Shown in pieces: positions 1 through 45,250 of a stretch of 45,250 nt of DNA. The stretch comes from a virus: positions 1 through 45,250 of IMG/VR virus record IMGVR_UViG_3300031857_000378. One strand, given 5' to 3'. A program made the position numbers and the translations under genes. Each line of letters starts with the position of its first letter. The first letter of the stretch is position 1. The notes beneath the pieces are model-generated. The model was not told the DNA's origin, did not search any database, and saw nothing but the letters and a program-made list of their open reading frames with translations.

Positions 1-3000
1 AATCTATTTAAAGGTTTATTTACTAATACAGATAGTACTACAGTTTTATTTGATAAGATTAATTCTGGTGCATTTGTAAATAGTACATTCCAATTTAATA
101 GATTTAATGGTAATGATACAGCATTTAAACTATTACCTAGAAGTTATAATAAAGCTGCAGGTCTTAGATACTTTACAGCTACACAAAGTAGATTATTAAT
201 TAATACAATAACTGCTAAAGTTCATAAAGCTGTATTAAATGGTGATACAAGACCTAAATCTGAGATTATAGATGACTTAGTTAAACAAAGATATGATGAG
301 TTAGAAAATGATGGTTATGCTTATGTAGATACATTAACAGCTCAAGGTAAAACTGATTTAGCTGAGAAAGTATCATCTGATATTGAAGACCAACAATTTG
401 TATTAAGTCCTGATAGTTTAAAAGGTAAAGCTTATGGTTTACTTAAATCCGAAGTATTAAATCGTTTAGAGTTATTCAGTTATGTAGATAAGGACATTGA
501 TTCATCAGAAGATGCTGAAGATGGTAGTGATGTAATTGATAATGATGCTAATGAAATTGCAGAACAATTAGGTTCTAAAGATGCTTGGTTAACAGGTGGT
601 CATGATTCATTATCTAAAATCATTAAACAATATATTGCTTTTACTACTTATACTAAGAAAGATCCTTTAACTGGTAAGGAAACAGAATTTGGTGTAGATG
701 AAGTTACATTATATAATGGTTTAATCCGTATATTATCAGATACTAAAGAAGCTGATATGTTAAATAAGTTATCAGTAGTTGCTGAATCAAATGATAATAT
801 CAAAGCATTCTTAGATAGAATTTCAAAAGAAATGAATATTGTTAAGAATGAAGATGGTACTTATAATTTGAATAACATTAATCCTGAAGCTTATAATACT
901 TTTAGATTGTTTATATCAAACTTCAAAAAGTCTAAAGCATCACAATTGATGATTACTTATGCAGCTGGTGAAGTAGAAGATTATAAAGTATTTAATGCTA
1001 ATACAAATGACCCTAAGAAAGTATCTAGAGATCAATGGTTTAATGCATTACATTACATTAAAGAAACTAACAAATTAACTCCTAAGCAATTAGGTGATTA
1101 TATTAAAGATGCTAATAAATCTTTAGTAATTGGTAACAATCCTAAAGAATTAAAGTATCTTACTGAAGCAGATTTAGATAAACAAGCAACTGACTTAGTT
1201 AAGAATTTAGCTAAGGTTGGTATTGAAGTGTCTAAAGTTTATGCTAAATACTCTATTGTAAGAGCTAAACAAGATGCTGTAGCAGAGTATAATAATAAGA
1301 ATGAAAATCCTATATTACCAGCAAGTGTAATATCTGATAAAGCATTGAACTTATTATCATTATACAATGTTACACCTATTACAAGTGATTTATTAGTAGG
1401 TAATAATGGATTTAACTTAAGTTCATTATTAGCTAAGAATGAAGACCCTTATAACAGTGATAATGATATTAATAGTAGATTAGAAGAAATAGCTGATGCA
1501 AATAGTTATTTTGATGAGTCTATTGGTAATAGTTCATTTACTAATGCTGAAGGTAATAGAGTATATGAGATTATTAATTTATCTTATGTATTGGATAAAG
1601 TTAATGATTTTAAATCTGATACTTATTGGAATAAGGTTAAAGAGGGTAAAGGACTTACAGAAGTTGAATCTAAGAACTTTAAATTTATTTCTGGTAATTA
1701 CTTATTAAACAAACATTATGATGCTTTAAAACGCATAGAATTAAATATTATTAATGGTTTTAGAAATGAAGCTGATAAAGAAGGTATTACATATGGTTCA
1801 TATGATAAACGTACTTACTTTGCAACAGCTTTAGCATTGTTTGGTAAAAAGACTAAAGGTGGTTTAGTAAGATATATCTTTAGACAAAATGAAGCTTCAA
1901 GTACTGCTTATGTATCTACAGCACCTAAAATTAGTGCTTTAAATGCTAAAGGTGGTTTATCTGTTGAAGTTAGAGATGCATTCTATGATAAATTCTTATC
2001 AGAGTTTAATAGAATATCTGAAGAATATAAATTAGTAGGTTCTGAACAAGAAGTTATTAAAGGTTATAATGATTCTACTAAAGCAGGTAGAGCTTATAGA
2101 TTTACTGAGTTTAGTTACTTAGCATTCATTGACCCTAAGTTATTTAATAACTTAAACAGAATGGCTCAAGAAGGTAACTTAGATGAGTTAAAAGCTAATG
2201 AGAATAAGGTTAAGAATGCTATTGAATATTACTTATTACAAGAAGGTTATACAAGATTTAAAGAAGAATTAGAGTCTATTGGTTTTATTACTAAGAATAA
2301 TAACTTTGTACCTAAAACTTTAATAGCTGAATATGGTGATTTAGATAAAGCTTTAAAAGAGTTTTATATTAATGATTACTTAATGTCTAATAGTATTAAT
2401 GAACTATTAGATGGTGATTATGCATTGTCTAGAGCTTCTAAAGGATTTAAAACTATTACTGTAGATGGTATAGAAGTTGAAGTACCTAAGAATGCTTTTG
2501 GTATAGATATATCAAAACGTAATAAAGGTGGTATGGCTTCTGGTCCAGACTATGGTAAAGGTACTCATAAAGTAGCTTATATCAATGATATAAATACTTA
2601 TATTGTAACTAATGCTGTTGATGGTTCATTAATCAGAGTTACTGAACAAGATGGTAAATTCTTTGATAAGGATGGTAATGAGTATAATGAAAAGCAACTT
2701 AGTAAAATTACTACTAATGACGCTCAATCATATGCATCACAATATCATCATATCTTTGGTTCAATGAGATTAGGACGTTTAGATAAACGTGCTATGAATA
2801 TTTATAAGGATTTAATTCAATTTACTAAGCGTGATGCTGAAGGTAATATTGTTAGAAATATTAGTATACCTGAAGTAGACCAAGAGTATTTAGAAAAGTC
2901 TATGGCTAGTGCTAATAGTAAAAAGACTATTACATTTGATGGTATTGCAGGTATTTATCATAAGTTATCTGAAGCAGGTTTATGGAGAAGTTCCATAAGT

Positions 3001-6000
3001 TATATTGAAGATGCTGATGTAGATTCTTTTGTAGAATATACAAATGCTATTAATACATTATTATTTAATGATAGAACTGATAGTAAAATATACAAAGCTT
3101 TAGTAGCTGAGTTAGCAGATTTATATAAGCCTATTCCAGGTATGGAGTACTTACATAACTTAGCTAATAAAATGGATAAAGCTAATATTGACCAAGCTAT
3201 TACAGAGAGTGCTTCTAAAGGAGCTACTGTTAAACCTGTAGATAGTTTTGATGGTGATTTAAATGAATCATCTACTAATATTAGAAATAATGCTAAACGT
3301 TTACAAACTGAAACACCAACTGGTAAAGATGTAATTACTGCTGGTTCACAATTAATTAACTTAATTGATACTGAATTAGACGATGATTATGAAATAGATG
3401 GTTATGGTACATTAGGTTCTATTAGAGATACTTATAGAAAGTTAATGTCTGAAACTAGAGATAATAGTTTTAAACAAGCTATGAAGTATATTGAACTATT
3501 TAAAGATGGTTCTGTAGACATTACTAAGTTAAGAGAGAAGTTAGTACGTGCATTAGAAGCTAATAATGCTGATGAATCAATGATGGAATTGTTTGATAAA
3601 GGTTATAACTTAAACTTATCAGCAATCATTGATAAAGCAGAACAAATTGTATTAGCTCATTTTAGTAAAGGTGTATTGAATCAAAAGGTTAATGGTACTA
3701 AGGTATCATTAATGTCTGATGCTGGTATTACAGTGATTAGAAATGAAGATGGTTCTGTAGTAGGCTTCCATGAAGTTGCTAGAAATCCTGAAAAATATGC
3801 AAATTACCAAAAATCATCATTAAGATATAATGTTAAAGATGCTCAAGGTAAGAGATTTAGTGAATGTATGTTATCAGAACGTATATTAACTAAACATGGT
3901 CTTAAGTTAGGTGATACTCTTAGTTATGAAGATATTAAGAATTACCCTGATTTATTTAAGGCTATAGGTTACCGTATTCCTACACAAGGACATCAATCTA
4001 TGATGGCTTTTAAAATAGTAGGTTTATTACCTAACTATTATGAAGGTGTTGGTATATTCCCACAAGAGATTGTATATCTATCAGGAGCTGACTTTGATAT
4101 TGACTCAGAGTTTATCCAATTACCTCAATTCTGGATTAAGAAAGGTAAACCTGTAGTATATGGTAGTGAAACTACTATTGAAGAAAAGTTTGAAGCTCTT
4201 AAGTATTATAACTTACATTATAACAAAGAGTTTAAAGCTGAATATAAGAAACAACTAAAAGCTACTGATAAACCTAATAAAGATTTAATATACAAATCTG
4301 TATCTGAATTCTTTAATATACCTACTGATGTTAAATCTTTAGGTGATTATAGACCAAATGCTACACTTAATAATGAAGCATTAGGATTAATGATTGCTAT
4401 GTTAACTAATGATTATGTACAAAGTAATAGTGCTAACAGTGGTACTACTACTGACCCATTAGCTGAAGTAGCTGATAGTATTAATGAGTTATTAGATAAA
4501 GGTGTTCAAAATAGTACTAAAAAAGTACCTGATGATTATTTATCAGCAAGTGATATAAATGGTAAATCTATATCTAATGCTAAGAATAGTGCAGGTAAAG
4601 CAGGTATTGGTATTGTAGCTAATAAGGTACAACAATTAACGTTGTTATTGAAGAATAATAAAGGGGTTGGTACATCATTAAGAGCAAATGCATTTAAATG
4701 GTCTATAGGTGGTAAAGAGTCTAATGGTTATATGACTGTTGTAGATGGAGTTCGTGTAATGGATATTATGGGTGTAGCGTTAAACGTTATGACTGATAAT
4801 GCTAAAGACCCTATTGCAGGTAATATGAACTTATCATTAGAATTATTAAATGGTTATACAGAGATGTTAGCTCAAGGTGCTGATAAGTATCAAGCAGCTT
4901 TAGTATTAAATCAACCATCTGTACAATTATATGGTAAGTTAAAACAAATACCTAACTATACATTAACTAATACTGATGAAGATGCTTTAAGTAATGTTAA
5001 TAAAATCTTTAAAGCAGCTATAGCTAAGATAGTATATGGTACATATGATAAAGCTACATTAGATAATTTAGAAGCTAATGTATTACAAAAATATGGTATT
5101 GATTTAAATAATCCTAAACCTGTTAACTTAAATGTTAAACAGATGGAAGGAGTATTAACTAAAGATGCTGATATTTTAAATACAGATACTTATAAGTTAT
5201 TACAAATCAATGCTTTAGTTCAATTCAGAGAGTTGGAAAAACAAGCTGATGATATTAGTAATTTAAATACTTACTTAACGTTAAATCAAGGTTTAGACAT
5301 ATCATTTGCTGAATTAAGACATAACTTAGATAAAGCTTTAGATAAGTTAAGTACTAATACTAATCCTTCTGTACACGTTGAAGCATTACCTTTAGTTAAA
5401 GAAGATGCGTTAACTTATGGTAATATTAGTAAAGCTTATGAAGTATTAGATAAAGGTGCTAAGATATTTATTGAACAATCTAAATTATTTAGAAGTGCTA
5501 CAGATGGATTAAAGTATTCATTAAATGATAGTTACTTAAATAAAAAGAAGAATGTTAAGACTGTATCAAGAGATTTCTTAAGTTATGTATCAACATATAG
5601 CTTTAAGAAGTATTTAAATGATATTATAACTACTGAAACTAATGAAACTAAGAAACTTGAAGCTGAGAATAAACTTAAAGGTTTAAACTATGCTTTAGTA
5701 TATCCTGAATTAGGTTCTACAATAGCTCAACAATTAACTGAATTAAAGAATAGTGATAAAGCTTATATTAGAAATAACCCTTTAATCAAATACTTAAAGC
5801 CTGTTGCTAAAGCTGATGATAAGAAAGGTATTGATTATATTGATGGTAAATCCTTTGCAAAAGAATCTAGAGAAACTATATCAACATTAGTTGATGGTTT
5901 TAAAGAATTGATGTTTAATACTGATCCGCAAGTTAATCAATTTGCTATAAACTTATTCAACTATAGCATCATTAAGGATAACTTACAATTTAAGTTTGGT

Positions 6001-7224
6001 TCTATATTAAAGTATTTAGCACCAGGTATGTTTCATACTTACTCTGGTACATTAGATACAATTAATGATGCACTAAACACAGGTAACAATAACATATTAT
6101 CAGATTTTGATACTATGGGTTATGAGTTTAGAAAGTTATTTGTAACTTATATTAATAATAAGAAGAATACTACTAAGTATAAATCTGTTAAAGATAATAG
6201 TTTTACTAAAGTCGAAGGTAATGATATTAAGTTTGATTTAAGTAATGTTATGAATGATGCTAAAGCATTAACTCAAGTAAATGATATATTTGAGAATCAT
6301 ATTAATGACGCAGGTAAGTATGAAGGATTTGAATTCCCTCAATTCTATACATTCAATGGTAATGTATATGAATTAAAGAATGTAAATGATTATCCTCATT
6401 CACCTAAAGATGCTTATGGTAATGGTTATAGAGCAGTATACACTAAGTTAGAATATCATGGTAATGCTAATGTATCACCATATTCATTTACAACTTATGA
6501 TGATGCTGTTAGAAATGATAAACAAATAGCAGAGTATAATAAACCTGTTAAAGAAGTTAAAGAAGTTCCTATTAAACCTCAAAATGTAACAAATACATCT
6601 GAAACTATTAATATTTATGCAGGTACAAATGAAAATGCAGAATTAAGTAATTTTGCTAATAGACCTTTTGATATTAAAGGGCAAAAATTCAATACTGTTG
6701 AAGGAGCTTTTCAGGCTGCTAAGTTAGCATTTACTCAAAACTTTTTGAATACTGGTAAATTAGATGATGCTGAAAAATCAATATTAGAAAATTTAAGAAC
6801 TGCAAATGGTCCCCAAGCTAAATCTATGGGTAGACATATTGTAGGATTAAACGTTCATGAATGGGATAAAGTATCTAGTAATAGAATGTTAAATTTTATA
6901 AGAGAATCTTTTAAACAAAATCCAGATGCTTTGTCTAAACTACTTGCAACAGGTAATGCTACTCTTACACATACTCAAGATAAAGGTAAGTGGGGTAAAG
7001 AATTCCCAAGATTATTAATGCAAGTTAGAGATGAATTACGTAATACTGTTAAACAAACATCTGTTTCAAAACCAGATATTATAAAAAAGAATCCATTTGA
7101 TTTGGTAGATCCAGCAGATTTAGCTAACTTTGTAAATGTTAGTATTACAAATGATTATGAATCATTTACAAGTGATGATTTAGGTTTAAATGATGATTTA
7201 ACAACAGACGATTTTAAATGTTAA
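1..7224 (+). CDS. Virion RNA polymerase of crAss-like phage, C-terminal part, with a NADAR domain (5' end outside window)
   Basis: The frame is open from the first base, so this is the last ~2407 residues of a longer protein. The motif SGADFDID lies at window codons 1361-1368 (nt 4081-4104). DFDID is the metal-binding aspartate motif of the single-chain virion RNA polymerases of crAss-like phages, which are injected to transcribe early genes. Around it are long alpha/beta stretches typical of this giant family. Near the end, window codons ~2203-2348 (nt 6607-7044) match a NADAR/YbiA-like domain: SNF, a VEGAFQAAK helix, AKSMGRH, a WDKVSSNRM segment, TGNATL, KWGKEF and LLMQVRDEL. NADAR enzymes bind or hydrolyse ADP-ribose conjugates, some acting on ADP-ribosylated guanine in DNA. 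The RNA polymerase call is strong by motif and context; the NADAR role is inferred. Genes downstream follow closely on the same strand. Confidence 0.85.
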   Translation, partial: NLFKGLFTNTDSTTVLFDKINSGAFVNSTFQFNRFNGNDTAFKLLPRSYNKAAGLRYFTATQSRLLINTITAKVHKAVLNGDTRPKSEIIDDLVKQRYDELENDGYAYVDTLTAQGKTDLAEKVSSDIEDQQFVLSPDSLKGKAYGLLKSEVLNRLELFSYVDKDIDSSEDAEDGSDVIDNDANEIAEQLGSKDAWLTGGHDSLSKIIKQYIAFTTYTKKDPLTGKETEFGVDEVTLYNGLIRILSDTKEADMLNKLSVVAESNDNIKAFLDRISKEMNIVKNEDGTYNLNNINPEAYNTFRLFISNFKKSKASQLMITYAAGEVEDYKVFNANTNDPKKVSRDQWFNALHYIKETNKLTPKQLGDYIKDANKSLVIGNNPKELKYLTEADLDKQATDLVKNLAKVGIEVSKVYAKYSIVRAKQDAVAEYNNKNENPILPASVISDKALNLLSLYNVTPITSDLLVGNNGFNLSSLLAKNEDPYNSDNDINSRLEEIADANSYFDESIGNSSFTNAEGNRVYEIINLSYVLDKVNDFKSDTYWNKVKEGKGLTEVESKNFKFISGNYLLNKHYDALKRIELNIINGFRNEADKEGITYGSYDKRTYFATALALFGKKTKGGLVRYIFRQNEASSTAYVSTAPKISALNAKGGLSVEVRDAFYDKFLSEFNRISEEYKLVGSEQEVIKGYNDSTKAGRAYRFTEFSYLAFIDPKLFNNLNRMAQEGNLDELKANENKVKNAIEYYLLQEGYTRFKEELESIGFITKNNNFVPKTLIAEYGDLDKALKEFYINDYLMSNSINELLDGDYALSRASKGFKTITVDGIEVEVPKNAFGIDISKRNKGGMASGPDYGKGTHKVAYINDINTYIVTNAVDGSLIRVTEQDGKFFDKDGNEYNEKQLSKITTNDAQSYASQYHHIFGSMRLGRLDKRAMNIYKDLIQFTKRDAEGNIVRNISIPEVDQEYLEKSMASANSKKTITFDGIAGIYHKLSEAGLWRSSISYIEDADVDSFVEYTNAINTLLFNDRTDSKIYKALVAELADLYKPIPGMEYLHNLANKMDKANIDQAITESASKGATVKPVDSFDGDLNESSTNIRNNAKRLQTETPTGKDVITAGSQLINLIDTELDDDYEIDGYGTLGSIRDTYRKLMSETRDNSFKQAMKYIELFKDGSVDITKLREKLVRALEANNADESMMELFDKGYNLNLSAIIDKAEQIVLAHFSKGVLNQKVNGTKVSLMSDAGITVIRNEDGSVVGFHEVARNPEKYANYQKSSLRYNVKDAQGKRFSECMLSERILTKHGLKLGDTLSYEDIKNYPDLFKAIGYRIPTQGHQSMMAFKIVGLLPNYYEGVGIFPQEIVYLSGADFDIDSEFIQLPQFWIKKGKPVVYGSETTIEEKFEALKYYNLHYNKEFKAEYKKQLKATDKPNKDLIYKSVSEFFNIPTDVKSLGDYRPNATLNNEALGLMIAMLTNDYVQSNSANSGTTTDPLAEVADSINELLDKGVQNSTKKVPDDYLSASDINGKSISNAKNSAGKAGIGIVANKVQQLTLLLKNNKGVGTSLRANAFKWSIGGKESNGYMTVVDGVRVMDIMGVALNVMTDNAKDPIAGNMNLSLELLNGYTEMLAQGADKYQAALVLNQPSVQLYGKLKQIPNYTLTNTDEDALSNVNKIFKAAIAKIVYGTYDKATLDNLEANVLQKYGIDLNNPKPVNLNVKQMEGVLTKDADILNTDTYKLLQINALVQFRELEKQADDISNLNTYLTLNQGLDISFAELRHNLDKALDKLSTNTNPSVHVEALPLVKEDALTYGNISKAYEVLDKGAKIFIEQSKLFRSATDGLKYSLNDSYLNKKKNVKTVSRDFLSYVSTYSFKKYLNDIITTETNETKKLEAENKLKGLNYALVYPELGSTIAQQLTELKNSDKAYIRNNPLIKYLKPVAKADDKKGIDYIDGKSFAKESRETISTLVDGFKELMFNTDPQVNQFAINLFNYSIIKDNLQFKFGSILKYLAPGMFHTYSGTLDTINDALNTGNNNILSDFDTMGYEFRKLFVTYINNKKNTTKYKSVKDNSFTKVEGNDIKFDLSNVMNDAKALTQVNDIFENHINDAGKYEGFEFPQFYTFNGNVYELKNVNDYPHSPKDAYGNGYRAVYTKLEYHGNANVSPYSFTTYDDAVRNDKQIAEYNKPVKEVKEVPIKPQNVTNTSETINIYAGTNENAELSNFANRPFDIKGQKFNTVEGAFQAAKLAFTQNFLNTGKLDDAEKSILENLRTANGPQAKSMGRHIVGLNVHEWDKVSSNRMLNFIRESFKQNPDALSKLLATGNATLTHTQDKGKWGKEFPRLLMQVRDELRNTVKQTSVSKPDIIKKNPFDLVDPADLANFVNVSITNDYESFTSDDLGLNDDLTTDDFKC

Positions 7225-7227
7225 GAT

Positions 7228-7656
7228 ATGGCAAAATTATGTGATTTAGGTATTATACAACTTGTTAGACAAGAAGTTAGTGATAAGCCTTGGTATGGAT
7301 ATAATGAAGAGAAAGAACCTAATTTTATTGAGATTAAATCCTCACCTAAAAATAAGGTAAATACTGGTAGTTTTATAGGTGTAGCAAATAGTACTGCACA
7401 AATATTAAATAGAAATATTAATAAAACTGTAGATATTGGTACAGTATTTTATGGGGTATTAGATTATAAAGGTAAGGTAGGGGTTATTATAGCTCCTACC
7501 GATACACAATTAAAGTTATTAAATGCTAAAGAAGATGCCGAAAGAGCTGCTATATTAGCTGAAGAAGAAGAGTCTAAATATAATTTTGATGTAGAGCATC
7601 AGATTATTGAGGATAAAATAAGAAGTGGTGAAATTAAACAAATCTGTGAAGTATAA
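7228..7656 (+). CDS. Hypothetical protein, 142 aa, in virion RNA polymerase cluster
   Basis: I do not recognise the family. The start lies 3 nt after the stop of the RNA polymerase gene, and the stop TAA shares one base with the next ATG (TAATG at 7654-7658), so it is translationally coupled in the late or virion operon. The middle (residues ~45-90) is beta-rich with many small residues, followed by an alanine/glutamate-rich helix (~96-115, AKEDAERAAILAEEEES) that may form a coiled coil. No signal peptide or membrane segment is visible. Position between two giant virion proteins suggests a co-packaged or assembly role, but this is inference. Confidence 0.75.
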   Translation: MAKLCDLGIIQLVRQEVSDKPWYGYNEEKEPNFIEIKSSPKNKVNTGSFIGVANSTAQILNRNINKTVDIGTVFYGVLDYKGKVGVIIAPTDTQLKLLNAKEDAERAAILAEEEESKYNFDVEHQIIEDKIRSGEIKQICEV

Positions 7657-10600
7657 TGAGTTGTAAATATATTTATAAAGGTAAAACGTATGACTATAGT
7701 GAATTAGTTGATTATGTTTCAAAAACTAAAGATTCACTTACAGATTTGAGCTCTGATGAACTTAAATCATTCGCTGAAGGTATAATACCAGAAACTATTA
7801 AAACTATCTCTAATCGTTCATATGAACGTCTAATAGGTACTATTAATAAACAGGTAGAAGCATTAAGAAAAAGGTTGATAGATTTTGAATCTGCAACTGA
7901 AAGGAAAGGTTATATTCCTAAAGAAGAAACTGTTAATAGAATTAAAGATTTAGAAGATAAGTTAAATAGTTTAGAGGATGTTAATAAATTCTTTGAAATA
8001 GCTCGTTATGTACATAATGAATTAGAGCTTATACATACATTCTTAGAAGGTTCACCAGATGGTACTAAACACTTTGATATGTCTAAAGAAGAACATATTA
8101 GAGCTTTATTGGAAATTGAAAAACAATTAGCTACATATAAAGATTTAGCTACAGCTTTACCTGAATATGAAGAATATGATAATACTATTAAGAATGCAGC
8201 TAAAGATATAAATATTTTATTTAAAGATATAAATGAGTCTATTATTGAGAAGAATGCAACATATCTTGAAAACTTTATGGATTATAACTCTAAGCAGGAT
8301 ATAACTAAAGAAGATATAAAAGAATTCTTAAAAGAATCTAAAGATATTTCAATACAAGAAATGTATTTAGGTGGTATGAGTAATAGTATGGATAAACTAT
8401 TAACATTACTCCAAAAACATGTTGAGGAGAAACGTCAAGAAGTTTATGAGATTACTGAACAACATAAAGAAACTATTAGTAAAAATCAAGCTGAGTTGAA
8501 TAAACTTGGTGTAACAGACCATAATTGGATGTTACAAAAAGATGCTAATGGTAAACTTAATGGTAGATATATTACACCTGTAAATGGTAAATATTATACT
8601 CATAGTAGAGAAGTAAGAGCTAAGTTAAAAGATGAATTAGGTAATAAACGTGAGTTTATTGTTAAACCTGATAATGAATTAACGGAAGATGATAAGAAAC
8701 ATAATTTAGCATTAGCTAATGATAAGAAAGTTGTATCACAATTTTTAAAAGCTGAACAAGTTAATGAAGATGGTTCAATTGTAGATGGTGATAATCATAG
8801 ATATACTCAAGAATTTAAGGATGAAAGAGCTAAGTTTGAAGAGTATAAGTTTGTAAAAGGTGAAGGTAATAAATGGGTTCAAAAAGCATTTATAGAAGGT
8901 TCTACTGATACAAATGGTAATCCTATTACAGAAGAACAATATAATCGCTTATATAAGCTATTTAGACGTAAATACTATACTGAACCTAAGTTAACTTATA
9001 TGCTTAAATCAAAGTATGATAAAGCTACTAATAGATATTATAAAGATGGTAGTGTTGTACAAGTTGAAGTAACTTATGTTAAACCTGATTATGTAGAAGT
9101 TATTACTACTAAGAATGGTAAAATAACTGAATATGCGGATAAAGATTATTATAAATTAATGACTGATGATTCAGCTATAGGTAAAGCTAAACGTAATTAT
9201 TATGAGTTTTATGTTAAAACTTCTAATGAATTATTATCTAAATTACCTTTAGATGTTCAGTATACAATGAAGAATAAGTTATTCAGAGTTAGAGGTTCTT
9301 TAGCTAAGGATATGAGTGCTAATGGTATAGGATTTATGAATATGGTTAAAAAGTCTATTCGTAAGTTTATCAATCCTGATATTATCTTTAGTAGTAGAAA
9401 AACTGATGAAAATGGTGATTTAATTGAAGATGTACCTATTTTATTTGTAGGTGATTTTAAAAATAATGAGAAGATTACTAAGTTAAATAATCAGTTAGCT
9501 AAGTTACAAGAAGAATTAAGACTTAATCCTAAAGATACTAAACTTGTAAAACGTATATCTACATTAAAAAATACTATACTTATTGAAGAAAATAAACTTA
9601 CTATTGATGAATTAGAATTAGATTTATCTAAATCCTTAGTTAGAGCAGCTGAAATGGCTGAGAACTATAATATCATGAAACAAGCTGAAACTACTTTATT
9701 AGTAGCTAAGAATATGATTAAAGATAAAAGATTCTTTAAAATAACTAGTTCAGGTGAAAAAGAGTATTTAAAAGGTGAGTCTAATGTTCAAAAGAGATTA
9801 GATATATATATGAGAATGATATTTTATTCTACTAGTGATAAGAATAATAATAAAATATCAAAGATTATTCAGAATATGAATAGTTATACAGCATTTAAGA
9901 CACTAGGTTTAAATCCATTCTCTGCTATTAATAACCGTATTATGGCTGGTATTAATAATAGAATTGAAGCTTATGGTAAGCAATTTGGTTATAATACTTC
10001 ACATATGAATAGAGCTGCAGCTATTAAGCAAGCTCATGTAACAGGTATGGCTTGGTTAGATAAGTTTACTGATAAAGATCCTTATAGTAAAGTACCTAAA
10101 GATAAGTTCCAAGCTATGTTAAAGAAGTTTAACTGGTTAGAATTAGCTCATAGTGATTATGATAGAGGTTCATTTATTAATGAATTAATGTTTAGTGGTA
10201 TTAGTGCTGGTGAGTATTTAGCTCAATCTACAAGTGCTATAGCTAAGTTATTAAGTGTTGAGGTTACTAATGATAAAGGTGAAACAACTAACTTATGGGA
10301 TGTTTATGATTTTAAAGATGGTAAAGTAACTATTAAAGAAGGTTATACTTTTAGTGATGAAGCTCGTAGAAAGCTTACAGTTGATATTAGGAACATGAAT
10401 AAGATTATCCATGGTAACTACTCAGATACAGATAAAGTTGCATTACAAGAGTCTGCTTTAGGTTCTACAGCCCTTCAATTTAAGAAATGGATGTATAACT
10501 TTGCTAAAAATAGATTTGGTAATACATATTTTGATGAAACTACAGGTGATTATCAAGAAGGTAGATATAGAACAGCTTTAAATTTTATAAGATTTATAAA

Positions 10601-11105
10601 AGCTGGTAGTGTGAGAGATTTCAACTCTGTTAGAGAAGCTTTTAACTCATTAAATGATTATGAAAAGTCTAATCTTAAAAAATTACAAGCAGAATTTATA
10701 GTATGGACTAGTTCTGTAATGTTATATTATTTATTTGATGCTATAGCTGAAGGTATAGATGATGATGATGAAGAATTAAAGTTTGTAGTTAACTTCCTTA
10801 AAAGACAATCAGATAGAGTTGGTGGTGAGTTAGATGCTATGATTAATCCTCAATCTGTATATAGTAGTATGAAGAACCCATTTGCTGGTTTAACAACTGC
10901 TAAAGGATTAGGTGATGTTATGGTACAAACTGTTAGATTACCATTCTTATATGCTATTGGTGAAGAAGAAAAAGCATATTATGATAAAGGTCCTAATAAA
11001 GGTAATTTAAAACTTGCTAAAGAAATTAATGATGTAATACCAGTATTAAATATGTCAAATCAATTTGATGCAATTATGAATAGTGGAAATTACTATTTTA
11101 GATAA
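7656..11105 (+). CDS. Large virion protein, 1149 aa, probable capsid-packaged (cargo) protein
   Basis: A very large acidic/basic, mostly helical protein at the end of the plus-strand block. In crAss-like phages, genes of this size next to the virion RNA polymerase encode proteins packaged in the capsid and ejected with it; that assignment is by position and size, not by a catalytic motif. Visible features: helical N-terminal ~290 residues with Lys/Glu-rich coiled-coil stretches, a beta-rich middle (~residues 300-500), a long helical region around 620-700 and a C-terminal helical part including an FKKWMYNFAKNRF segment and a short hydrophobic run (VWTSSVMLYYLFDAIAEGI, ~residue 1010). It shares one base with the preceding gene. 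A convergent terminator region follows the stop. Confidence 0.7.
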   Translation: MSCKYIYKGKTYDYSELVDYVSKTKDSLTDLSSDELKSFAEGIIPETIKTISNRSYERLIGTINKQVEALRKRLIDFESATERKGYIPKEETVNRIKDLEDKLNSLEDVNKFFEIARYVHNELELIHTFLEGSPDGTKHFDMSKEEHIRALLEIEKQLATYKDLATALPEYEEYDNTIKNAAKDINILFKDINESIIEKNATYLENFMDYNSKQDITKEDIKEFLKESKDISIQEMYLGGMSNSMDKLLTLLQKHVEEKRQEVYEITEQHKETISKNQAELNKLGVTDHNWMLQKDANGKLNGRYITPVNGKYYTHSREVRAKLKDELGNKREFIVKPDNELTEDDKKHNLALANDKKVVSQFLKAEQVNEDGSIVDGDNHRYTQEFKDERAKFEEYKFVKGEGNKWVQKAFIEGSTDTNGNPITEEQYNRLYKLFRRKYYTEPKLTYMLKSKYDKATNRYYKDGSVVQVEVTYVKPDYVEVITTKNGKITEYADKDYYKLMTDDSAIGKAKRNYYEFYVKTSNELLSKLPLDVQYTMKNKLFRVRGSLAKDMSANGIGFMNMVKKSIRKFINPDIIFSSRKTDENGDLIEDVPILFVGDFKNNEKITKLNNQLAKLQEELRLNPKDTKLVKRISTLKNTILIEENKLTIDELELDLSKSLVRAAEMAENYNIMKQAETTLLVAKNMIKDKRFFKITSSGEKEYLKGESNVQKRLDIYMRMIFYSTSDKNNNKISKIIQNMNSYTAFKTLGLNPFSAINNRIMAGINNRIEAYGKQFGYNTSHMNRAAAIKQAHVTGMAWLDKFTDKDPYSKVPKDKFQAMLKKFNWLELAHSDYDRGSFINELMFSGISAGEYLAQSTSAIAKLLSVEVTNDKGETTNLWDVYDFKDGKVTIKEGYTFSDEARRKLTVDIRNMNKIIHGNYSDTDKVALQESALGSTALQFKKWMYNFAKNRFGNTYFDETTGDYQEGRYRTALNFIRFIKAGSVRDFNSVREAFNSLNDYEKSNLKKLQAEFIVWTSSVMLYYLFDAIAEGIDDDDEELKFVVNFLKRQSDRVGGELDAMINPQSVYSSMKNPFAGLTTAKGLGDVMVQTVRLPFLYAIGEEEKAYYDKGPNKGNLKLAKEINDVIPVLNMSNQFDAIMNSGNYYFR

Positions 11106-11258
11106 CAGTCTATACCACTGAATAAAAAGATTAAAGTAAGGTATTAGATAGGTTATCTACTAAGATAACATTTGTTTGGTTTGTGATTTGGTTTTTCATA
11201 GACGGTTTGTTTTGTTTGGTTAAAAAAAGGCTGAGGTATATCCCCAGCCTTTATTGTT
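11106..11258. other. Convergent intergenic region with G/T-rich tract
   Basis: This 153-nt gap separates the end of the plus-strand block from the end of the minus-strand block. It has a perfect 6-bp hairpin GTTATC-TACTAA-GATAAC at 11152-11169, then a G/T-rich tract (11171-11222) made of repeated TTTGTTTGG-like units, then the stronger terminator hairpin at 11226-11252. No convincing gene is seen. Confidence 0.6.
11226..11252. terminator. Bidirectional intrinsic terminator between convergent blocks
   Basis: AAAGGCTGAGG and CCCCAGCCTTT form an 11-position stem with one A/C mismatch around a TATAT loop. It is flanked by an A run on the left (11222-11228) and a T-rich run on the right (11250-11260), so it can work for RNA from either strand. 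It sits just past the stop of the minus-strand 67-aa gene and 121 nt past the stop of the plus-strand virion gene, where a shared terminator is expected. Confidence 0.8.
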
Positions 11259-11462
11259 TTATGCTGTTACGGTTTTACTTGTAATAGCAGTAGTTAATAA
11301 TGTTTTGTATTTAACAGCATCACTACGCTTTTTAAAGCATGCTGAATACATCTTACCATTAACTTGTTTACGAATTCTATAAGTACCATTAGGTAATTTT
11401 TGAATTCCATTAGTTGTTTTGTACATTGTAGTTGTGTTGTTGTTTGATTTGTTGTTTTTCAT
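11259..11462 (-). CDS. Small DNA-binding-like protein, 67 aa (AP2 / integrase arm-binding type)
   Basis: After an Asn/Thr-rich N-terminus the core reads as a three-stranded sheet plus helix: GIQKLPNGTYRIRKQVNG, then KMYSACFKKRSDAVKYK. This resembles AP2-like or integrase N-terminal arm-binding domains, which contact DNA with a small beta sheet. No catalytic integrase domain is present, so it is a stand-alone binding module rather than a recombinase. It is the last gene of the minus-strand block, immediately before the terminator. Family assignment is by pattern only. Confidence 0.6.
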   Translation of the reverse strand: MKNNKSNNNTTTMYKTTNGIQKLPNGTYRIRKQVNGKMYSACFKKRSDAVKYKTLLTTAITSKTVTA

Positions 11463-11498
11463 TTGATTTGGTTTTATTTGTTATTTATTATTTATTTA

Positions 11499-12251
11499 TT
11501 AATCTACACCATGAGCTTCTAACTCTTCTTCATATTTCATATTCCATGATAGAATACCTAAGTTATGTGGTGAAAATATTCCTTTTTTAGCTCTATCCTC
11601 ATCAAATGGAGGTTGAGGAACTAGTTTTTTAGTTTCTAATATTAATTCTAATCGAGGAATCATAGATTTAATTAAATATTTATCATCAGTTATATATTCA
11701 TATTCTGTTAGATATTTAATTATATCCTTTTCCCCATCATATAAAATAGAAGCTCTAGTTAATAATGTATATAAACTAATCATTATTGTAGAACTAGTCC
11801 ATTCTTTAGGTACTTTAATTAAAAATCTATCATCATTTGCTGCTTCAATACTAGTCTTAAGACTAAATTCAAGTTTATCTTCAATAATGTTTAAGAATTT
11901 TTGAATATTATGATAATTATTTTTTAATTGCTCAACAGCTTTTTCATAACCATCTTTAGTTATATTATAACCATTGTATTTATCTTTAAGCCATTGTATA
12001 CCAATATAAGCATATTCATCATTAAATATACCAATTGGTTTTTTACATATTAAACCATAAGCTTGTGATTCACAACCTGTATTCTCTGTAAATAATGGTT
12101 CATTTAAAAAGTCCTTACAAGGGGACATTGCAAACATTGTATCATATACCTCTTCACTTTTAGGTAATAAAAATGCAAAAGCCATACCTTGAGATCTACC
12201 TTCAGATAGTTTACTTCTATTACAAACTTCATTTATTGTAACTTTGTTCAT
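11499..12251 (-). CDS. Hypothetical protein, 250 aa
   Basis: I do not recognise the family. The protein is mixed alpha/beta, soluble, without signal peptide or membrane span. It has five cysteines in the first ~70 residues (including SPCKDF, TGCESQAYGLICKK) without clear zinc-ligand spacing. It lies 19 nt downstream of the phosphatase gene on the same strand, so it probably belongs to the NAD/phosphatase operon. The start has an A-rich leader and no Shine-Dalgarno motif. Confidence 0.75.
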   Translation of the reverse strand: MNKVTINEVCNRSKLSEGRSQGMAFAFLLPKSEEVYDTMFAMSPCKDFLNEPLFTENTGCESQAYGLICKKPIGIFNDEYAYIGIQWLKDKYNGYNITKDGYEKAVEQLKNNYHNIQKFLNIIEDKLEFSLKTSIEAANDDRFLIKVPKEWTSSTIMISLYTLLTRASILYDGEKDIIKYLTEYEYITDDKYLIKSMIPRLELILETKKLVPQPPFDEDRAKKGIFSPHNLGILSWNMKYEEELEAHGVD

Positions 12252-12270
12252 ATTCTAAAATTGTTTATTT

Positions 12271-13062
12271 TTAATTTCTACCTTTTTCATTAATATATAG
12301 TTCTTGTAAATCATCTGATTGATAATATTCCTTAGTATCAACATTCATAATAGTTAATTTACCTTTAAACCCACAACCAGTATCTAAATTCCAAATATTC
12401 GCAGCATTCATAGGTTTATCAGTTTTCCAATTCATAGTTGTAGTATGACCTATAAAAACTTCTTTAAACTTATCATACATTTTAAAAGCTGGTCTAACAG
12501 CTAAATCACCTTGTTCAATAGTACCATAGGATAATGCAGCAAGCCACAAATCTCTATCCCATATTAATATATCTTCTCCATTATAAATTTCATCATTAAT
12601 TGGAAAATGTCTATTGAAACCTCCATGTACAAATAATCTATTACTAGAATCAATATAATAAGGTTTTTGTTTACTTAAGAAAAAATCAATATGATTTAAA
12701 GGTATATCAGTAACTAATAAAGAAGTAATATAACCTTGTTTATCAGCACCCCATAATTGTTTATCTAAATTTATACAATATGAATTTAATGTGCCATAAC
12801 CACCTTGATTCCAAGATATAGGATGTTGATCAAATTTTAACCAAGTTCTAAACCAATCATCATGATTTCCACGTATAGCAATTAGATTTTTAATAGTTAA
12901 TAATTCTTCAACACATTCATATACTTCAGACCAACCATCACATATATCTCCTAATTGAATAAGAGTATCTTCTTCTTTATTAAAATTACTTCTTTCTAGA
13001 CATTGTAGGAGGGCTTTATACCCTCCATGAATGTCACCCATTACGAATGTTTTACTTTCCAT
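12271..13062 (-). CDS. PPP-family metallophosphatase (lambda phosphatase / ApaH-like)
   Basis: The metal-binding signature of the PPP family is complete in the N-terminal half: GDIHGG (residues 8-13), GDICDG (~38-43) and GNHDDW (~65-70), with later histidines in VHGGF (~145) and GHTTT (~210). These residues hold two metal ions and hydrolyse phosphate esters or dinucleoside polyphosphates in the cytoplasm. At 263 aa it has the length of phage lambda-type phosphatases. It overlaps the NAMPT stop by 11 nt, so the two are co-expressed; whether its substrate is a protein, a nucleotide or a pyrophosphate intermediate of the NAD pathway cannot be told. Confidence 0.9.
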   Translation of the reverse strand: MESKTFVMGDIHGGYKALLQCLERSNFNKEEDTLIQLGDICDGWSEVYECVEELLTIKNLIAIRGNHDDWFRTWLKFDQHPISWNQGGYGTLNSYCINLDKQLWGADKQGYITSLLVTDIPLNHIDFFLSKQKPYYIDSSNRLFVHGGFNRHFPINDEIYNGEDILIWDRDLWLAALSYGTIEQGDLAVRPAFKMYDKFKEVFIGHTTTMNWKTDKPMNAANIWNLDTGCGFKGKLTIMNVDTKEYYQSDDLQELYINEKGRN

Positions 13063-14614
13063 TTAATCTATTTCTAATTTCATCTAAAGTAGTTTCTTTT
13101 ACAAGTTTACCATCTTTAAATACTGTTGTTAATAATCCTGTTTGTTCTTGTTCCCAAGTACATTGGTCTTCAACTCCAATACTATCAACAAAAGGATTTG
13201 GATGATTAACCCCCATACCTTCAATAACTCTTAATAACCCTTTCTTAGATTTCTTAGTACCATCATCAGTAATAGGGTCTTTGAATATTTCACGAGCTTC
13301 TACATAAGAATCTGTTTCAAAACTACCACCTTTTACTGGAGGATGAGTAATTTCACCATAAGTAGCCTTCATAGCAAATCCAAATGTATCACGAGTATTG
13401 TATTGGTAAGTAAATGAACCTATACCTAATACAATATTAGTACTAGCAAATCCTTTAGCTTTAAGTCTTTCACAAATCTCAATAGCTCTTTCTAAGGTAA
13501 TACTATCACCATAAATAGCTCCAATATGAGGGTCTAATACTTTATAACCTTGTTCATTAATAGTCCCTCCAAAAGTATCCCAAAGTAATTCAATTACTCC
13601 TTTATATTCTGGTTTACCTTGAGCATCATATTCTTTAAAAGACATTGTTTTATTATTTAAACCAACACCACAAATAATATCTACAGGATCTCCTGAATCA
13701 GGTCTAATAACTAATTTACCATCTCTAGCTAAGATTTCAGATTTAAGTTGAGGTAAATATTCAGTACATACTTTCCATAAATCCCATGTATCAGATACTA
13801 CAGATAATATACCTGTTGGATATAAGTTTAATAATCTTTTAAAAGTATCTATTTCAGATTCTTTAGTGCCCATACACATAACACTATGTTCAGTTGCTGG
13901 TACACTATCTCCTATTAATCCTTGGGCCTTGTATGAAGATTCCAATTGATAAATAGCAGGTATAGTATCAGTACCTGTAAAACTTGTAAGGTGTCCCATA
14001 CCAGATAGAGTAGCAGACTCAACTGAAGACATACCACGCATACTAAAATCATGACCTTGCCATTGTACACCCTCTTTACTTCCTGTAGTTTCAAGTGCAT
14101 ATTTATCAAGTATTTTTTTATATTCATAAGCAATTGTTGCTGATGTAACTGGTTGCCAGAGCATACAGCTAATCAAGGTTTCTAAATAATTTACCAACCA
14201 TCCAAAATCAGGATGAGTATTAGTAATAGTCATCATTGGTACTCCAATAGGACATAATGTACCTTCTTCTAAAGCTTTAATTTCAATAGGTAAATAACCT
14301 AATTTCCATAATTCCTTTATATGTTTGGTATCTACATTACAATGTCTTTCATATTCTTCAATCATTTTCCAAAAAGGAACTGTTGAAGATAATGAATGTG
14401 CTCCTGTACCAACTCTTTTACCAAAGAATTCTTCATTGAATTGTTTAATAAGATACTCTAATATAAAATGTTGTATACCAAATACAACTACTTTATCCAC
14501 ACCTTTCATACGTGATTTACGTGGTGTAAAGTTAGAGTATAGTTTAGTCATACCTTCTGGATACATATTGGTATGATGAATTTTGTAGCTATCTACAAGT
14601 AATAATGGGTTCAT
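13052..14614 (-). CDS. nadV: Nicotinamide phosphoribosyltransferase (NAMPT)
   Basis: Full-length NAMPT (520 aa). It joins nicotinamide to an activated ribose (PRPP, giving NMN; or, in NARP1-type enzymes, ADP-ribose pyrophosphate, giving NAD+ directly). Visible landmarks: LVDSYKIHH at 6-14, FGIQHFI at 45-51, QGHDFSMRG at 186-194, ATEHS at 240-244 with the catalytic-type histidine, RPDSGDP at 304-310 binding the diphosphate, and GIGSFTYQYNTRD at 397-409. It follows the PRPP-synthetase-like gene by 2 nt and overlaps the phosphatase, so substrate maker and user are coupled. No NMN adenylyltransferase is seen in the window, which leaves either a host enzyme or direct NAD+ formation. Confidence 0.95.
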   Translation of the reverse strand: MNPLLLVDSYKIHHTNMYPEGMTKLYSNFTPRKSRMKGVDKVVVFGIQHFILEYLIKQFNEEFFGKRVGTGAHSLSSTVPFWKMIEEYERHCNVDTKHIKELWKLGYLPIEIKALEEGTLCPIGVPMMTITNTHPDFGWLVNYLETLISCMLWQPVTSATIAYEYKKILDKYALETTGSKEGVQWQGHDFSMRGMSSVESATLSGMGHLTSFTGTDTIPAIYQLESSYKAQGLIGDSVPATEHSVMCMGTKESEIDTFKRLLNLYPTGILSVVSDTWDLWKVCTEYLPQLKSEILARDGKLVIRPDSGDPVDIICGVGLNNKTMSFKEYDAQGKPEYKGVIELLWDTFGGTINEQGYKVLDPHIGAIYGDSITLERAIEICERLKAKGFASTNIVLGIGSFTYQYNTRDTFGFAMKATYGEITHPPVKGGSFETDSYVEAREIFKDPITDDGTKKSKKGLLRVIEGMGVNHPNPFVDSIGVEDQCTWEQEQTGLLTTVFKDGKLVKETTLDEIRNRLNGK

Positions 14615-14616
14615 GT

Positions 14617-15531
14617 TTAATATACGTTAAGTTGTTTTACAAAGTCCTGTGTATCAGGATTTAATTGTTTATAAGAATTTGTAGTATAAATAGCATCAAA
14701 ATATTGTTGTAATTCACCAAATCCTTTAGAAAATATACCATGCGTTACTATTAGATATATTTTAGATGTAGTGTTTTCTGTTAATACTCCTTGTGATTTT
14801 AATGCTTTTACTATATTAATAAATGTAGCACCACCATCACAAATATCATCAATAATAATTAAATCTTTACCGTATTGATCTCCACCTAAACCTGGTACTT
14901 TTATTTTAGTTAATTTACCATTTTCATCTCTATCCTTACTACAAGTAATAACATCTCCTTTATAACCTATTTGTTCAGCTAGTTTATAAATCTTTTTACT
15001 TGCACCAGCATCTGGTGATACTAGAATAACATCAGATGATGTATAATTAAATAATTTTCCATTAGAAGATGATATTTGAGATAAAGCAAATTCAACTAAT
15101 TCTAAATTAGATATTTTTTCTAATTTATTAATACAATTTTCAGCTACATCAGAATGTGGGTCTATACAAGTTACCGATTCAAAGTTTTGAGCATTTAATA
15201 AAGGTGCAATAATATCTTTAACATATCTATTACCACCTTCTTGAAATAATCTATCACTTCTTAATCCCATGATATATGGTACATAAAGATGAATTTCTTT
15301 TACTTTAAGATTTCTAAGTGCTTTAGTAGCACATATAATCATTAATAAATCTTCAGCATTATTAAGTCTTGATTTAATTTGAACTGATTGAGTATTTATA
15401 TGTTTTCCCCAATCATTACCATTAGTTATTACCCAAGAAGTAATTACAATATCCCTTTGTCCATCAGGATAGTTAATAATTTGATATTTTATATCAGACT
15501 TATCAATGTCTGTTAAATCTAATATTTTCAT
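14617..15531 (-). CDS. prs: Ribose-phosphate pyrophosphokinase-like enzyme (PRPP synthetase or ADP-ribose pyrophosphokinase)
   Basis: 304 aa with the two-domain phosphoribosyltransferase layout. The PRPP loop IIIDDICDGGATF is at 226-238, SPDAGASKK at 172-180, and CIDPHSD at 122-128 stands where bacterial enzymes have DLHA. The usual YARQDR loop is replaced by MGLRSDR (88-94), so the active-site edge differs from housekeeping Prs. Known phage pairs of this gene with NAMPT work either by making PRPP or, in the NARP1 pathway, by pyrophosphorylating ADP-ribose. The gene sits 2 nt upstream of nadV. Enzyme class is firm; the true substrate is open. Confidence 0.9.
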   Translation of the reverse strand: MKILDLTDIDKSDIKYQIINYPDGQRDIVITSWVITNGNDWGKHINTQSVQIKSRLNNAEDLLMIICATKALRNLKVKEIHLYVPYIMGLRSDRLFQEGGNRYVKDIIAPLLNAQNFESVTCIDPHSDVAENCINKLEKISNLELVEFALSQISSSNGKLFNYTSSDVILVSPDAGASKKIYKLAEQIGYKGDVITCSKDRDENGKLTKIKVPGLGGDQYGKDLIIIDDICDGGATFINIVKALKSQGVLTENTTSKIYLIVTHGIFSKGFGELQQYFDAIYTTNSYKQLNPDTQDFVKQLNVY

Positions 15532-15542
15532 GTTTATAATTT

Positions 15543-15749
15543 TTAATTACGTTTTTCTACTTTAATCCAATGACCTTCACTTGGATATATAAAGTTTAAT
15601 AATGATGTCCAATACTGTTTATCTAAATCTGATTTAGTTATTTGTTTAGCTTTTTTACCACATATTGGACAAGTAGCATCACTAGAAAACCTATATACAT
15701 ATGTATATTGATTACAACATACATTTAATCTACCTGTACCATGTGCCAT
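15543..15749 (-). CDS. Small zinc-binding-type protein, 68 aa
   Basis: Contains NVCCNQ near the N-terminus and TCPICGKK in the middle, a CxxC pair that with the upstream Cys-Cys could bind one zinc as a zinc ribbon. The rest is short and basic/aromatic. It lies 11 nt upstream of the prs-like gene and 1 nt after the preceding stop, so it is part of the same operon. No family recognised; a nucleic-acid or protein-binding adaptor is possible. Confidence 0.7.
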   Translation of the reverse strand: MAHGTGRLNVCCNQYTYVYRFSSDATCPICGKKAKQITKSDLDKQYWTSLLNFIYPSEGHWIKVEKRN

Positions 15750-15750
15750 A

Positions 15751-16014
15751 TTATTTAATATTTTCTAAAGGGTAAGCATTTAATATAGATTCTTTATTAA
15801 TTTTAGCTATTAAAATTGTATTATCAAATTGATCATACTGAGTTTCTTCACTACAAGTAACTTCAATACTAGCTTTTTGTAAAGCAGCTTGTACATGAAT
15901 TTTAGTAACATATTTAGCAAATTTTATCATATAATCATCATAATAAAGTTTATCATGATTACCTTCTGTGTTATTAAATTCTTTTAAAAGTTCTTTAATT
16001 TCCTGTGGATCCAT
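15751..16014 (-). CDS. Hypothetical protein, 87 aa
   Basis: Unrecognised small soluble protein. I prefer the ATG at 16014 (MDPQEIKELL...) over the ATG at 16041, because the latter overlaps the dUTPase gene by 47 nt and would begin within the region coding for the dUTPase C-terminal motif; a GGGAG sequence lies just upstream of 16014. The protein has an acidic helical start and a C-terminal beta-rich half (NTILIAKINKESIL). It is coupled to dut by a 20-nt overlap. Confidence 0.65.
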   Translation of the reverse strand: MDPQEIKELLKEFNNTEGNHDKLYYDDYMIKFAKYVTKIHVQAALQKASIEVTCSEETQYDQFDNTILIAKINKESILNAYPLENIK

Positions 16015-16423
16015 AGCTCCCAGTCCCCCTAACTGTTTCATCTAATTCAGATACTTCTTCAAATGTAACTTTAGGATAAGGTATAACAATTAATTGTGCT
16101 ACTCTATCACCAATTTCATATTCTTTAGTACCTTTAATTTGTTTAAATCTAGCTGATATACTTCCTCTATATGAACTATCTATAACACCTACAGAATTAC
16201 TCATAATAGCTCCTGTATTACTACAAGAACTTCTAGGAAACATTAATCCTACATAACCTTCAGGTATCTCTAAAGCTAATCCAAAATCATATGATATATA
16301 ACCATATTCTCCTTTATCAACTACTTCTTTACTAATAGCTGTTAAATCCATACCTGCATCACCAGGTTTTGAATAACTAGGTATGATAGCATTAGGATTT
16401 GTTTTTTTAATTTTTATATTCAT
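15995..16423 (-). CDS. dut: dUTP diphosphatase (dUTPase)
   Basis: Trimeric-type dUTPase that hydrolyses dUTP to dUMP and pyrophosphate, keeping uracil out of DNA and feeding dTMP synthesis. All five motifs are present in order: DAGMDLTAI, PRSSCSNTG, GVIDSSYRG, GDRVAQLIV and the C-terminal RGTGSYGSTG arm. I place the start at 16423 (MNIKIKKTN...), four nt after the stop of the 66-aa gene, rather than at 16447, which would overlap that gene and add residues outside the dUTPase fold. Length (~142 aa) fits the family. Confidence 0.95.
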   Translation of the reverse strand: MNIKIKKTNPNAIIPSYSKPGDAGMDLTAISKEVVDKGEYGYISYDFGLALEIPEGYVGLMFPRSSCSNTGAIMSNSVGVIDSSYRGSISARFKQIKGTKEYEIGDRVAQLIVIPYPKVTFEEVSELDETVRGTGSYGSTGN

Positions 16424-16427
16424 AATT

Positions 16428-16628
16428 TTAAAATTCAGGCAACTCACCAGGTTCTTTAATTCTTACTTCATTAATATGTTCAAAATAACCATCTTCATAA
16501 TCTCCCTCATCATATATTAATGTCCAATATCCATTATCTTTAAAAAATGTATCATGAACCCATTTAGCTACTTCATGTTTTGTCTTATTTCTTTTTTTAA
16601 CCCAATAATATCCTTCTTGTCTATCCAT
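16428..16628 (-). CDS. Small hypothetical protein, 66 aa, rich in aromatic and acidic residues
   Basis: The sequence has a GYYWVKKR start, a central GYWTLIYDEGDYEDGYF segment and an acidic C-terminus. The Trp/Tyr-rich beta pattern resembles small phage proteins of unknown function such as those near DUF551. It opens the dut operon after a ~200-nt noncoding structured stretch, so a promoter or RNA-processing site may precede it. Confidence 0.65.
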   Translation of the reverse strand: MDRQEGYYWVKKRNKTKHEVAKWVHDTFFKDNGYWTLIYDEGDYEDGYFEHINEVRIKEPGELPEF

Positions 16629-16676
16629 TTTTTTAAGTTTTAAAAAGTATATATTTAAACCCTTTTATTCTATACT

Positions 16677-16733
16677 AATCCTGCTGAACTTATCCGAGTT
16701 TCTACAAATTAATGTATTCAAGGGTACAGGATT
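16677..16733 (-). ncRNA. tRNA-like structured RNA element, function unknown
   Basis: A 57-nt unit closed by a perfect 7-bp stem (AATCCTG with CAGGATT). In the minus-strand RNA it holds two internal hairpins, TACA-TTAATT-TGTA and AACT-CGGATA-AGTT, giving a three-armed shape like a tRNA without one arm. It lacks a TTCRA T-loop and a CCA end, so it is not a normal tRNA. It lies in the untranslated stretch between the 36-aa and 66-aa genes. Confidence 0.4.
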
Positions 16734-16823
16734 AAAGAGTTACTACAGATATAGTTGTAAAAATTTAAATTATTAACTATTATTTTTAATTGTTAGTATT
16801 TAATCTATTCTATAGTAACTCTT
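16734..16823 (-). repeat. Long hairpin (11-bp inverted repeat) in intergenic stretch
   Basis: AAGAGTTACTA at about 16735 pairs perfectly with TAGTAACTCTT ending near 16823. The ~67-nt AT-rich interior contains a further ATAGTT/AACTAT pairing. It directly abuts the tRNA-like element, so both may fold together in the untranslated RNA between two small genes. It has no U-run typical of an intrinsic terminator. Confidence 0.5.
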
Positions 16824-16828
16824 ATTTT

Positions 16829-16939
16829 TTATTTATTATTTAATTTATCTTTAATATATTCAATAGCAGCTTCAATTTTTTCATCTTCTGCTAAATCATC
16901 ATATGTTAATAAATTAAGTAAATATTCTAAATCTTGCAT
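16829..16939 (-). CDS. Small acidic protein, 36 aa
   Basis: Begins MQDLEYLLNLLTYDDLAEDE and ends in KLNNK. The ATG at 16939 directly follows the TAA of the 53-aa gene, which supports coupled translation. The sequence is acidic and helical with leucine spacing that could dimerise. No family recognised; it is the last gene before a ~200-nt structured gap. Confidence 0.6.
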   Translation of the reverse strand: MQDLEYLLNLLTYDDLAEDEKIEAAIEYIKDKLNNK

Positions 16940-17101
16940 TTAATTAATTTCTAATTGTAATTCATCTGTACACATATAGTGACAATTTGACACATCATGA
17001 TTTTTAGAATCTATAAAATCCTCAATATCTTCTAAATTATCAGGATATTGATAAACATAGGTTTTACCTACATTAAAATCTAAGATTGTAATATATGGCA
17101 T
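16940..17101 (-). CDS. Small conserved-type phage protein, 53 aa
   Basis: Begins MPYITILDFNVGKTYVYQYP and ends in an MCTDELQLEIN segment. This layout (beta hairpin start, acidic helix, then a TDELxLEI ending) resembles a small protein of unknown function met in many phage replication clusters. The ATG lies one nt after the stop of the metallophosphoesterase gene and the stop abuts the next ATG, so it is inside the operon. Confidence 0.7.
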   Translation of the reverse strand: MPYITILDFNVGKTYVYQYPDNLEDIEDFIDSKNHDVSNCHYMCTDELQLEIN

Positions 17102-17102
17102 A

Positions 17103-17924
17103 TTATAATTGCATTAGTTTAACAATTGGTGTTTGACCAGAATCTAAAATTAATCCACAACTAATAATTGGTTTATCACTAAATGGTTTACCATAGTCAA
17201 ATGCATAAGCATCTCTATCAGCTCCCCAACCTACTTGTAAACCAAATATAGCATCTCGTTCACTTACAGACCATTGCACAAATGTTTTAGCATGAAAATG
17301 TCCTTGACAAGTTGAAATTCTAGATTTCTTAGCTACTGTAAAAGCATCTCCTATATTACCATGTTTGTATAAAACATTATTTTCAATATGTTCTATCTTA
17401 AATTCCCATGTTTTAGGAGCTCCAATTACATCACCAAATCCTTTTATAAATTCTTTAGATAAACCAATTGTACGAGCTTTACGTTGAATTAAAAGGTCAT
17501 GATTACCCATTAAACTAATAGCATCAGGGAATGCTTCAAACCATGGATTTAATTGTTCCCTAGCAGCTTGTAATTCATGTCCTACACTCATACCATCTGG
17601 ATCATGCTCATGATAACTCCATGCATGACCATCTAATATATCACCTGCAAATATTACTTTACCACAGTTGTATTTACACTGTTGCTCTTTAATAAATTCT
17701 AAAACCCCTTTTTTAATAAAAGGGGCATGTAAATCAGGTATGAATATTACATTATTAACATCTAATGATTTAGATTGTTGAATATTAATTGATTTAAAGC
17801 TAGTTTTAGCTACTATTGGTATATTCTTACCTTTAACTATAGATGTACGCTTAGAATCAAGATTTTTAGCTTTTAAAGCTGTTTCAAGTTCTTGTAACTT
17901 CTTCTCTCCTTTACTTCCCTTCAT
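17103..17924 (-). CDS. Calcineurin-like metallophosphoesterase
   Basis: Two-metal phosphoesterase with motifs in order: PDLHAPF, GDILDGHAW, GNHDLL, KHGNIGD and GHFHAKT. The DxH, GDxxDG, GNHD and GHxH elements are all present, so it should be active. This class includes nucleases and nucleotide phosphodiesterases in phage replication regions; the substrate is not evident here. Its N-terminal ~45 residues are basic and poor in structure. It overlaps the DUF5664 gene by 14 nt. It is distinct from the PPP-type phosphatase at 12.3-13.1 kb. Confidence 0.9.
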   Translation of the reverse strand: MKGSKGEKKLQELETALKAKNLDSKRTSIVKGKNIPIVAKTSFKSINIQQSKSLDVNNVIFIPDLHAPFIKKGVLEFIKEQQCKYNCGKVIFAGDILDGHAWSYHEHDPDGMSVGHELQAAREQLNPWFEAFPDAISLMGNHDLLIQRKARTIGLSKEFIKGFGDVIGAPKTWEFKIEHIENNVLYKHGNIGDAFTVAKKSRISTCQGHFHAKTFVQWSVSERDAIFGLQVGWGADRDAYAFDYGKPFSDKPIISCGLILDSGQTPIVKLMQL

Positions 17925-18384
17925 TTATTTCAGTTTTACTTATTTCTCTCAAAAATACTAAACAACATTGTGCATGGTCTAAATGTGGTAACCCAGATTC
18001 TTCATCTAGTGCTAACCCTTTACCACCATTTTCAATGTATAGTTTTTGAGCATTTAAGTGTCTAATTAATGCTGCATAATACCTATTTTCAGCATCTGGA
18101 ACAGATTTCCAACCATTAGGTGTATATTTATTAGCACCGAAAGTTAATACTTTTGTACATCCTTCATAAGCTTCTAATGGATATAAATCATATCTCACTT
18201 TACCTTGATCATATTTTAAACCTGCTTTATTCTTAGCTGTTTCTAATCTTTCCTTAGCTATAGCAATTTCAGTTTCCTTATCATGAGAAGCACAAGGAGA
18301 GGTTTTAACCTCATCCTTGTATTCTTCTAATGTAGCAGGTCTATTTAATTTATCAAAATCAAATTTTACTCCTATTTTTGTCAT
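17911..18384 (-). CDS. DUF5664 family dATP/dGTP diphosphohydrolase-like protein
   Basis: The core matches DUF5664: GLKYDQGKVRYDLYP, FGANKYTPNGW, a YYAALIRHLNA helix and GLPHLDHAQCCLVFL. Conserved Asp/His/Glu residues on these helices resemble MazG-type all-alpha NTP pyrophosphohydrolases. The family is commonly annotated as acting on dATP/dGTP in phage nucleotide clusters. Here it lies between ribonucleotide reductase (2 nt gap) and the phosphoesterase (14-nt overlap), which fits dNTP-pool control. Activity is family-based inference. Confidence 0.8.
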   Translation of the reverse strand: MTKIGVKFDFDKLNRPATLEEYKDEVKTSPCASHDKETEIAIAKERLETAKNKAGLKYDQGKVRYDLYPLEAYEGCTKVLTFGANKYTPNGWKSVPDAENRYYAALIRHLNAQKLYIENGGKGLALDEESGLPHLDHAQCCLVFLREISKTEINEGK

Positions 18385-18386
18385 AA

Positions 18387-20294
18387 TTACTTAATTTCAC
18401 AAGCTCCACCAGCACATGCTGCTTCTTGTGTATGTTCAGTATTATCATCATCTTCAATTACTTGAGATAAATCAATACTTTTTAAATGTTTTGATAATTC
18501 TTCAAATTGCTCCTTAGTAATGTCTTCAAATGGTGCTTGAACATAACTACCATTATCATATGGTAGTACACTTAAACCATTAAATGTATTACGATTATTC
18601 CACATCCAGTTTCCAACTACTTTCCATTCATCCCATTTTACATCTGTCATATGACCTTGATCATTAAATAATCCGTCATAAAGTCTAGATTTATCAATAG
18701 ATATAGTAGCACTAACATTATTAGTATTATCACCTTTTCTATGACCAGCTTTAACCCAATCAATATTAAACTTCTTAACTCTCTCTAATAACTCGAGGGC
18801 ACTTTCAGTTCTTAAAATAGAACCTTCTGGAGCTTTCTGAGGTATTGAAAGTACGGCAGTATTAAATTGTAATTTATCATCTTCTACTAACTCTGGTAGT
18901 GTTTTAGCTACATAAGTATATAAAGGATCATTCTTAGTTAATCTAATACGTCTAATATAATAATCATTATGCCAAGCATGAATACCTGATGATGTACCTA
19001 ATACACAACTAGTAGTACCACTAGGTTTAATAGTAGTTGTTCTAGCTGCTTTATTAATACCTATGATTTTAGCAACTTCCTCATTCATGCTTTTTACAAC
19101 ATCTGAAGCTTGTTTTAAATCATATTTAAGTATTTCACCAGATGCTATACCAGTCATACCTACACCTATTAGAGCATCTTTTTCAGTAGTCTTTTTCCAA
19201 ATAGGTCTTAAGTAATGGAAGTCTGTATAACCAGCTTGTAATGTACCAAAAAATGATGCTATAGATACTCTATCATTTAAATCTTGTTGTGAAGTAATGT
19301 CTGATACATTAACCTCGCAAAGATTACAAAAAGAATATGGTCTTAAAGCAATTTCACAACAAGGATTAGTACCCCAATCACTATTATTGGTAAAATAAAG
19401 TCCAGGTTCTCCTGAATTACTAAGTTCAATTTTTTCCCAAATTTTATCAAATTCATCTTTTTTAATTCTGTTTCTAACAATTACAGCAGAGTTATTAGCT
19501 CTACCTCTTTGTTCGTTTAATTCCCACCAATTACCATATTTACATGTTAACATTTCTTCATCGTCAAATGAAAATAAGCTTATCATTGCTGAACGGCGAA
19601 TACCACCTGATAGGACGGCATTAGCTATATAACATTGTATATCATGACATTCTAATGGTGTAAGTTTAGTACCATTCTCTTTAGAGTCTAGTAATCCTTG
19701 AATTTTAGCAACACATTCCATTAAAGGTCTAGGTCCTGGGGCTTTACCACCTGCAGTAACTAATCTAGCACCTTTATGTCTAATATCACTAAAATCAAAT
19801 CTTGGTTTATATTGTGAACCTCCTATGTAAGCTTTCATTAATACTTTAATAGCTTCAGCCCATCCTTCTAGGCTATCACTAATAACATATTTACGCTCCT
19901 TAATTGGTTTGTTTATCTCGTTTAATTGTTCTACATGATGGTATTGAACAGAGTAACCTACTCCTGTACCACCAAGTAACAAGAACATAGTTTCACTAAA
20001 TGCTCTGTAATCATCTACAGGCATAAAAGCACAATTATATATTCTTGATTCATTTTTAGTAATAGCCTTACCTGCGAACTGTAATGCGCGCATAGAAGGT
20101 AATACTTTTTTATCATAGATGAACTTCATACTTTTCTCAATATCATATTTCAATTGAGGATATTTTGAAATCATCATATCTCTGTATCTATCACAGAGTT
20201 CTTCCCACGTTTCTCTCCTATTTAAATTTTCATTAAATTTTGCATATTTATTAAAAATTGTAATATTAGATAGAATTTCCTGCTCCTTGTTCAT
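18387..20294 (-). CDS. nrdJ: Adenosylcobalamin-dependent ribonucleoside-triphosphate reductase (class II)
   Basis: Monomeric class II reductase (635 aa) that makes deoxynucleotides using vitamin B12 coenzyme. Landmarks: LPSMRALQFAG (65-75), RIYNCAF with the N-terminal redox cysteine (C88), LLLGGTGVGYSVQ (105-117), NPCCEI (310-315) giving the radical-site N-x-C-x-E, SFCNLCEVN (321-329), and a C-terminal CAGGAC pair (C627, C632) that carries electrons from thioredoxin-like donors. No separate radical subunit or NrdD/G genes are seen. It overlaps the preceding 199-aa gene by 29 nt. B12 must come from the host, which fits a gut or B12-importing Bacteroidota host. Confidence 0.95.
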   Translation of the reverse strand: MNKEQEILSNITIFNKYAKFNENLNRRETWEELCDRYRDMMISKYPQLKYDIEKSMKFIYDKKVLPSMRALQFAGKAITKNESRIYNCAFMPVDDYRAFSETMFLLLGGTGVGYSVQYHHVEQLNEINKPIKERKYVISDSLEGWAEAIKVLMKAYIGGSQYKPRFDFSDIRHKGARLVTAGGKAPGPRPLMECVAKIQGLLDSKENGTKLTPLECHDIQCYIANAVLSGGIRRSAMISLFSFDDEEMLTCKYGNWWELNEQRGRANNSAVIVRNRIKKDEFDKIWEKIELSNSGEPGLYFTNNSDWGTNPCCEIALRPYSFCNLCEVNVSDITSQQDLNDRVSIASFFGTLQAGYTDFHYLRPIWKKTTEKDALIGVGMTGIASGEILKYDLKQASDVVKSMNEEVAKIIGINKAARTTTIKPSGTTSCVLGTSSGIHAWHNDYYIRRIRLTKNDPLYTYVAKTLPELVEDDKLQFNTAVLSIPQKAPEGSILRTESALELLERVKKFNIDWVKAGHRKGDNTNNVSATISIDKSRLYDGLFNDQGHMTDVKWDEWKVVGNWMWNNRNTFNGLSVLPYDNGSYVQAPFEDITKEQFEELSKHLKSIDLSQVIEDDDNTEHTQEAACAGGACEIK

Positions 20295-20865
20295 TAAGTT
20301 GTCCTGTATTTAATTGTTCTAGTGATTTGTATATTTCATAATCCATTTCAGGACTATCTAAGACTTCTTGTATATATTTTACTTCTTCACCAAGACGTTC
20401 TGCTAAGTTTTTACGCTTCTCATATCTTGGATATATAGTGTCATACATACTAACCTTTATTCCATTTTGAATAACACCTTCACCATAATATCTTGTTAAA
20501 ATTCTTTTGTAAAATTCATCAAATCCACTATACTGACCTTTTTTAAATTTATCTAAAACATTATAATATGCTTCAGAAATTGTAAATCTAATTATCAATT
20601 CATCATCAGTAGTTTCATCATTTAAATAATGACTTAAAATTCTCATTTTAACAAGTAATGATACAGTATCATCCTTATTTGGATCTAATATAACTATTAA
20701 TTCAGGTTTATTACCTTCAGTTATATGTGTATTTATTAAGGAAGTACCTAAGTCTTTAATCGTATATCCTATAATAGGTAGTAAAAATTTTGATGCAAAT
20801 GTATGAGTAATACTACCATTACTATCCATTTTTCCTATACTAGTCAAATAATCTTTCCTCTTCAC
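20266..20865 (-). CDS. Hypothetical protein, 199 aa
   Basis: No family recognised. Mixed alpha/beta, soluble, with an Asp-rich strand ELIVILDPNKDD (~53-64), a basic helical C-terminal half (YPRYEKRKNLAERLGEEV) and a Gln/Asn/Gly-rich tail. It sits between the 5'-3' exonuclease (26-nt overlap) and nrdJ (29-nt overlap), so it is translated together with replication and nucleotide genes. A replication accessory role is possible by context only. Confidence 0.75.
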   Translation of the reverse strand: MKRKDYLTSIGKMDSNGSITHTFASKFLLPIIGYTIKDLGTSLINTHITEGNKPELIVILDPNKDDTVSLLVKMRILSHYLNDETTDDELIIRFTISEAYYNVLDKFKKGQYSGFDEFYKRILTRYYGEGVIQNGIKVSMYDTIYPRYEKRKNLAERLGEEVKYIQEVLDSPEMDYEIYKSLEQLNTGQLNEQGAGNSI

Positions 20866-21598
20866 TAATTTCCGTCTTTAATTTTATTAGTTCTGGTATC
20901 TCTACTTCATAAGTATGTACCATTTTTAAACAATTATACATTTTATAGAACATTTCTATTCCATAATTTTCCCCATAGACTTCACAATACTTGTCAAATA
21001 CTGATGCTCTATAACTTTTAAATATGTCTATATGTTTATTATCTAATAATTTACAAGCTCCTACTTCTCCAATACCTTTAATTCCAGGTAAATTATCAAC
21101 AGTATCACCAGTTATCATACTCTTCCAAAAGTATAATTCTGCTTCTTGTTTTGTAGTATTAACCCAATTATTACCTCTAGGATTATAATGTCTACCTTCT
21201 AAATTTAATATATCCTTATCAGGAGAGATTATAGTACAATTATATCCTTTTTCAGTTAATCTTTGTTTATTTATACAAACTAAATCATCTGCTTCTAAAC
21301 CTACAAAGCTAAATGCTTTATATTGGTCTATAAGATATTGTTTAGTTTCAAATATGTGTTTTACTTCAGTTGTATATTTTCTATTAGCTTTGTATTCAGG
21401 GTATACAGTATACCTAAAACATTTACCAACAGTAACATATAACTGATATTCTTCCGCCATAGTAGTATTGTTAATATTTATAATAATATCATCTACTAAA
21501 GCTTTACAATCATCTAATGATTTCTCTGGTTCATTCTTCTTTACATGACACACATAAAAAGGTATGAAATCAGCATCCCATAAAGATACATTAATCAT
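20840..21598 (-). CDS. 5'-3' exonuclease / RNase H-like flap nuclease (PIN/FEN family)
   Basis: Removes RNA primers and 5' flaps during replication. Acidic and helical motifs of the family appear in order: SLWDADFIPF, RYTVYPEYKANR (arch with Lys/Arg), GLEADDLVCI, SPDKDILNL, and GDTVDNLPGIKGIGEVGA, the helix-hairpin-helix that grips duplex DNA. I start it at 21598 (MINVSLWDAD), which overlaps the upstream stop by 8 nt (ATGATTAA); the ATG at 21667 would add 23 residues that do not belong to the fold and lie within the preceding gene. Length 252 aa is normal for phage versions. Confidence 0.9.
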   Translation of the reverse strand: MINVSLWDADFIPFYVCHVKKNEPEKSLDDCKALVDDIIININNTTMAEEYQLYVTVGKCFRYTVYPEYKANRKYTTEVKHIFETKQYLIDQYKAFSFVGLEADDLVCINKQRLTEKGYNCTIISPDKDILNLEGRHYNPRGNNWVNTTKQEAELYFWKSMITGDTVDNLPGIKGIGEVGACKLLDNKHIDIFKSYRASVFDKYCEVYGENYGIEMFYKMYNCLKMVHTYEVEIPELIKLKTEISEEERLFD

Positions 21599-22016
21599 TA
21601 CTTCTAAATAACAATCCTCTATCTGTCCATCCAACATTATCATATTTACTGCTAATCTGATTAGCAATAGTACTTTCAGGGATTCCTGTTAATTTACTAG
21701 CAATGTTAGTATTCTTAAAAGTTGCTATAACTTTATTATCAAGATTTAATAACTTAACTTTAGGAGATTTATAATCTTTTAAAAATTCATTACTTTCTCT
21801 TCTTAATAAAGATTTAACAGCATCTCTACCAATTCTTTCTTTAACCAAAACATTACCATTATCTAATAGTCTATGTTCTTTATATTGAAATACTGGTTTC
21901 TTACCTTTAACATTACTAAAGTTTACTTCTCGTGCTTCAGCTTGAGAATCATATGTTCTAACAAACTTACCAGTTTGTGTATATTCATATACTTTTTGTT
22001 TTGGTTTTCCTGCCAT
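21591..22016 (-). CDS. NUMOD1-type DNA-binding protein without nuclease domain
   Basis: Two NUMOD1-like units are visible: one near the N-terminus (KVYEYTQTGKFVRTYDSQAE) and one near the C-terminus (VKLLNLDNKVIATFKNT followed by the helix-turn-helix IASKLTGIPESTIANQIS). NUMOD1 modules usually sit beside HNH or GIY-YIG homing nucleases and bind DNA. No HNH or GIY-YIG catalytic residues are present in these 141 aa, so it may be a nuclease remnant or a stand-alone DNA-binding protein. It overlaps the exonuclease start by 8 nt. Confidence 0.7.
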   Translation of the reverse strand: MAGKPKQKVYEYTQTGKFVRTYDSQAEAREVNFSNVKGKKPVFQYKEHRLLDNGNVLVKERIGRDAVKSLLRRESNEFLKDYKSPKVKLLNLDNKVIATFKNTNIASKLTGIPESTIANQISSKYDNVGWTDRGLLFRSND

Positions 22017-22020
22017 GTTA

Positions 22021-22218
22021 TTATTTTTCTAATTGAGGTTCATTTGTTAAATATCTGATTAAATCAGTGATATTCTTATGTTTTAAGACATCATTAGGTC
22101 CTAATTTACCATTAAGGTAATCCACTGCTTTATCACGTTTTACAGCATTCCAATACTCTGTATAAGGATTGAAATGAATGTAATAGTCATAAAGATTTCC
22201 TCTATTTACTTTAGCCAT
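22021..22218 (-). CDS. Small hypothetical protein, 65 aa
   Basis: Unrecognised. It is aromatic at its N-terminus (NLYDYYIHFNPYTEYWNAV) and helical after residue 30. Its ATG at 22218 directly follows the stop of the lysin-like gene (22219-22221), and its stop is 4 nt before the NUMOD1 gene start, so it is a regular operon member. Confidence 0.7.
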   Translation of the reverse strand: MAKVNRGNLYDYYIHFNPYTEYWNAVKRDKAVDYLNGKLGPNDVLKHKNITDLIRYLTNEPQLEK

Positions 22219-22671
22219 TTATTGAAATTGCTTTAATTTATAAACATACAATGTATCTTCTGCATAATTAATATGTTCTAGAAAATCATAGTAATCTCCT
22301 CCTTTGTATTTTCTGGTTTGCCAGTCCTTATAGGCTTTTACTGAATGTTTCCAAGATTCATATTTAATATAACCATTAAAATTTCTAAAACCAAAAAGGT
22401 TATTAGATTTTTCAAAAAGATATGATTTAAAATTACCTGTTTCTAGTTTAGCTTGTGCTAATACAATATTAGGAGCTAACATTTTAAGTTCATGTAATTC
22501 TATTATTAAAGCATTTTCACTAAACGTATCAATTTTAACAGTATCTGCTGTAATTGTAGGTTTAGGTAAATCTAAAATTTCATTGTTTTTATGAATTTGA
22601 CGTAAAGATATTAATCCTGCAATGAAAATACTAGCTACTAGTATAACCATAATTTTAATTTTGTTTTTCAT
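22219..22671 (-). CDS. Membrane-anchored glucosaminidase-like peptidoglycan hydrolase
   Basis: Residues 6-24 form one hydrophobic segment (IKIMVILVASIFIAGLISL) preceded by lysines: a signal anchor. After a ~35-residue linker comes a compact glucosaminidase / FlgJ-Bax-like core: APNIVLAQAKLETGNF (catalytic-type Glu near residue 77), KSNNLFGFRN, and YKDWQTRKYKGGDYYDFL. This family cuts glycan strands of peptidoglycan. The anchor placement resembles signal-arrest-release endolysins, which wait in the membrane until lysis. It lies in the replication block, 2 nt after the nuclease gene. Lytic role is inferred. Confidence 0.75.
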   Translation of the reverse strand: MKNKIKIMVILVASIFIAGLISLRQIHKNNEILDLPKPTITADTVKIDTFSENALIIELHELKMLAPNIVLAQAKLETGNFKSYLFEKSNNLFGFRNFNGYIKYESWKHSVKAYKDWQTRKYKGGDYYDFLEHINYAEDTLYVYKLKQFQ

Positions 22672-22673
22672 GT

Positions 22674-23141
22674 TTAATAAAATTTTTGTTTAATTAATTC
22701 AATTGTTTTAAGTACATTTTGTTGATTGTTAGGTTTATATAATGTTACTTTATATCCATTTTTAACTAAATGGTCTTTAAACCATTTCCATTTAATTGGA
22801 AAAGCATCATTATTAAATCCTTTACATTCAATAATATATCCTTCTTTTTGTTCATTCACCCTTGAAAAATCAGGTAAATAAGTAATAGCTCTAATATTAT
22901 TACTAGCTTCCATATACTTCTTATCCTTTTTAACTTCAAAAGCTTCTTCATTGTATTCAAAAGGTTCTAATAGAGTAAATTTCATTTCCTCATACTTAAA
23001 ATCATTAATACCTGCTTCTAAAAGTTTATTATATGTAAATAATTCAAGTTTAGACTTAAATTTTACACCATCAACTTCTAAAGCTGTAGCATTTTGTATT
23101 TTACCCTTCCCCTTTTTTGCAACAATCTTCATCTTTCCCAC
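22674..23141 (-). CDS. PD-(D/E)XK nuclease, DUF1064-like (possible Holliday junction resolvase)
   Basis: Residues show the nuclease core: DGVKFKSKLELFTYNKLLEAG (early Glu on a helix), YLPDFSRV and GYIIECKGFNN, giving E...PD...ExK. Such phage nucleases resolve recombination intermediates or cut DNA during packaging. The N-terminus is lysine-rich. The first ATG (23141) and a second (23132) both overlap the preceding HAD-like gene by 32-41 nt; I cannot decide between them. Position among recombination genes supports a junction-processing role. Confidence 0.8.
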   Translation of the reverse strand: MGKMKIVAKKGKGKIQNATALEVDGVKFKSKLELFTYNKLLEAGINDFKYEEMKFTLLEPFEYNEEAFEVKKDKKYMEASNNIRAITYLPDFSRVNEQKEGYIIECKGFNNDAFPIKWKWFKDHLVKNGYKVTLYKPNNQQNVLKTIELIKQKFY

Positions 23142-23535
23142 AATTCTCCTCCTCTATTTGTTTTATAACTCTCTCAAAACTAACATACCATGTTGTTTTA
23201 GATTGATACCTATTAGGTATTTCATTAACTAAAATTGCTTCACAATCAGTAGTTTCTTGTATAATTAATACAGTCATTTGGATATTATCAAAATATATAT
23301 CTATATTATTATCTACAATAGCTTGTACTTTATCTGGAGTAAAGTTAGTTACAATAACCCTATTTGAAGGTAAACCTAATTGAGCACCAACACTGTATAT
23401 ATAAGCTGATGTATCATTATTTGATATAAGGTATAATTCATAACTATCATTTTTCAATAATAAATATATAAATTCCCTAAAATCAGCTTTGTTCCAATTA
23501 TCAGTTATTTCAAATCCTACTTTGATTTTATCCAT
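23101..23535 (-). CDS. HAD-like domain protein, 144 aa, with degenerate catalytic site
   Basis: The fold pattern is Rossmann-like: an opening strand KIKVGFEIT, a helix, LYLISNNDTS (HAD motif II-like), RVIVTN, and DIYFDNIQMTV (motif IV-like acidic strand). The usual DxD nucleophile of motif I is not visible, so catalysis is doubtful. The C-terminus is cysteine- and lysine-rich (NCGKDEDCCKKGEG). It overlaps the primase stop by 8 nt. It may be a binding or regulatory derivative of a phosphatase; sure of the fold only moderately. Confidence 0.55.
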   Translation of the reverse strand: MDKIKVGFEITDNWNKADFREFIYLLLKNDSYELYLISNNDTSAYIYSVGAQLGLPSNRVIVTNFTPDKVQAIVDNNIDIYFDNIQMTVLIIQETTDCEAILVNEIPNRYQSKTTWYVSFERVIKQIEEENCGKDEDCCKKGEG

Positions 23536-24541
23536 TTAATAATTTTAATTTATTATTAATCATTTCTTTAGCACTTTGCAATCCTCTATCTTTGATATAA
23601 TCACTTAAATCTTTATAATCATCTATAAAGTAATATTTGAAATTATATTGTTGATTTAATCTTTTAGAACCTCTTATACCTTCATCATCATTATCATAAT
23701 TTACTATAATTTCATCAAATCTTTTTAATAATTTATTAACAAAATCAAATGATAATTTATTAGTTTCACCTTGTAATGATATAGCTGGTAAACCAAGTAG
23801 ATTATAAACCATACAATCTTTAAGACTTTTAGTAAGTATTAACTTTTCACCATGAAATGGTAATTGGTCATAACCTTCTATGTCTGTACTACTACCACCA
23901 GAAAATAACCATTTATGCTTTTTATCCTTACTCAAAGGAAAATAGATTTTATATGAATATTTACCTTCATTACAAAATCTATAAGCATATATAGGATTAT
24001 CATCTCTATAGTTGAATGTAATAGTTCTACCATCCTTTGTATGTAAATAGACTATTCTACATGAAAATACATCATATTCCTCTAACATTGTTAAAGGTAT
24101 ATTATATTGATTCCAATAATTATAGTCCGTTATATTATAAGGTTGTGGTACAATCTCAATAAAGCTCTTATTAACTGTTTTAATGACCTCTGGTTGATTA
24201 TTTAATACCAACTGAGGTAATATATCATATTTGATAGAACCTAGCTTAAAATCATTGTAAACGATTTTTAAGGACTCTTTAAAGTTACACCCATATTTTA
24301 CTTGAATATAATCAAAGCAACTATAAGTATCACCTGTACCAAAGTCTTTATAAATAAGCTTATTAAACTTATTATGTTTGATTCTACAAGCAGGATTTCT
24401 ATCATTATATAATTCAGATAAAAAAGGTTTATCTAGTTCTTCAAAATTATTACAATATTTCTTCCAAATATCATATTCAGATACATTATTTAAGATAAAG
24501 TTTATATCTATATTTTGGTATGCATCTTTTAAATCAAACAT
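23528..24541 (-). CDS. DnaG-type primase with TOPRIM domain
   Basis: N-terminal ~110 residues have a primase-like zinc-domain layout (NDRNPACRIKHNKFNKLIYKD...YSCFDYIQVKYG), but most zinc ligands are missing. The TOPRIM core follows: LILTKSLKDCMVYNLLGLPA, then IVNYDNDDEGIRGSKRL with the DxD-type acidic residues, then YKDLSDYI. The TOPRIM glutamate is replaced by Lys in TKSLKD. The protein would lay RNA primers for the phage fork beside the DnaB-like helicase. I choose the ATG at 24541 over 24580, because the upstream stretch forms a leader hairpin and the extra 13 residues are not primase-like. Confidence 0.8.
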   Translation of the reverse strand: MFDLKDAYQNIDINFILNNVSEYDIWKKYCNNFEELDKPFLSELYNDRNPACRIKHNKFNKLIYKDFGTGDTYSCFDYIQVKYGCNFKESLKIVYNDFKLGSIKYDILPQLVLNNQPEVIKTVNKSFIEIVPQPYNITDYNYWNQYNIPLTMLEEYDVFSCRIVYLHTKDGRTITFNYRDDNPIYAYRFCNEGKYSYKIYFPLSKDKKHKWLFSGGSSTDIEGYDQLPFHGEKLILTKSLKDCMVYNLLGLPAISLQGETNKLSFDFVNKLLKRFDEIIVNYDNDDEGIRGSKRLNQQYNFKYYFIDDYKDLSDYIKDRGLQSAKEMINNKLKLLNG

Positions 24542-24558
24542 ATATAGTTTAATTATAA

Positions 24559-24618
24559 AATAATAGGCTGTTGTTGTCACAACATTTAATCAACTGCCGA
24601 TATTTGACACCTATTATT
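24559..24618 (-). promoter_or_regulatory. Structured leader hairpin upstream of primase gene
   Basis: AATAATAGG (24559-24567) and CCTATTATT (24610-24618) form a perfect 9-bp stem. Inside it, TGTTG-TGA-CAACA gives a second small hairpin. It lies in the gap between the SSB stop and the primase start. It could modulate primase translation or serve as an RNA-processing site; no U-run marks it as a terminator. Confidence 0.4.
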
Positions 24619-24635
24619 CTAATTATTTATTAAAA

Positions 24636-25184
24636 TTAAAATGGTAAATCATCAGTTTTTGCTGATGGATTCATAACAGCTGGTGTTGCTTGAGCTGTAC
24701 CTTCATATTTTTTAATATCCTTATCAGGATTAAACCATAATTTAGTATCTGCAGTTGCAACTTGCATTGATTCTGAACCACCTAATACTGCAATTACAGT
24801 ACCACGAGATGATTCTTCACCTTTAAATTTAGCACGGAACACTTTACCAACTAATAAAGTTGATGTTTTAGACAATAATTCTTGTGGTGAACCTACTGCA
24901 ATCATTACTTTAGCCTCGTCCTCAGTTACATTGTGTGTAGCTTTTAACAAATCTACTAATGTACGAGCTGTTACAGGCCAAGCTGCATCAGTTAACCATA
25001 AAGATGATGATTTACCAACTTCTCCATTTGCACCAAGAGTATTTAAAAACAAAAAGTCTTTACCAGTTTGTGATTGTTTTAATTCCACACTGCTAATCTT
25101 AACATTATCATAAATACCAGCTTTTTGGTATTGTACATTATTACTTACTTTTTTCTCCGATGCTGCACTTAAATCAAAATTCAT
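24636..25184 (-). CDS. ssb: Single-stranded DNA-binding protein
   Basis: A 182-aa protein with an OB-fold-like pattern in the first ~130 residues: GIYDNVKISSVELKQSQTGK, a beta strand FLFLNT, and FRAKFKGEESSRGTVIAVLG. The tail is disordered and ends in KTDDLPF, matching the acidic-aromatic-proline tip by which bacterial SSBs recruit helicase, primase and nucleases. The gene sits with primase, helicase and a Sak4-like ATPase, which is the usual setting. Composition is somewhat less AT-rich than neighbours, as expected of an abundantly made protein. Confidence 0.8.
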   Translation of the reverse strand: MNFDLSAASEKKVSNNVQYQKAGIYDNVKISSVELKQSQTGKDFLFLNTLGANGEVGKSSSLWLTDAAWPVTARTLVDLLKATHNVTEDEAKVMIAVGSPQELLSKTSTLLVGKVFRAKFKGEESSRGTVIAVLGGSESMQVATADTKLWFNPDKDIKKYEGTAQATPAVMNPSAKTDDLPF

Positions 25185-25214
25185 ATTCTCTTATTTTTAT
25201 TTATTTATTATTTA

Positions 25215-25931
25215 TTATTTATATATTTCTTCCCAATTAGTAATAATTTCACCATTAACTTCTTCAGCTAAAATGATTTCTTTATTACGTAAATGGGCTG
25301 GTCTTGCACCACAAGTTATTTCATCAGATGATATAAAACTTAAAATAGTCTTATTATCTTTTCTAAACATATAACCAATTGCATCTGCATTTGCACAGAT
25401 TAAAGATTTAATTTTTCCTGTTAAATCAATATTTGCAGCCATTACCATTTCACCTTTATCATCAACTTGTTTATCTTTGATGTGTCCTGATAAAATAATA
25501 TGTTCTGCAAAAGTATCAATATAATTTAACACTTGAAAAAATGCTTCTCTTAACCACATATAACCAGCACCATTAGGTAATTTAAGGACATCATTTTCCT
25601 TAAAGTTCTTACCAATAGGTGTTTCCATATAGTTTTTCAAAGCTAAAGGTTTAACCATATCTTCTAAAGCTGTTACAGTATCAATTGTAACATATTTGTA
25701 AGGTTTACCCGAAGCTTTAATTTTATCACCAATCTCACGTAATTCTGCTAGACTAGAAGCTTTGATTTTTGTAGCATTTACATAATCAGAACCATTTTCT
25801 AAATCTATAATTAGATTACCTTCTAATCCTGCAAAACTAGTTGTTTTACCAGTTTTAGGTTTAGAATAAATAACTAATCGCTTAGGATTTACACGAGAGG
25901 CTTCAACTTTACCAAAAGGTAAGTCTACCAT
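25215..25931 (-). CDS. RecA-like ATPase, Sak4 / AAA_24 type recombinase
   Basis: Begins MVDLPFGKVEASRVNPKRLV and continues with a Walker A loop YSKPKTGKTTS, acidic IIDLENGSDY, Walker B YVTIDTVTALED, a LSGHIKDKQV sensor-like strand and the CGARPAHLRNKEI segment. This is the Sak4/AAA_24 pattern found next to phage SSBs, where the ATPase helps pair single strands. I choose the ATG at 25931, which comes after the helicase stop; the ATG at 25994 overlaps the helicase by 32 nt. An AGGAGG sequence lies upstream near 25958, closer to an in-frame GTG, so a slightly longer start is possible. Confidence 0.85.
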   Translation of the reverse strand: MVDLPFGKVEASRVNPKRLVIYSKPKTGKTTSFAGLEGNLIIDLENGSDYVNATKIKASSLAELREIGDKIKASGKPYKYVTIDTVTALEDMVKPLALKNYMETPIGKNFKENDVLKLPNGAGYMWLREAFFQVLNYIDTFAEHIILSGHIKDKQVDDKGEMVMAANIDLTGKIKSLICANADAIGYMFRKDNKTILSFISSDEITCGARPAHLRNKEIILAEEVNGEIITNWEEIYK

Positions 25932-25962
25932 TGTATTTACTTCTTCCTTCACTTTCCTCCTA

Positions 25963-27072
25963 TTATTTAAATTGTTTCTTTGAGATTTGTTCATAGATGT
26001 TCTCAGTCATCTCATCCTTAATTGGTAATTCTTTAAATATATTACTTGCACCATCAAAATATAAATGCACATAGTTGTTAGCTAGACCATAATTCCTATC
26101 TTTAAGAAAGATTAATGACCTATATGAGTCTTTCATTCTAGCTATATTATAACCTCTATATGTAGATATTTCATATCTTGTAGGAGCAAATAAACCTAAT
26201 ACCATGTCAGCATCTCTTTGAGTTAATTTATTATCAGCTAAACTGTCTAAAGACGGTTCTAATTTCTTTTCAATAGTTTGTCCTTTATGAAACTCTTGTG
26301 CTTCTTTATTAGCAGACTGTTGTTGTATATTAATTACAACACACTGTAGTCTTTTGCACATTTGTTTAAGACAATACTCTTGAGAAAAGTAATTCATAGC
26401 TTCATGTAAACTATTCTGTTGATTATACTTACCATTAGCATCAGGTACTAATAAAGATATATGATCTGTAATAACAAATACATAAGTATCTTCATTTTTA
26501 TATTTAAATTTACCATTTATTACACCTGTATCAGTTTGAATCTTTTCAAATTCACCTAATTCAGGATTATCAAAGTAGTCCCTTACTCTTTTATAGATAC
26601 CATAAGGATTGAATACATTATCAATAACTTCTATTGAATCTTCCATTTGATATAATTCGTGTTTAACAGATTCAATTTTCTGTAAAATACTTCTATCAAG
26701 GTTATACTCACCTAAAGATAATAGTTGTTGTGGTGACAATTGTATTTGGTATCTATCATATAAGATACTACTTAACATACTTAACCAAAATACTTCTTTA
26801 CTTTCCTCTAAAGCAAAATAAAAGATTTTAAGTTTAATGTATGGATTTTGTTTTACAAAGTTATATACTGAATTAACAGTAAAAGATTTAGTAAATTTCG
26901 TCTTACCAATTCCGCTGGAAGCTGTTAAGATAGTATAAGTACCTTTAACCCAACCTGGGAATCCTTTATTAGATAATCTACTAAAGGGACATAAAATAGA
27001 TGTAAAACCATCTGATTCTTTCTTGGTTATATTGTGTTCAATTGATTTATACAAATCATCATATATCCTCAC
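25963..27072 (-). CDS. DnaB-like replicative helicase (SF4)
   Basis: RecA-fold motor that unwinds DNA ahead of the phage polymerase. Walker A TASSGIGKTKFT (~residues 48-59), the YFALEESKE strand (catalytic Glu), Walker B VFVITDHISLL, the INIQQQSA switch and a late DADMVLGLF segment are in the SF4 order; YNIARMKDSYRS and FLKDRNYG complete it. At 369 aa it lacks the N-terminal DnaB dimer domain, as is common in phage helicases. It overlaps the loader-like gene upstream by 14 nt and the longer form of the Sak4-like gene downstream, forming a replication operon. Confidence 0.9.
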   Translation of the reverse strand: MRIYDDLYKSIEHNITKKESDGFTSILCPFSRLSNKGFPGWVKGTYTILTASSGIGKTKFTKSFTVNSVYNFVKQNPYIKLKIFYFALEESKEVFWLSMLSSILYDRYQIQLSPQQLLSLGEYNLDRSILQKIESVKHELYQMEDSIEVIDNVFNPYGIYKRVRDYFDNPELGEFEKIQTDTGVINGKFKYKNEDTYVFVITDHISLLVPDANGKYNQQNSLHEAMNYFSQEYCLKQMCKRLQCVVINIQQQSANKEAQEFHKGQTIEKKLEPSLDSLADNKLTQRDADMVLGLFAPTRYEISTYRGYNIARMKDSYRSLIFLKDRNYGLANNYVHLYFDGASNIFKELPIKDEMTENIYEQISKKQFK

Positions 27073-27619
27073 TATGTCCTCCTTCTTCTACCATTTTTTC
27101 TTCAATATATTGTTTGTAATTTTCCTGATGTAACCAACTAGCTAAATTTTGCATATAAGATTCTGAAGAAGATCTTCTCTTCTCTTCATGATAAGCTTTA
27201 GCACACCCACATAATGTTTCATGCATTTGCTCATTATTACCAATAATCTTTTTATACAAACTTTTACATCTCTTTAAATCAAGATGTAATGTTCTCCCAT
27301 CAGGAGTTTTCTTTGGATAGAATGTTCTAAATTCTTCAAATAGAACATCTATATTTCTCACTGTAAATATTTCCTTACCTAAACTTGTTAATTTTAATAC
27401 ATTATATGTTATTTTATTATCAGGCATTAAAGCTCTGTTTATAACTATATACCCTTGTTTTTCAAGTTCTTCAAATGTTGGTGTAGGAATCTTTCTACAG
27501 TTTTGTGCATAAGTAATAAGTTCTTTTTCCTTATTCTCATTTAAACAGTACAATATAAAATAAGCTTCCAAACCTACTTTATATTGTACTAATTTTTCTA
27601 AATTAACTATAATCTCCAT
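27059..27619 (-). CDS. Replication protein with winged-helix domain, probable helicase loader
   Basis: The N-terminal ~90 residues look like a winged helix (VGLEAYFILYCL, TFEELEKQGYIVIN, NVLKLTSLGKEIF). The C-terminal half has the YPKKTPDGRTLHLDLKRCK stretch and YMQNLASWLHQENYKQYI, the kind of ending found in phage replication initiators and DnaT/helicase-loader domains. It directly precedes and overlaps the helicase gene, which supports loading that helicase. Family assignment is by pattern and context. Confidence 0.7.
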   Translation of the reverse strand: MEIIVNLEKLVQYKVGLEAYFILYCLNENKEKELITYAQNCRKIPTPTFEELEKQGYIVINRALMPDNKITYNVLKLTSLGKEIFTVRNIDVLFEEFRTFYPKKTPDGRTLHLDLKRCKSLYKKIIGNNEQMHETLCGCAKAYHEEKRRSSSESYMQNLASWLHQENYKQYIEEKMVEEGGHSEDI

Positions 27620-27854
27620 CTTCTACGTAAAATCCTAAATTTTGATGTAATAATCGAGTTTCCTCAAGTATCTCATTTAAATTTGGACTATAATACTCTT
27701 CTAACTCCTCTATAGATATTTCTACATTAAAGTTAATTTTTAATTGATTAATTATTTCTTCATAATTATTTGTTTTTAAGAGTTTATAACGTTTCAGTAA
27801 GTTTATATAAATGTGTAACTCAGATTGATCTATTTTTACTTTAGTTAAGAGCAT
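27603..27854 (-). CDS. Small hypothetical protein, 83 aa
   Basis: Unrecognised, helical and acidic at its C-terminus. It overlaps both neighbours (17 nt with the loader-like gene, 14 nt with the GATase gene), so it links the amidoligase island to the replication operon in one transcript. The pattern YEEIINQLKINFNVEISIEE suggests a small helical bundle; no function can be given. Confidence 0.65.
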   Translation of the reverse strand: MLLTKVKIDQSELHIYINLLKRYKLLKTNNYEEIINQLKINFNVEISIEELEEYYSPNLNEILEETRLLHQNLGFYVEDGDYS

Positions 27855-29205
27855 TTACAACAGAATTCCATTCTTTTTTAATAGTGTTATCATAAGTTAC
27901 AGCACGAGCAATTGTATCATCTTTTTCTTCATCTTTATTATCAGTTGTTACTGAAATATGAAGATTAGGATTAGGACATTTTACATACTTATAATCTAAT
28001 TCCGTTGGATCTTTTAAGTAATCTTCTTTAAAATAATTGTAATATTCTAATAAAGCACCTCTCGTAAAGTAAACACCTAATCTATTATGAAATACTTTAA
28101 AATCATCACTTTTATGTCTAGAGTTGTTTAATTGAGCATATAACTTTTTCAAAACTTTCTTAGAAGGTTCTAAATCACGTAATAACACTAAATATTCTCT
28201 ATAATAATTTGCTACTGAATTTAAAGGTCCAAAAAAATATTCTGTATGTAAAGCATGTTCATTAACACTTAACGTATTACTATTATCAAATGTTAATACA
28301 TTAAGAAGACATTTCTGATCATATGATTTAAAATTAAACACTTTAGTATACCAAATATTATTAAGGTCTTTCTTCATGTATATGAAATTCATATAATTAT
28401 GATCTGTAATTCTAATATAAGAACCATCTAATACTAATGAGTTATGTTTAGATAACATCTTATCAATACCTATTTTATAATCTTTCAAATAAGTATCTGC
28501 TTTAGGATATGTAGATTTATTTTCTAAAGATTCTAAAGGCTTTGGTTCTTCTTTTTTTTTGAAGACTCCTCCATAATCTCTATAGTAACCATCTTTATAA
28601 CCTAAATTAGAATGAAAATAACCATTATCTTCAATAAAATCCCCAAATTTGATTAAATCTCTATCTGGAAATAAAAAACACATTTTACTAGTATTTAGAT
28701 AAGGATTCATTACTTTTAAGAATAATTCTAAATTAGATTTTAATAAATTCTGTATATGAATGTTAGACATAATAAATCTAGCAAAAGCATATGTATCAGA
28801 ATTATTAAAATTACCTACTCTAAAATCATAAATAGCATTATTTGTTAATGTACCATTATGAACTAAACAAGGTTTATCAAATTTAGCACCAAAAATCTTA
28901 TGAATATCATCTTCTACAAATGAACATACAAAAGGATGAGTGTTAAGGTCATTTTTATTACCAATGTTACCAATTCTATGATGAATAACTAATTCATCAT
29001 CTTTAGATAAATTACAATCTTTAATATCTTGTAATAACCATTGTAAATCATTATAACCTTTACTTAAATAAACTTCATTTTCTCCAAGTTTTTTATACAT
29101 AAAACCTGAACCATCACCATTGTTAGAGTAACCATTTGTAATAAAACTTATAGTTTCATCTGTTAACTTTTCAGTACCTTTCGGTAAAATTGATATTATA
29201 CACAT
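27841..29205 (-). CDS. Class II glutamine amidotransferase-like protein (second of two)
   Basis: Begins MCIISILPKG: removal of Met leaves an N-terminal Cys, the nucleophile of class II (Ntn) glutamine amidotransferases. Further site residues are ELVIHHRIGNIG (~residue 75), THPF and LVHNGTL (~115), which shape the glutamine pocket and oxyanion hole. The ~240-residue C-terminal part (after a Lys/Glu/Pro linker at ~225) is unfamiliar and has no synthetase motif. The enzyme would release ammonia or transfer glutaminyl nitrogen. Its start overlaps the amidoligase stop by 10 nt, indicating a joint function. Confidence 0.8.
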   Translation of the reverse strand: MCIISILPKGTEKLTDETISFITNGYSNNGDGSGFMYKKLGENEVYLSKGYNDLQWLLQDIKDCNLSKDDELVIHHRIGNIGNKNDLNTHPFVCSFVEDDIHKIFGAKFDKPCLVHNGTLTNNAIYDFRVGNFNNSDTYAFARFIMSNIHIQNLLKSNLELFLKVMNPYLNTSKMCFLFPDRDLIKFGDFIEDNGYFHSNLGYKDGYYRDYGGVFKKKEEPKPLESLENKSTYPKADTYLKDYKIGIDKMLSKHNSLVLDGSYIRITDHNYMNFIYMKKDLNNIWYTKVFNFKSYDQKCLLNVLTFDNSNTLSVNEHALHTEYFFGPLNSVANYYREYLVLLRDLEPSKKVLKKLYAQLNNSRHKSDDFKVFHNRLGVYFTRGALLEYYNYFKEDYLKDPTELDYKYVKCPNPNLHISVTTDNKDEEKDDTIARAVTYDNTIKKEWNSVVNALN

Positions 29206-30668
29206 TGTATTGCTCCTTTCACAGTTAATAGTTCATCCTCATTTGTTTCATTATAATCGTTTAATTCTGTTTGTAAATTTTCCATATCTGTAGCAGGTTT
29301 TGAAAATAAAGATACTCTTTCATTAATATAACTAACTATAGAACAACCTGTTTTAGGGTAAGCTAATAACATAATTTCTTCCAAATTTAGAATATTACCT
29401 TTAAGAATATCTCGTTTATGATTTTCAACATACCATAAAATACCCATATGAATTAATGTCCAATTTTTAATCTTACGATAATTAGTTGTAGCACTATGAT
29501 TTCTAATTTCAATAGTTTTAGCAGATAAATTATGTTTAGTATCAAAAATAGCTGGTACAAAATTTAACCAACAGTATCTAGCACTATGATGTTTATAACC
29601 ACATTTATGCCCCCAAGGATGTTCTGATTTTTTATTAAATTTATAATTACTTTGATTATTATTTGATACAAAATCAAATAAACCTAAATAAGCATTTTCT
29701 ATGAATAAATTATATTCATATACAGAATTTAATTGATTTTCAGTTATGTTAGTTAAACAATCAGTAATTTTATTAAGTTTTCTACAATATGTATTTTTGT
29801 ATCTACTAGAAGGTAATATTGAAAATATAGATTTTTCTAATATGAAATATACTTTATACAAAGCTATTAAATTCTCTTTAGAAAATTCAATACCTGATAA
29901 GTGAAGATGAAGCCCGCACTTCTTATCAATTTTACATCTTCTAGTTACTTCTACAGATAAACGTTTAGCTTGTAAAAAACCAGTATCACCAGTTAGAATA
30001 CCTGTTACATATTCAGCACCTATAGGATCTTCTCCATTAGGTCCACGTAATGAACCATCATGAACAGCATTATAATTTAAATACTTATCTAAATATTGAG
30101 GTAATCTACCGTAAATTGTTTCAAGTTCTAATCCAAACTTGTAACGTTTACCTTCAGTTATTTTAAAACTTGGAGATTTAACACCCATTAAATAATCATA
30201 TTTTAAATCACCTGTTGGTTGATATTCAGCATTTTTAACCTTTCTGTAAATAATAGGTTCGGATCTATCATATTTATCAGTAGGTGTTGAAATATGATAA
30301 AATAAACCCGTAGTATAATCTTCCACATATAAATTTAAAGGTATTGATTCATATGTAGCAGTATGTAAATTTAATTTCTTATCAAATAATATACAACTTT
30401 TTGATATATCTTTTGTATATGAACAATTGGTATAATCTGGTATATCATCATTAAATTTATTAATAACTTTACTACATTCATGTATGAATTCATTTTTTCC
30501 TGTAAAACAATCCTTTATTACATTAGGGTCATTAATATGAGCATATACTCCAGAAGGTACTAAAAAAATAGCATCTTTTCTTGATATTAATTTACCATCA
30601 TAAGTTTTTACAGTATCATCTTCTTTCTTACTTGATATATTAGCATAAAAGCCTTTTGTTAACGCCAT
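29196..30668 (-). CDS. Amidoligase (Amidoligase_2, glutamine-synthetase-fold COOH-NH2 ligase)
   Basis: The core residues of Amidoligase_2 are visible: FGLELET (178-184) for metal/ATP, HDGSL (203-207), GAEYVTG (217-223), CGLHLHLSG (251-259) and TIEIRNHSAT (385-394) with the phosphate-contacting Arg. Such enzymes use ATP to join a carboxylate to an amine, for example gamma-glutamylation or peptide-tag formation. The N-terminal ~165 residues are an extra domain of unknown fold. It is sandwiched between two class II GATases with overlaps of 28 and 10 nt, which is unusually tight and suggests a complex. Confidence 0.85.
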   Translation of the reverse strand: MALTKGFYANISSKKEDDTVKTYDGKLISRKDAIFLVPSGVYAHINDPNVIKDCFTGKNEFIHECSKVINKFNDDIPDYTNCSYTKDISKSCILFDKKLNLHTATYESIPLNLYVEDYTTGLFYHISTPTDKYDRSEPIIYRKVKNAEYQPTGDLKYDYLMGVKSPSFKITEGKRYKFGLELETIYGRLPQYLDKYLNYNAVHDGSLRGPNGEDPIGAEYVTGILTGDTGFLQAKRLSVEVTRRCKIDKKCGLHLHLSGIEFSKENLIALYKVYFILEKSIFSILPSSRYKNTYCRKLNKITDCLTNITENQLNSVYEYNLFIENAYLGLFDFVSNNNQSNYKFNKKSEHPWGHKCGYKHHSARYCWLNFVPAIFDTKHNLSAKTIEIRNHSATTNYRKIKNWTLIHMGILWYVENHKRDILKGNILNLEEIMLLAYPKTGCSIVSYINERVSLFSKPATDMENLQTELNDYNETNEDELLTVKGAIQCV

Positions 30669-32142
30669 TGTTTTTAGTATTATCAGTTAATAATTCATGT
30701 CTTTTTGCAATTTCTTCAAAATATCCCATTGTTTCAATTCTTTCATTTTGAATAACTTTTAAAGATTCTTCTGTTAATAAAGGTGAAACATATTTAAATA
30801 GTTTTTCATATCTATCTTCAATAGAAATAAAATCTATAATTAGATCATCTTTATCTACTACAATTAAATTAGGATCTTTATTTTCAATAAGAGCTTCTTT
30901 TTCAATTGTAGATTCAGTATTTAAATCTGTAACATCTTCAAAACTATCAATTAATTCAGGAGTTTCTGTATTCTCAGGAATATCTAAGAAATTTAAAACT
31001 AATTGATTTTCAGGTTTACTTGTATAAGTATCAATTATATACTGTTCTTCATCAACATCAACTCTTTCAATTAAATTTTTAGGGATAGTTGTTATGATAG
31101 TAGTATCATTTAGCTTAAAAGCTTTAACTGTACATTTAGCAACGTTATTAGACGTAACTTTAAAGTAATCACCTTTATCAGCAATTTTTATTTCATCTTT
31201 ACCACTACCTAATACTAAATCACATAAAGCTTTAACATAACAATCATCAATAATTATTTTTTTCTCATAGTCAAAATCAAATTTACTAAGTTCAGCCCAT
31301 TCACCTTTATCATTTGTAATTGTAAGATATTGGGTAGTCATATTGAAACCTTCTATTAAATAAGATTTATCTAATGTTAAGTCCTTTTCCCAATAACCAC
31401 ATCTTAATAAAGGTAACCATTGTCCCATTAGCATATTAACAGGATAAATTTCTCTAAATGTAGTTTTAGTATGAGTATAATTATGATAAGGTGTATTTTT
31501 AATAAATCTATAATCAATTATTTTACCATCTTTAATAGCATATAAATAATTTTCTTTAAATTCTTTAATTTTACTACATCCAATCAACTTCAATGATTCT
31601 TTAATTGATGATATATACATATCTTCACCTAACATACCTCTAAATAATGGTCTTTCACTATTTCTAAAAGCATATAAAATGTTAGGAGTTTTATCATGGT
31701 GAATTAAAAATGCAGCAGCACCATCTATTTCTGAAATCACATTGAAGTTTTGATCCTTACCAATGATTCCAGCAATAACTTGACTATCTACACTAAAATC
31801 AGCATACTTAAAATCATTTTTATAGATTAAATCATAATGATTTTTTAAAGTACCATTATGTAATAATGTTACACCATTATATTGAAAAGGATGTGCATTT
31901 TCAGGTTTCTTTTTATCACCTACTGTTGCAGCTCTAACATGAGCCATGAATATACTATCATCTAATATAGTATTTTGTTGGACAAAATCAAAACCATTGT
32001 CTGTAGTTTTAAGTAATCCATTATTAGGACTATATATACCTGTTGCATCAATACCTCTTTCAAAGGTATTCCACATAATTAATTGTATAATTTTATCCTT
32101 GTTAAATTTGTTTTTTGAGCTAAAACCTATAATTCCGCACAT
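30640..32142 (-). CDS. Class II glutamine amidotransferase (GlmS/Ntn type) with extra C-terminal region
   Basis: MCGIIGFSS gives the N-terminal cysteine nucleophile. HVRAATVG, AHPFQYNG and LLHNGTLKN are the other GATase-II site motifs; SVDSQVIAG and EIDGAAAFLI match the GlmS-type domain (to ~residue 200). The remainder has a beta-rich region (~220-360) and an acidic helical tail; no sugar-isomerase or synthetase domain is present, so the ammonia acceptor must be another protein, likely the overlapping amidoligase. It starts after a ~90-nt gap holding a strong hairpin. Confidence 0.9.
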   Translation of the reverse strand: MCGIIGFSSKNKFNKDKIIQLIMWNTFERGIDATGIYSPNNGLLKTTDNGFDFVQQNTILDDSIFMAHVRAATVGDKKKPENAHPFQYNGVTLLHNGTLKNHYDLIYKNDFKYADFSVDSQVIAGIIGKDQNFNVISEIDGAAAFLIHHDKTPNILYAFRNSERPLFRGMLGEDMYISSIKESLKLIGCSKIKEFKENYLYAIKDGKIIDYRFIKNTPYHNYTHTKTTFREIYPVNMLMGQWLPLLRCGYWEKDLTLDKSYLIEGFNMTTQYLTITNDKGEWAELSKFDFDYEKKIIIDDCYVKALCDLVLGSGKDEIKIADKGDYFKVTSNNVAKCTVKAFKLNDTTIITTIPKNLIERVDVDEEQYIIDTYTSKPENQLVLNFLDIPENTETPELIDSFEDVTDLNTESTIEKEALIENKDPNLIVVDKDDLIIDFISIEDRYEKLFKYVSPLLTEESLKVIQNERIETMGYFEEIAKRHELLTDNTKNNGVNKRLLC

Positions 32143-32178
32143 AGTGTTTATTTTTATTTTATAAATGTTTATTAATAA

Positions 32179-32200
32179 GTGATAGCTAACTAGCTACCAC
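32179..32200 (-). terminator. Strong hairpin between the two parts of the amidoligase island
   Basis: In minus-strand RNA, GUGGUAGCUA and UAGCUAUCAC form a 10-bp stem (one G-U) with a 2-nt loop. It lies between the phiEco32-type ligase gene and the GATase gene. The following sequence is A/U-rich without a long U-run, so it could be a partial terminator or a processing/stability element. Confidence 0.5.
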
Positions 32201-32245
32201 ATCTGAATCATCTGGTAATTCATCAAAATAATTAAGCAAATTCAT
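32186..32245 (-). CDS. Possible 19-aa acidic micro-ORF
   Basis: ATG at 32245 overlaps the end of the phiEco32-type ligase gene; the peptide is MNLLNYFDELPDDSDVVAS and ends in TAG inside the hairpin at 32179-32200. It may be a leader peptide or chance. No other support. Confidence 0.2.
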   Translation of the reverse strand: MNLLNYFDELPDDSDVVAS

Positions 32246-33056
32246 TATGATATACCTCCTCTTCATTTGGAATTGTTAAGTTATAATCTTCAATAATTTC
32301 TTGAGCCATAGCTTTATTACCTGTATTGATACATTCCATAATATCATCTTCATTAGTAATAATACCATTGATATTAACAAATTCACAAGCTTTTAAAGTA
32401 TTTTCAAAAACCCATGTTCTTAATACAGGATTAAATAACCAGAAATTACTTAAAGTTCTATGTTCTACACCAAAAGATTTAAATCTCATAGCACCTGCTT
32501 TACCATATAAAGCTCTTCTACGAACATCTTCATCAATAAGTACACTTGGTACAGATAAGAATAAATCCATAGCTTTAATTAAAGCTATAGAAGTTTGCTC
32601 ATTAGGATTATCATATCCTACAGATATATGACCACCACAAGCTCTTATATTGTTTTCATAACCTTTAGGGTTATTTACATTAAGAGTCCATGCTGATAAA
32701 TCTGGATCACAACCAATTTCCCATGCTTCTCTGCAATTTAATTGATCTTCAGTAAATTCAGCTGTAACAGCTTCTGAAATAATCAAGTTTTTAGGTTTTG
32801 CAATAGTATCTCTAATATAACCTACAACAAATTGTAATTCTTTGTTGAATTGTTCTGCAGTTACACATGGTGGGATATTTACTTCACATGATACACCATC
32901 CACTTGTATCATATGTCCATTTTCTGATATTACTTTAGGGTCTTTCTTTGTACCTTCATACATGCCTACAGCAGATATAAATTTATTTTCTAATTGAGAA
33001 TATAGAAAGAATTCAGGATCTGTCCCAATAGTAATATTTTTAATTTTTTGTTCCAT
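32232..33056 (-). CDS. PhiEco32-type COOH-NH2 ligase (type 2 amidoligase)
   Basis: Matches the phage phiEco32-like COOH.NH2 ligase family: GTDPEFF (11-17), DGVSCEVN (53-60), CGGHISVG (140-147), YGKAGAMR (184-191), FGVEHRTLSNFW (195-206). These residues line the ATP and metal site of the glutamine-synthetase-like fold. It forms amide bonds between a carboxylate and an amine; the natural substrate is not known for this family. This is the second GS-fold ligase in the island, only ~1.6 kb from the Amidoligase_2 gene but of a clearly different subfamily. Confidence 0.9.
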   Translation of the reverse strand: MEQKIKNITIGTDPEFFLYSQLENKFISAVGMYEGTKKDPKVISENGHMIQVDGVSCEVNIPPCVTAEQFNKELQFVVGYIRDTIAKPKNLIISEAVTAEFTEDQLNCREAWEIGCDPDLSAWTLNVNNPKGYENNIRACGGHISVGYDNPNEQTSIALIKAMDLFLSVPSVLIDEDVRRRALYGKAGAMRFKSFGVEHRTLSNFWLFNPVLRTWVFENTLKACEFVNINGIITNEDDIMECINTGNKAMAQEIIEDYNLTIPNEEEVYHNEFA

Positions 33057-33079
33057 ATTAGTTTATAATTTTTAAGTGA

Positions 33080-33568
33080 TTAATTTAAATATTTCATATA
33101 ATAGTTTATAAGATTACCAGTTCTGTTATTACGATATTCTTCTTTAAACAATTCAAATCCGTCTTTCACTAATTCAAGATTAAGTTTATGTTCTTTATAA
33201 GAAGTTATTAAAATATTTGAAAAGTTCAAACCAATTGCTAATTTAGTTATAATTTTTAAAAATAATTCATAATATTCATAACTTATCATATAATCATGTA
33301 CAACAAGTGTTGAACATTGTCCTGGTAAAGTTGATATTCTAAAGTCAATAAATGATGAACCTTTATAAGAATCGAATCTTATACTTTTAATATCATTATA
33401 AAATAAACCTGATATTTGATTTATTAAATCTTTATCTTTTAAGATATTTGGAAAATCTTTAAAAATACTAAGAAATTCATCAGCTATAATATCACCATCT
33501 TCATCTAAGAATTGTCCTGTAGTTATTTCAACTTCTTCAATTACTTTTTTTTCTTTTATCTTACTCAT
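33080..33568 (-). CDS. Hypothetical protein, 162 aa, in amidoligase island
   Basis: Unrecognised. After a charged N-terminus it is alpha/beta, with strands SFIDFRIS and CSTLVVHDYMIS and a C-terminal LVKDGFELFKEEYRNNRTGN stretch that faintly resembles the end of GNAT acetyltransferases. No acetyl-CoA P-loop (Q/RxxGxG/A) is visible, so I do not call it one. It overlaps the PuuD-like gene by 4 nt, so it belongs to the island. Confidence 0.65.
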   Translation of the reverse strand: MSKIKEKKVIEEVEITTGQFLDEDGDIIADEFLSIFKDFPNILKDKDLINQISGLFYNDIKSIRFDSYKGSSFIDFRISTLPGQCSTLVVHDYMISYEYYELFLKIITKLAIGLNFSNILITSYKEHKLNLELVKDGFELFKEEYRNNRTGNLINYYMKYLN

Positions 33569-34206
33569 AATTCCTTGTTTAAAAATTTATCTAATAAAGA
33601 TTGATAATAATCAATCATAATAATTTCTGAAGGACTACTTGGTGGATAACACCATTCAGGATGTGATTGTATACCTAAACAATTTGTTTTATAATATACA
33701 ACATCTTCACATTCTACTTCAGGATTAACTTCATCATTATTACCATCTTTATGAAATGGTGATAAATTTTCAGTCCACCCTAAAATAGTATATTCTTCTT
33801 TAGGTAAACTAAATGGTAATTGTGCTTGATGATGTGATGATGTTACTCTAATAGTTCTACCATCTTTAGTAAATAAATCATGTTTACTACCTGGGTTTGA
33901 TTGATGTTGAATTAATTTACCACCAGACATCACACATAAGAATTGAGCACCTCTACAAATACCAATACAAGGTAAACTTAATTCTTTAGCTTTTTGATAT
34001 TTCTCAACTTCATATTTATCCCTTGCAGGATTACATGATGTAGTATAATGCTTATGCGAAGTATACAATTCAGGATTTACATCTTCACCACCTGTAAATA
34101 CTACTAAATCAGCATCTTTCATATCTTCAACAAGTTCACCTTGCATCCAATTCATGTAATCAATACTAGTACCTACTACATATATTTTTCTTTTATTCAT
34201 ATTCAA
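33565..34206 (-). CDS. PuuD-like gamma-glutamyl hydrolase (peptidase C26 / class I GATase fold)
   Basis: Catalytic triad residues are in place: nucleophile C84 in GICRGAQ, and H182/E184 in QSHPEW. TGGEDVNPELY (38-48) and SSHHQAQ (123-129) are features of the PuuD branch that cleaves gamma-glutamyl amides rather than feeding ammonia to a synthetase. So it may remove gamma-glutamyl groups added by the amidoligases. It overlaps the 225-aa gene by 14 nt. An ammonia-donor role cannot be excluded without structure comparison. Confidence 0.85.
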   Translation of the reverse strand: MNMNKRKIYVVGTSIDYMNWMQGELVEDMKDADLVVFTGGEDVNPELYTSHKHYTTSCNPARDKYEVEKYQKAKELSLPCIGICRGAQFLCVMSGGKLIQHQSNPGSKHDLFTKDGRTIRVTSSHHQAQLPFSLPKEEYTILGWTENLSPFHKDGNNDEVNPEVECEDVVYYKTNCLGIQSHPEWCYPPSSPSEIIMIDYYQSLLDKFLNKEL

Positions 34207-34870
34207 ATATTTTAAAATCTTTTAATTCTTGTTTATACTCTTCTACACTTTTATTGTAAGGAAATGATATGGCTTTACAGAATGTATGAGTAACACTGTA
34301 TTGATGCCATTTTAAATCTTCATATTTAAAAGGATATTTAAAATCAGAATCTATTAAACTATGATTACTATTCCAAAAATTTCCACCATTATTATCAGTT
34401 ATAGCAAAATTAGCCCATAATAATAAATATAATAAATCTTCTTCAGGATATTTCTCAACTAATTTAATAAAATATCCTGGAACTTTATAATACATATCAT
34501 TACCATTATGACCATTATTTTCCCATAAATATCTGATAATCATACAAGTAGCTGCTAATTTTTCTTGCGTATCATAATCTTTAAAATATAATTTAAAAAA
34601 ATGAGTATCTTTTAATTTACGATATTCAAATTTAATAAATGGTATTTTATTAACTAATTCACAATATAATTTAACTTCATCATCAGTATAAGCAGGTAGA
34701 AATTCTTCTTTACAATATATTAAAGCATAATTAACATCTTCATTATTTACATATTGTTTTAAACTATAAAAACAAATACTTTTTTTCCAATCTTTTGTTC
34801 TAACACCTTTGAAAAATCTTACTCTATAATTATGGTTTTGATATGTATTTTGTTTATCTGATAATTTCAT
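34193..34870 (-). CDS. Hypothetical protein, 225 aa, in amidoligase island
   Basis: No family recognised. It is aromatic-rich and soluble, with a long central helical region (LAATCMIIRYLWENNG, LLYLLLWANFAITDN). Overlaps the GGCT gene by 17 nt and the PuuD-like gene by 14 nt; such tight coupling on both sides makes it a likely functional part of the island, perhaps a partner or substrate carrier. No acyl-carrier serine motif is visible. Confidence 0.7.
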   Translation of the reverse strand: MKLSDKQNTYQNHNYRVRFFKGVRTKDWKKSICFYSLKQYVNNEDVNYALIYCKEEFLPAYTDDEVKLYCELVNKIPFIKFEYRKLKDTHFFKLYFKDYDTQEKLAATCMIIRYLWENNGHNGNDMYYKVPGYFIKLVEKYPEEDLLYLLLWANFAITDNNGGNFWNSNHSLIDSDFKYPFKYEDLKWHQYSVTHTFCKAISFPYNKSVEEYKQELKDFKIFEYE

Positions 34871-35243
34871 GTTTATTATTATCTTTTAAATAATTAGACC
34901 AATCTCCTGATTCAACTAAGTTTTTATCACTAACAGGACCTTCATATACATATAAAGTAGTATCAATACCATCTATACTTAGTTGTTTACAAGAATATCC
35001 TGCACCCAACTCCATTTCTGTAATGGAATAATATAAATCTTCTGATACTTCTAATATATCTACCAATAAAGTTTCAACTCCTTGTGATTCTTTGATTCCT
35101 GGATAAGAACCTAATGAGTATAACTTATAACCTTCAAGCATAACAGTTCTGATATATTTCATATCTTCACCATATCTGGATTTAAAGTAATTATAGTTAT
35201 ACTCACCAACTCTTAACGAACCATATACACATATACGTTTCAT
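34854..35243 (-). CDS. Gamma-glutamylcyclotransferase (AIG2/GGCT/BtrG-like)
   Basis: The glycine-rich loop VYGSLRVGE (6-14) and the acidic residue E78 in EMELGAGYSCKQL define the GGCT fold; later TTLYVYEGP closes the barrel. These enzymes release 5-oxoproline from gamma-glutamyl amines. In butirosin biosynthesis, BtrG of this fold removes a protective gamma-glutamyl group that an ATP-grasp ligase put on; the same pair of folds occurs here next to each other. It starts 9 nt after the ATP-grasp stop. Confidence 0.85.
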   Translation of the reverse strand: MKRICVYGSLRVGEYNYNYFKSRYGEDMKYIRTVMLEGYKLYSLGSYPGIKESQGVETLLVDILEVSEDLYYSITEMELGAGYSCKQLSIDGIDTTLYVYEGPVSDKNLVESGDWSNYLKDNNKHEIIR

Positions 35244-35252
35244 ATTTATAAT

Positions 35253-36200
35253 TTATTTTTTATTAGGATCTCTGTCTTCAAAATGATAATCATGCCATGC
35301 ATAATTACTAGCTTTTTTAAATTCTTTAAGTTCCCAGTGTTCTCTACGTTTATTATCTTTACATAACCAATCAAAATATTTTGCATAACGTTGCATAGAA
35401 TATTCACTAGACGCTAATGTAGCTGCTGTATTAACTTCAAGTATAAATACTTTACCATCTTTATCAACCATTACATCAACACCTGCAAAATCTAATTCTA
35501 ATGCTTGTACAGCTTTAATAGCTTCCATACAAATATCAGTATCATATTCATCCCATTTAACATTTTCAAATGCTTCACCATTTTGAGCTCTGTTCCATGC
35601 AATATTACCATCAGCAGGTTTAGGTTTTTCTAAGTAATTTAAGATTCTACCATGTGCTACATGCAATCTATATTCCTTAATCTTATCTACAAATGCTGAA
35701 TAATACCAATCTATATGATTATTTTTATGTACCTCATATTGATTTAAATTGTTTAAAATAACAAAGTTTTTACCTTTTGAATGTTTTGAAGGTCTTGCAA
35801 TAATTGGAAAATCAGACTGTTGAATATCAGCAGCACTTTTAATTAATTTAGGTGTACTAACACCTTTAGCAATGAAAATCTCTCTAGACTTCTTCTTGTT
35901 ACAACCATTACTAATTGCTTCAGCTTTATTATAAACAATACTATTAGTTAAGTTAACTTGAATAGTATTACCCCAACGAACAACAATTTTATTTGTTAAA
36001 TCATTGTTTTGAATAGGTGTTTTAACAAAAGCATTGCTATTATGATTAGTATAAATTCTAAAGTATTCTACAATACCTTTCTTTTTAACTAATTTTCTTC
36101 TAACATGTAATTCTGAAGAATTCTCCATTTTAGAATACACACCTTTCATTGAAGGTCTACCATCTTTACCAACTAATATGGTTAATTTATTATTTATCAT
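35253..36200 (-). CDS. ATP-grasp ligase (RimK-like)
   Basis: ATP-grasp landmarks: FPIIARPSKHSKGKNF (131-146) holds the lysine/glycine-rich loop, EYRLHVAHG (176-184), DFAGVDVMVD (237-246) and VFILEVNTAATL (251-262) with the metal-binding E255 and N257. The enzyme makes an acyl-phosphate from a carboxylate and joins it to an amine, as in RimK glutamylation. At 315 aa it has a short N-terminal pre-domain. Its start overlaps the 368-aa gene by 4 nt. The substrate is unknown; see the island finding. Confidence 0.9.
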   Translation of the reverse strand: MINNKLTILVGKDGRPSMKGVYSKMENSSELHVRRKLVKKKGIVEYFRIYTNHNSNAFVKTPIQNNDLTNKIVVRWGNTIQVNLTNSIVYNKAEAISNGCNKKKSREIFIAKGVSTPKLIKSAADIQQSDFPIIARPSKHSKGKNFVILNNLNQYEVHKNNHIDWYYSAFVDKIKEYRLHVAHGRILNYLEKPKPADGNIAWNRAQNGEAFENVKWDEYDTDICMEAIKAVQALELDFAGVDVMVDKDGKVFILEVNTAATLASSEYSMQRYAKYFDWLCKDNKRREHWELKEFKKASNYAWHDYHFEDRDPNKK

Positions 36201-37303
36201 TTTACAAATTTTACGTTTTTAAGTTTACAAATTACTGTTTTATTATCTAATTCAATTTTAATTTTAGTATTTTTATCCCATGAAACTTCCCTAATATTAA
36301 ATTTAGAACCTGATAAAGGTTGATGATTATTCCATAAATCAACTATTATACCTCTATCATTCTTTTTAATAGGTAAGTTTTTATCTCTAATAACTCTTAC
36401 AGTTTTTCCTAAAATATCTTTCTTCCTAATATTACTAATTTTAATTTTAGAAGGTATAGTAAAACCTTTTGGTTCATTAAAAATAAACTCTAAATCTTCA
36501 ATTACAAACTTTAATGATTTTACACCATTGTCTAATTCTACTACATCTAATGTAGTATTTGTTTTTTTAGACTCATATTTTGGTAAAATATTATTGATTT
36601 TAAATAAAGAATTAGATTCAAACATTTCTTTTTTAGAAGGTTTATATCCAAATATATCCGCAGATTTTTGATAATCTTTAATTTTAACTTTACAAAAATG
36701 TTTTATACAATCATCTTTAGATAATTCACCTAACCATGCATAAACTTTTATCTTTTTAAAAACATTATTATCTAAACATAATGCATAATTATCGTAAAAT
36801 TTAAAACCTACTTTTGTTTCTAAAGTTAATTCTTTATCTGATAAAACTTTAAATTTATAAGGTCTATATTTAAATTCTGGTATTTTTATTAATACATCAT
36901 CTTTCATATTTTTTAAATTTTCATTTACATTAAATATATCATTATTTTGAATACATATACTAAATACATCGTGTTTAAAATCAGATTCATCATCTATATC
37001 TAGATAATATTCATTAAAAAATTCTGGTATAAAAGCAAGAGGTTCTTCATGCCCCAGTTCATTCATAACTAAATAATAAAAATATACTACTCCATCATTT
37101 GTAAGAGAAATTCTATCTTTAATGATGAAAGTTTGATTTTTATAATCAGTTATCCTAATATTATTATTATGATAATGATCTTTAAATATTCTCATATACC
37201 ATTCCCAATCATCATAGGGTGTTGATATATCATTATAATATTTTAATATTGGTAAAAAACCAGTATTAAAATTTACTACATCACCTTTTTCAAATAATTT
37301 CAT
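36197..37303 (-). CDS. Hypothetical protein, 368 aa, with KOW/SH3-like segment
   Basis: Mostly beta-rich and unrecognised. The C-terminal GKTVRVIRDKNLPIKKNDRG followed by IIVDLWNN resembles KOW/SH3-like barrels that bind RNA or protein. It lies between the ATP-grasp gene (4-nt overlap) and DNA polymerase (1-nt gap). Codon composition is like its neighbours. Function unknown. Confidence 0.7.
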   Translation of the reverse strand: MKLFEKGDVVNFNTGFLPILKYYNDISTPYDDWEWYMRIFKDHYHNNNIRITDYKNQTFIIKDRISLTNDGVVYFYYLVMNELGHEEPLAFIPEFFNEYYLDIDDESDFKHDVFSICIQNNDIFNVNENLKNMKDDVLIKIPEFKYRPYKFKVLSDKELTLETKVGFKFYDNYALCLDNNVFKKIKVYAWLGELSKDDCIKHFCKVKIKDYQKSADIFGYKPSKKEMFESNSLFKINNILPKYESKKTNTTLDVVELDNGVKSLKFVIEDLEFIFNEPKGFTIPSKIKISNIRKKDILGKTVRVIRDKNLPIKKNDRGIIVDLWNNHQPLSGSKFNIREVSWDKNTKIKIELDNKTVICKLKNVKFVK

Positions 37304-37304
37304 T

Positions 37305-39179
37305 TTAAAATAATTTTAATTGTTTATCTAATATATTATCTAATTCTTTATAACATTCCTTGATATAAAATGAATAGTTAATATTATAATTTTCTAATTC
37401 TTGTTTTTCAAAAGTATTAAATATAGTTACTAAATAACCTTTATTAATAACCTCTGTTGTTCCTTTTTGATAATTCTTAATAAAAGAACTACCTTTATTA
37501 GATACATAGTACCTAACATTTTTCTGTTGTTTTTCTACAACAATTTTATTACCAACTATAGTACTTATTGTACCATAATCTCCACCTTTAAACTTCTGTC
37601 TACCACAAAAATCATATATATTAGTATGATTCTTAATAGTTTCTTCAACAGGTATATCTTTTACAAAGTATTCACTTAATGCAATAGGTATAATTTTAAA
37701 TGAATTATCTTTATGATAATCCTTATCAATTTCAAATGCACCTTTATACTTAACCTTACCTTTAGTAGTAACAGCTAAATAATTATTTACATCTCTAATT
37801 ACCATTTTACTATACTCAACATATTCTAATGTAAGTTTAGTATAAACTTCCCATTCTTTACATATAGTATAATATAAATCCAAATCAGTCTTTCTAATCT
37901 TAACAGTAATACCATCAGTATTAACTTGTAACATGGTTAAATCAATACTAGTGTTAAGTTTCTCACATAACATACTAAGCATTAACTGACCATTTAAAGT
38001 AGTTTTAAGTGTATATATAGGGTCAAATAAGAAGCTGTGCTTATCATTTGATTTACCATATACACTATTAGCACTAAGTTTAAATCCATCAGCCATAACC
38101 ATATCACCTGCTTTTTTAGCTGCTAACCTAGGTTTTACAATACCATTTTCATAAATATCACAAAATTCTTCTCCTAAATGTTCTGGATATAATTTATTAA
38201 CAATAGCTATACTTGGGTATAGACTAGCTACATCAGCATCTATGATTATATACTCATCATCAGATTCATATACACCAGCTTTAATACAACCATGTATACC
38301 ACCTGTACCATAATCATATTTAAAACCTTTAAATACTACAGATTCAGCAATAGCTCCTTTTGTTTCAACAATTACTTTATTCTTGAATTTATATAATAAT
38401 TCATTAAATTCAGGTTCTGTAAAGTTTATATAATCAAAAATACACTCTCCTAGATTCATTTCTAGACGTTCTGAGCGTAGTTTCTTAGTTTCCCATATAT
38501 CTTTACCAGTTGCTTCACAATATAGCTTTAAAACCAATTCTTCACCAATCTTACTATCAGGATAATTAATACAAGGTAGGTTATATTTTGCATATAATCC
38601 TTTCCTTAAGTTAATCTTATCAATACTCCTTTTATAAAACTCATAAGTAGCTTCAACATCATTTAGATTATAAGGTAATATAACATTATAGACTTCATCT
38701 AAAGTTATATCATCTCTTTTATAATCAATCGGCATATCCATTACATTAGGAAATCCCATAGCTATTTCTAAAGACTTTAAACTAGTCATTCTAGCTTTGT
38801 TGTTAAAATGCCATAATTTGAATAAATCTAACTGTGGTACAATAACATCTTTAAGTTTAATAGCTATAATTTGATTAAATGCTTCTTTAGATTGTTCATT
38901 AATTAATCTTTGAGCTTCTAAGAATATCTGTTCTATAGCAAATTCAGATGATTTTAAATCTAATTCATGTTTGTAAATGTAATGTAATATAGGGTAATCA
39001 AAGTTAACATTATTAAAACCTATCATACCTTTTAAAGATTTAAAATGAGCTACCATTGCTGATAACTCATTTTTATCTTTATGTAGTATAAATGGTGATA
39101 CTTTTTGAGTATTTACATCTTTACCTGTGTAAGTGAAGGCTGATTTAGTGATTTCTAAGTCGTAAACCTCTACACTCAT
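37305..39179 (-). CDS. Family B DNA polymerase with 3'-5' exonuclease
   Basis: Replicative polymerase, 624 aa. Exonuclease: VYDLEI (D7, E9), GFNNVNFDYPIL (54-65) and YNLNDVEATY (170-179). Between domains is a GTGGIHG (291-297) element like the YxGG motif. Polymerase motif A DADVASLYPS (314-323), motif B KLSANSVYG (367-375), motif C VNTDGITVK (419-427). In motif C the first Asp of the usual DTD is Asn. The compact size matches crAss-like PolB. No terminal protein gene is obvious next to it, so protein priming is not supported. It overlaps the downstream-lying upstream gene (250 aa) by 4 nt. Confidence 0.95.
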   Translation of the reverse strand: MSVEVYDLEITKSAFTYTGKDVNTQKVSPFILHKDKNELSAMVAHFKSLKGMIGFNNVNFDYPILHYIYKHELDLKSSEFAIEQIFLEAQRLINEQSKEAFNQIIAIKLKDVIVPQLDLFKLWHFNNKARMTSLKSLEIAMGFPNVMDMPIDYKRDDITLDEVYNVILPYNLNDVEATYEFYKRSIDKINLRKGLYAKYNLPCINYPDSKIGEELVLKLYCEATGKDIWETKKLRSERLEMNLGECIFDYINFTEPEFNELLYKFKNKVIVETKGAIAESVVFKGFKYDYGTGGIHGCIKAGVYESDDEYIIIDADVASLYPSIAIVNKLYPEHLGEEFCDIYENGIVKPRLAAKKAGDMVMADGFKLSANSVYGKSNDKHSFLFDPIYTLKTTLNGQLMLSMLCEKLNTSIDLTMLQVNTDGITVKIRKTDLDLYYTICKEWEVYTKLTLEYVEYSKMVIRDVNNYLAVTTKGKVKYKGAFEIDKDYHKDNSFKIIPIALSEYFVKDIPVEETIKNHTNIYDFCGRQKFKGGDYGTISTIVGNKIVVEKQQKNVRYYVSNKGSSFIKNYQKGTTEVINKGYLVTIFNTFEKQELENYNINYSFYIKECYKELDNILDKQLKLF

Positions 39180-39889
39180 TTATTTAATTGTTTTAATTTA
39201 TCAATGAAGCTATTAGGTATTATATAATAGTCTTTAGCAACTTTTAATATATCATTTAAACTATAATTAGGTTTATTCATTAATATATATTCTTCAGCTG
39301 CTTCTTTAGTTGAAAACCACATTCTACCATTTTTAAGATTACTTTTTTGATCATAATTTATATTATCTCTAGTTTTACAAGTTAATATATTCCATACAGA
39401 TGATTTTAAATAAAAATCAGGAGTTATTAATTCATAATAATTATCCCCAACAAATATATCTACCCCATCTTCTGTAGTAAATAATGGTTGTTTAGCTTTT
39501 TTAAGATATACTATATTACAACTATATGAACATTTAGCCGTTCCCGTCATACAATAACCTTCTTTAGTTATAAATATACTAGTAATAATACCAAATTCAC
39601 AATTATCACCAATAGTAAATATTTCACCATCTGATAATCTTTTAACTGAGTGAATTTTATTAAGTCTATCTTTTAATAAAGCTTCAATATATTCATTACT
39701 ATTACCTTTCATATCACTTAGTCTACTATCATGAATAGTTAAACTCAATATTTCATAATCCTTTTCAATTACTTCTTCCCAAAATTCAGTTTGTTTATGA
39801 TAATCTCCTTTATAATTATCATACGTTTCCCAAATATGTCCTAATTTAGGACTACCTGGATATTCTTTAATTAGTTTGTATTTCTTCAT
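39176..39889 (-). CDS. Conserved-type phage protein, 237 aa, unknown function
   Basis: Begins MKKYKLIKEYPGSPKLG and contains VIEKDYEILSL, HSVKRLSDGEIFTIGD and WFSTKEAAEEYI. This set of short motifs recurs in phage proteins of unknown function and may form small beta domains. I use the ATG at 39889 because the ATG at 39928 adds 13 residues overlapping the previous gene and lacks the typical opening. It overlaps the polymerase start by 4 nt. Two CxxxC-like cysteine groups (TAKCSYSC) could bind metal. Confidence 0.7.
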   Translation of the reverse strand: MKKYKLIKEYPGSPKLGHIWETYDNYKGDYHKQTEFWEEVIEKDYEILSLTIHDSRLSDMKGNSNEYIEALLKDRLNKIHSVKRLSDGEIFTIGDNCEFGIITSIFITKEGYCMTGTAKCSYSCNIVYLKKAKQPLFTTEDGVDIFVGDNYYELITPDFYLKSSVWNILTCKTRDNINYDQKSNLKNGRMWFSTKEAAEEYILMNKPNYSLNDILKVAKDYYIIPNSFIDKLKQLNK

Positions 39890-40160
39890 CTTCTGAATTA
39901 TTAGCTTGTTTAACTTCTTCAACAGCATCTACAATAGCTTCATTAAGCTTTGCTTCTTTCTCCTGTTGTAATTTATCAGATATTACTTCAAAACATGCAG
40001 TTCTATAACTACCTCCTAAAATAGGATATAATTCCTTTAGTTCATCTAAAGAAAGTTTTGAGTATTCATCTACTTTATTATAGAATGCATTGTTAATTCT
40101 TGCAATATCATTTTTAGTGTATCTAGCTTTTACACCTACACTTTTCTTAGTTCTTTTCAT
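39867..40160 (-). CDS. Small hypothetical protein, 97 aa
   Basis: Basic N-terminus (MKRTKKSVGVKARYTKND) and acidic C-terminus (NNSEDEEIQTN), with a helical middle containing LDELKELYPILGGSYRTACF. It may bind nucleic acid through its basic head. It lies 4 nt after the membrane protein gene and overlaps the 237-aa gene by 23 nt. No family recognised. Confidence 0.7.
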   Translation of the reverse strand: MKRTKKSVGVKARYTKNDIARINNAFYNKVDEYSKLSLDELKELYPILGGSYRTACFEVISDKLQQEKEAKLNEAIVDAVEEVKQANNSEDEEIQTN

Positions 40161-40164
40161 ATTT

Positions 40165-40461
40165 TTAAGATTTTTCCATTATTACTATTATATTACCTTT
40201 TGATGTACTTGTGTGTATATCTTCCCATGAACCACTGTTAAATTTACGTGATTCACTAATATCAATAGTTTGATTTAACATAAATTTAACATAATAACCA
40301 TAAGTTGACCATTTATTAATACTATTAATTATTTCTATATTGTTATTTGATGTAAAACATACTGTTTTAGGTGCTTGATTGGGTTTATCAAGTGATGATA
40401 ATGTTATAATAACCATTATTCCCCAAGCTATAAATGCTAATATCCCAATTTTATTTTTCAT
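40165..40461 (-). CDS. Small single-pass membrane protein, 98 aa
   Basis: Lys-rich start followed by one hydrophobic span at residues 5-22 (IGILAFIAWGIMVIITLS), then a hydrophilic ~75-aa domain with two beta-rich parts. Topology N-in, C-out is likely, either as a signal anchor or an uncleaved signal peptide. A hairpin with a U-rich tail lies upstream at 40497-40532. Function unknown. Confidence 0.7.
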   Translation of the reverse strand: MKNKIGILAFIAWGIMVIITLSSLDKPNQAPKTVCFTSNNNIEIINSINKWSTYGYYVKFMLNQTIDISESRKFNSGSWEDIHTSTSKGNIIVIMEKS

Positions 40462-40496
40462 AATTTTAATTTTATAATTATTTAATATACCACTGA

Positions 40497-40532
40497 TAAT
40501 AAAAAGTCTACAAACACTATTTAATAATGTTT
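40497..40532 (-). terminator. Possible weak intrinsic terminator
   Basis: In the minus-strand RNA AAACATTAT-TAA-ATAGTGTTT forms a 9-bp stem with one G-U, followed after four bases by CUUUUUAUU. The stem is AU-rich, so efficiency may be low. It lies just downstream of the 135-aa gene (stop at 40542). Confidence 0.4.
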
Positions 40533-40541
40533 ATAAGCTGT

Positions 40542-40949
40542 TTATATGTTTAATTGTTTTAATTCATTAATAATATCATCTGATTCTTGTTCACCTATAT
40601 ATTTTAACAATACTTTTTCAATATTTTCAATTGTTAATCCATTAGTTGATGTATTAGATGATTCTTGTTTAATTTCTACTTTAGGTTGTTTATGACCTGT
40701 CATTACAGCAAATTCTTCAAATGATAATGATACTATTGGTTTACCATCTGAAGTTTTTAGTGTTTTACAAACTCTATTATCACCATAACCTGTAGCATTT
40801 GATCCTAATAAATGAACTAAATGATACCTTTTACAATCATCATAACACCATCCATTATTATCATATAAATTACCATATGTTTTAACTAAATCAATTTCTT
40901 CATCAGTTATAGCTTTAGGTAGATAAAAGTTTATATCTAATTTTTTCAT
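40542..40949 (-). CDS. Hypothetical protein, 135 aa
   Basis: Unrecognised soluble protein. The N-terminal half has a WCYDDCKRYHLVHLLGSNATG stretch with two cysteines and two histidines; the C-terminus after a Ser/Thr/Asn linker (~95-105) is a separate helical piece (TIENIEKVLLKYIGE). It is the first protein gene downstream of the tmRNA. Its start lies in A/T-rich sequence without Shine-Dalgarno. Confidence 0.7.
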   Translation of the reverse strand: MKKLDINFYLPKAITDEEIDLVKTYGNLYDNNGWCYDDCKRYHLVHLLGSNATGYGDNRVCKTLKTSDGKPIVSLSFEEFAVMTGHKQPKVEIKQESSNTSTNGLTIENIEKVLLKYIGEQESDDIINELKQLNI

Positions 40950-40985
40950 GTTTTATAAAGTTTATATTTAATTGATTAATTTTAA

Positions 40986-41038
40986 AATTATTAGCCGTAT
41001 TACTTCATACTGTTACACATCAGATGCTACTAATAATT
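40986..41038 (-). repeat. Inverted repeat downstream of tmRNA
   Basis: AATTATTAG (40986-40994) and CTAATAATT (41030-41038) are perfect 9-bp inverted copies around 35 nt. It follows the tmRNA 3' end by ~15 nt and may mark 3' processing. Confidence 0.4.
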
Positions 41039-41053
41039 ACTTTTATTCGTTTG

Positions 41054-41444
41054 TGGAGGTGGGGGGAATCGAACCCCCGTCTTATTCCCACATATTTATA
41101 ACTTTCTACATGTTTAGCACTGTTTTTCTTCTGTTACAGAATAACTCTGGATGGTTATACCAGCAATCTACTAGTTTATTTAAGTTATATCTAAATAAAC
41201 AAAGCTTGTTTTCCTAAATTAGGCTGCTTCCAGCTCTAACTCTACTGCTTTAGGAGCAGGTGTGAATTGAATCACTTTTGCAGAAGTAGCTTTTACAACT
41301 GATAGGACATCTGCGATGCCTCCTACCTCGTTGGTTATTACACATTTGTCAGTTAAGACTTGAAAACATAGATTAAAGTGATAGTTAACATCTCACTACA
41401 TGCTTATTATAAATTGTAAGGTAATCAAGTGCCATATCACCCCC
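41054..41444 (-). ncRNA. ssrA: Transfer-messenger RNA (tmRNA)
   Basis: Both ends of a tmRNA are present on the minus strand. The 5' end reads GGGGGTGATATGGCACTTGA and its first 7 nt pair with CACCTCC at the 3' end. The 3' part has the tmRNA signature AAACATGTAGAAAG and a T-arm GGGGG-TTCGATT-CCCCC, then discriminator A; CCA is not encoded. A tag reading frame ends at TAA (41219-41221). After it lie pseudoknot-type stems, such as the perfect 9-bp GTTTATTTA/TAAATAAAC. Length ~391 nt is normal. tmRNA rescues stalled ribosomes and tags the unfinished protein. Phage-encoded copies are uncommon. A structured ~90-nt leader (41445-41531) precedes it. Confidence 0.92.
41219..41281 (-). other. tmRNA tag reading frame
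   Basis: Read from GCA at 41281 the tag is AKVIQFTPAPKAVELELEAA, then TAA. The exact resume codon is uncertain, because the frame stays open for ~57 codons upstream; GCT at 41290 is another candidate. The end is LELEAA rather than the common ALAA. Confidence 0.6.
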
Positions 41445-41531
41445 TTAAGCTCAGATTTATTATATCCGTAAACATTTAGTACTGAGCAAACTATTCAGGT
41501 GCTTTCGCATGGGTCTTCTTTCTGAAGATTT

Positions 41532-41654
41532 TTAATTTATTTCAACATGTATTACACCATCTAATTTAGTGATTTTAAATCCATCACATTCTTCAACATT
41601 AGATGTTACTACATTTCTAGTTCTTTTTGGTTTATGTTTATCCTTATTTTTCAT
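41532..41654 (-). CDS. Small basic protein, 40 aa
   Basis: Begins MKNKDKHKPKRTRNVVTSNV and ends in KITKLDGVIHVEIN. The basic head suggests nucleic-acid contact; the rest is short beta. ATG lies 2 nt after the stop of the 67-aa gene, with the common ATAAAC before the ATG. It lies just upstream of the tmRNA leader. Confidence 0.65.
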   Translation of the reverse strand: MKNKDKHKPKRTRNVVTSNVEECDGFKITKLDGVIHVEIN

Positions 41655-41656
41655 GT

Positions 41657-41860
41657 TTATAAATGTTTAATTTGTTTAACTTGTAACTCTTTTTCAGACA
41701 TGAATTTTACTGTAGGAATCTCATATTCTGCATTTAAAGCCTTTAATTTATCAAGATACTCTTTACCTTGATATTTAATTAATGAAGCTGTAAGTGCAAT
41801 TTCTTGCTTAAATTCAGCTTCATCAATGTTATGATCTATGTTAGTTTGTACTTGTGTCAT
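41657..41860 (-). CDS. Small helical protein, 67 aa
   Basis: Helical throughout with heptad-like spacing (DEAEFKQEIALTASLIKYQ, EYLDKLKALNAEYEI), so a coiled coil is likely. Ends in KELQVKQIKHL. Lies 11 nt after the lipoprotein stop. No family recognised. Confidence 0.7.
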   Translation of the reverse strand: MTQVQTNIDHNIDEAEFKQEIALTASLIKYQGKEYLDKLKALNAEYEIPTVKFMSEKELQVKQIKHL

Positions 41861-41871
41861 AAATTTAAATT

Positions 41872-42339
41872 TTAAGGTAATGTATTAAAATGAATAGTAC
41901 CATTATCACCTTCATTAAAAGTATATTCTTTTATATAATTCCTATAACTAACATTATTAGGTATTGTAGGACAATTTACACCATAACATCTAAATCTTGT
42001 AATATTCATATGAATATATACTTTCATAGGTTTATTAACATTAAGAGTAGTGTAATTAATTTTATTTGAAGTTAATGTAATACCATTAGTAAAAGCACCT
42101 ACCCAACCTGTCTGATGATTAAAAAACCAATTGGGTGTAAGTACAGGAACAGTATCTAATGTAAATGATATATTACCCTGAGTATATGTAGTAGTACTAT
42201 CTTGATAATATGTTATACGAGCAGTAAATGACTTACTAGTTTTAACTGGTATTGGTTCTTCAGGAGCAGGCTCAACTGATTGTTTTTTACAAGCAAAACT
42301 AATAGTTAAGATTGTAAGTAATAGGATTATTTTTTTCAT
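41872..42339 (-). CDS. Predicted lipoprotein, 155 aa
   Basis: N-terminal signal MKKIILLLTILTISFAC ends in a Bacteroidota-style lipobox with Cys17, followed by KKQSVEPAPEEP, a charged and proline-rich linker. The mature domain is beta-rich with many Thr/Asn/Tyr (KSFTARITYYQ, NISFTLDTVPV, MKVYIHMNITRF) and two cysteines that could bond. It would sit on the inner or outer membrane. Phage lipoproteins often block further infection at the receptor, but nothing here proves that. It has its own long 5' leader region of ~400 nt. Confidence 0.75.
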   Translation of the reverse strand: MKKIILLLTILTISFACKKQSVEPAPEEPIPVKTSKSFTARITYYQDSTTTYTQGNISFTLDTVPVLTPNWFFNHQTGWVGAFTNGITLTSNKINYTTLNVNKPMKVYIHMNITRFRCYGVNCPTIPNNVSYRNYIKEYTFNEGDNGTIHFNTLP

Positions 42340-42378
42340 TGTTTTAAGTTTAAATTATTAATAAATTGTACTATAAGT

Positions 42379-42410
42379 AGGATTATACACTAACCACAAT
42401 GTATAATCCT
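42379..42410 (-). repeat. Perfect 10-bp hairpin
   Basis: AGGATTATAC, loop of 12 nt, GTATAATCCT. It lies ~40 nt upstream of the lipoprotein start, where it could affect translation or act as a regulatory element. Confidence 0.6.
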
Positions 42411-42466
42411 CTTACAGCTTAACCAATCACCAAAGTATACTATATGTGGTATACAAGCACAATGGG

Positions 42467-42588
42467 TTCTATAAATCTAAATATTCATATATTAGTTGCT
42501 GTATCACTACAGTACCCTAATTAAAAACAAAACAAATATGATGCAAGATTAAAACGTATTTTAATATATCATATATAGATTTATAGAA
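42467..42588 (-). repeat. 13-bp perfect inverted repeat, 96 nt apart
   Basis: TTCTATAAATCTA (42467-42479) and TAGATTTATAGAA (42576-42588). The inner part includes ATATTCATATAT and ATATATCATATA runs, which extend the pairing imperfectly. Confidence 0.6.
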
Positions 42589-42739
42589 TGGGGTAAACTA
42601 TTAACAATTGTTGAGTATGTTTATTCATAAATTGTATGGTATTCTGACCGATATTACATGAGTTATAAATAACAATGCTTTTACGGGATGATTAACCGAA
42701 TTTATAAATAGTACCTTGCAATTAATGTTAATAGTTTAG

Positions 42740-42828
42740 TGGTACATATTGGGTTCGAACCAATGTCCTTACGAGTTCAGGATTAAATTATCCTTATTCA
42801 TACGCTCTTCCAACTGAGCTAATGTACC
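42740..42828 (-). tRNA. tRNA with a 16-nt hairpin insertion in the anticodon loop (anticodon uncertain)
   Basis: Minus strand: acceptor GGTACAT/ATGTACC (7 bp), D-arm GCTC-AGTTGGAA-GAGC, anticodon stem TATGA/TCGTA (5 bp, one G-U), variable loop AGGAC, T-arm ATTGG-TTCGAAC-CCAAT, discriminator A. All arms are canonical. The anticodon loop, however, is 23 nt instead of 7; its 16 extra nt match exactly a 5-6-5 hairpin AGGAT-AATTTA-ATCCT. Depending on where the extra sequence begins, the anticodon could be AGA, UGA or AAG among others. CCA is not encoded. It may be an intron-containing, inactive or non-decoding tRNA. Confidence 0.85.
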
Positions 42829-42833
42829 AACAA

Positions 42834-42857
42834 ACCCCGCTAATTTAATAGCAGGGT
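42834..42857 (-). terminator. Intrinsic terminator of the 158-aa gene
   Basis: Minus-strand RNA ACCCUGCUA-UUAAAU-UAGCGGGGU makes a 9-bp stem with one G-U, followed by UUGUUGG. On the plus strand the same spot has a C/A mismatch, so it favours minus-strand transcripts. It lies just after the 158-aa gene and 6 nt before the tRNA. Confidence 0.7.
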
Positions 42858-42873
42858 CTATGTTAAACTATTA

Positions 42874-43350
42874 CTAGTTTAATGCTTCTCCTTGAGCTTT
42901 TGCAACAACAGAAGTACCTACAATCACATTGTTATGTGCGATTAAAGTATCTGCTAATTCACAAGTAGCATCAAATTCGGTTTTACGGTAAATTTGTTTA
43001 CCATCTAAAGTGCATGGTTGTGCGTTTTCACCACTACCAGCCATTTTAGGTTTGAAACCTGGTCCTTCAGTTAAAGATTCTGTAATTACTACATTACCTT
43101 TAATTTCCATACCTTCTTTGTAGAACTGTTTTGATTTTTCCCATGCTTCAACTGTCATAGCAATTAATGCTGATTGACCACGTTTAACACCACCATTGTT
43201 ATAGGCGTATGAAAAATCAATGTCTGATGGATTTTCTACACGTACATAACCAAAAGGTTTTCCGTTTTTATCCAATTTTGGACTTCCATCTGCATTTTTA
43301 GATTGTGCGAAGATTTGTCCTGCTAATGCTGTTAAGATTACTTTTTTCAT
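42874..43350 (-). CDS. Hypothetical protein, 158 aa, less AT-rich than its neighbours
   Basis: No firm family. It starts MKKVILTALAGQIFAQSK, which is only weakly like a signal peptide; the following FGYVRVENPSDIDFSYAYNN and KGNVVITESL are beta-strand-rich, so an OB-fold-like small barrel is possible. Three cysteine-free stretches then a PCTLDGKQIYRKTEFDATC segment. Base composition is clearly richer in G/C than neighbouring genes, and it stands alone with its own leader and terminator: signs of strong expression. Confidence 0.7.
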   Translation of the reverse strand: MKKVILTALAGQIFAQSKNADGSPKLDKNGKPFGYVRVENPSDIDFSYAYNNGGVKRGQSALIAMTVEAWEKSKQFYKEGMEIKGNVVITESLTEGPGFKPKMAGSGENAQPCTLDGKQIYRKTEFDATCELADTLIAHNNVIVGTSVVAKAQGEALN

Positions 43351-43525
43351 GATTTCTGATTTTTAATTGTTTAACTTTTGTTTATTTATTGTTTATTTAA
43401 GTTTATACATGATTACACACATGTAGGATGTGATTTAATAATAGATTTTACACTAATTAGAGATGTTTTTGCGAGCTTATCGTAAAGCTTCAGGTGTCTA
43501 ATTGTTCAATCGTATTATTTAATAT
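43351..43525 (-). promoter_or_regulatory. Structured leader of the 158-aa gene
   Basis: The stretch holds a nested fold: outer ATTAGA/TCTAAT (43456-43461 with about 43496-43501) and inner AGCTT-ATCGTA-AAGCT (43474-43489). The remaining ~100 nt down to the start are A/T-rich and unstructured. A promoter probably lies here because a separate transcription unit begins, but I see no convincing Bacteroidota -33/-7 pair. Confidence 0.45.
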
Positions 43526-43588
43526 TTAATGATTATCATACTTGATCATAAACCATATAAGGCCTACTATAATAATTATACCTAGCAT
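43526..43588 (-). CDS. Tiny membrane peptide, 20 aa
   Basis: MLGIIIIVGLIWFMIKYDNH: almost entirely a single membrane span with a short charged tail. Its ATG comes one nt after the stop of the 48-aa gene. Such peptides act in holin-like or membrane-protein roles, but the function is unknown. Confidence 0.45.
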   Translation of the reverse strand: MLGIIIIVGLIWFMIKYDNH

Positions 43589-43589
43589 A

Positions 43590-43736
43590 TTATCTACGTT
43601 TAAAGGTTCTATACATTGGTTTAGCAACCTTTGGTTCATTTATAATAGTTTGTGGTAATATATCAGATTTAGGTCTAATAGTACCTAACCATGTTTTGAA
43701 ACAAGGTATCGATGTTCTTTGAGAGTTTTTACTCAT
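43590..43736 (-). CDS. Small basic protein, 48 aa
   Basis: Begins MSKNSQRTSIPCFKTWLGTI and ends in YRTFKRR; strongly basic. The ATG at 43736 follows the stop of the 156-aa gene by one nt; the ATG at 43787 would put 17 more codons inside that gene, so I reject it. No family recognised. Confidence 0.6.
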   Translation of the reverse strand: MSKNSQRTSIPCFKTWLGTIRPKSDILPQTIINEPKVAKPMYRTFKRR

Positions 43737-43737
43737 A

Positions 43738-44208
43738 TTATTTATACTTTTTAAATGTTTGCAATTTACCATCATACCTGATACCACCTGCTAATATCCT
43801 ATTATTAGAATTACTAGTTAATGATATACCTGATATAATATACCAATTATCATATGGTGCATCTGTATCAACTATAATAGCTTTAGTATTAGTATTTTTA
43901 TAAGATACTGATATTTCATATTGATTATTATAATCTAGATATAATATAAACTTATTTGATACTAACATTGTTGTTAATATACCTGTATTGTAATTTACAA
44001 TATTAAGTGTATAACTAGTATCATTTATTTCTTTATTATCAACTAATATAGCTAAATCTAATTTGATTTTACCTTTATCTAATTGTTTTAATTGTGATTT
44101 AGTTTTGAACATATTAGTATCAAAACCTTGTTGTGCAAATGCACATGCTGAGAATAAAACTATTAATAAACCTAGTACTAATAATTTAATTTGAATTGAT
44201 TGTTTCAT
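43738..44208 (-). CDS. Secreted or lipid-anchored protein, 156 aa
   Basis: The N-terminus MKQSIQIKLLVLGLLIVLFS is a strong signal peptide ending in ACAFAQ. Cleavage may be by signal peptidase I after AFA, or at Cys22 by lipoprotein signal peptidase (FSAC). The mature part is beta-rich with repeated Asn/Tyr/Thr strands (KIKLDLAILVD, TSYTLNIVNYNTG, KFILYLDYNN). With the lipoprotein at 41.9 kb it makes two exported proteins in this end of the window. Function unknown; cell-surface change is possible. Its ~300-nt upstream gap holds only leader sequence. Confidence 0.7.
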   Translation of the reverse strand: MKQSIQIKLLVLGLLIVLFSACAFAQQGFDTNMFKTKSQLKQLDKGKIKLDLAILVDNKEINDTSYTLNIVNYNTGILTTMLVSNKFILYLDYNNQYEISVSYKNTNTKAIIVDTDAPYDNWYIISGISLTSNSNNRILAGGIRYDGKLQTFKKYK

Positions 44209-44508
44209 GATTGTTTAATTGTTTAATTGTGAGTTAATAAGTAAATTGTTAAATTTGTTCTTAATAGTTGTTTTGATAACTACCTAACAATATGGATATA
44301 TTTTGGTATAGGAGTTAGTGCTCCAATAGAGGTTCTTATGTATTTGCCATATCAGACTCTATAACTTTATTTAATTATCAAAGAATTTAATTAGTTAATC
44401 TATCCCAATACCCACAAACATTGAACTTTCAATTTAGATATACTGCTCAGTATAAATATTTAAAAGAGTGATTTACAGTGGAATATCAGGATAGATGATT
44501 TAATATTA
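44209..44508 (-). other. 300-nt noncoding stretch with hairpins
   Basis: No ORF of note. Small perfect hairpins: ATACTG-CT-CAGTAT (near 44440), ATTGA-ACTT-TCAAT (near 44423) and GGAG-TTAGTG-CTCC (near 44310). The start of a transcript for the 156-aa gene probably lies here, but no consensus promoter was found. Confidence 0.45.
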
Positions 44509-44715
44509 TTAAGCAATAGTTTTATTCATTTCTTGTCTAATCATATCCATTCTATCATCATCTGATAATACTGGTACAACTTTCTTATTTACATAAGCTG
44601 TTGGTACACCTAATTCTCTATATACTTTAGATAATCTTTGATTGATTGTTTCAGTATATATAGGTAATGGTTTAGATTGAATTCTTGGTCTTTTAGTTTT
44701 GGTTATAGTTTGCAT
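44509..44715 (-). CDS. Small basic protein, 68 aa
   Basis: Begins MQTITKTKRPRIQSKPLPIY: a basic, proline-rich head. The C-terminal half (TINQRLSKVYRELGV ... DDDRMDMIRQEMNKTIA) is helical. I use the ATG at 44715; the ATG at 44781 would add hydrophobic residues across a region that forms a hairpin (ATGTCCC/GGGACGT, ~44768-44793). A nucleic-acid-binding role is possible from the basic head only. Confidence 0.65.
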   Translation of the reverse strand: MQTITKTKRPRIQSKPLPIYTETINQRLSKVYRELGVPTAYVNKKVVPVLSDDDRMDMIRQEMNKTIA

Positions 44716-44858
44716 AATAATTGGTTTAATGATTAATAATAAATGAGTAATTAGTGGATATTTACGTCCCAACACTAGCATATAAGGGACATTTAATTCA
44801 GCATATTGTATAATTTACTCTATTTTATACAGGCTTACTTGTTTCATGATTTTAAGTT

Positions 44859-44960
44859 TTAATGATTGATAATAATGTGTAATATACCTAATATTAGATA
44901 TAATATAACTAATATACCTGCTAAGGTAATAGTTGTTTTTTCAGATGGTTTCCATTTCAT
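44859..44960 (-). CDS. Small membrane protein, 33 aa
   Basis: Charged start MKWKPSEKTT followed by one span (ITLAGILVILYLILGILHIIINH). The ATG at 44960 lies 3 nt after the stop of the 41-aa gene. A short single-pass peptide; function unknown. Confidence 0.55.
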   Translation of the reverse strand: MKWKPSEKTTITLAGILVILYLILGILHIIINH

Positions 44961-44963
44961 AGG

Positions 44964-45089
44964 TTATATGAGATAAGTATTAATAGGTATTTTATGCTTA
45001 ATATTGTTATTTAAATGATATTTAACTTGTTTATAAGTTAAGCAATTATCTCTTTTGAGAATATCGCATATCCATAAGAATTTTTCCAT
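44964..45089 (-). CDS. Small protein, 41 aa, like an isolated N-terminal HTH of a WYL regulator
   Basis: MEKFLWICDILKRDNCLTYK with the following QVKYHLNN resembles the opening helix-turn-helix of Bacteroidota WYL-domain regulators (lines such as F-W-I-x-x-I-x-R ... I-T-F-x-x-I). The rest of a regulator is missing, so it is either a stand-alone small protein or a remnant. The stop is 3 nt before the next ATG. Confidence 0.5.
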   Translation of the reverse strand: MEKFLWICDILKRDNCLTYKQVKYHLNNNIKHKIPINTYLI

Positions 45090-45250
45090 TTGTGTTAATT
45101 TAAGGCTATATAATAATGTAGATTATATGTTTTGATGATATGTTGATTATTGGATTATTGTGGAAGTGAAGACAGTGTCACATCAACCCATCCAAAACCC
45201 TTGATAATCAACGGATTAGCTTAATTATATCCTCCATCATCAGGATAATC

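Follow-up and report, generated by a model that had tools for sequence, protein, structure and literature searches.

A NADAR domain within a crAss-like virion RNA polymerase frame behaves as an exchangeable cassette

The C-terminal part of a virion RNA polymerase (RNAP) open reading frame (ORF) of a crAss-like phage is confirmed here, by profile matches and a predicted structure, as a NADAR domain of the His-type. Among crAss-like RNAPs, NADAR behaves as an exchangeable in-frame cassette of ~450 bp. The domain probably removes ADP-ribose (ADPr) tags. The crAss-like phages dominate the human gut virome. Effector domains on virion RNAPs are already known; a NADAR on a crAss-type RNAP is new, and its cassette behavior is the most surprising part. 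Virion-borne NADARs were proposed in 2022 in a paper which remarks that NADAR domains outside RNA-virus polyproteins are typically stand-alone (PMC9503650). In the text of the papers searched, as distinct from figure labels such as those in Fig. 3 of PMC7886860, no account of NADAR in crAss-like polymerases turned up. The cr126_1 record labels its RNAP 'DUF1768 domain-containing protein'.

The polymerase and its NADAR domain

The analyzed stretch of DNA, hereafter the window, is a linear IMG/VR fragment of 45,250 bases (Table 1). It begins inside the RNAP ORF, with the N-terminus of the RNAP outside the window, and the frame runs on without interruption through NADAR to nt 7224. The original prediction called this ORF a virion RNA polymerase, a name that homology supports: residues 1051-1624 resemble phi14:2 gp66 (tblastn 9e-15; phmmer 1.7e-14) and the catalytic DFDID motif is in place, the DxDxD pattern being invariant in alignment A2. 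When the RNAP was used as query in viral_contigs, no relatives were found; the downstream 1149-aa protein as query retrieved the relatives L035-L039.

Table 1. Features in and around the RNAP ORF (positions in nt of the window)
Feature	Position	Strand	Basis or remark
crAss-like virion RNA polymerase ORF, 2407 aa in window, open 5' end	1-7224	+	Homologous to phi14:2 gp66
RNAP core used for profile (aa 1001-1750)	3001-5250	+	Converged jackhmmer family includes phi14:2 gp66 and almost every NADAR locus
DFDID catalytic motif (aa 1364-1368)	4090-4104	+	DxDxD invariant in alignment A2
NADAR domain (aa 2200-2348), His-type	6598-7044	+	Family HMM, Pfam, phrog, AlphaFold
Catalytic Glu (aa 2234; E43 of P. 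nicotianae NADAR, E88 of C7 NADAR)	6700-6702	+	Invariant in 81/81 fused NADARs; role PMC11543638
Catalytic Lys (aa 2241; K50 equivalent, K95 of C7 NADAR)	6721-6723	+	Invariant in 81/81 fused NADARs; role PMC11543638
Lys (aa 2274; K75 equivalent, K115 in E. coli C7 NADAR)	6820-6822	+	K in 65, R in 13 of 82; role PMC11543638
His (aa 2324) of LTHTQDKGKWG, phage-type substitute for YbiA-family Glu	6970-6972	+	Invariant in 81/81; aligned with YbiA and T4-like gp30.3
59-aa tail after NADAR, ends DDFKC	7045-7221	+	Terminal Cys codon 7219-7221; crAss-like RNAPs keep this Cys whether they carry NADAR or not
ORF between two RNAP proteins, 142 aa, Cys near both ends (MAKLC, QICEV)	7228-7656	+	
RNAP-associated protein, 1149 aa, starts MSC	7656-11105	+	Homologous to crAss001 gp49; closest homologues L035-L039
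Namat, signature GSFTYQYNTRD	13052-14614	-	NARP1 NAD+ reconstitution pair
Adps/Prs-like gene, adjoins Namat	14617-15531	-	NARP1 NAD+ reconstitution pair

Because the fragment is linear and no capsid genes were found among the ORFs scanned in the 45,250-base window, we infer the presence of the RNAP in the virion from its homologues. Phages phi14:2 and crAss001 (gp66 and gp50, respectively) share with it the homologous core, the DFDxD motif, the gene order and the terminal Cys. The proteins gp65-gp67 of phi14:2 are virion proteins according to the MS/MS-based annotation of the phi14:2 record, and gp47, gp49 and gp50 of crAss001 are capsid cargo by mass spectrometry (PMC10172136). The virion RNAP of crAss-like phages is described as transcribing early genes (Drobysheva et al. 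2021, as cited in the review PMC10136315). Since phi14:2 gp66 and crAss001 gp47, gp49 and gp50 occur in virions, the window RNAP and its NADAR would very likely be delivered by the virion, and the earlier proposal that the domain would act from the first moments of infection is soundly based. No NADAR was found in the phi14:2 region examined or in the nearest relatives of the window RNAP.

The span first given for the NADAR domain, 6607-7044, is accurate when set beside the family HMM, and the motifs quoted for it (LSNF, VEGAFQAAK, AKSMGRH, KWG and LLMQVRDEL) all lie in a single frame. Pfam NADAR (PF08719) matches aa 2210-2333 with E=2e-11 and 44.8 bits, above the cut-off of 35.1. The domain also matches phrog_1017 (2e-18) and, by sequence, PDB entry 2b3w (YbiA; 1.7e-7). 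The search with the relatives' profile that delimited the window domain also recovered E. coli YbiA (locus L031; 6e-16), so the family tie rests on more than one model. An AlphaFold model with 24 aligned relatives reached a pLDDT of 92 and a pTM of 0.85. With Foldseek (E 4e-7 and 2e-6), the only convincing PDB matches were known NADARs, namely 2b3w, 8bau and, weaker, 8bat. VIA-align against 8bau, the P. nicotianae NADAR with bound ADPr, aligned 143 residues at 2.0 Å with Z 17.1, against Z 15.2 for 2b3w, 9.3 for 8bat and <3 for unrelated rows. The original prediction hinged on a NADAR/YbiA fold and on retained pocket residues; the predicted fold agrees and the main residues are there.

The catalytic residues of the P. 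nicotianae NADAR are E43 and K50 (Schuller et al., PMC11543638), and their equivalents support the assignment to the NADAR superfamily beside the profile score and the YbiA fold. K115 of the E. coli C7 NADAR is required for rescue from DarT1 (PMC11543638); in 78 of 82 members of the family alignment this position, that of K75, is a K or an R, and W89 and W133 are mostly retained. R79, which contacts the ADPr phosphates, varies across the fused family, and R93 is replaced by Ser in most members, including the window NADAR. At the third catalytic position, H2324 lines up with the His of gp30.3-like proteins, where YbiA carries an additional Glu, and the Asp of DarTG1-type NADARs is absent from the window domain. 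This His-type is the 'phage' form of NADAR (Cihlova et al., PMC11125620). Pfam Phage_30_3 (PF08010) stayed below its cut-off of 36 bits, both with the whole ORF (E=2e-4, 21.6 bits) and with the tail (27.7 bits).

The window NADAR shares with T4-type gp30.3 the fold, the His in place of the YbiA-family Glu, the active-site E and a phage origin, and gp30.3 forms the nearest stand-alone group on the tree. However, gp30.3 is a small stand-alone protein, whereas the window NADAR lies inside a virion RNAP, is almost Cys-free and is ~30-35% identical to T4-like members. The antitoxin NADAR of DarTG1 and the P. nicotianae NADAR (8bau) likewise have the same fold, the catalytic E and K and the K75/K115 position. 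In contrast to these, the window NADAR has no DarT partner, is His- rather than Asp- or Glu-type and would be delivered by a virion instead of belonging to a host toxin-antitoxin pair.

Distribution and exchange of the cassette

The original prediction raised the question of which other crAss-like polymerases carry the domain. Loci were gathered by the NADAR domain alone, together with four crAss-like GenBank records (n=75), and NADAR and the RNAP core share one ORF in 65 of these 75 loci. In three loci NADAR lies in another ORF than the RNAP, and seven have no detectable RNAP, several of them being cut at a contig end. A DFDxD-type motif was seen in about 60 of the 65 fused ORFs. As scored, NADAR follows the core in 57 loci and precedes it in eight. 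Counted among the 57 is L086 (5615-13252), where NADAR sits inside the core (RNAP 1095-1462, NADAR 1468-1619, RNAP 1778-2028); the insertion falls between the DFDID motif and the next conserved core part. The contigs come from many metagenomes, which makes an assembly artefact very unlikely. In a set sampled by RNAP, which is biased to relatives of L051, NADAR is carried by 7 of 80 loci. NADAR is an accessory domain, outside the RNAP core machine. A scan of genome contigs gave only three loci, all in MAG contigs of implausible hosts, and therefore no host is inferred from them. Separately, NADAR is split by a frameshift in one contig and intact in a close relative (L028/L095 versus L022/L079), for which decay, frameshifting or sequencing error are candidates.

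Several lines of evidence document the exchange. The five closest relatives of the window RNAP system (L035-L039) align with the window RNAP to about aa 2165 and then continue into other tails without NADAR. An RNAP tree of 126 rows requires at least 16 changes of NADAR presence and at least 10 changes of position among carriers, counts that are approximate given the long branches of this FastTree phylogeny. Well-supported neighbors on the tree differ in NADAR, namely the window and L035-L039, L040 and L079, L055 and L129, and L063 and L153. Across 59 loci, NADAR identity shows no correlation with RNAP identity (Mantel r=0.026, a value reached in 336 of 999 permutations).

At the DNA level, L055 and L057 are 97.5% identical across 471 bp, a match that stops at the domain borders, and their RNAPs are 18% identical. 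Three further pairs with unrelated RNAPs (L066/L063, L092/L054 and L097/L094) show a similar pattern; over such pairs, a DNA identity of 90-97% stops at the domain borders. Conversely, most of the ORF is 90-100% identical between L043 and L053, while identity of their NADAR cores falls to 23-50%. The pairs L043/L053, L063/L153 and L055/L057 are natural swaps that can be used for experiments.

Short T-Q-P-S/T linkers occur at the borders of NADAR with ~22 times the density of the remaining ORF sequence. At some loci these linkers form direct DNA repeats that flank NADAR. Such repeats are enriched over the family, with a score of ≥12 in 11 of 68 loci compared with 1.5% of cross-pairs; in the window itself they score 8, no better than chance. 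Exchange by homology between the conserved NADAR ends, or between linkers, would explain the pattern. L043, on the same contig as L006, has a TTQPST/STQPST linker after NADAR (about aa 2760) and again at about aa 2961. The second copy separates a cpYpsA SLOG domain from DUF7831, as if the same linker bounds each cargo domain.

Candidate function of the domain

We consider it probable that the virion-delivered NADAR cleaves ADPr adducts of host defense, most likely guanine-linked ADPr, the substrate being the least certain element of this reading. The polymerase with its tethered NADAR would travel in the capsid, enter the cell together with the genome and transcribe early genes, and NADAR would be active in the cytoplasm ahead of any phage gene expression. 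There it would cut N-glycosidic ADPr adducts made by host defense. The likeliest target would be guanine-linked ADPr on the incoming template or on early transcripts, at the work site of the polymerase. A matching threat that varies by host would account for the gains and losses of NADAR, its shifts along the polypeptide and its exchange among unrelated polymerases. We infer the virion delivery, the activity and the counter-defense role alike.

In vitro, the His-type T4 protein gp30.3 hydrolyzes guanine-ADPr in both DNA and RNA (PMC11125620, PMC11833690), but it did not rescue cells from DarT1 toxicity (PMC11125620). We favor guanine-ADPr because gp30.3 cleaves it in vitro, because tethering suits a lesion on the template and because AlkB-like domains accompany NADAR. 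Removal of DarT-type ADP-ribosylation from DNA, as the original prediction had it, is plausible for the window NADAR. Points against our reading are the variable R79, the Ser at R93, the SLOG domains in the tails (see below), the failure of gp30.3 to rescue from DarT1, and the presence of NADAR in a small share of the RNAP-sampled loci.

Of the earlier interpretation, a true NADAR fold, the catalytic Glu and Lys and the in-frame position on a crAss-like virion RNAP stand. Its further suggestion that the polymerase protein would be protected from ADP-ribosylation finds no support, because known NADARs, to our knowledge, act on N-glycosidic base (or small-molecule) linkages.

The tails carry companion domains. 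In NADAR-bearing tails (n=44), Pfam detects AlkB-like 2OG-Fe(II) oxygenase in eight, cpYpsA SLOG in eight, SF1 helicase in five and ART-PolyVal in four, versus one, zero, four and zero, respectively, in NADAR-free tails (n=66). The enrichment of AlkB (Fisher p=0.003) and SLOG (p=0.0004) is suggestive only, as the two sets of tails differ in phylogeny and length. The company of AlkB fits base repair, and that of SLOG and ART fits NAD/ADPr metabolism. The window RNAP with NADAR, to which relatives add AlkB, SF1 helicase, SLOG and ART, thereby combines several unrelated enzymatic domains, as polyvalent proteins do. Like the N4-like virion RNAPs among the polyvalent proteins (Iyer et al. 2017, PMC5512222), it would carry effector domains into the host on an injected polymerase. 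However, the N4-like RNAP bears an ADPr writer (ART), whereas the crAss-type RNAP, which is unrelated, bears a probable eraser that moves as a cassette.

The SLOG domains point to soluble NAD-derived ligands instead. The strongest alternative is a serious one, although we rate it as rather unlikely: the virion-delivered NADAR would destroy soluble ADPr signals or toxins (cADPR variants, ADPr-1''-P) of Thoeris-like or other NAD-based defenses, and the released ADPr could feed the phage's own NARP1 pathway to NAD+. Iyer et al. (PMC9503650) see soluble ADPr derivatives as the main targets of phage NADARs, and cpYpsA SLOG comes after NADAR in several virion RNAPs. The window encodes a Namat that exactly matches the selectivity signature GSX-phi-X-phi-X-phi-TRD (PMC12774641), beside an Adps/Prs-like gene; this NARP1 pair would convert released ADPr into NAD+. 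In principle, phage RyDEP shows that signal cleavage can feed NARP1 (PMC13232231): it is likewise a phage glycosidase yielding ADPr in a phage with NARP1, but it is of another family and lies within the NARP1 operon, and a link between NADAR and NARP1 is not general. Namat occurs in only 2 of 29 NADAR records tested, and another 40 records, among them 20 that carry NADAR, yielded none; a general coupling of NADAR to NARP1 was rejected on these counts. Namat is also present in cr126_1. Moreover, tethering to a polymerase gains nothing for a diffusible substrate.

It is improbable that NADAR is a self-antidote within a polyvalent protein, shielding phage nucleic acid against the phage's own injected ADP-ribosyltransferases. 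In a whole-record search, 9 of 49 NADAR phages and 3 of 50 others have ART-PolyVal in giant ORFs (p=0.07), and it shares the tail with NADAR in 4 of 44 cases. Nevertheless, no ART-PolyVal was detected in the window or in 40 of the 49 NADAR phages, and most thus keep NADAR without any detectable ART. DarT (PF14487) was found neither in the window, which is a fragment, nor in 48 relatives with this NADAR. A phage-encoded DarTG pair was accordingly rejected, with no DarT in the 49 records.

A non-enzymatic role, in which NADAR would serve the polymerase as a structural module or as one that binds ADPr or nucleotides, is quite improbable. The unconserved R79 and R93 positions and the lack of NADAR in the RNAPs closest to that of the window would agree with it, but the catalytic Glu, Lys and His are invariant in 81 of 81 fused NADARs, down to 25% identity, whereas the middle of the domain otherwise varies strongly. 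That the domain is a YbiA-like N-glycosidase of riboflavin intermediates carried along by chance is highly improbable: TIGR02464, named for that activity, is the best NCBIfam match (E=9.5e-13), but it scores 48.7 bits against a cut-off of 73.7, and the window NADAR lacks the YbiA-family Glu and groups separately, with T4-type NADARs.

If our preferred reading is right, a pre-made ADPr-removing domain on an injected polymerase is counter-defense ahead of transcription. The frequent exchange of NADAR suggests that matching ADP-ribosylating or NAD-based host defenses are common and varied, and the polymerase C-terminus suggests itself as a general delivery site.

Cysteines and other features of the window

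Fused NADARs contain 2 Cys per 11,563 residues, compared with 24 per 1,657 in eleven stand-alone phage NADARs (p=5e-20, a value overstated by the common descent of the rows); E. coli YbiA has zero Cys. The RNAP ORFs themselves have 0.05% Cys inside, and the other window proteins 1.7%. The NADAR cassette shares the Cys-poor mark of its virion cargo, which fits a cargo role. Cargo may be Cys-poor because, for instance, it crosses the tail while partly unfolded.

The crAss-like RNAP ORFs are nearly Cys-free, yet a Cys lies within the last seven residues in 118 of ~123, including 65 of 66 without NADAR and 47 of 49 with a NADAR on the C-terminal side. The ORF after the RNAP has a Cys at residues 2-8 in 114 of 121 cases, and both junction Cys are present in 112 of 121. 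In the window, the junction Cys codons are at 7219-7221, 7240-7242, 7645-7647 and 7662-7664. The terminal-Cys pattern also occurs in L032, L185, L186 and >100 loci. Both phi14:2 (gp67-gp66-gp65) and crAss001 (gp47-gp50-gp49) have Cys at every inner junction, and the junction upstream of the RNAP is less regular in environmental loci. Cysteines go unmentioned in the paper on the crAss001 virion structure (PMC10172136).

Disulfide coupling of successively ejected proteins via the junction Cys is possible. We tentatively propose a wider scheme, which we hold to be possible rather than probable. Effector cassettes (NADAR, AlkB, SLOG, ART and helicase) would plug into a virion RNAP chassis, often beside repeated TQPxT-type linkers, ahead of the conserved terminal Cys. 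This Cys and the N-terminal Cys of the next protein would couple the ejected proteins into one train, the cassette entering in a fixed order.

Elsewhere, the window encodes a tmRNA (41051-41444, - strand; Rfam RF00023, 81 bits, E=4.6e-30) with the unusual tag APKAVELELEAA, and a tRNA-Leu lies near it at 42740-42828. A gene cluster at 29196-36200 (- strand) comprises an amidoligase, a glutamine amidotransferase, a RimK-like protein and a COOH-NH2 ligase.

Follow-up and report, generated by a model that had tools for sequence, protein, structure and literature searches.

What do phages make with a cluster of amide-forming enzymes, and is such a cluster peculiar to one phage? The window, the whole stretch of 45,250 nucleotides analysed here (IMG/VR record IMGVR_UViG_3300031857_000378), raises this question. 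On its minus strand at 27841-36200 it encodes seven enzymes of amide-bond chemistry: two class-II glutaminases (GATII), two GS-fold ligases, an ATP-grasp ligase, a C26 hydrolase and a gamma-glutamylcyclotransferase (GGCT). A sequence-only reading had packed seven carboxylate-amine enzymes into this interval. All of its ORFs were found at the positions it had proposed, and each enzyme had a Pfam, PHROG or profile match (Table 1). The 162-aa and 225-aa proteins, u162 and u225, were said to be coupled to the enzymes by overlaps, and this was confirmed (GGCT/u225, u225/C26 and C26/u162). Overlaps of 4-29 nt join these pairs as well as u368/ATP-grasp, GATII/amidoligase and amidoligase/second GATII. 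The operon lies between a DNA polymerase gene and DnaB, in agreement with the proposed location in a replication block. The crAss-like placement was also borne out, because a 2155-aa protein matched the phi14:2 RNA polymerase at 5e-15, together with many crAss-like records. A crAss-like RNA polymerase and replication genes, as expected for Crassvirales, are both present, and virion genes were unrecognised on this fragment.

Table 1. Module features in the window, with the evidence for each assignment
Feature	Position	Strand	Basis
ATP-grasp ligase, R2K/RimK-like, 315 aa; predicted carboxylate-amine ligase	35253..36200	-	R2K_2 and RimK matches, conserved residues
Gamma-glutamylcyclotransferase, GGACT/AIG2, YtfP-like, 129 aa	34854..35243	-	GGACT match, YtfP relative
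u225, divergent Cys-Arg-His module protein (C33, R113, E117, H170)	34193..34870	-	Alignment, hhalign, AF2, Foldseek
C26/PuuD-type hydrolase, class-I glutaminase fold, 213 aa	33565..34206	-	Peptidase_C26 match, conserved triad
u162, possible GNAT-like protein with conserved Cys motif	33080..33568	-	hhalign to module-protein profile
phiEco32-type COOH.NH2 ligase, GS fold, 274 aa	32232..33056	-	phrog_3815, invariant residues
Class-II glutamine amidotransferase, 500 aa	30640..32142	-	GATase_6 match, conserved residues
Amidoligase_2, GS fold, 490 aa	29196..30668	-	PF12224 match, conserved residues
Second class-II glutamine amidotransferase, 454 aa, downstream of amidoligase	27841..29205	-	Profile relatives, conserved residues
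u250, extra module protein beyond 27841-36200; invariant C45, D47, R166, H229	11499..12251	-	11-sequence alignment, AF2

Catalytic residues, on which the earlier proposal depended, were intact in each module enzyme (alignments with up to 70 homologues per family). The ATP-grasp ligase matched R2K_2 (2.4e-8) and RimK (1.2e-6) in Pfam. It has the Mg-binding D242 and E255-x-N257 and the ExR strand E176-x-R178 of R2K/RimK-like enzymes, and D242, E255, N257, R178 and K192 were near-invariant in 70 homologues. The GGCT matched GGACT in Pfam (4.6e-12), and its nearest solved relative was YtfP (1xhs, 4.5e-9). The fold match, the YGSL loop (Y7-G8-x-L10) and the catalytic Glu (E78, conserved in 63/70) place it in the GGACT family. 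The C26 protein conserved C84, H182, E184 and an S-x-H-H-Q motif in 70 homologues. With this Cys-His-Glu triad and the C26 signature (Peptidase_C26 4.5e-19 versus GATase 5.9e-7 in Pfam) it is of the PuuD/C26 type, and the idea of a class-I GATase supplying the COOH.NH2 ligase was rejected on the same grounds.

The COOH.NH2 ligase matched COOH-NH2_lig in Pfam (1e-10) and phrog_3815 in PHROG (5.3e-66). Its relatives were present in 315 phage records, and a single-sequence scan of viral sequences returned zero; D13, E15, D53, E58, C116, R138, H143, R180, E198 and R200 were invariant. For the 500-aa GATII, GATase_6 was matched at 2.7e-10 (Pfam), with C2, R29, H68-x-R70, N96-G97 and D119 in 70/70. 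The amidoligase matched PF12224 (3.2e-10) and conserved E181, E183, H254, H256, R364, E387 and R389; no solved relative was found by sequence. The 454-aa second GATII had no match in the Pfam search. It matched phage class-II GATases by profile and conserved C2, H75-x-R77, H116-N117-G118 and D137. An amidoligase followed by a GATII also occurs at five other loci, among others.

Using the amidoligase alone as seed, we retrieved 62 viral loci. GATII was the commonest companion, at 61 of them, ahead of the COOH.NH2 ligase (53), C26 (50), ATP-grasp (46) and GGCT (42), so the clustering exceeds chance, and the known co-occurrence of amidoligases with GATase, ATP-grasp and AIG2/GGCT genes in phages was seen again. 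The genes are not scattered in related phages, and their order was near-constant: the adjacent pairs were GATII-amidoligase (79; in 78 cases the amidoligase comes directly after a GATII gene), COOH.NH2 ligase-GATII (47), C26-COOH.NH2 ligase (44) and GGCT-ATP-grasp (28). The same core was found in phi14:2, cr108_1, Lbo-JY46, phiEco32, GAP52, PaP3 and UFV-P2. The window brings together a PF14395 COOH.NH2 ligase, Amidoligase_2, a class-II GATase and an ATP-grasp protein, which is the phiEco32-type composition. In conclusion, the island represents the known phiEco32-type phage amidoligase module in full and is no peculiarity of this contig. Nor is it notably expanded, as had been suggested, since many related modules hold six to eight of these genes.

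The relatives differ in detail. In phiEco32 (phi32_77 to phi32_88), the two GS-fold ligases (Amidoligase_2 and COOH.NH2 ligase), the ATP-grasp, the GGCT and a class-II GATase form one block as in the window, and this block adjoins primase/helicase; unlike in the window, the second GATase is absent, and next to the COOH.NH2 ligase are two hypothetical proteins, one of 323 aa and one of 399 aa. Both phi14:2 and cr108_1 share with the window the order ATP-grasp, COOH.NH2 ligase, GATII, amidoligase, UDG. Their ATP-grasp gene lies one gene after primase. The window operon differs in its place, between a DNA polymerase gene and DnaB, and both phages lack the second GATase; phi14:2 has GGCT without C26, and cr108_1 has C26 without GGCT. 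The LUZ24-like phages (PaP3, UFV-P2 and Rembedalsseter) have the same core ligases in another gene order; a protein of 186-192 aa separates their COOH.NH2 ligase from the amidoligase, and no C26 was seen. Similarly, the annotated blocks of phiEco32, PaP3, GAP52, UFV-P2 and phi14:2 showed no C26 gene.

The sequence-only reading had proposed an add-then-remove scheme, modelled on butirosin side-chain protection and the Puu pathway. The butirosin pair BtrJ/BtrG combines an ATP-grasp ligase and an enzyme of the GGCT type, and PuuA/PuuD is a GS-fold ligase with a C26 hydrolase, so each resembles a part of the module. However, a carrier protein, a decarboxylase and an aminoglycoside gene (butirosin) or an oxidase/dehydrogenase (Puu) were not recognised in the window. 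In 74 dereplicated modules, GGCT and C26 occurred together in 32 and were both absent from 6; GGCT stood alone in 13 and C26 in 23. The two genes occurred independently (Fisher p 0.59; neither gene in 6 modules observed versus 7.4 expected), and we rejected the idea that they are interchangeable removal enzymes. C26 is dispensable, being missing in 19/74 modules including phi14:2, which does not fit an obligate Puu-type ligase-C26 pairing. These results indicate that neither hydrolase is universal and neither replaces the other. The conserved amide and gamma-glutamyl module stands; the add-then-remove scheme is only partly supported, and as a fixed gamma-glutamyl cycle it is not supported.

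The module also contains proteins of no recognised family. Besides the start Met, only C33, R113 and H170 of u225 were invariant among 23 diverse module proteins. Close relatives of u225 were found neither in viral contigs nor in the phage collection. Its hhalign score against a LUZ24-like family was above 120/120 decoys, and its AF2 model (overall pLDDT 63, core better) matched a crAss-like ctelJ1 protein (prob 1.00) and a GAP52 protein (prob 0.98) in Foldseek. Thus u225 is in a very divergent family, newly described here, that recurs in these modules and is reduced to an invariant Cys-Arg-His. A second protein, u250, lies within or beside the module at four other loci and is an additional module component, also new here. 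It is outside 27841-36200. The invariant residues of u250 have the Cys-Arg-His order of u225, and its fold was predicted confidently (AF2 pLDDT 81, pTM 0.85) with no PDB match at E <= 0.001. Three things link the two proteins: the order of these residues, the resemblance of their predicted topologies and a single weak structural match common to both; hhalign found no sequence similarity between them. phiEco32 gp87/gp88 and PaP3 orf49/orf50 were also considered as Cys-Arg-His proteins from a hint by eye and position only, and were dropped as profile scores gave no support. For u162, hhalign gave 67% to a module-protein profile, some members of which match Acetyltransf_1 (best 8.7e-8). This link runs through remote relatives only, and u162 may be GNAT-like. 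A comparison of another unknown family with the GNAT group was not supported by hhalign.

When is the module used? In PaP3, ORF32-48, among them the core module, reach their maximum at 10-30 min; clustering makes ORF49-71 early genes, and inhibitors make ORF22-56 middle genes (PMC4707531). A PEG concentrate of the phiEco32-like phage SU10 yielded peptides from the ATP-grasp, GATase and YtfP-like proteins, which indicates expression and not location (PMC4281155). A virion protein, one of the targets proposed earlier, is not favoured because of this early/middle expression. Rembedalsseter encodes the COOH.NH2 ligase and the amidoligase, and nicks but no modified bases were reported in its native nanopore DNA (PMC11780129), so modification of genomic DNA is disfavoured as well. 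A host protein, a peptidoglycan precursor and a small molecule are still candidates.

We suggest that the module acts in the cytosol during replication as an early/middle, multi-step amide-forming pathway, and that its probable target is not the phage genome but a small metabolite, a host protein or a cytosolic precursor of peptidoglycan; our confidence in this reading is evenly balanced. By analogy with asparagine synthetase, GATII and Amidoligase_2 would convert a carboxylate to a carboxamide with ammonia from glutamine. Attachment of amino-acid or glutamyl units would fall to the ATP-grasp ligase and the COOH.NH2 ligase. GGCT, plus C26 where present, would trim gamma-glutamyl intermediates or recycle by-products, and their position in the pathway is uncertain because each is missing from many modules. 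u225 and u250 may hold or transfer an acyl intermediate, or dock a variable target. We put forward only tentatively that u225, u250 and their relatives belong together in a single new superfamily of enzymes or acyl carriers whose fold is absent from the PDB, and that with the three ligases and the class-II glutaminases they build a novel amide-linked product needed by unrelated phages during replication.

Foremost among the alternatives, though unlikely, is envelope modification: peptidoglycan precursors, or a different surface polymer, would be amidated or receive amino acids from the module, and the infected cell would thereby exclude competing phages. Iyer et al. 2009 proposed this for phiEco32, as cited in PMC10580990 and PMC11318856, and the MurT-GatD ligase/glutaminase pair is an established case of peptidoglycan amidation (PMC5871853). 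D-Ala-D-Ala ligases are also among the closest solved relatives of the ATP-grasp profile. However, the papers found contain no experimental test of the claim, module expression coincides with that of replication genes in PaP3 (PMC4707531), and the module has no recognised glycosyltransferase or transporter.

We consider it about as unlikely that the R2K/RimK-like ATP-grasp and GS-fold ligases put glutamyl or amino-acid tags on a host protein, such as a ribosomal protein or a replication factor, with GGCT and C26 trimming them. The ATP-grasp matches would suit this, R2K enzymes in phages are predicted to modify host proteins, and fast-evolving partner proteins could supply target specificity. 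But three unrelated ligases seem too many for one tag, and GGCT enzymes usually work on small gamma-glutamyl compounds. An auxiliary nitrogen or amino-acid metabolism aiding host growth or nucleotide synthesis is improbable, and we know of no assimilation route made up of two GS-fold ligases and divergent partner proteins. Phage ZRK32 has been claimed to play this role, on the grounds of growth tests and of genes from these families, but in the available part of the source the growth effect was not linked to these genes by mutation, and the ZRK32 record is partial (PMC10945688). Least probable of all is hypermodification of DNA or nucleotides through amide-linked groups, for which 5-carboxymethylcytosine-glycine, the product of CmoX/CmoY, would be the model. 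There is precedent for DNA as a substrate of phage amide ligases (PMC12783734), and the module adjoins primase or helicase genes in several lineages, but the Rembedalsseter DNA speaks against it, no recognised base-modifying enzyme and no methyltransferase was found among the window proteins scanned, and the CmoY-type ligase has an asparagine-synthetase fold beside CmoA/CmoX, whereas the window ligases are GS-fold and ATP-grasp.

Phages with the module infect Bacteroidota, Pseudomonadota and Cyanobacteria, and when 84,980 cellular genomes were scanned by a pattern-based method, the amidoligase turned up at only two loci. The named isolates phiEco32, PaP3/LUZ24 and phi14:2 carry the module, which opens its substrate to direct tests, and in u225 and u250 the invariant Cys, Arg and His are the obvious residues to mutate first. 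A costly gene set kept in unrelated phages, with an amidoligase rare in cellular genomes, points to a widespread infection chemistry.

The window spans a complete virus record of 45,250 bp. The minus-strand ORFs of the island were confirmed by an ORF check of the window and are closely packed. Pfam and PHROGs matches were obtained for Amidoligase_2, GATase_6, COOH-NH2_lig, Peptidase_C26, GGACT and an R2K/RimK-like ATP-grasp ligase. The 454-aa protein had no match in Pfam; its profile and its conserved C2, H75/R77, N117/G118 and D137 identify it as a class-II amidotransferase. The seven enzymes listed by the sequence-only reading were therefore correctly named. Catalytic residues were checked in alignments of up to 70 homologues per family. 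The window's proteins retain C2, R70, N96-G97 and D119 (GATII), C84, H182, E184 and the family's S-x-H-H-Q motif (C26, PuuD-type), E181, E183, H254, H256, E387 and R389 (amidoligase), D13, E15, E58, R138, E198 and R200 (COOH.NH2 ligase), E176, R178, D242, E255 and N257 (ATP-grasp), and the YGSL loop with E78 (GGCT). Every island enzyme thus keeps its conserved residues, and none looks degenerate. Cys116 of the COOH.NH2 ligase is also invariant (70/70 family sequences).

Features of the window (uncharacterised proteins are named by length)
Feature	Position	Strand	Remark
RNA polymerase homologue, crAss-like	757-7224		2155 aa; terminal NADAR domain (1.8e-11, residues 1958-2081)
u250	11499-12251	minus	outside the island
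Nicotinamide phosphoribosyltransferase and ribose-phosphate pyrophosphokinase	13052-15531		adjoining
Island	27841-36200	minus	
COOH.NH2 ligase	32232-33056	minus	
u162	33080-33568	minus	
u225	34193-34870	minus	
tmRNA gene	41051-41444		full-length (Rfam 81 bits); predicted tag APKAVELELEAA; tRNA-Leu nearby

In phiEco32, GAP52, PaP3 and UFV-P2, GGCT, ATP-grasp, class-II GATase, COOH.NH2 ligase and amidoligase (its GAP52 equivalent being annotated as hypothetical) form one block near primase/helicase. The island therefore belongs to the phage amidoligase module that Iyer et al. 2009 discussed. Our literature search found no paper combining 'crAss-like' and 'amidoligase'. No near-identical DNA was present in the phage collection. 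Protein searches found relatives of the COOH.NH2 ligase in 315 phage records and of the window-type amidoligase in 13, and the same module occurs in cyanophage Lbo-JY46 and in two annotated crAss-like phages, cr108_1 and phi14:2. Scanning viral contigs with two profiles gave 62 loci (amidoligase) and 80 loci (ATP-grasp), and an ORF census of these loci showed a recurrent order, with variants: primase-GGCT-ATP-grasp-C26-COOH.NH2-GATII-AmL-UDG. The other families were present 42 to 61 times in the 62 loci retrieved by amidoligase alone, and over all loci GATII lay immediately upstream of the amidoligase at 79 places. A pattern-based scan of cellular genomes, which divergent relatives can escape, yielded only two amidoligase loci; the window-type amidoligase thus appears largely viral. 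In three loci (L044, L054, L058), ORFs resembling homing endonucleases separate two pieces of the amidoligase, as though a mobile intron interrupted the gene. The Lbo-JY46 module (5186-13673) has three C26-type tblastn matches around one ligase set.

Lbo-JY46 and GAP52 also carry the nicotinamide phosphoribosyltransferase/ribose-phosphate pyrophosphokinase pair alongside the module; this pair is linked to NAD+ reconstitution pathway 2. The NADAR domain in the RNA polymerase homologue polypeptide is possibly an ADP-ribose-removing counter-defence domain.

Judging from the families, the constant GATII-AmL pair would perform glutamine-fed amidation of a carboxylate, the COOH.NH2 ligase and ATP-grasp may form further amide bonds, and GGCT and C26 may trim gamma-glutamyl groups. 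An add-then-remove gamma-glutamyl cycle had been proposed from the sequence. It predicts that removal cannot be dispensed with. Of 74 dereplicated modules, 6 have neither hydrolase, and GGCT and C26 occur independently of each other. The data are thus compatible with the cycle without demanding it.

In PaP3, the stretch ORF32-48 that contains the core module shows middle-phase expression, and ORF49-50 were assigned to the early or the middle class according to the method used (PMC4707531). In phiEco32-like SU10, mass spectrometry of a PEG concentrate detected ATP-grasp, GATase and YtfP-like proteins (PMC4281155). These data fit a module acting inside the cell during replication. As for the target, Iyer et al. 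2009 proposed cell-wall modification, as represented in two citing papers (PMC10580990, PMC11318856). Phages can place amides on DNA through CmoX/CmoY, using other ligases (PMC12783734). LUZ24-like Rembedalsseter carries COOH.NH2 ligase and amidoligase, yet a nanopore study of its native DNA described nicks without any modified bases (PMC11780129). DNA modification is therefore disfavoured, although a rare or signal-silent modification could escape nanopore and one relative may not represent crAss-like phages.

u225 had no close relatives in viral contigs or the phage collection. It aligns with module proteins of unknown function from crAss-like and LUZ24-like contigs, sharing only C33, R113, H170 and nearly E117, and 0 of 120 decoys matched its link to the LUZ24-like family. 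Confidence in its structural model is moderate (pLDDT 63 for the whole chain, higher in the core), and its best viral structural matches include one crAss-like and one GAP52 protein; judged by length, the latter is apparently gp028, encoded two genes away from the GAP52 COOH.NH2 ligase. The model also matches a 671-aa Mimiviridae (ChoanoV1) protein in the viral model library (probability 0.99).

u250 lies outside the island, yet its counterparts are found within or next to the module in L001, L007, L071 and Lbo-JY46; in several crAss-like contigs they follow some ten genes downstream. An alignment of eleven members shows C45, D47, R166, H229 and G232 to be conserved. Its AlphaFold model (pLDDT 81, pTM 0.85) matched no solved structure at E <= 0.001 and one uncharacterised phage protein among viral models. 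Sequence profiles gave no link between u225 and u250. The elements of the u225 model follow the order strand-strand-Cys-helix-strand-helix-strand-strand-helix with Arg at the end; except for additional short strands, u250 shows this order too. We infer that the two may belong to one superfamily. u162 shows a weak tie to GNAT-type module proteins. By profile searches, a protein of these families was present in 59 of 111 modules; on this count the families are frequent, which is not a claim of universality. In conclusion, the module is genuine, intact, widespread and of an already known kind, and the recurrent Cys-Arg-His proteins are its new element.
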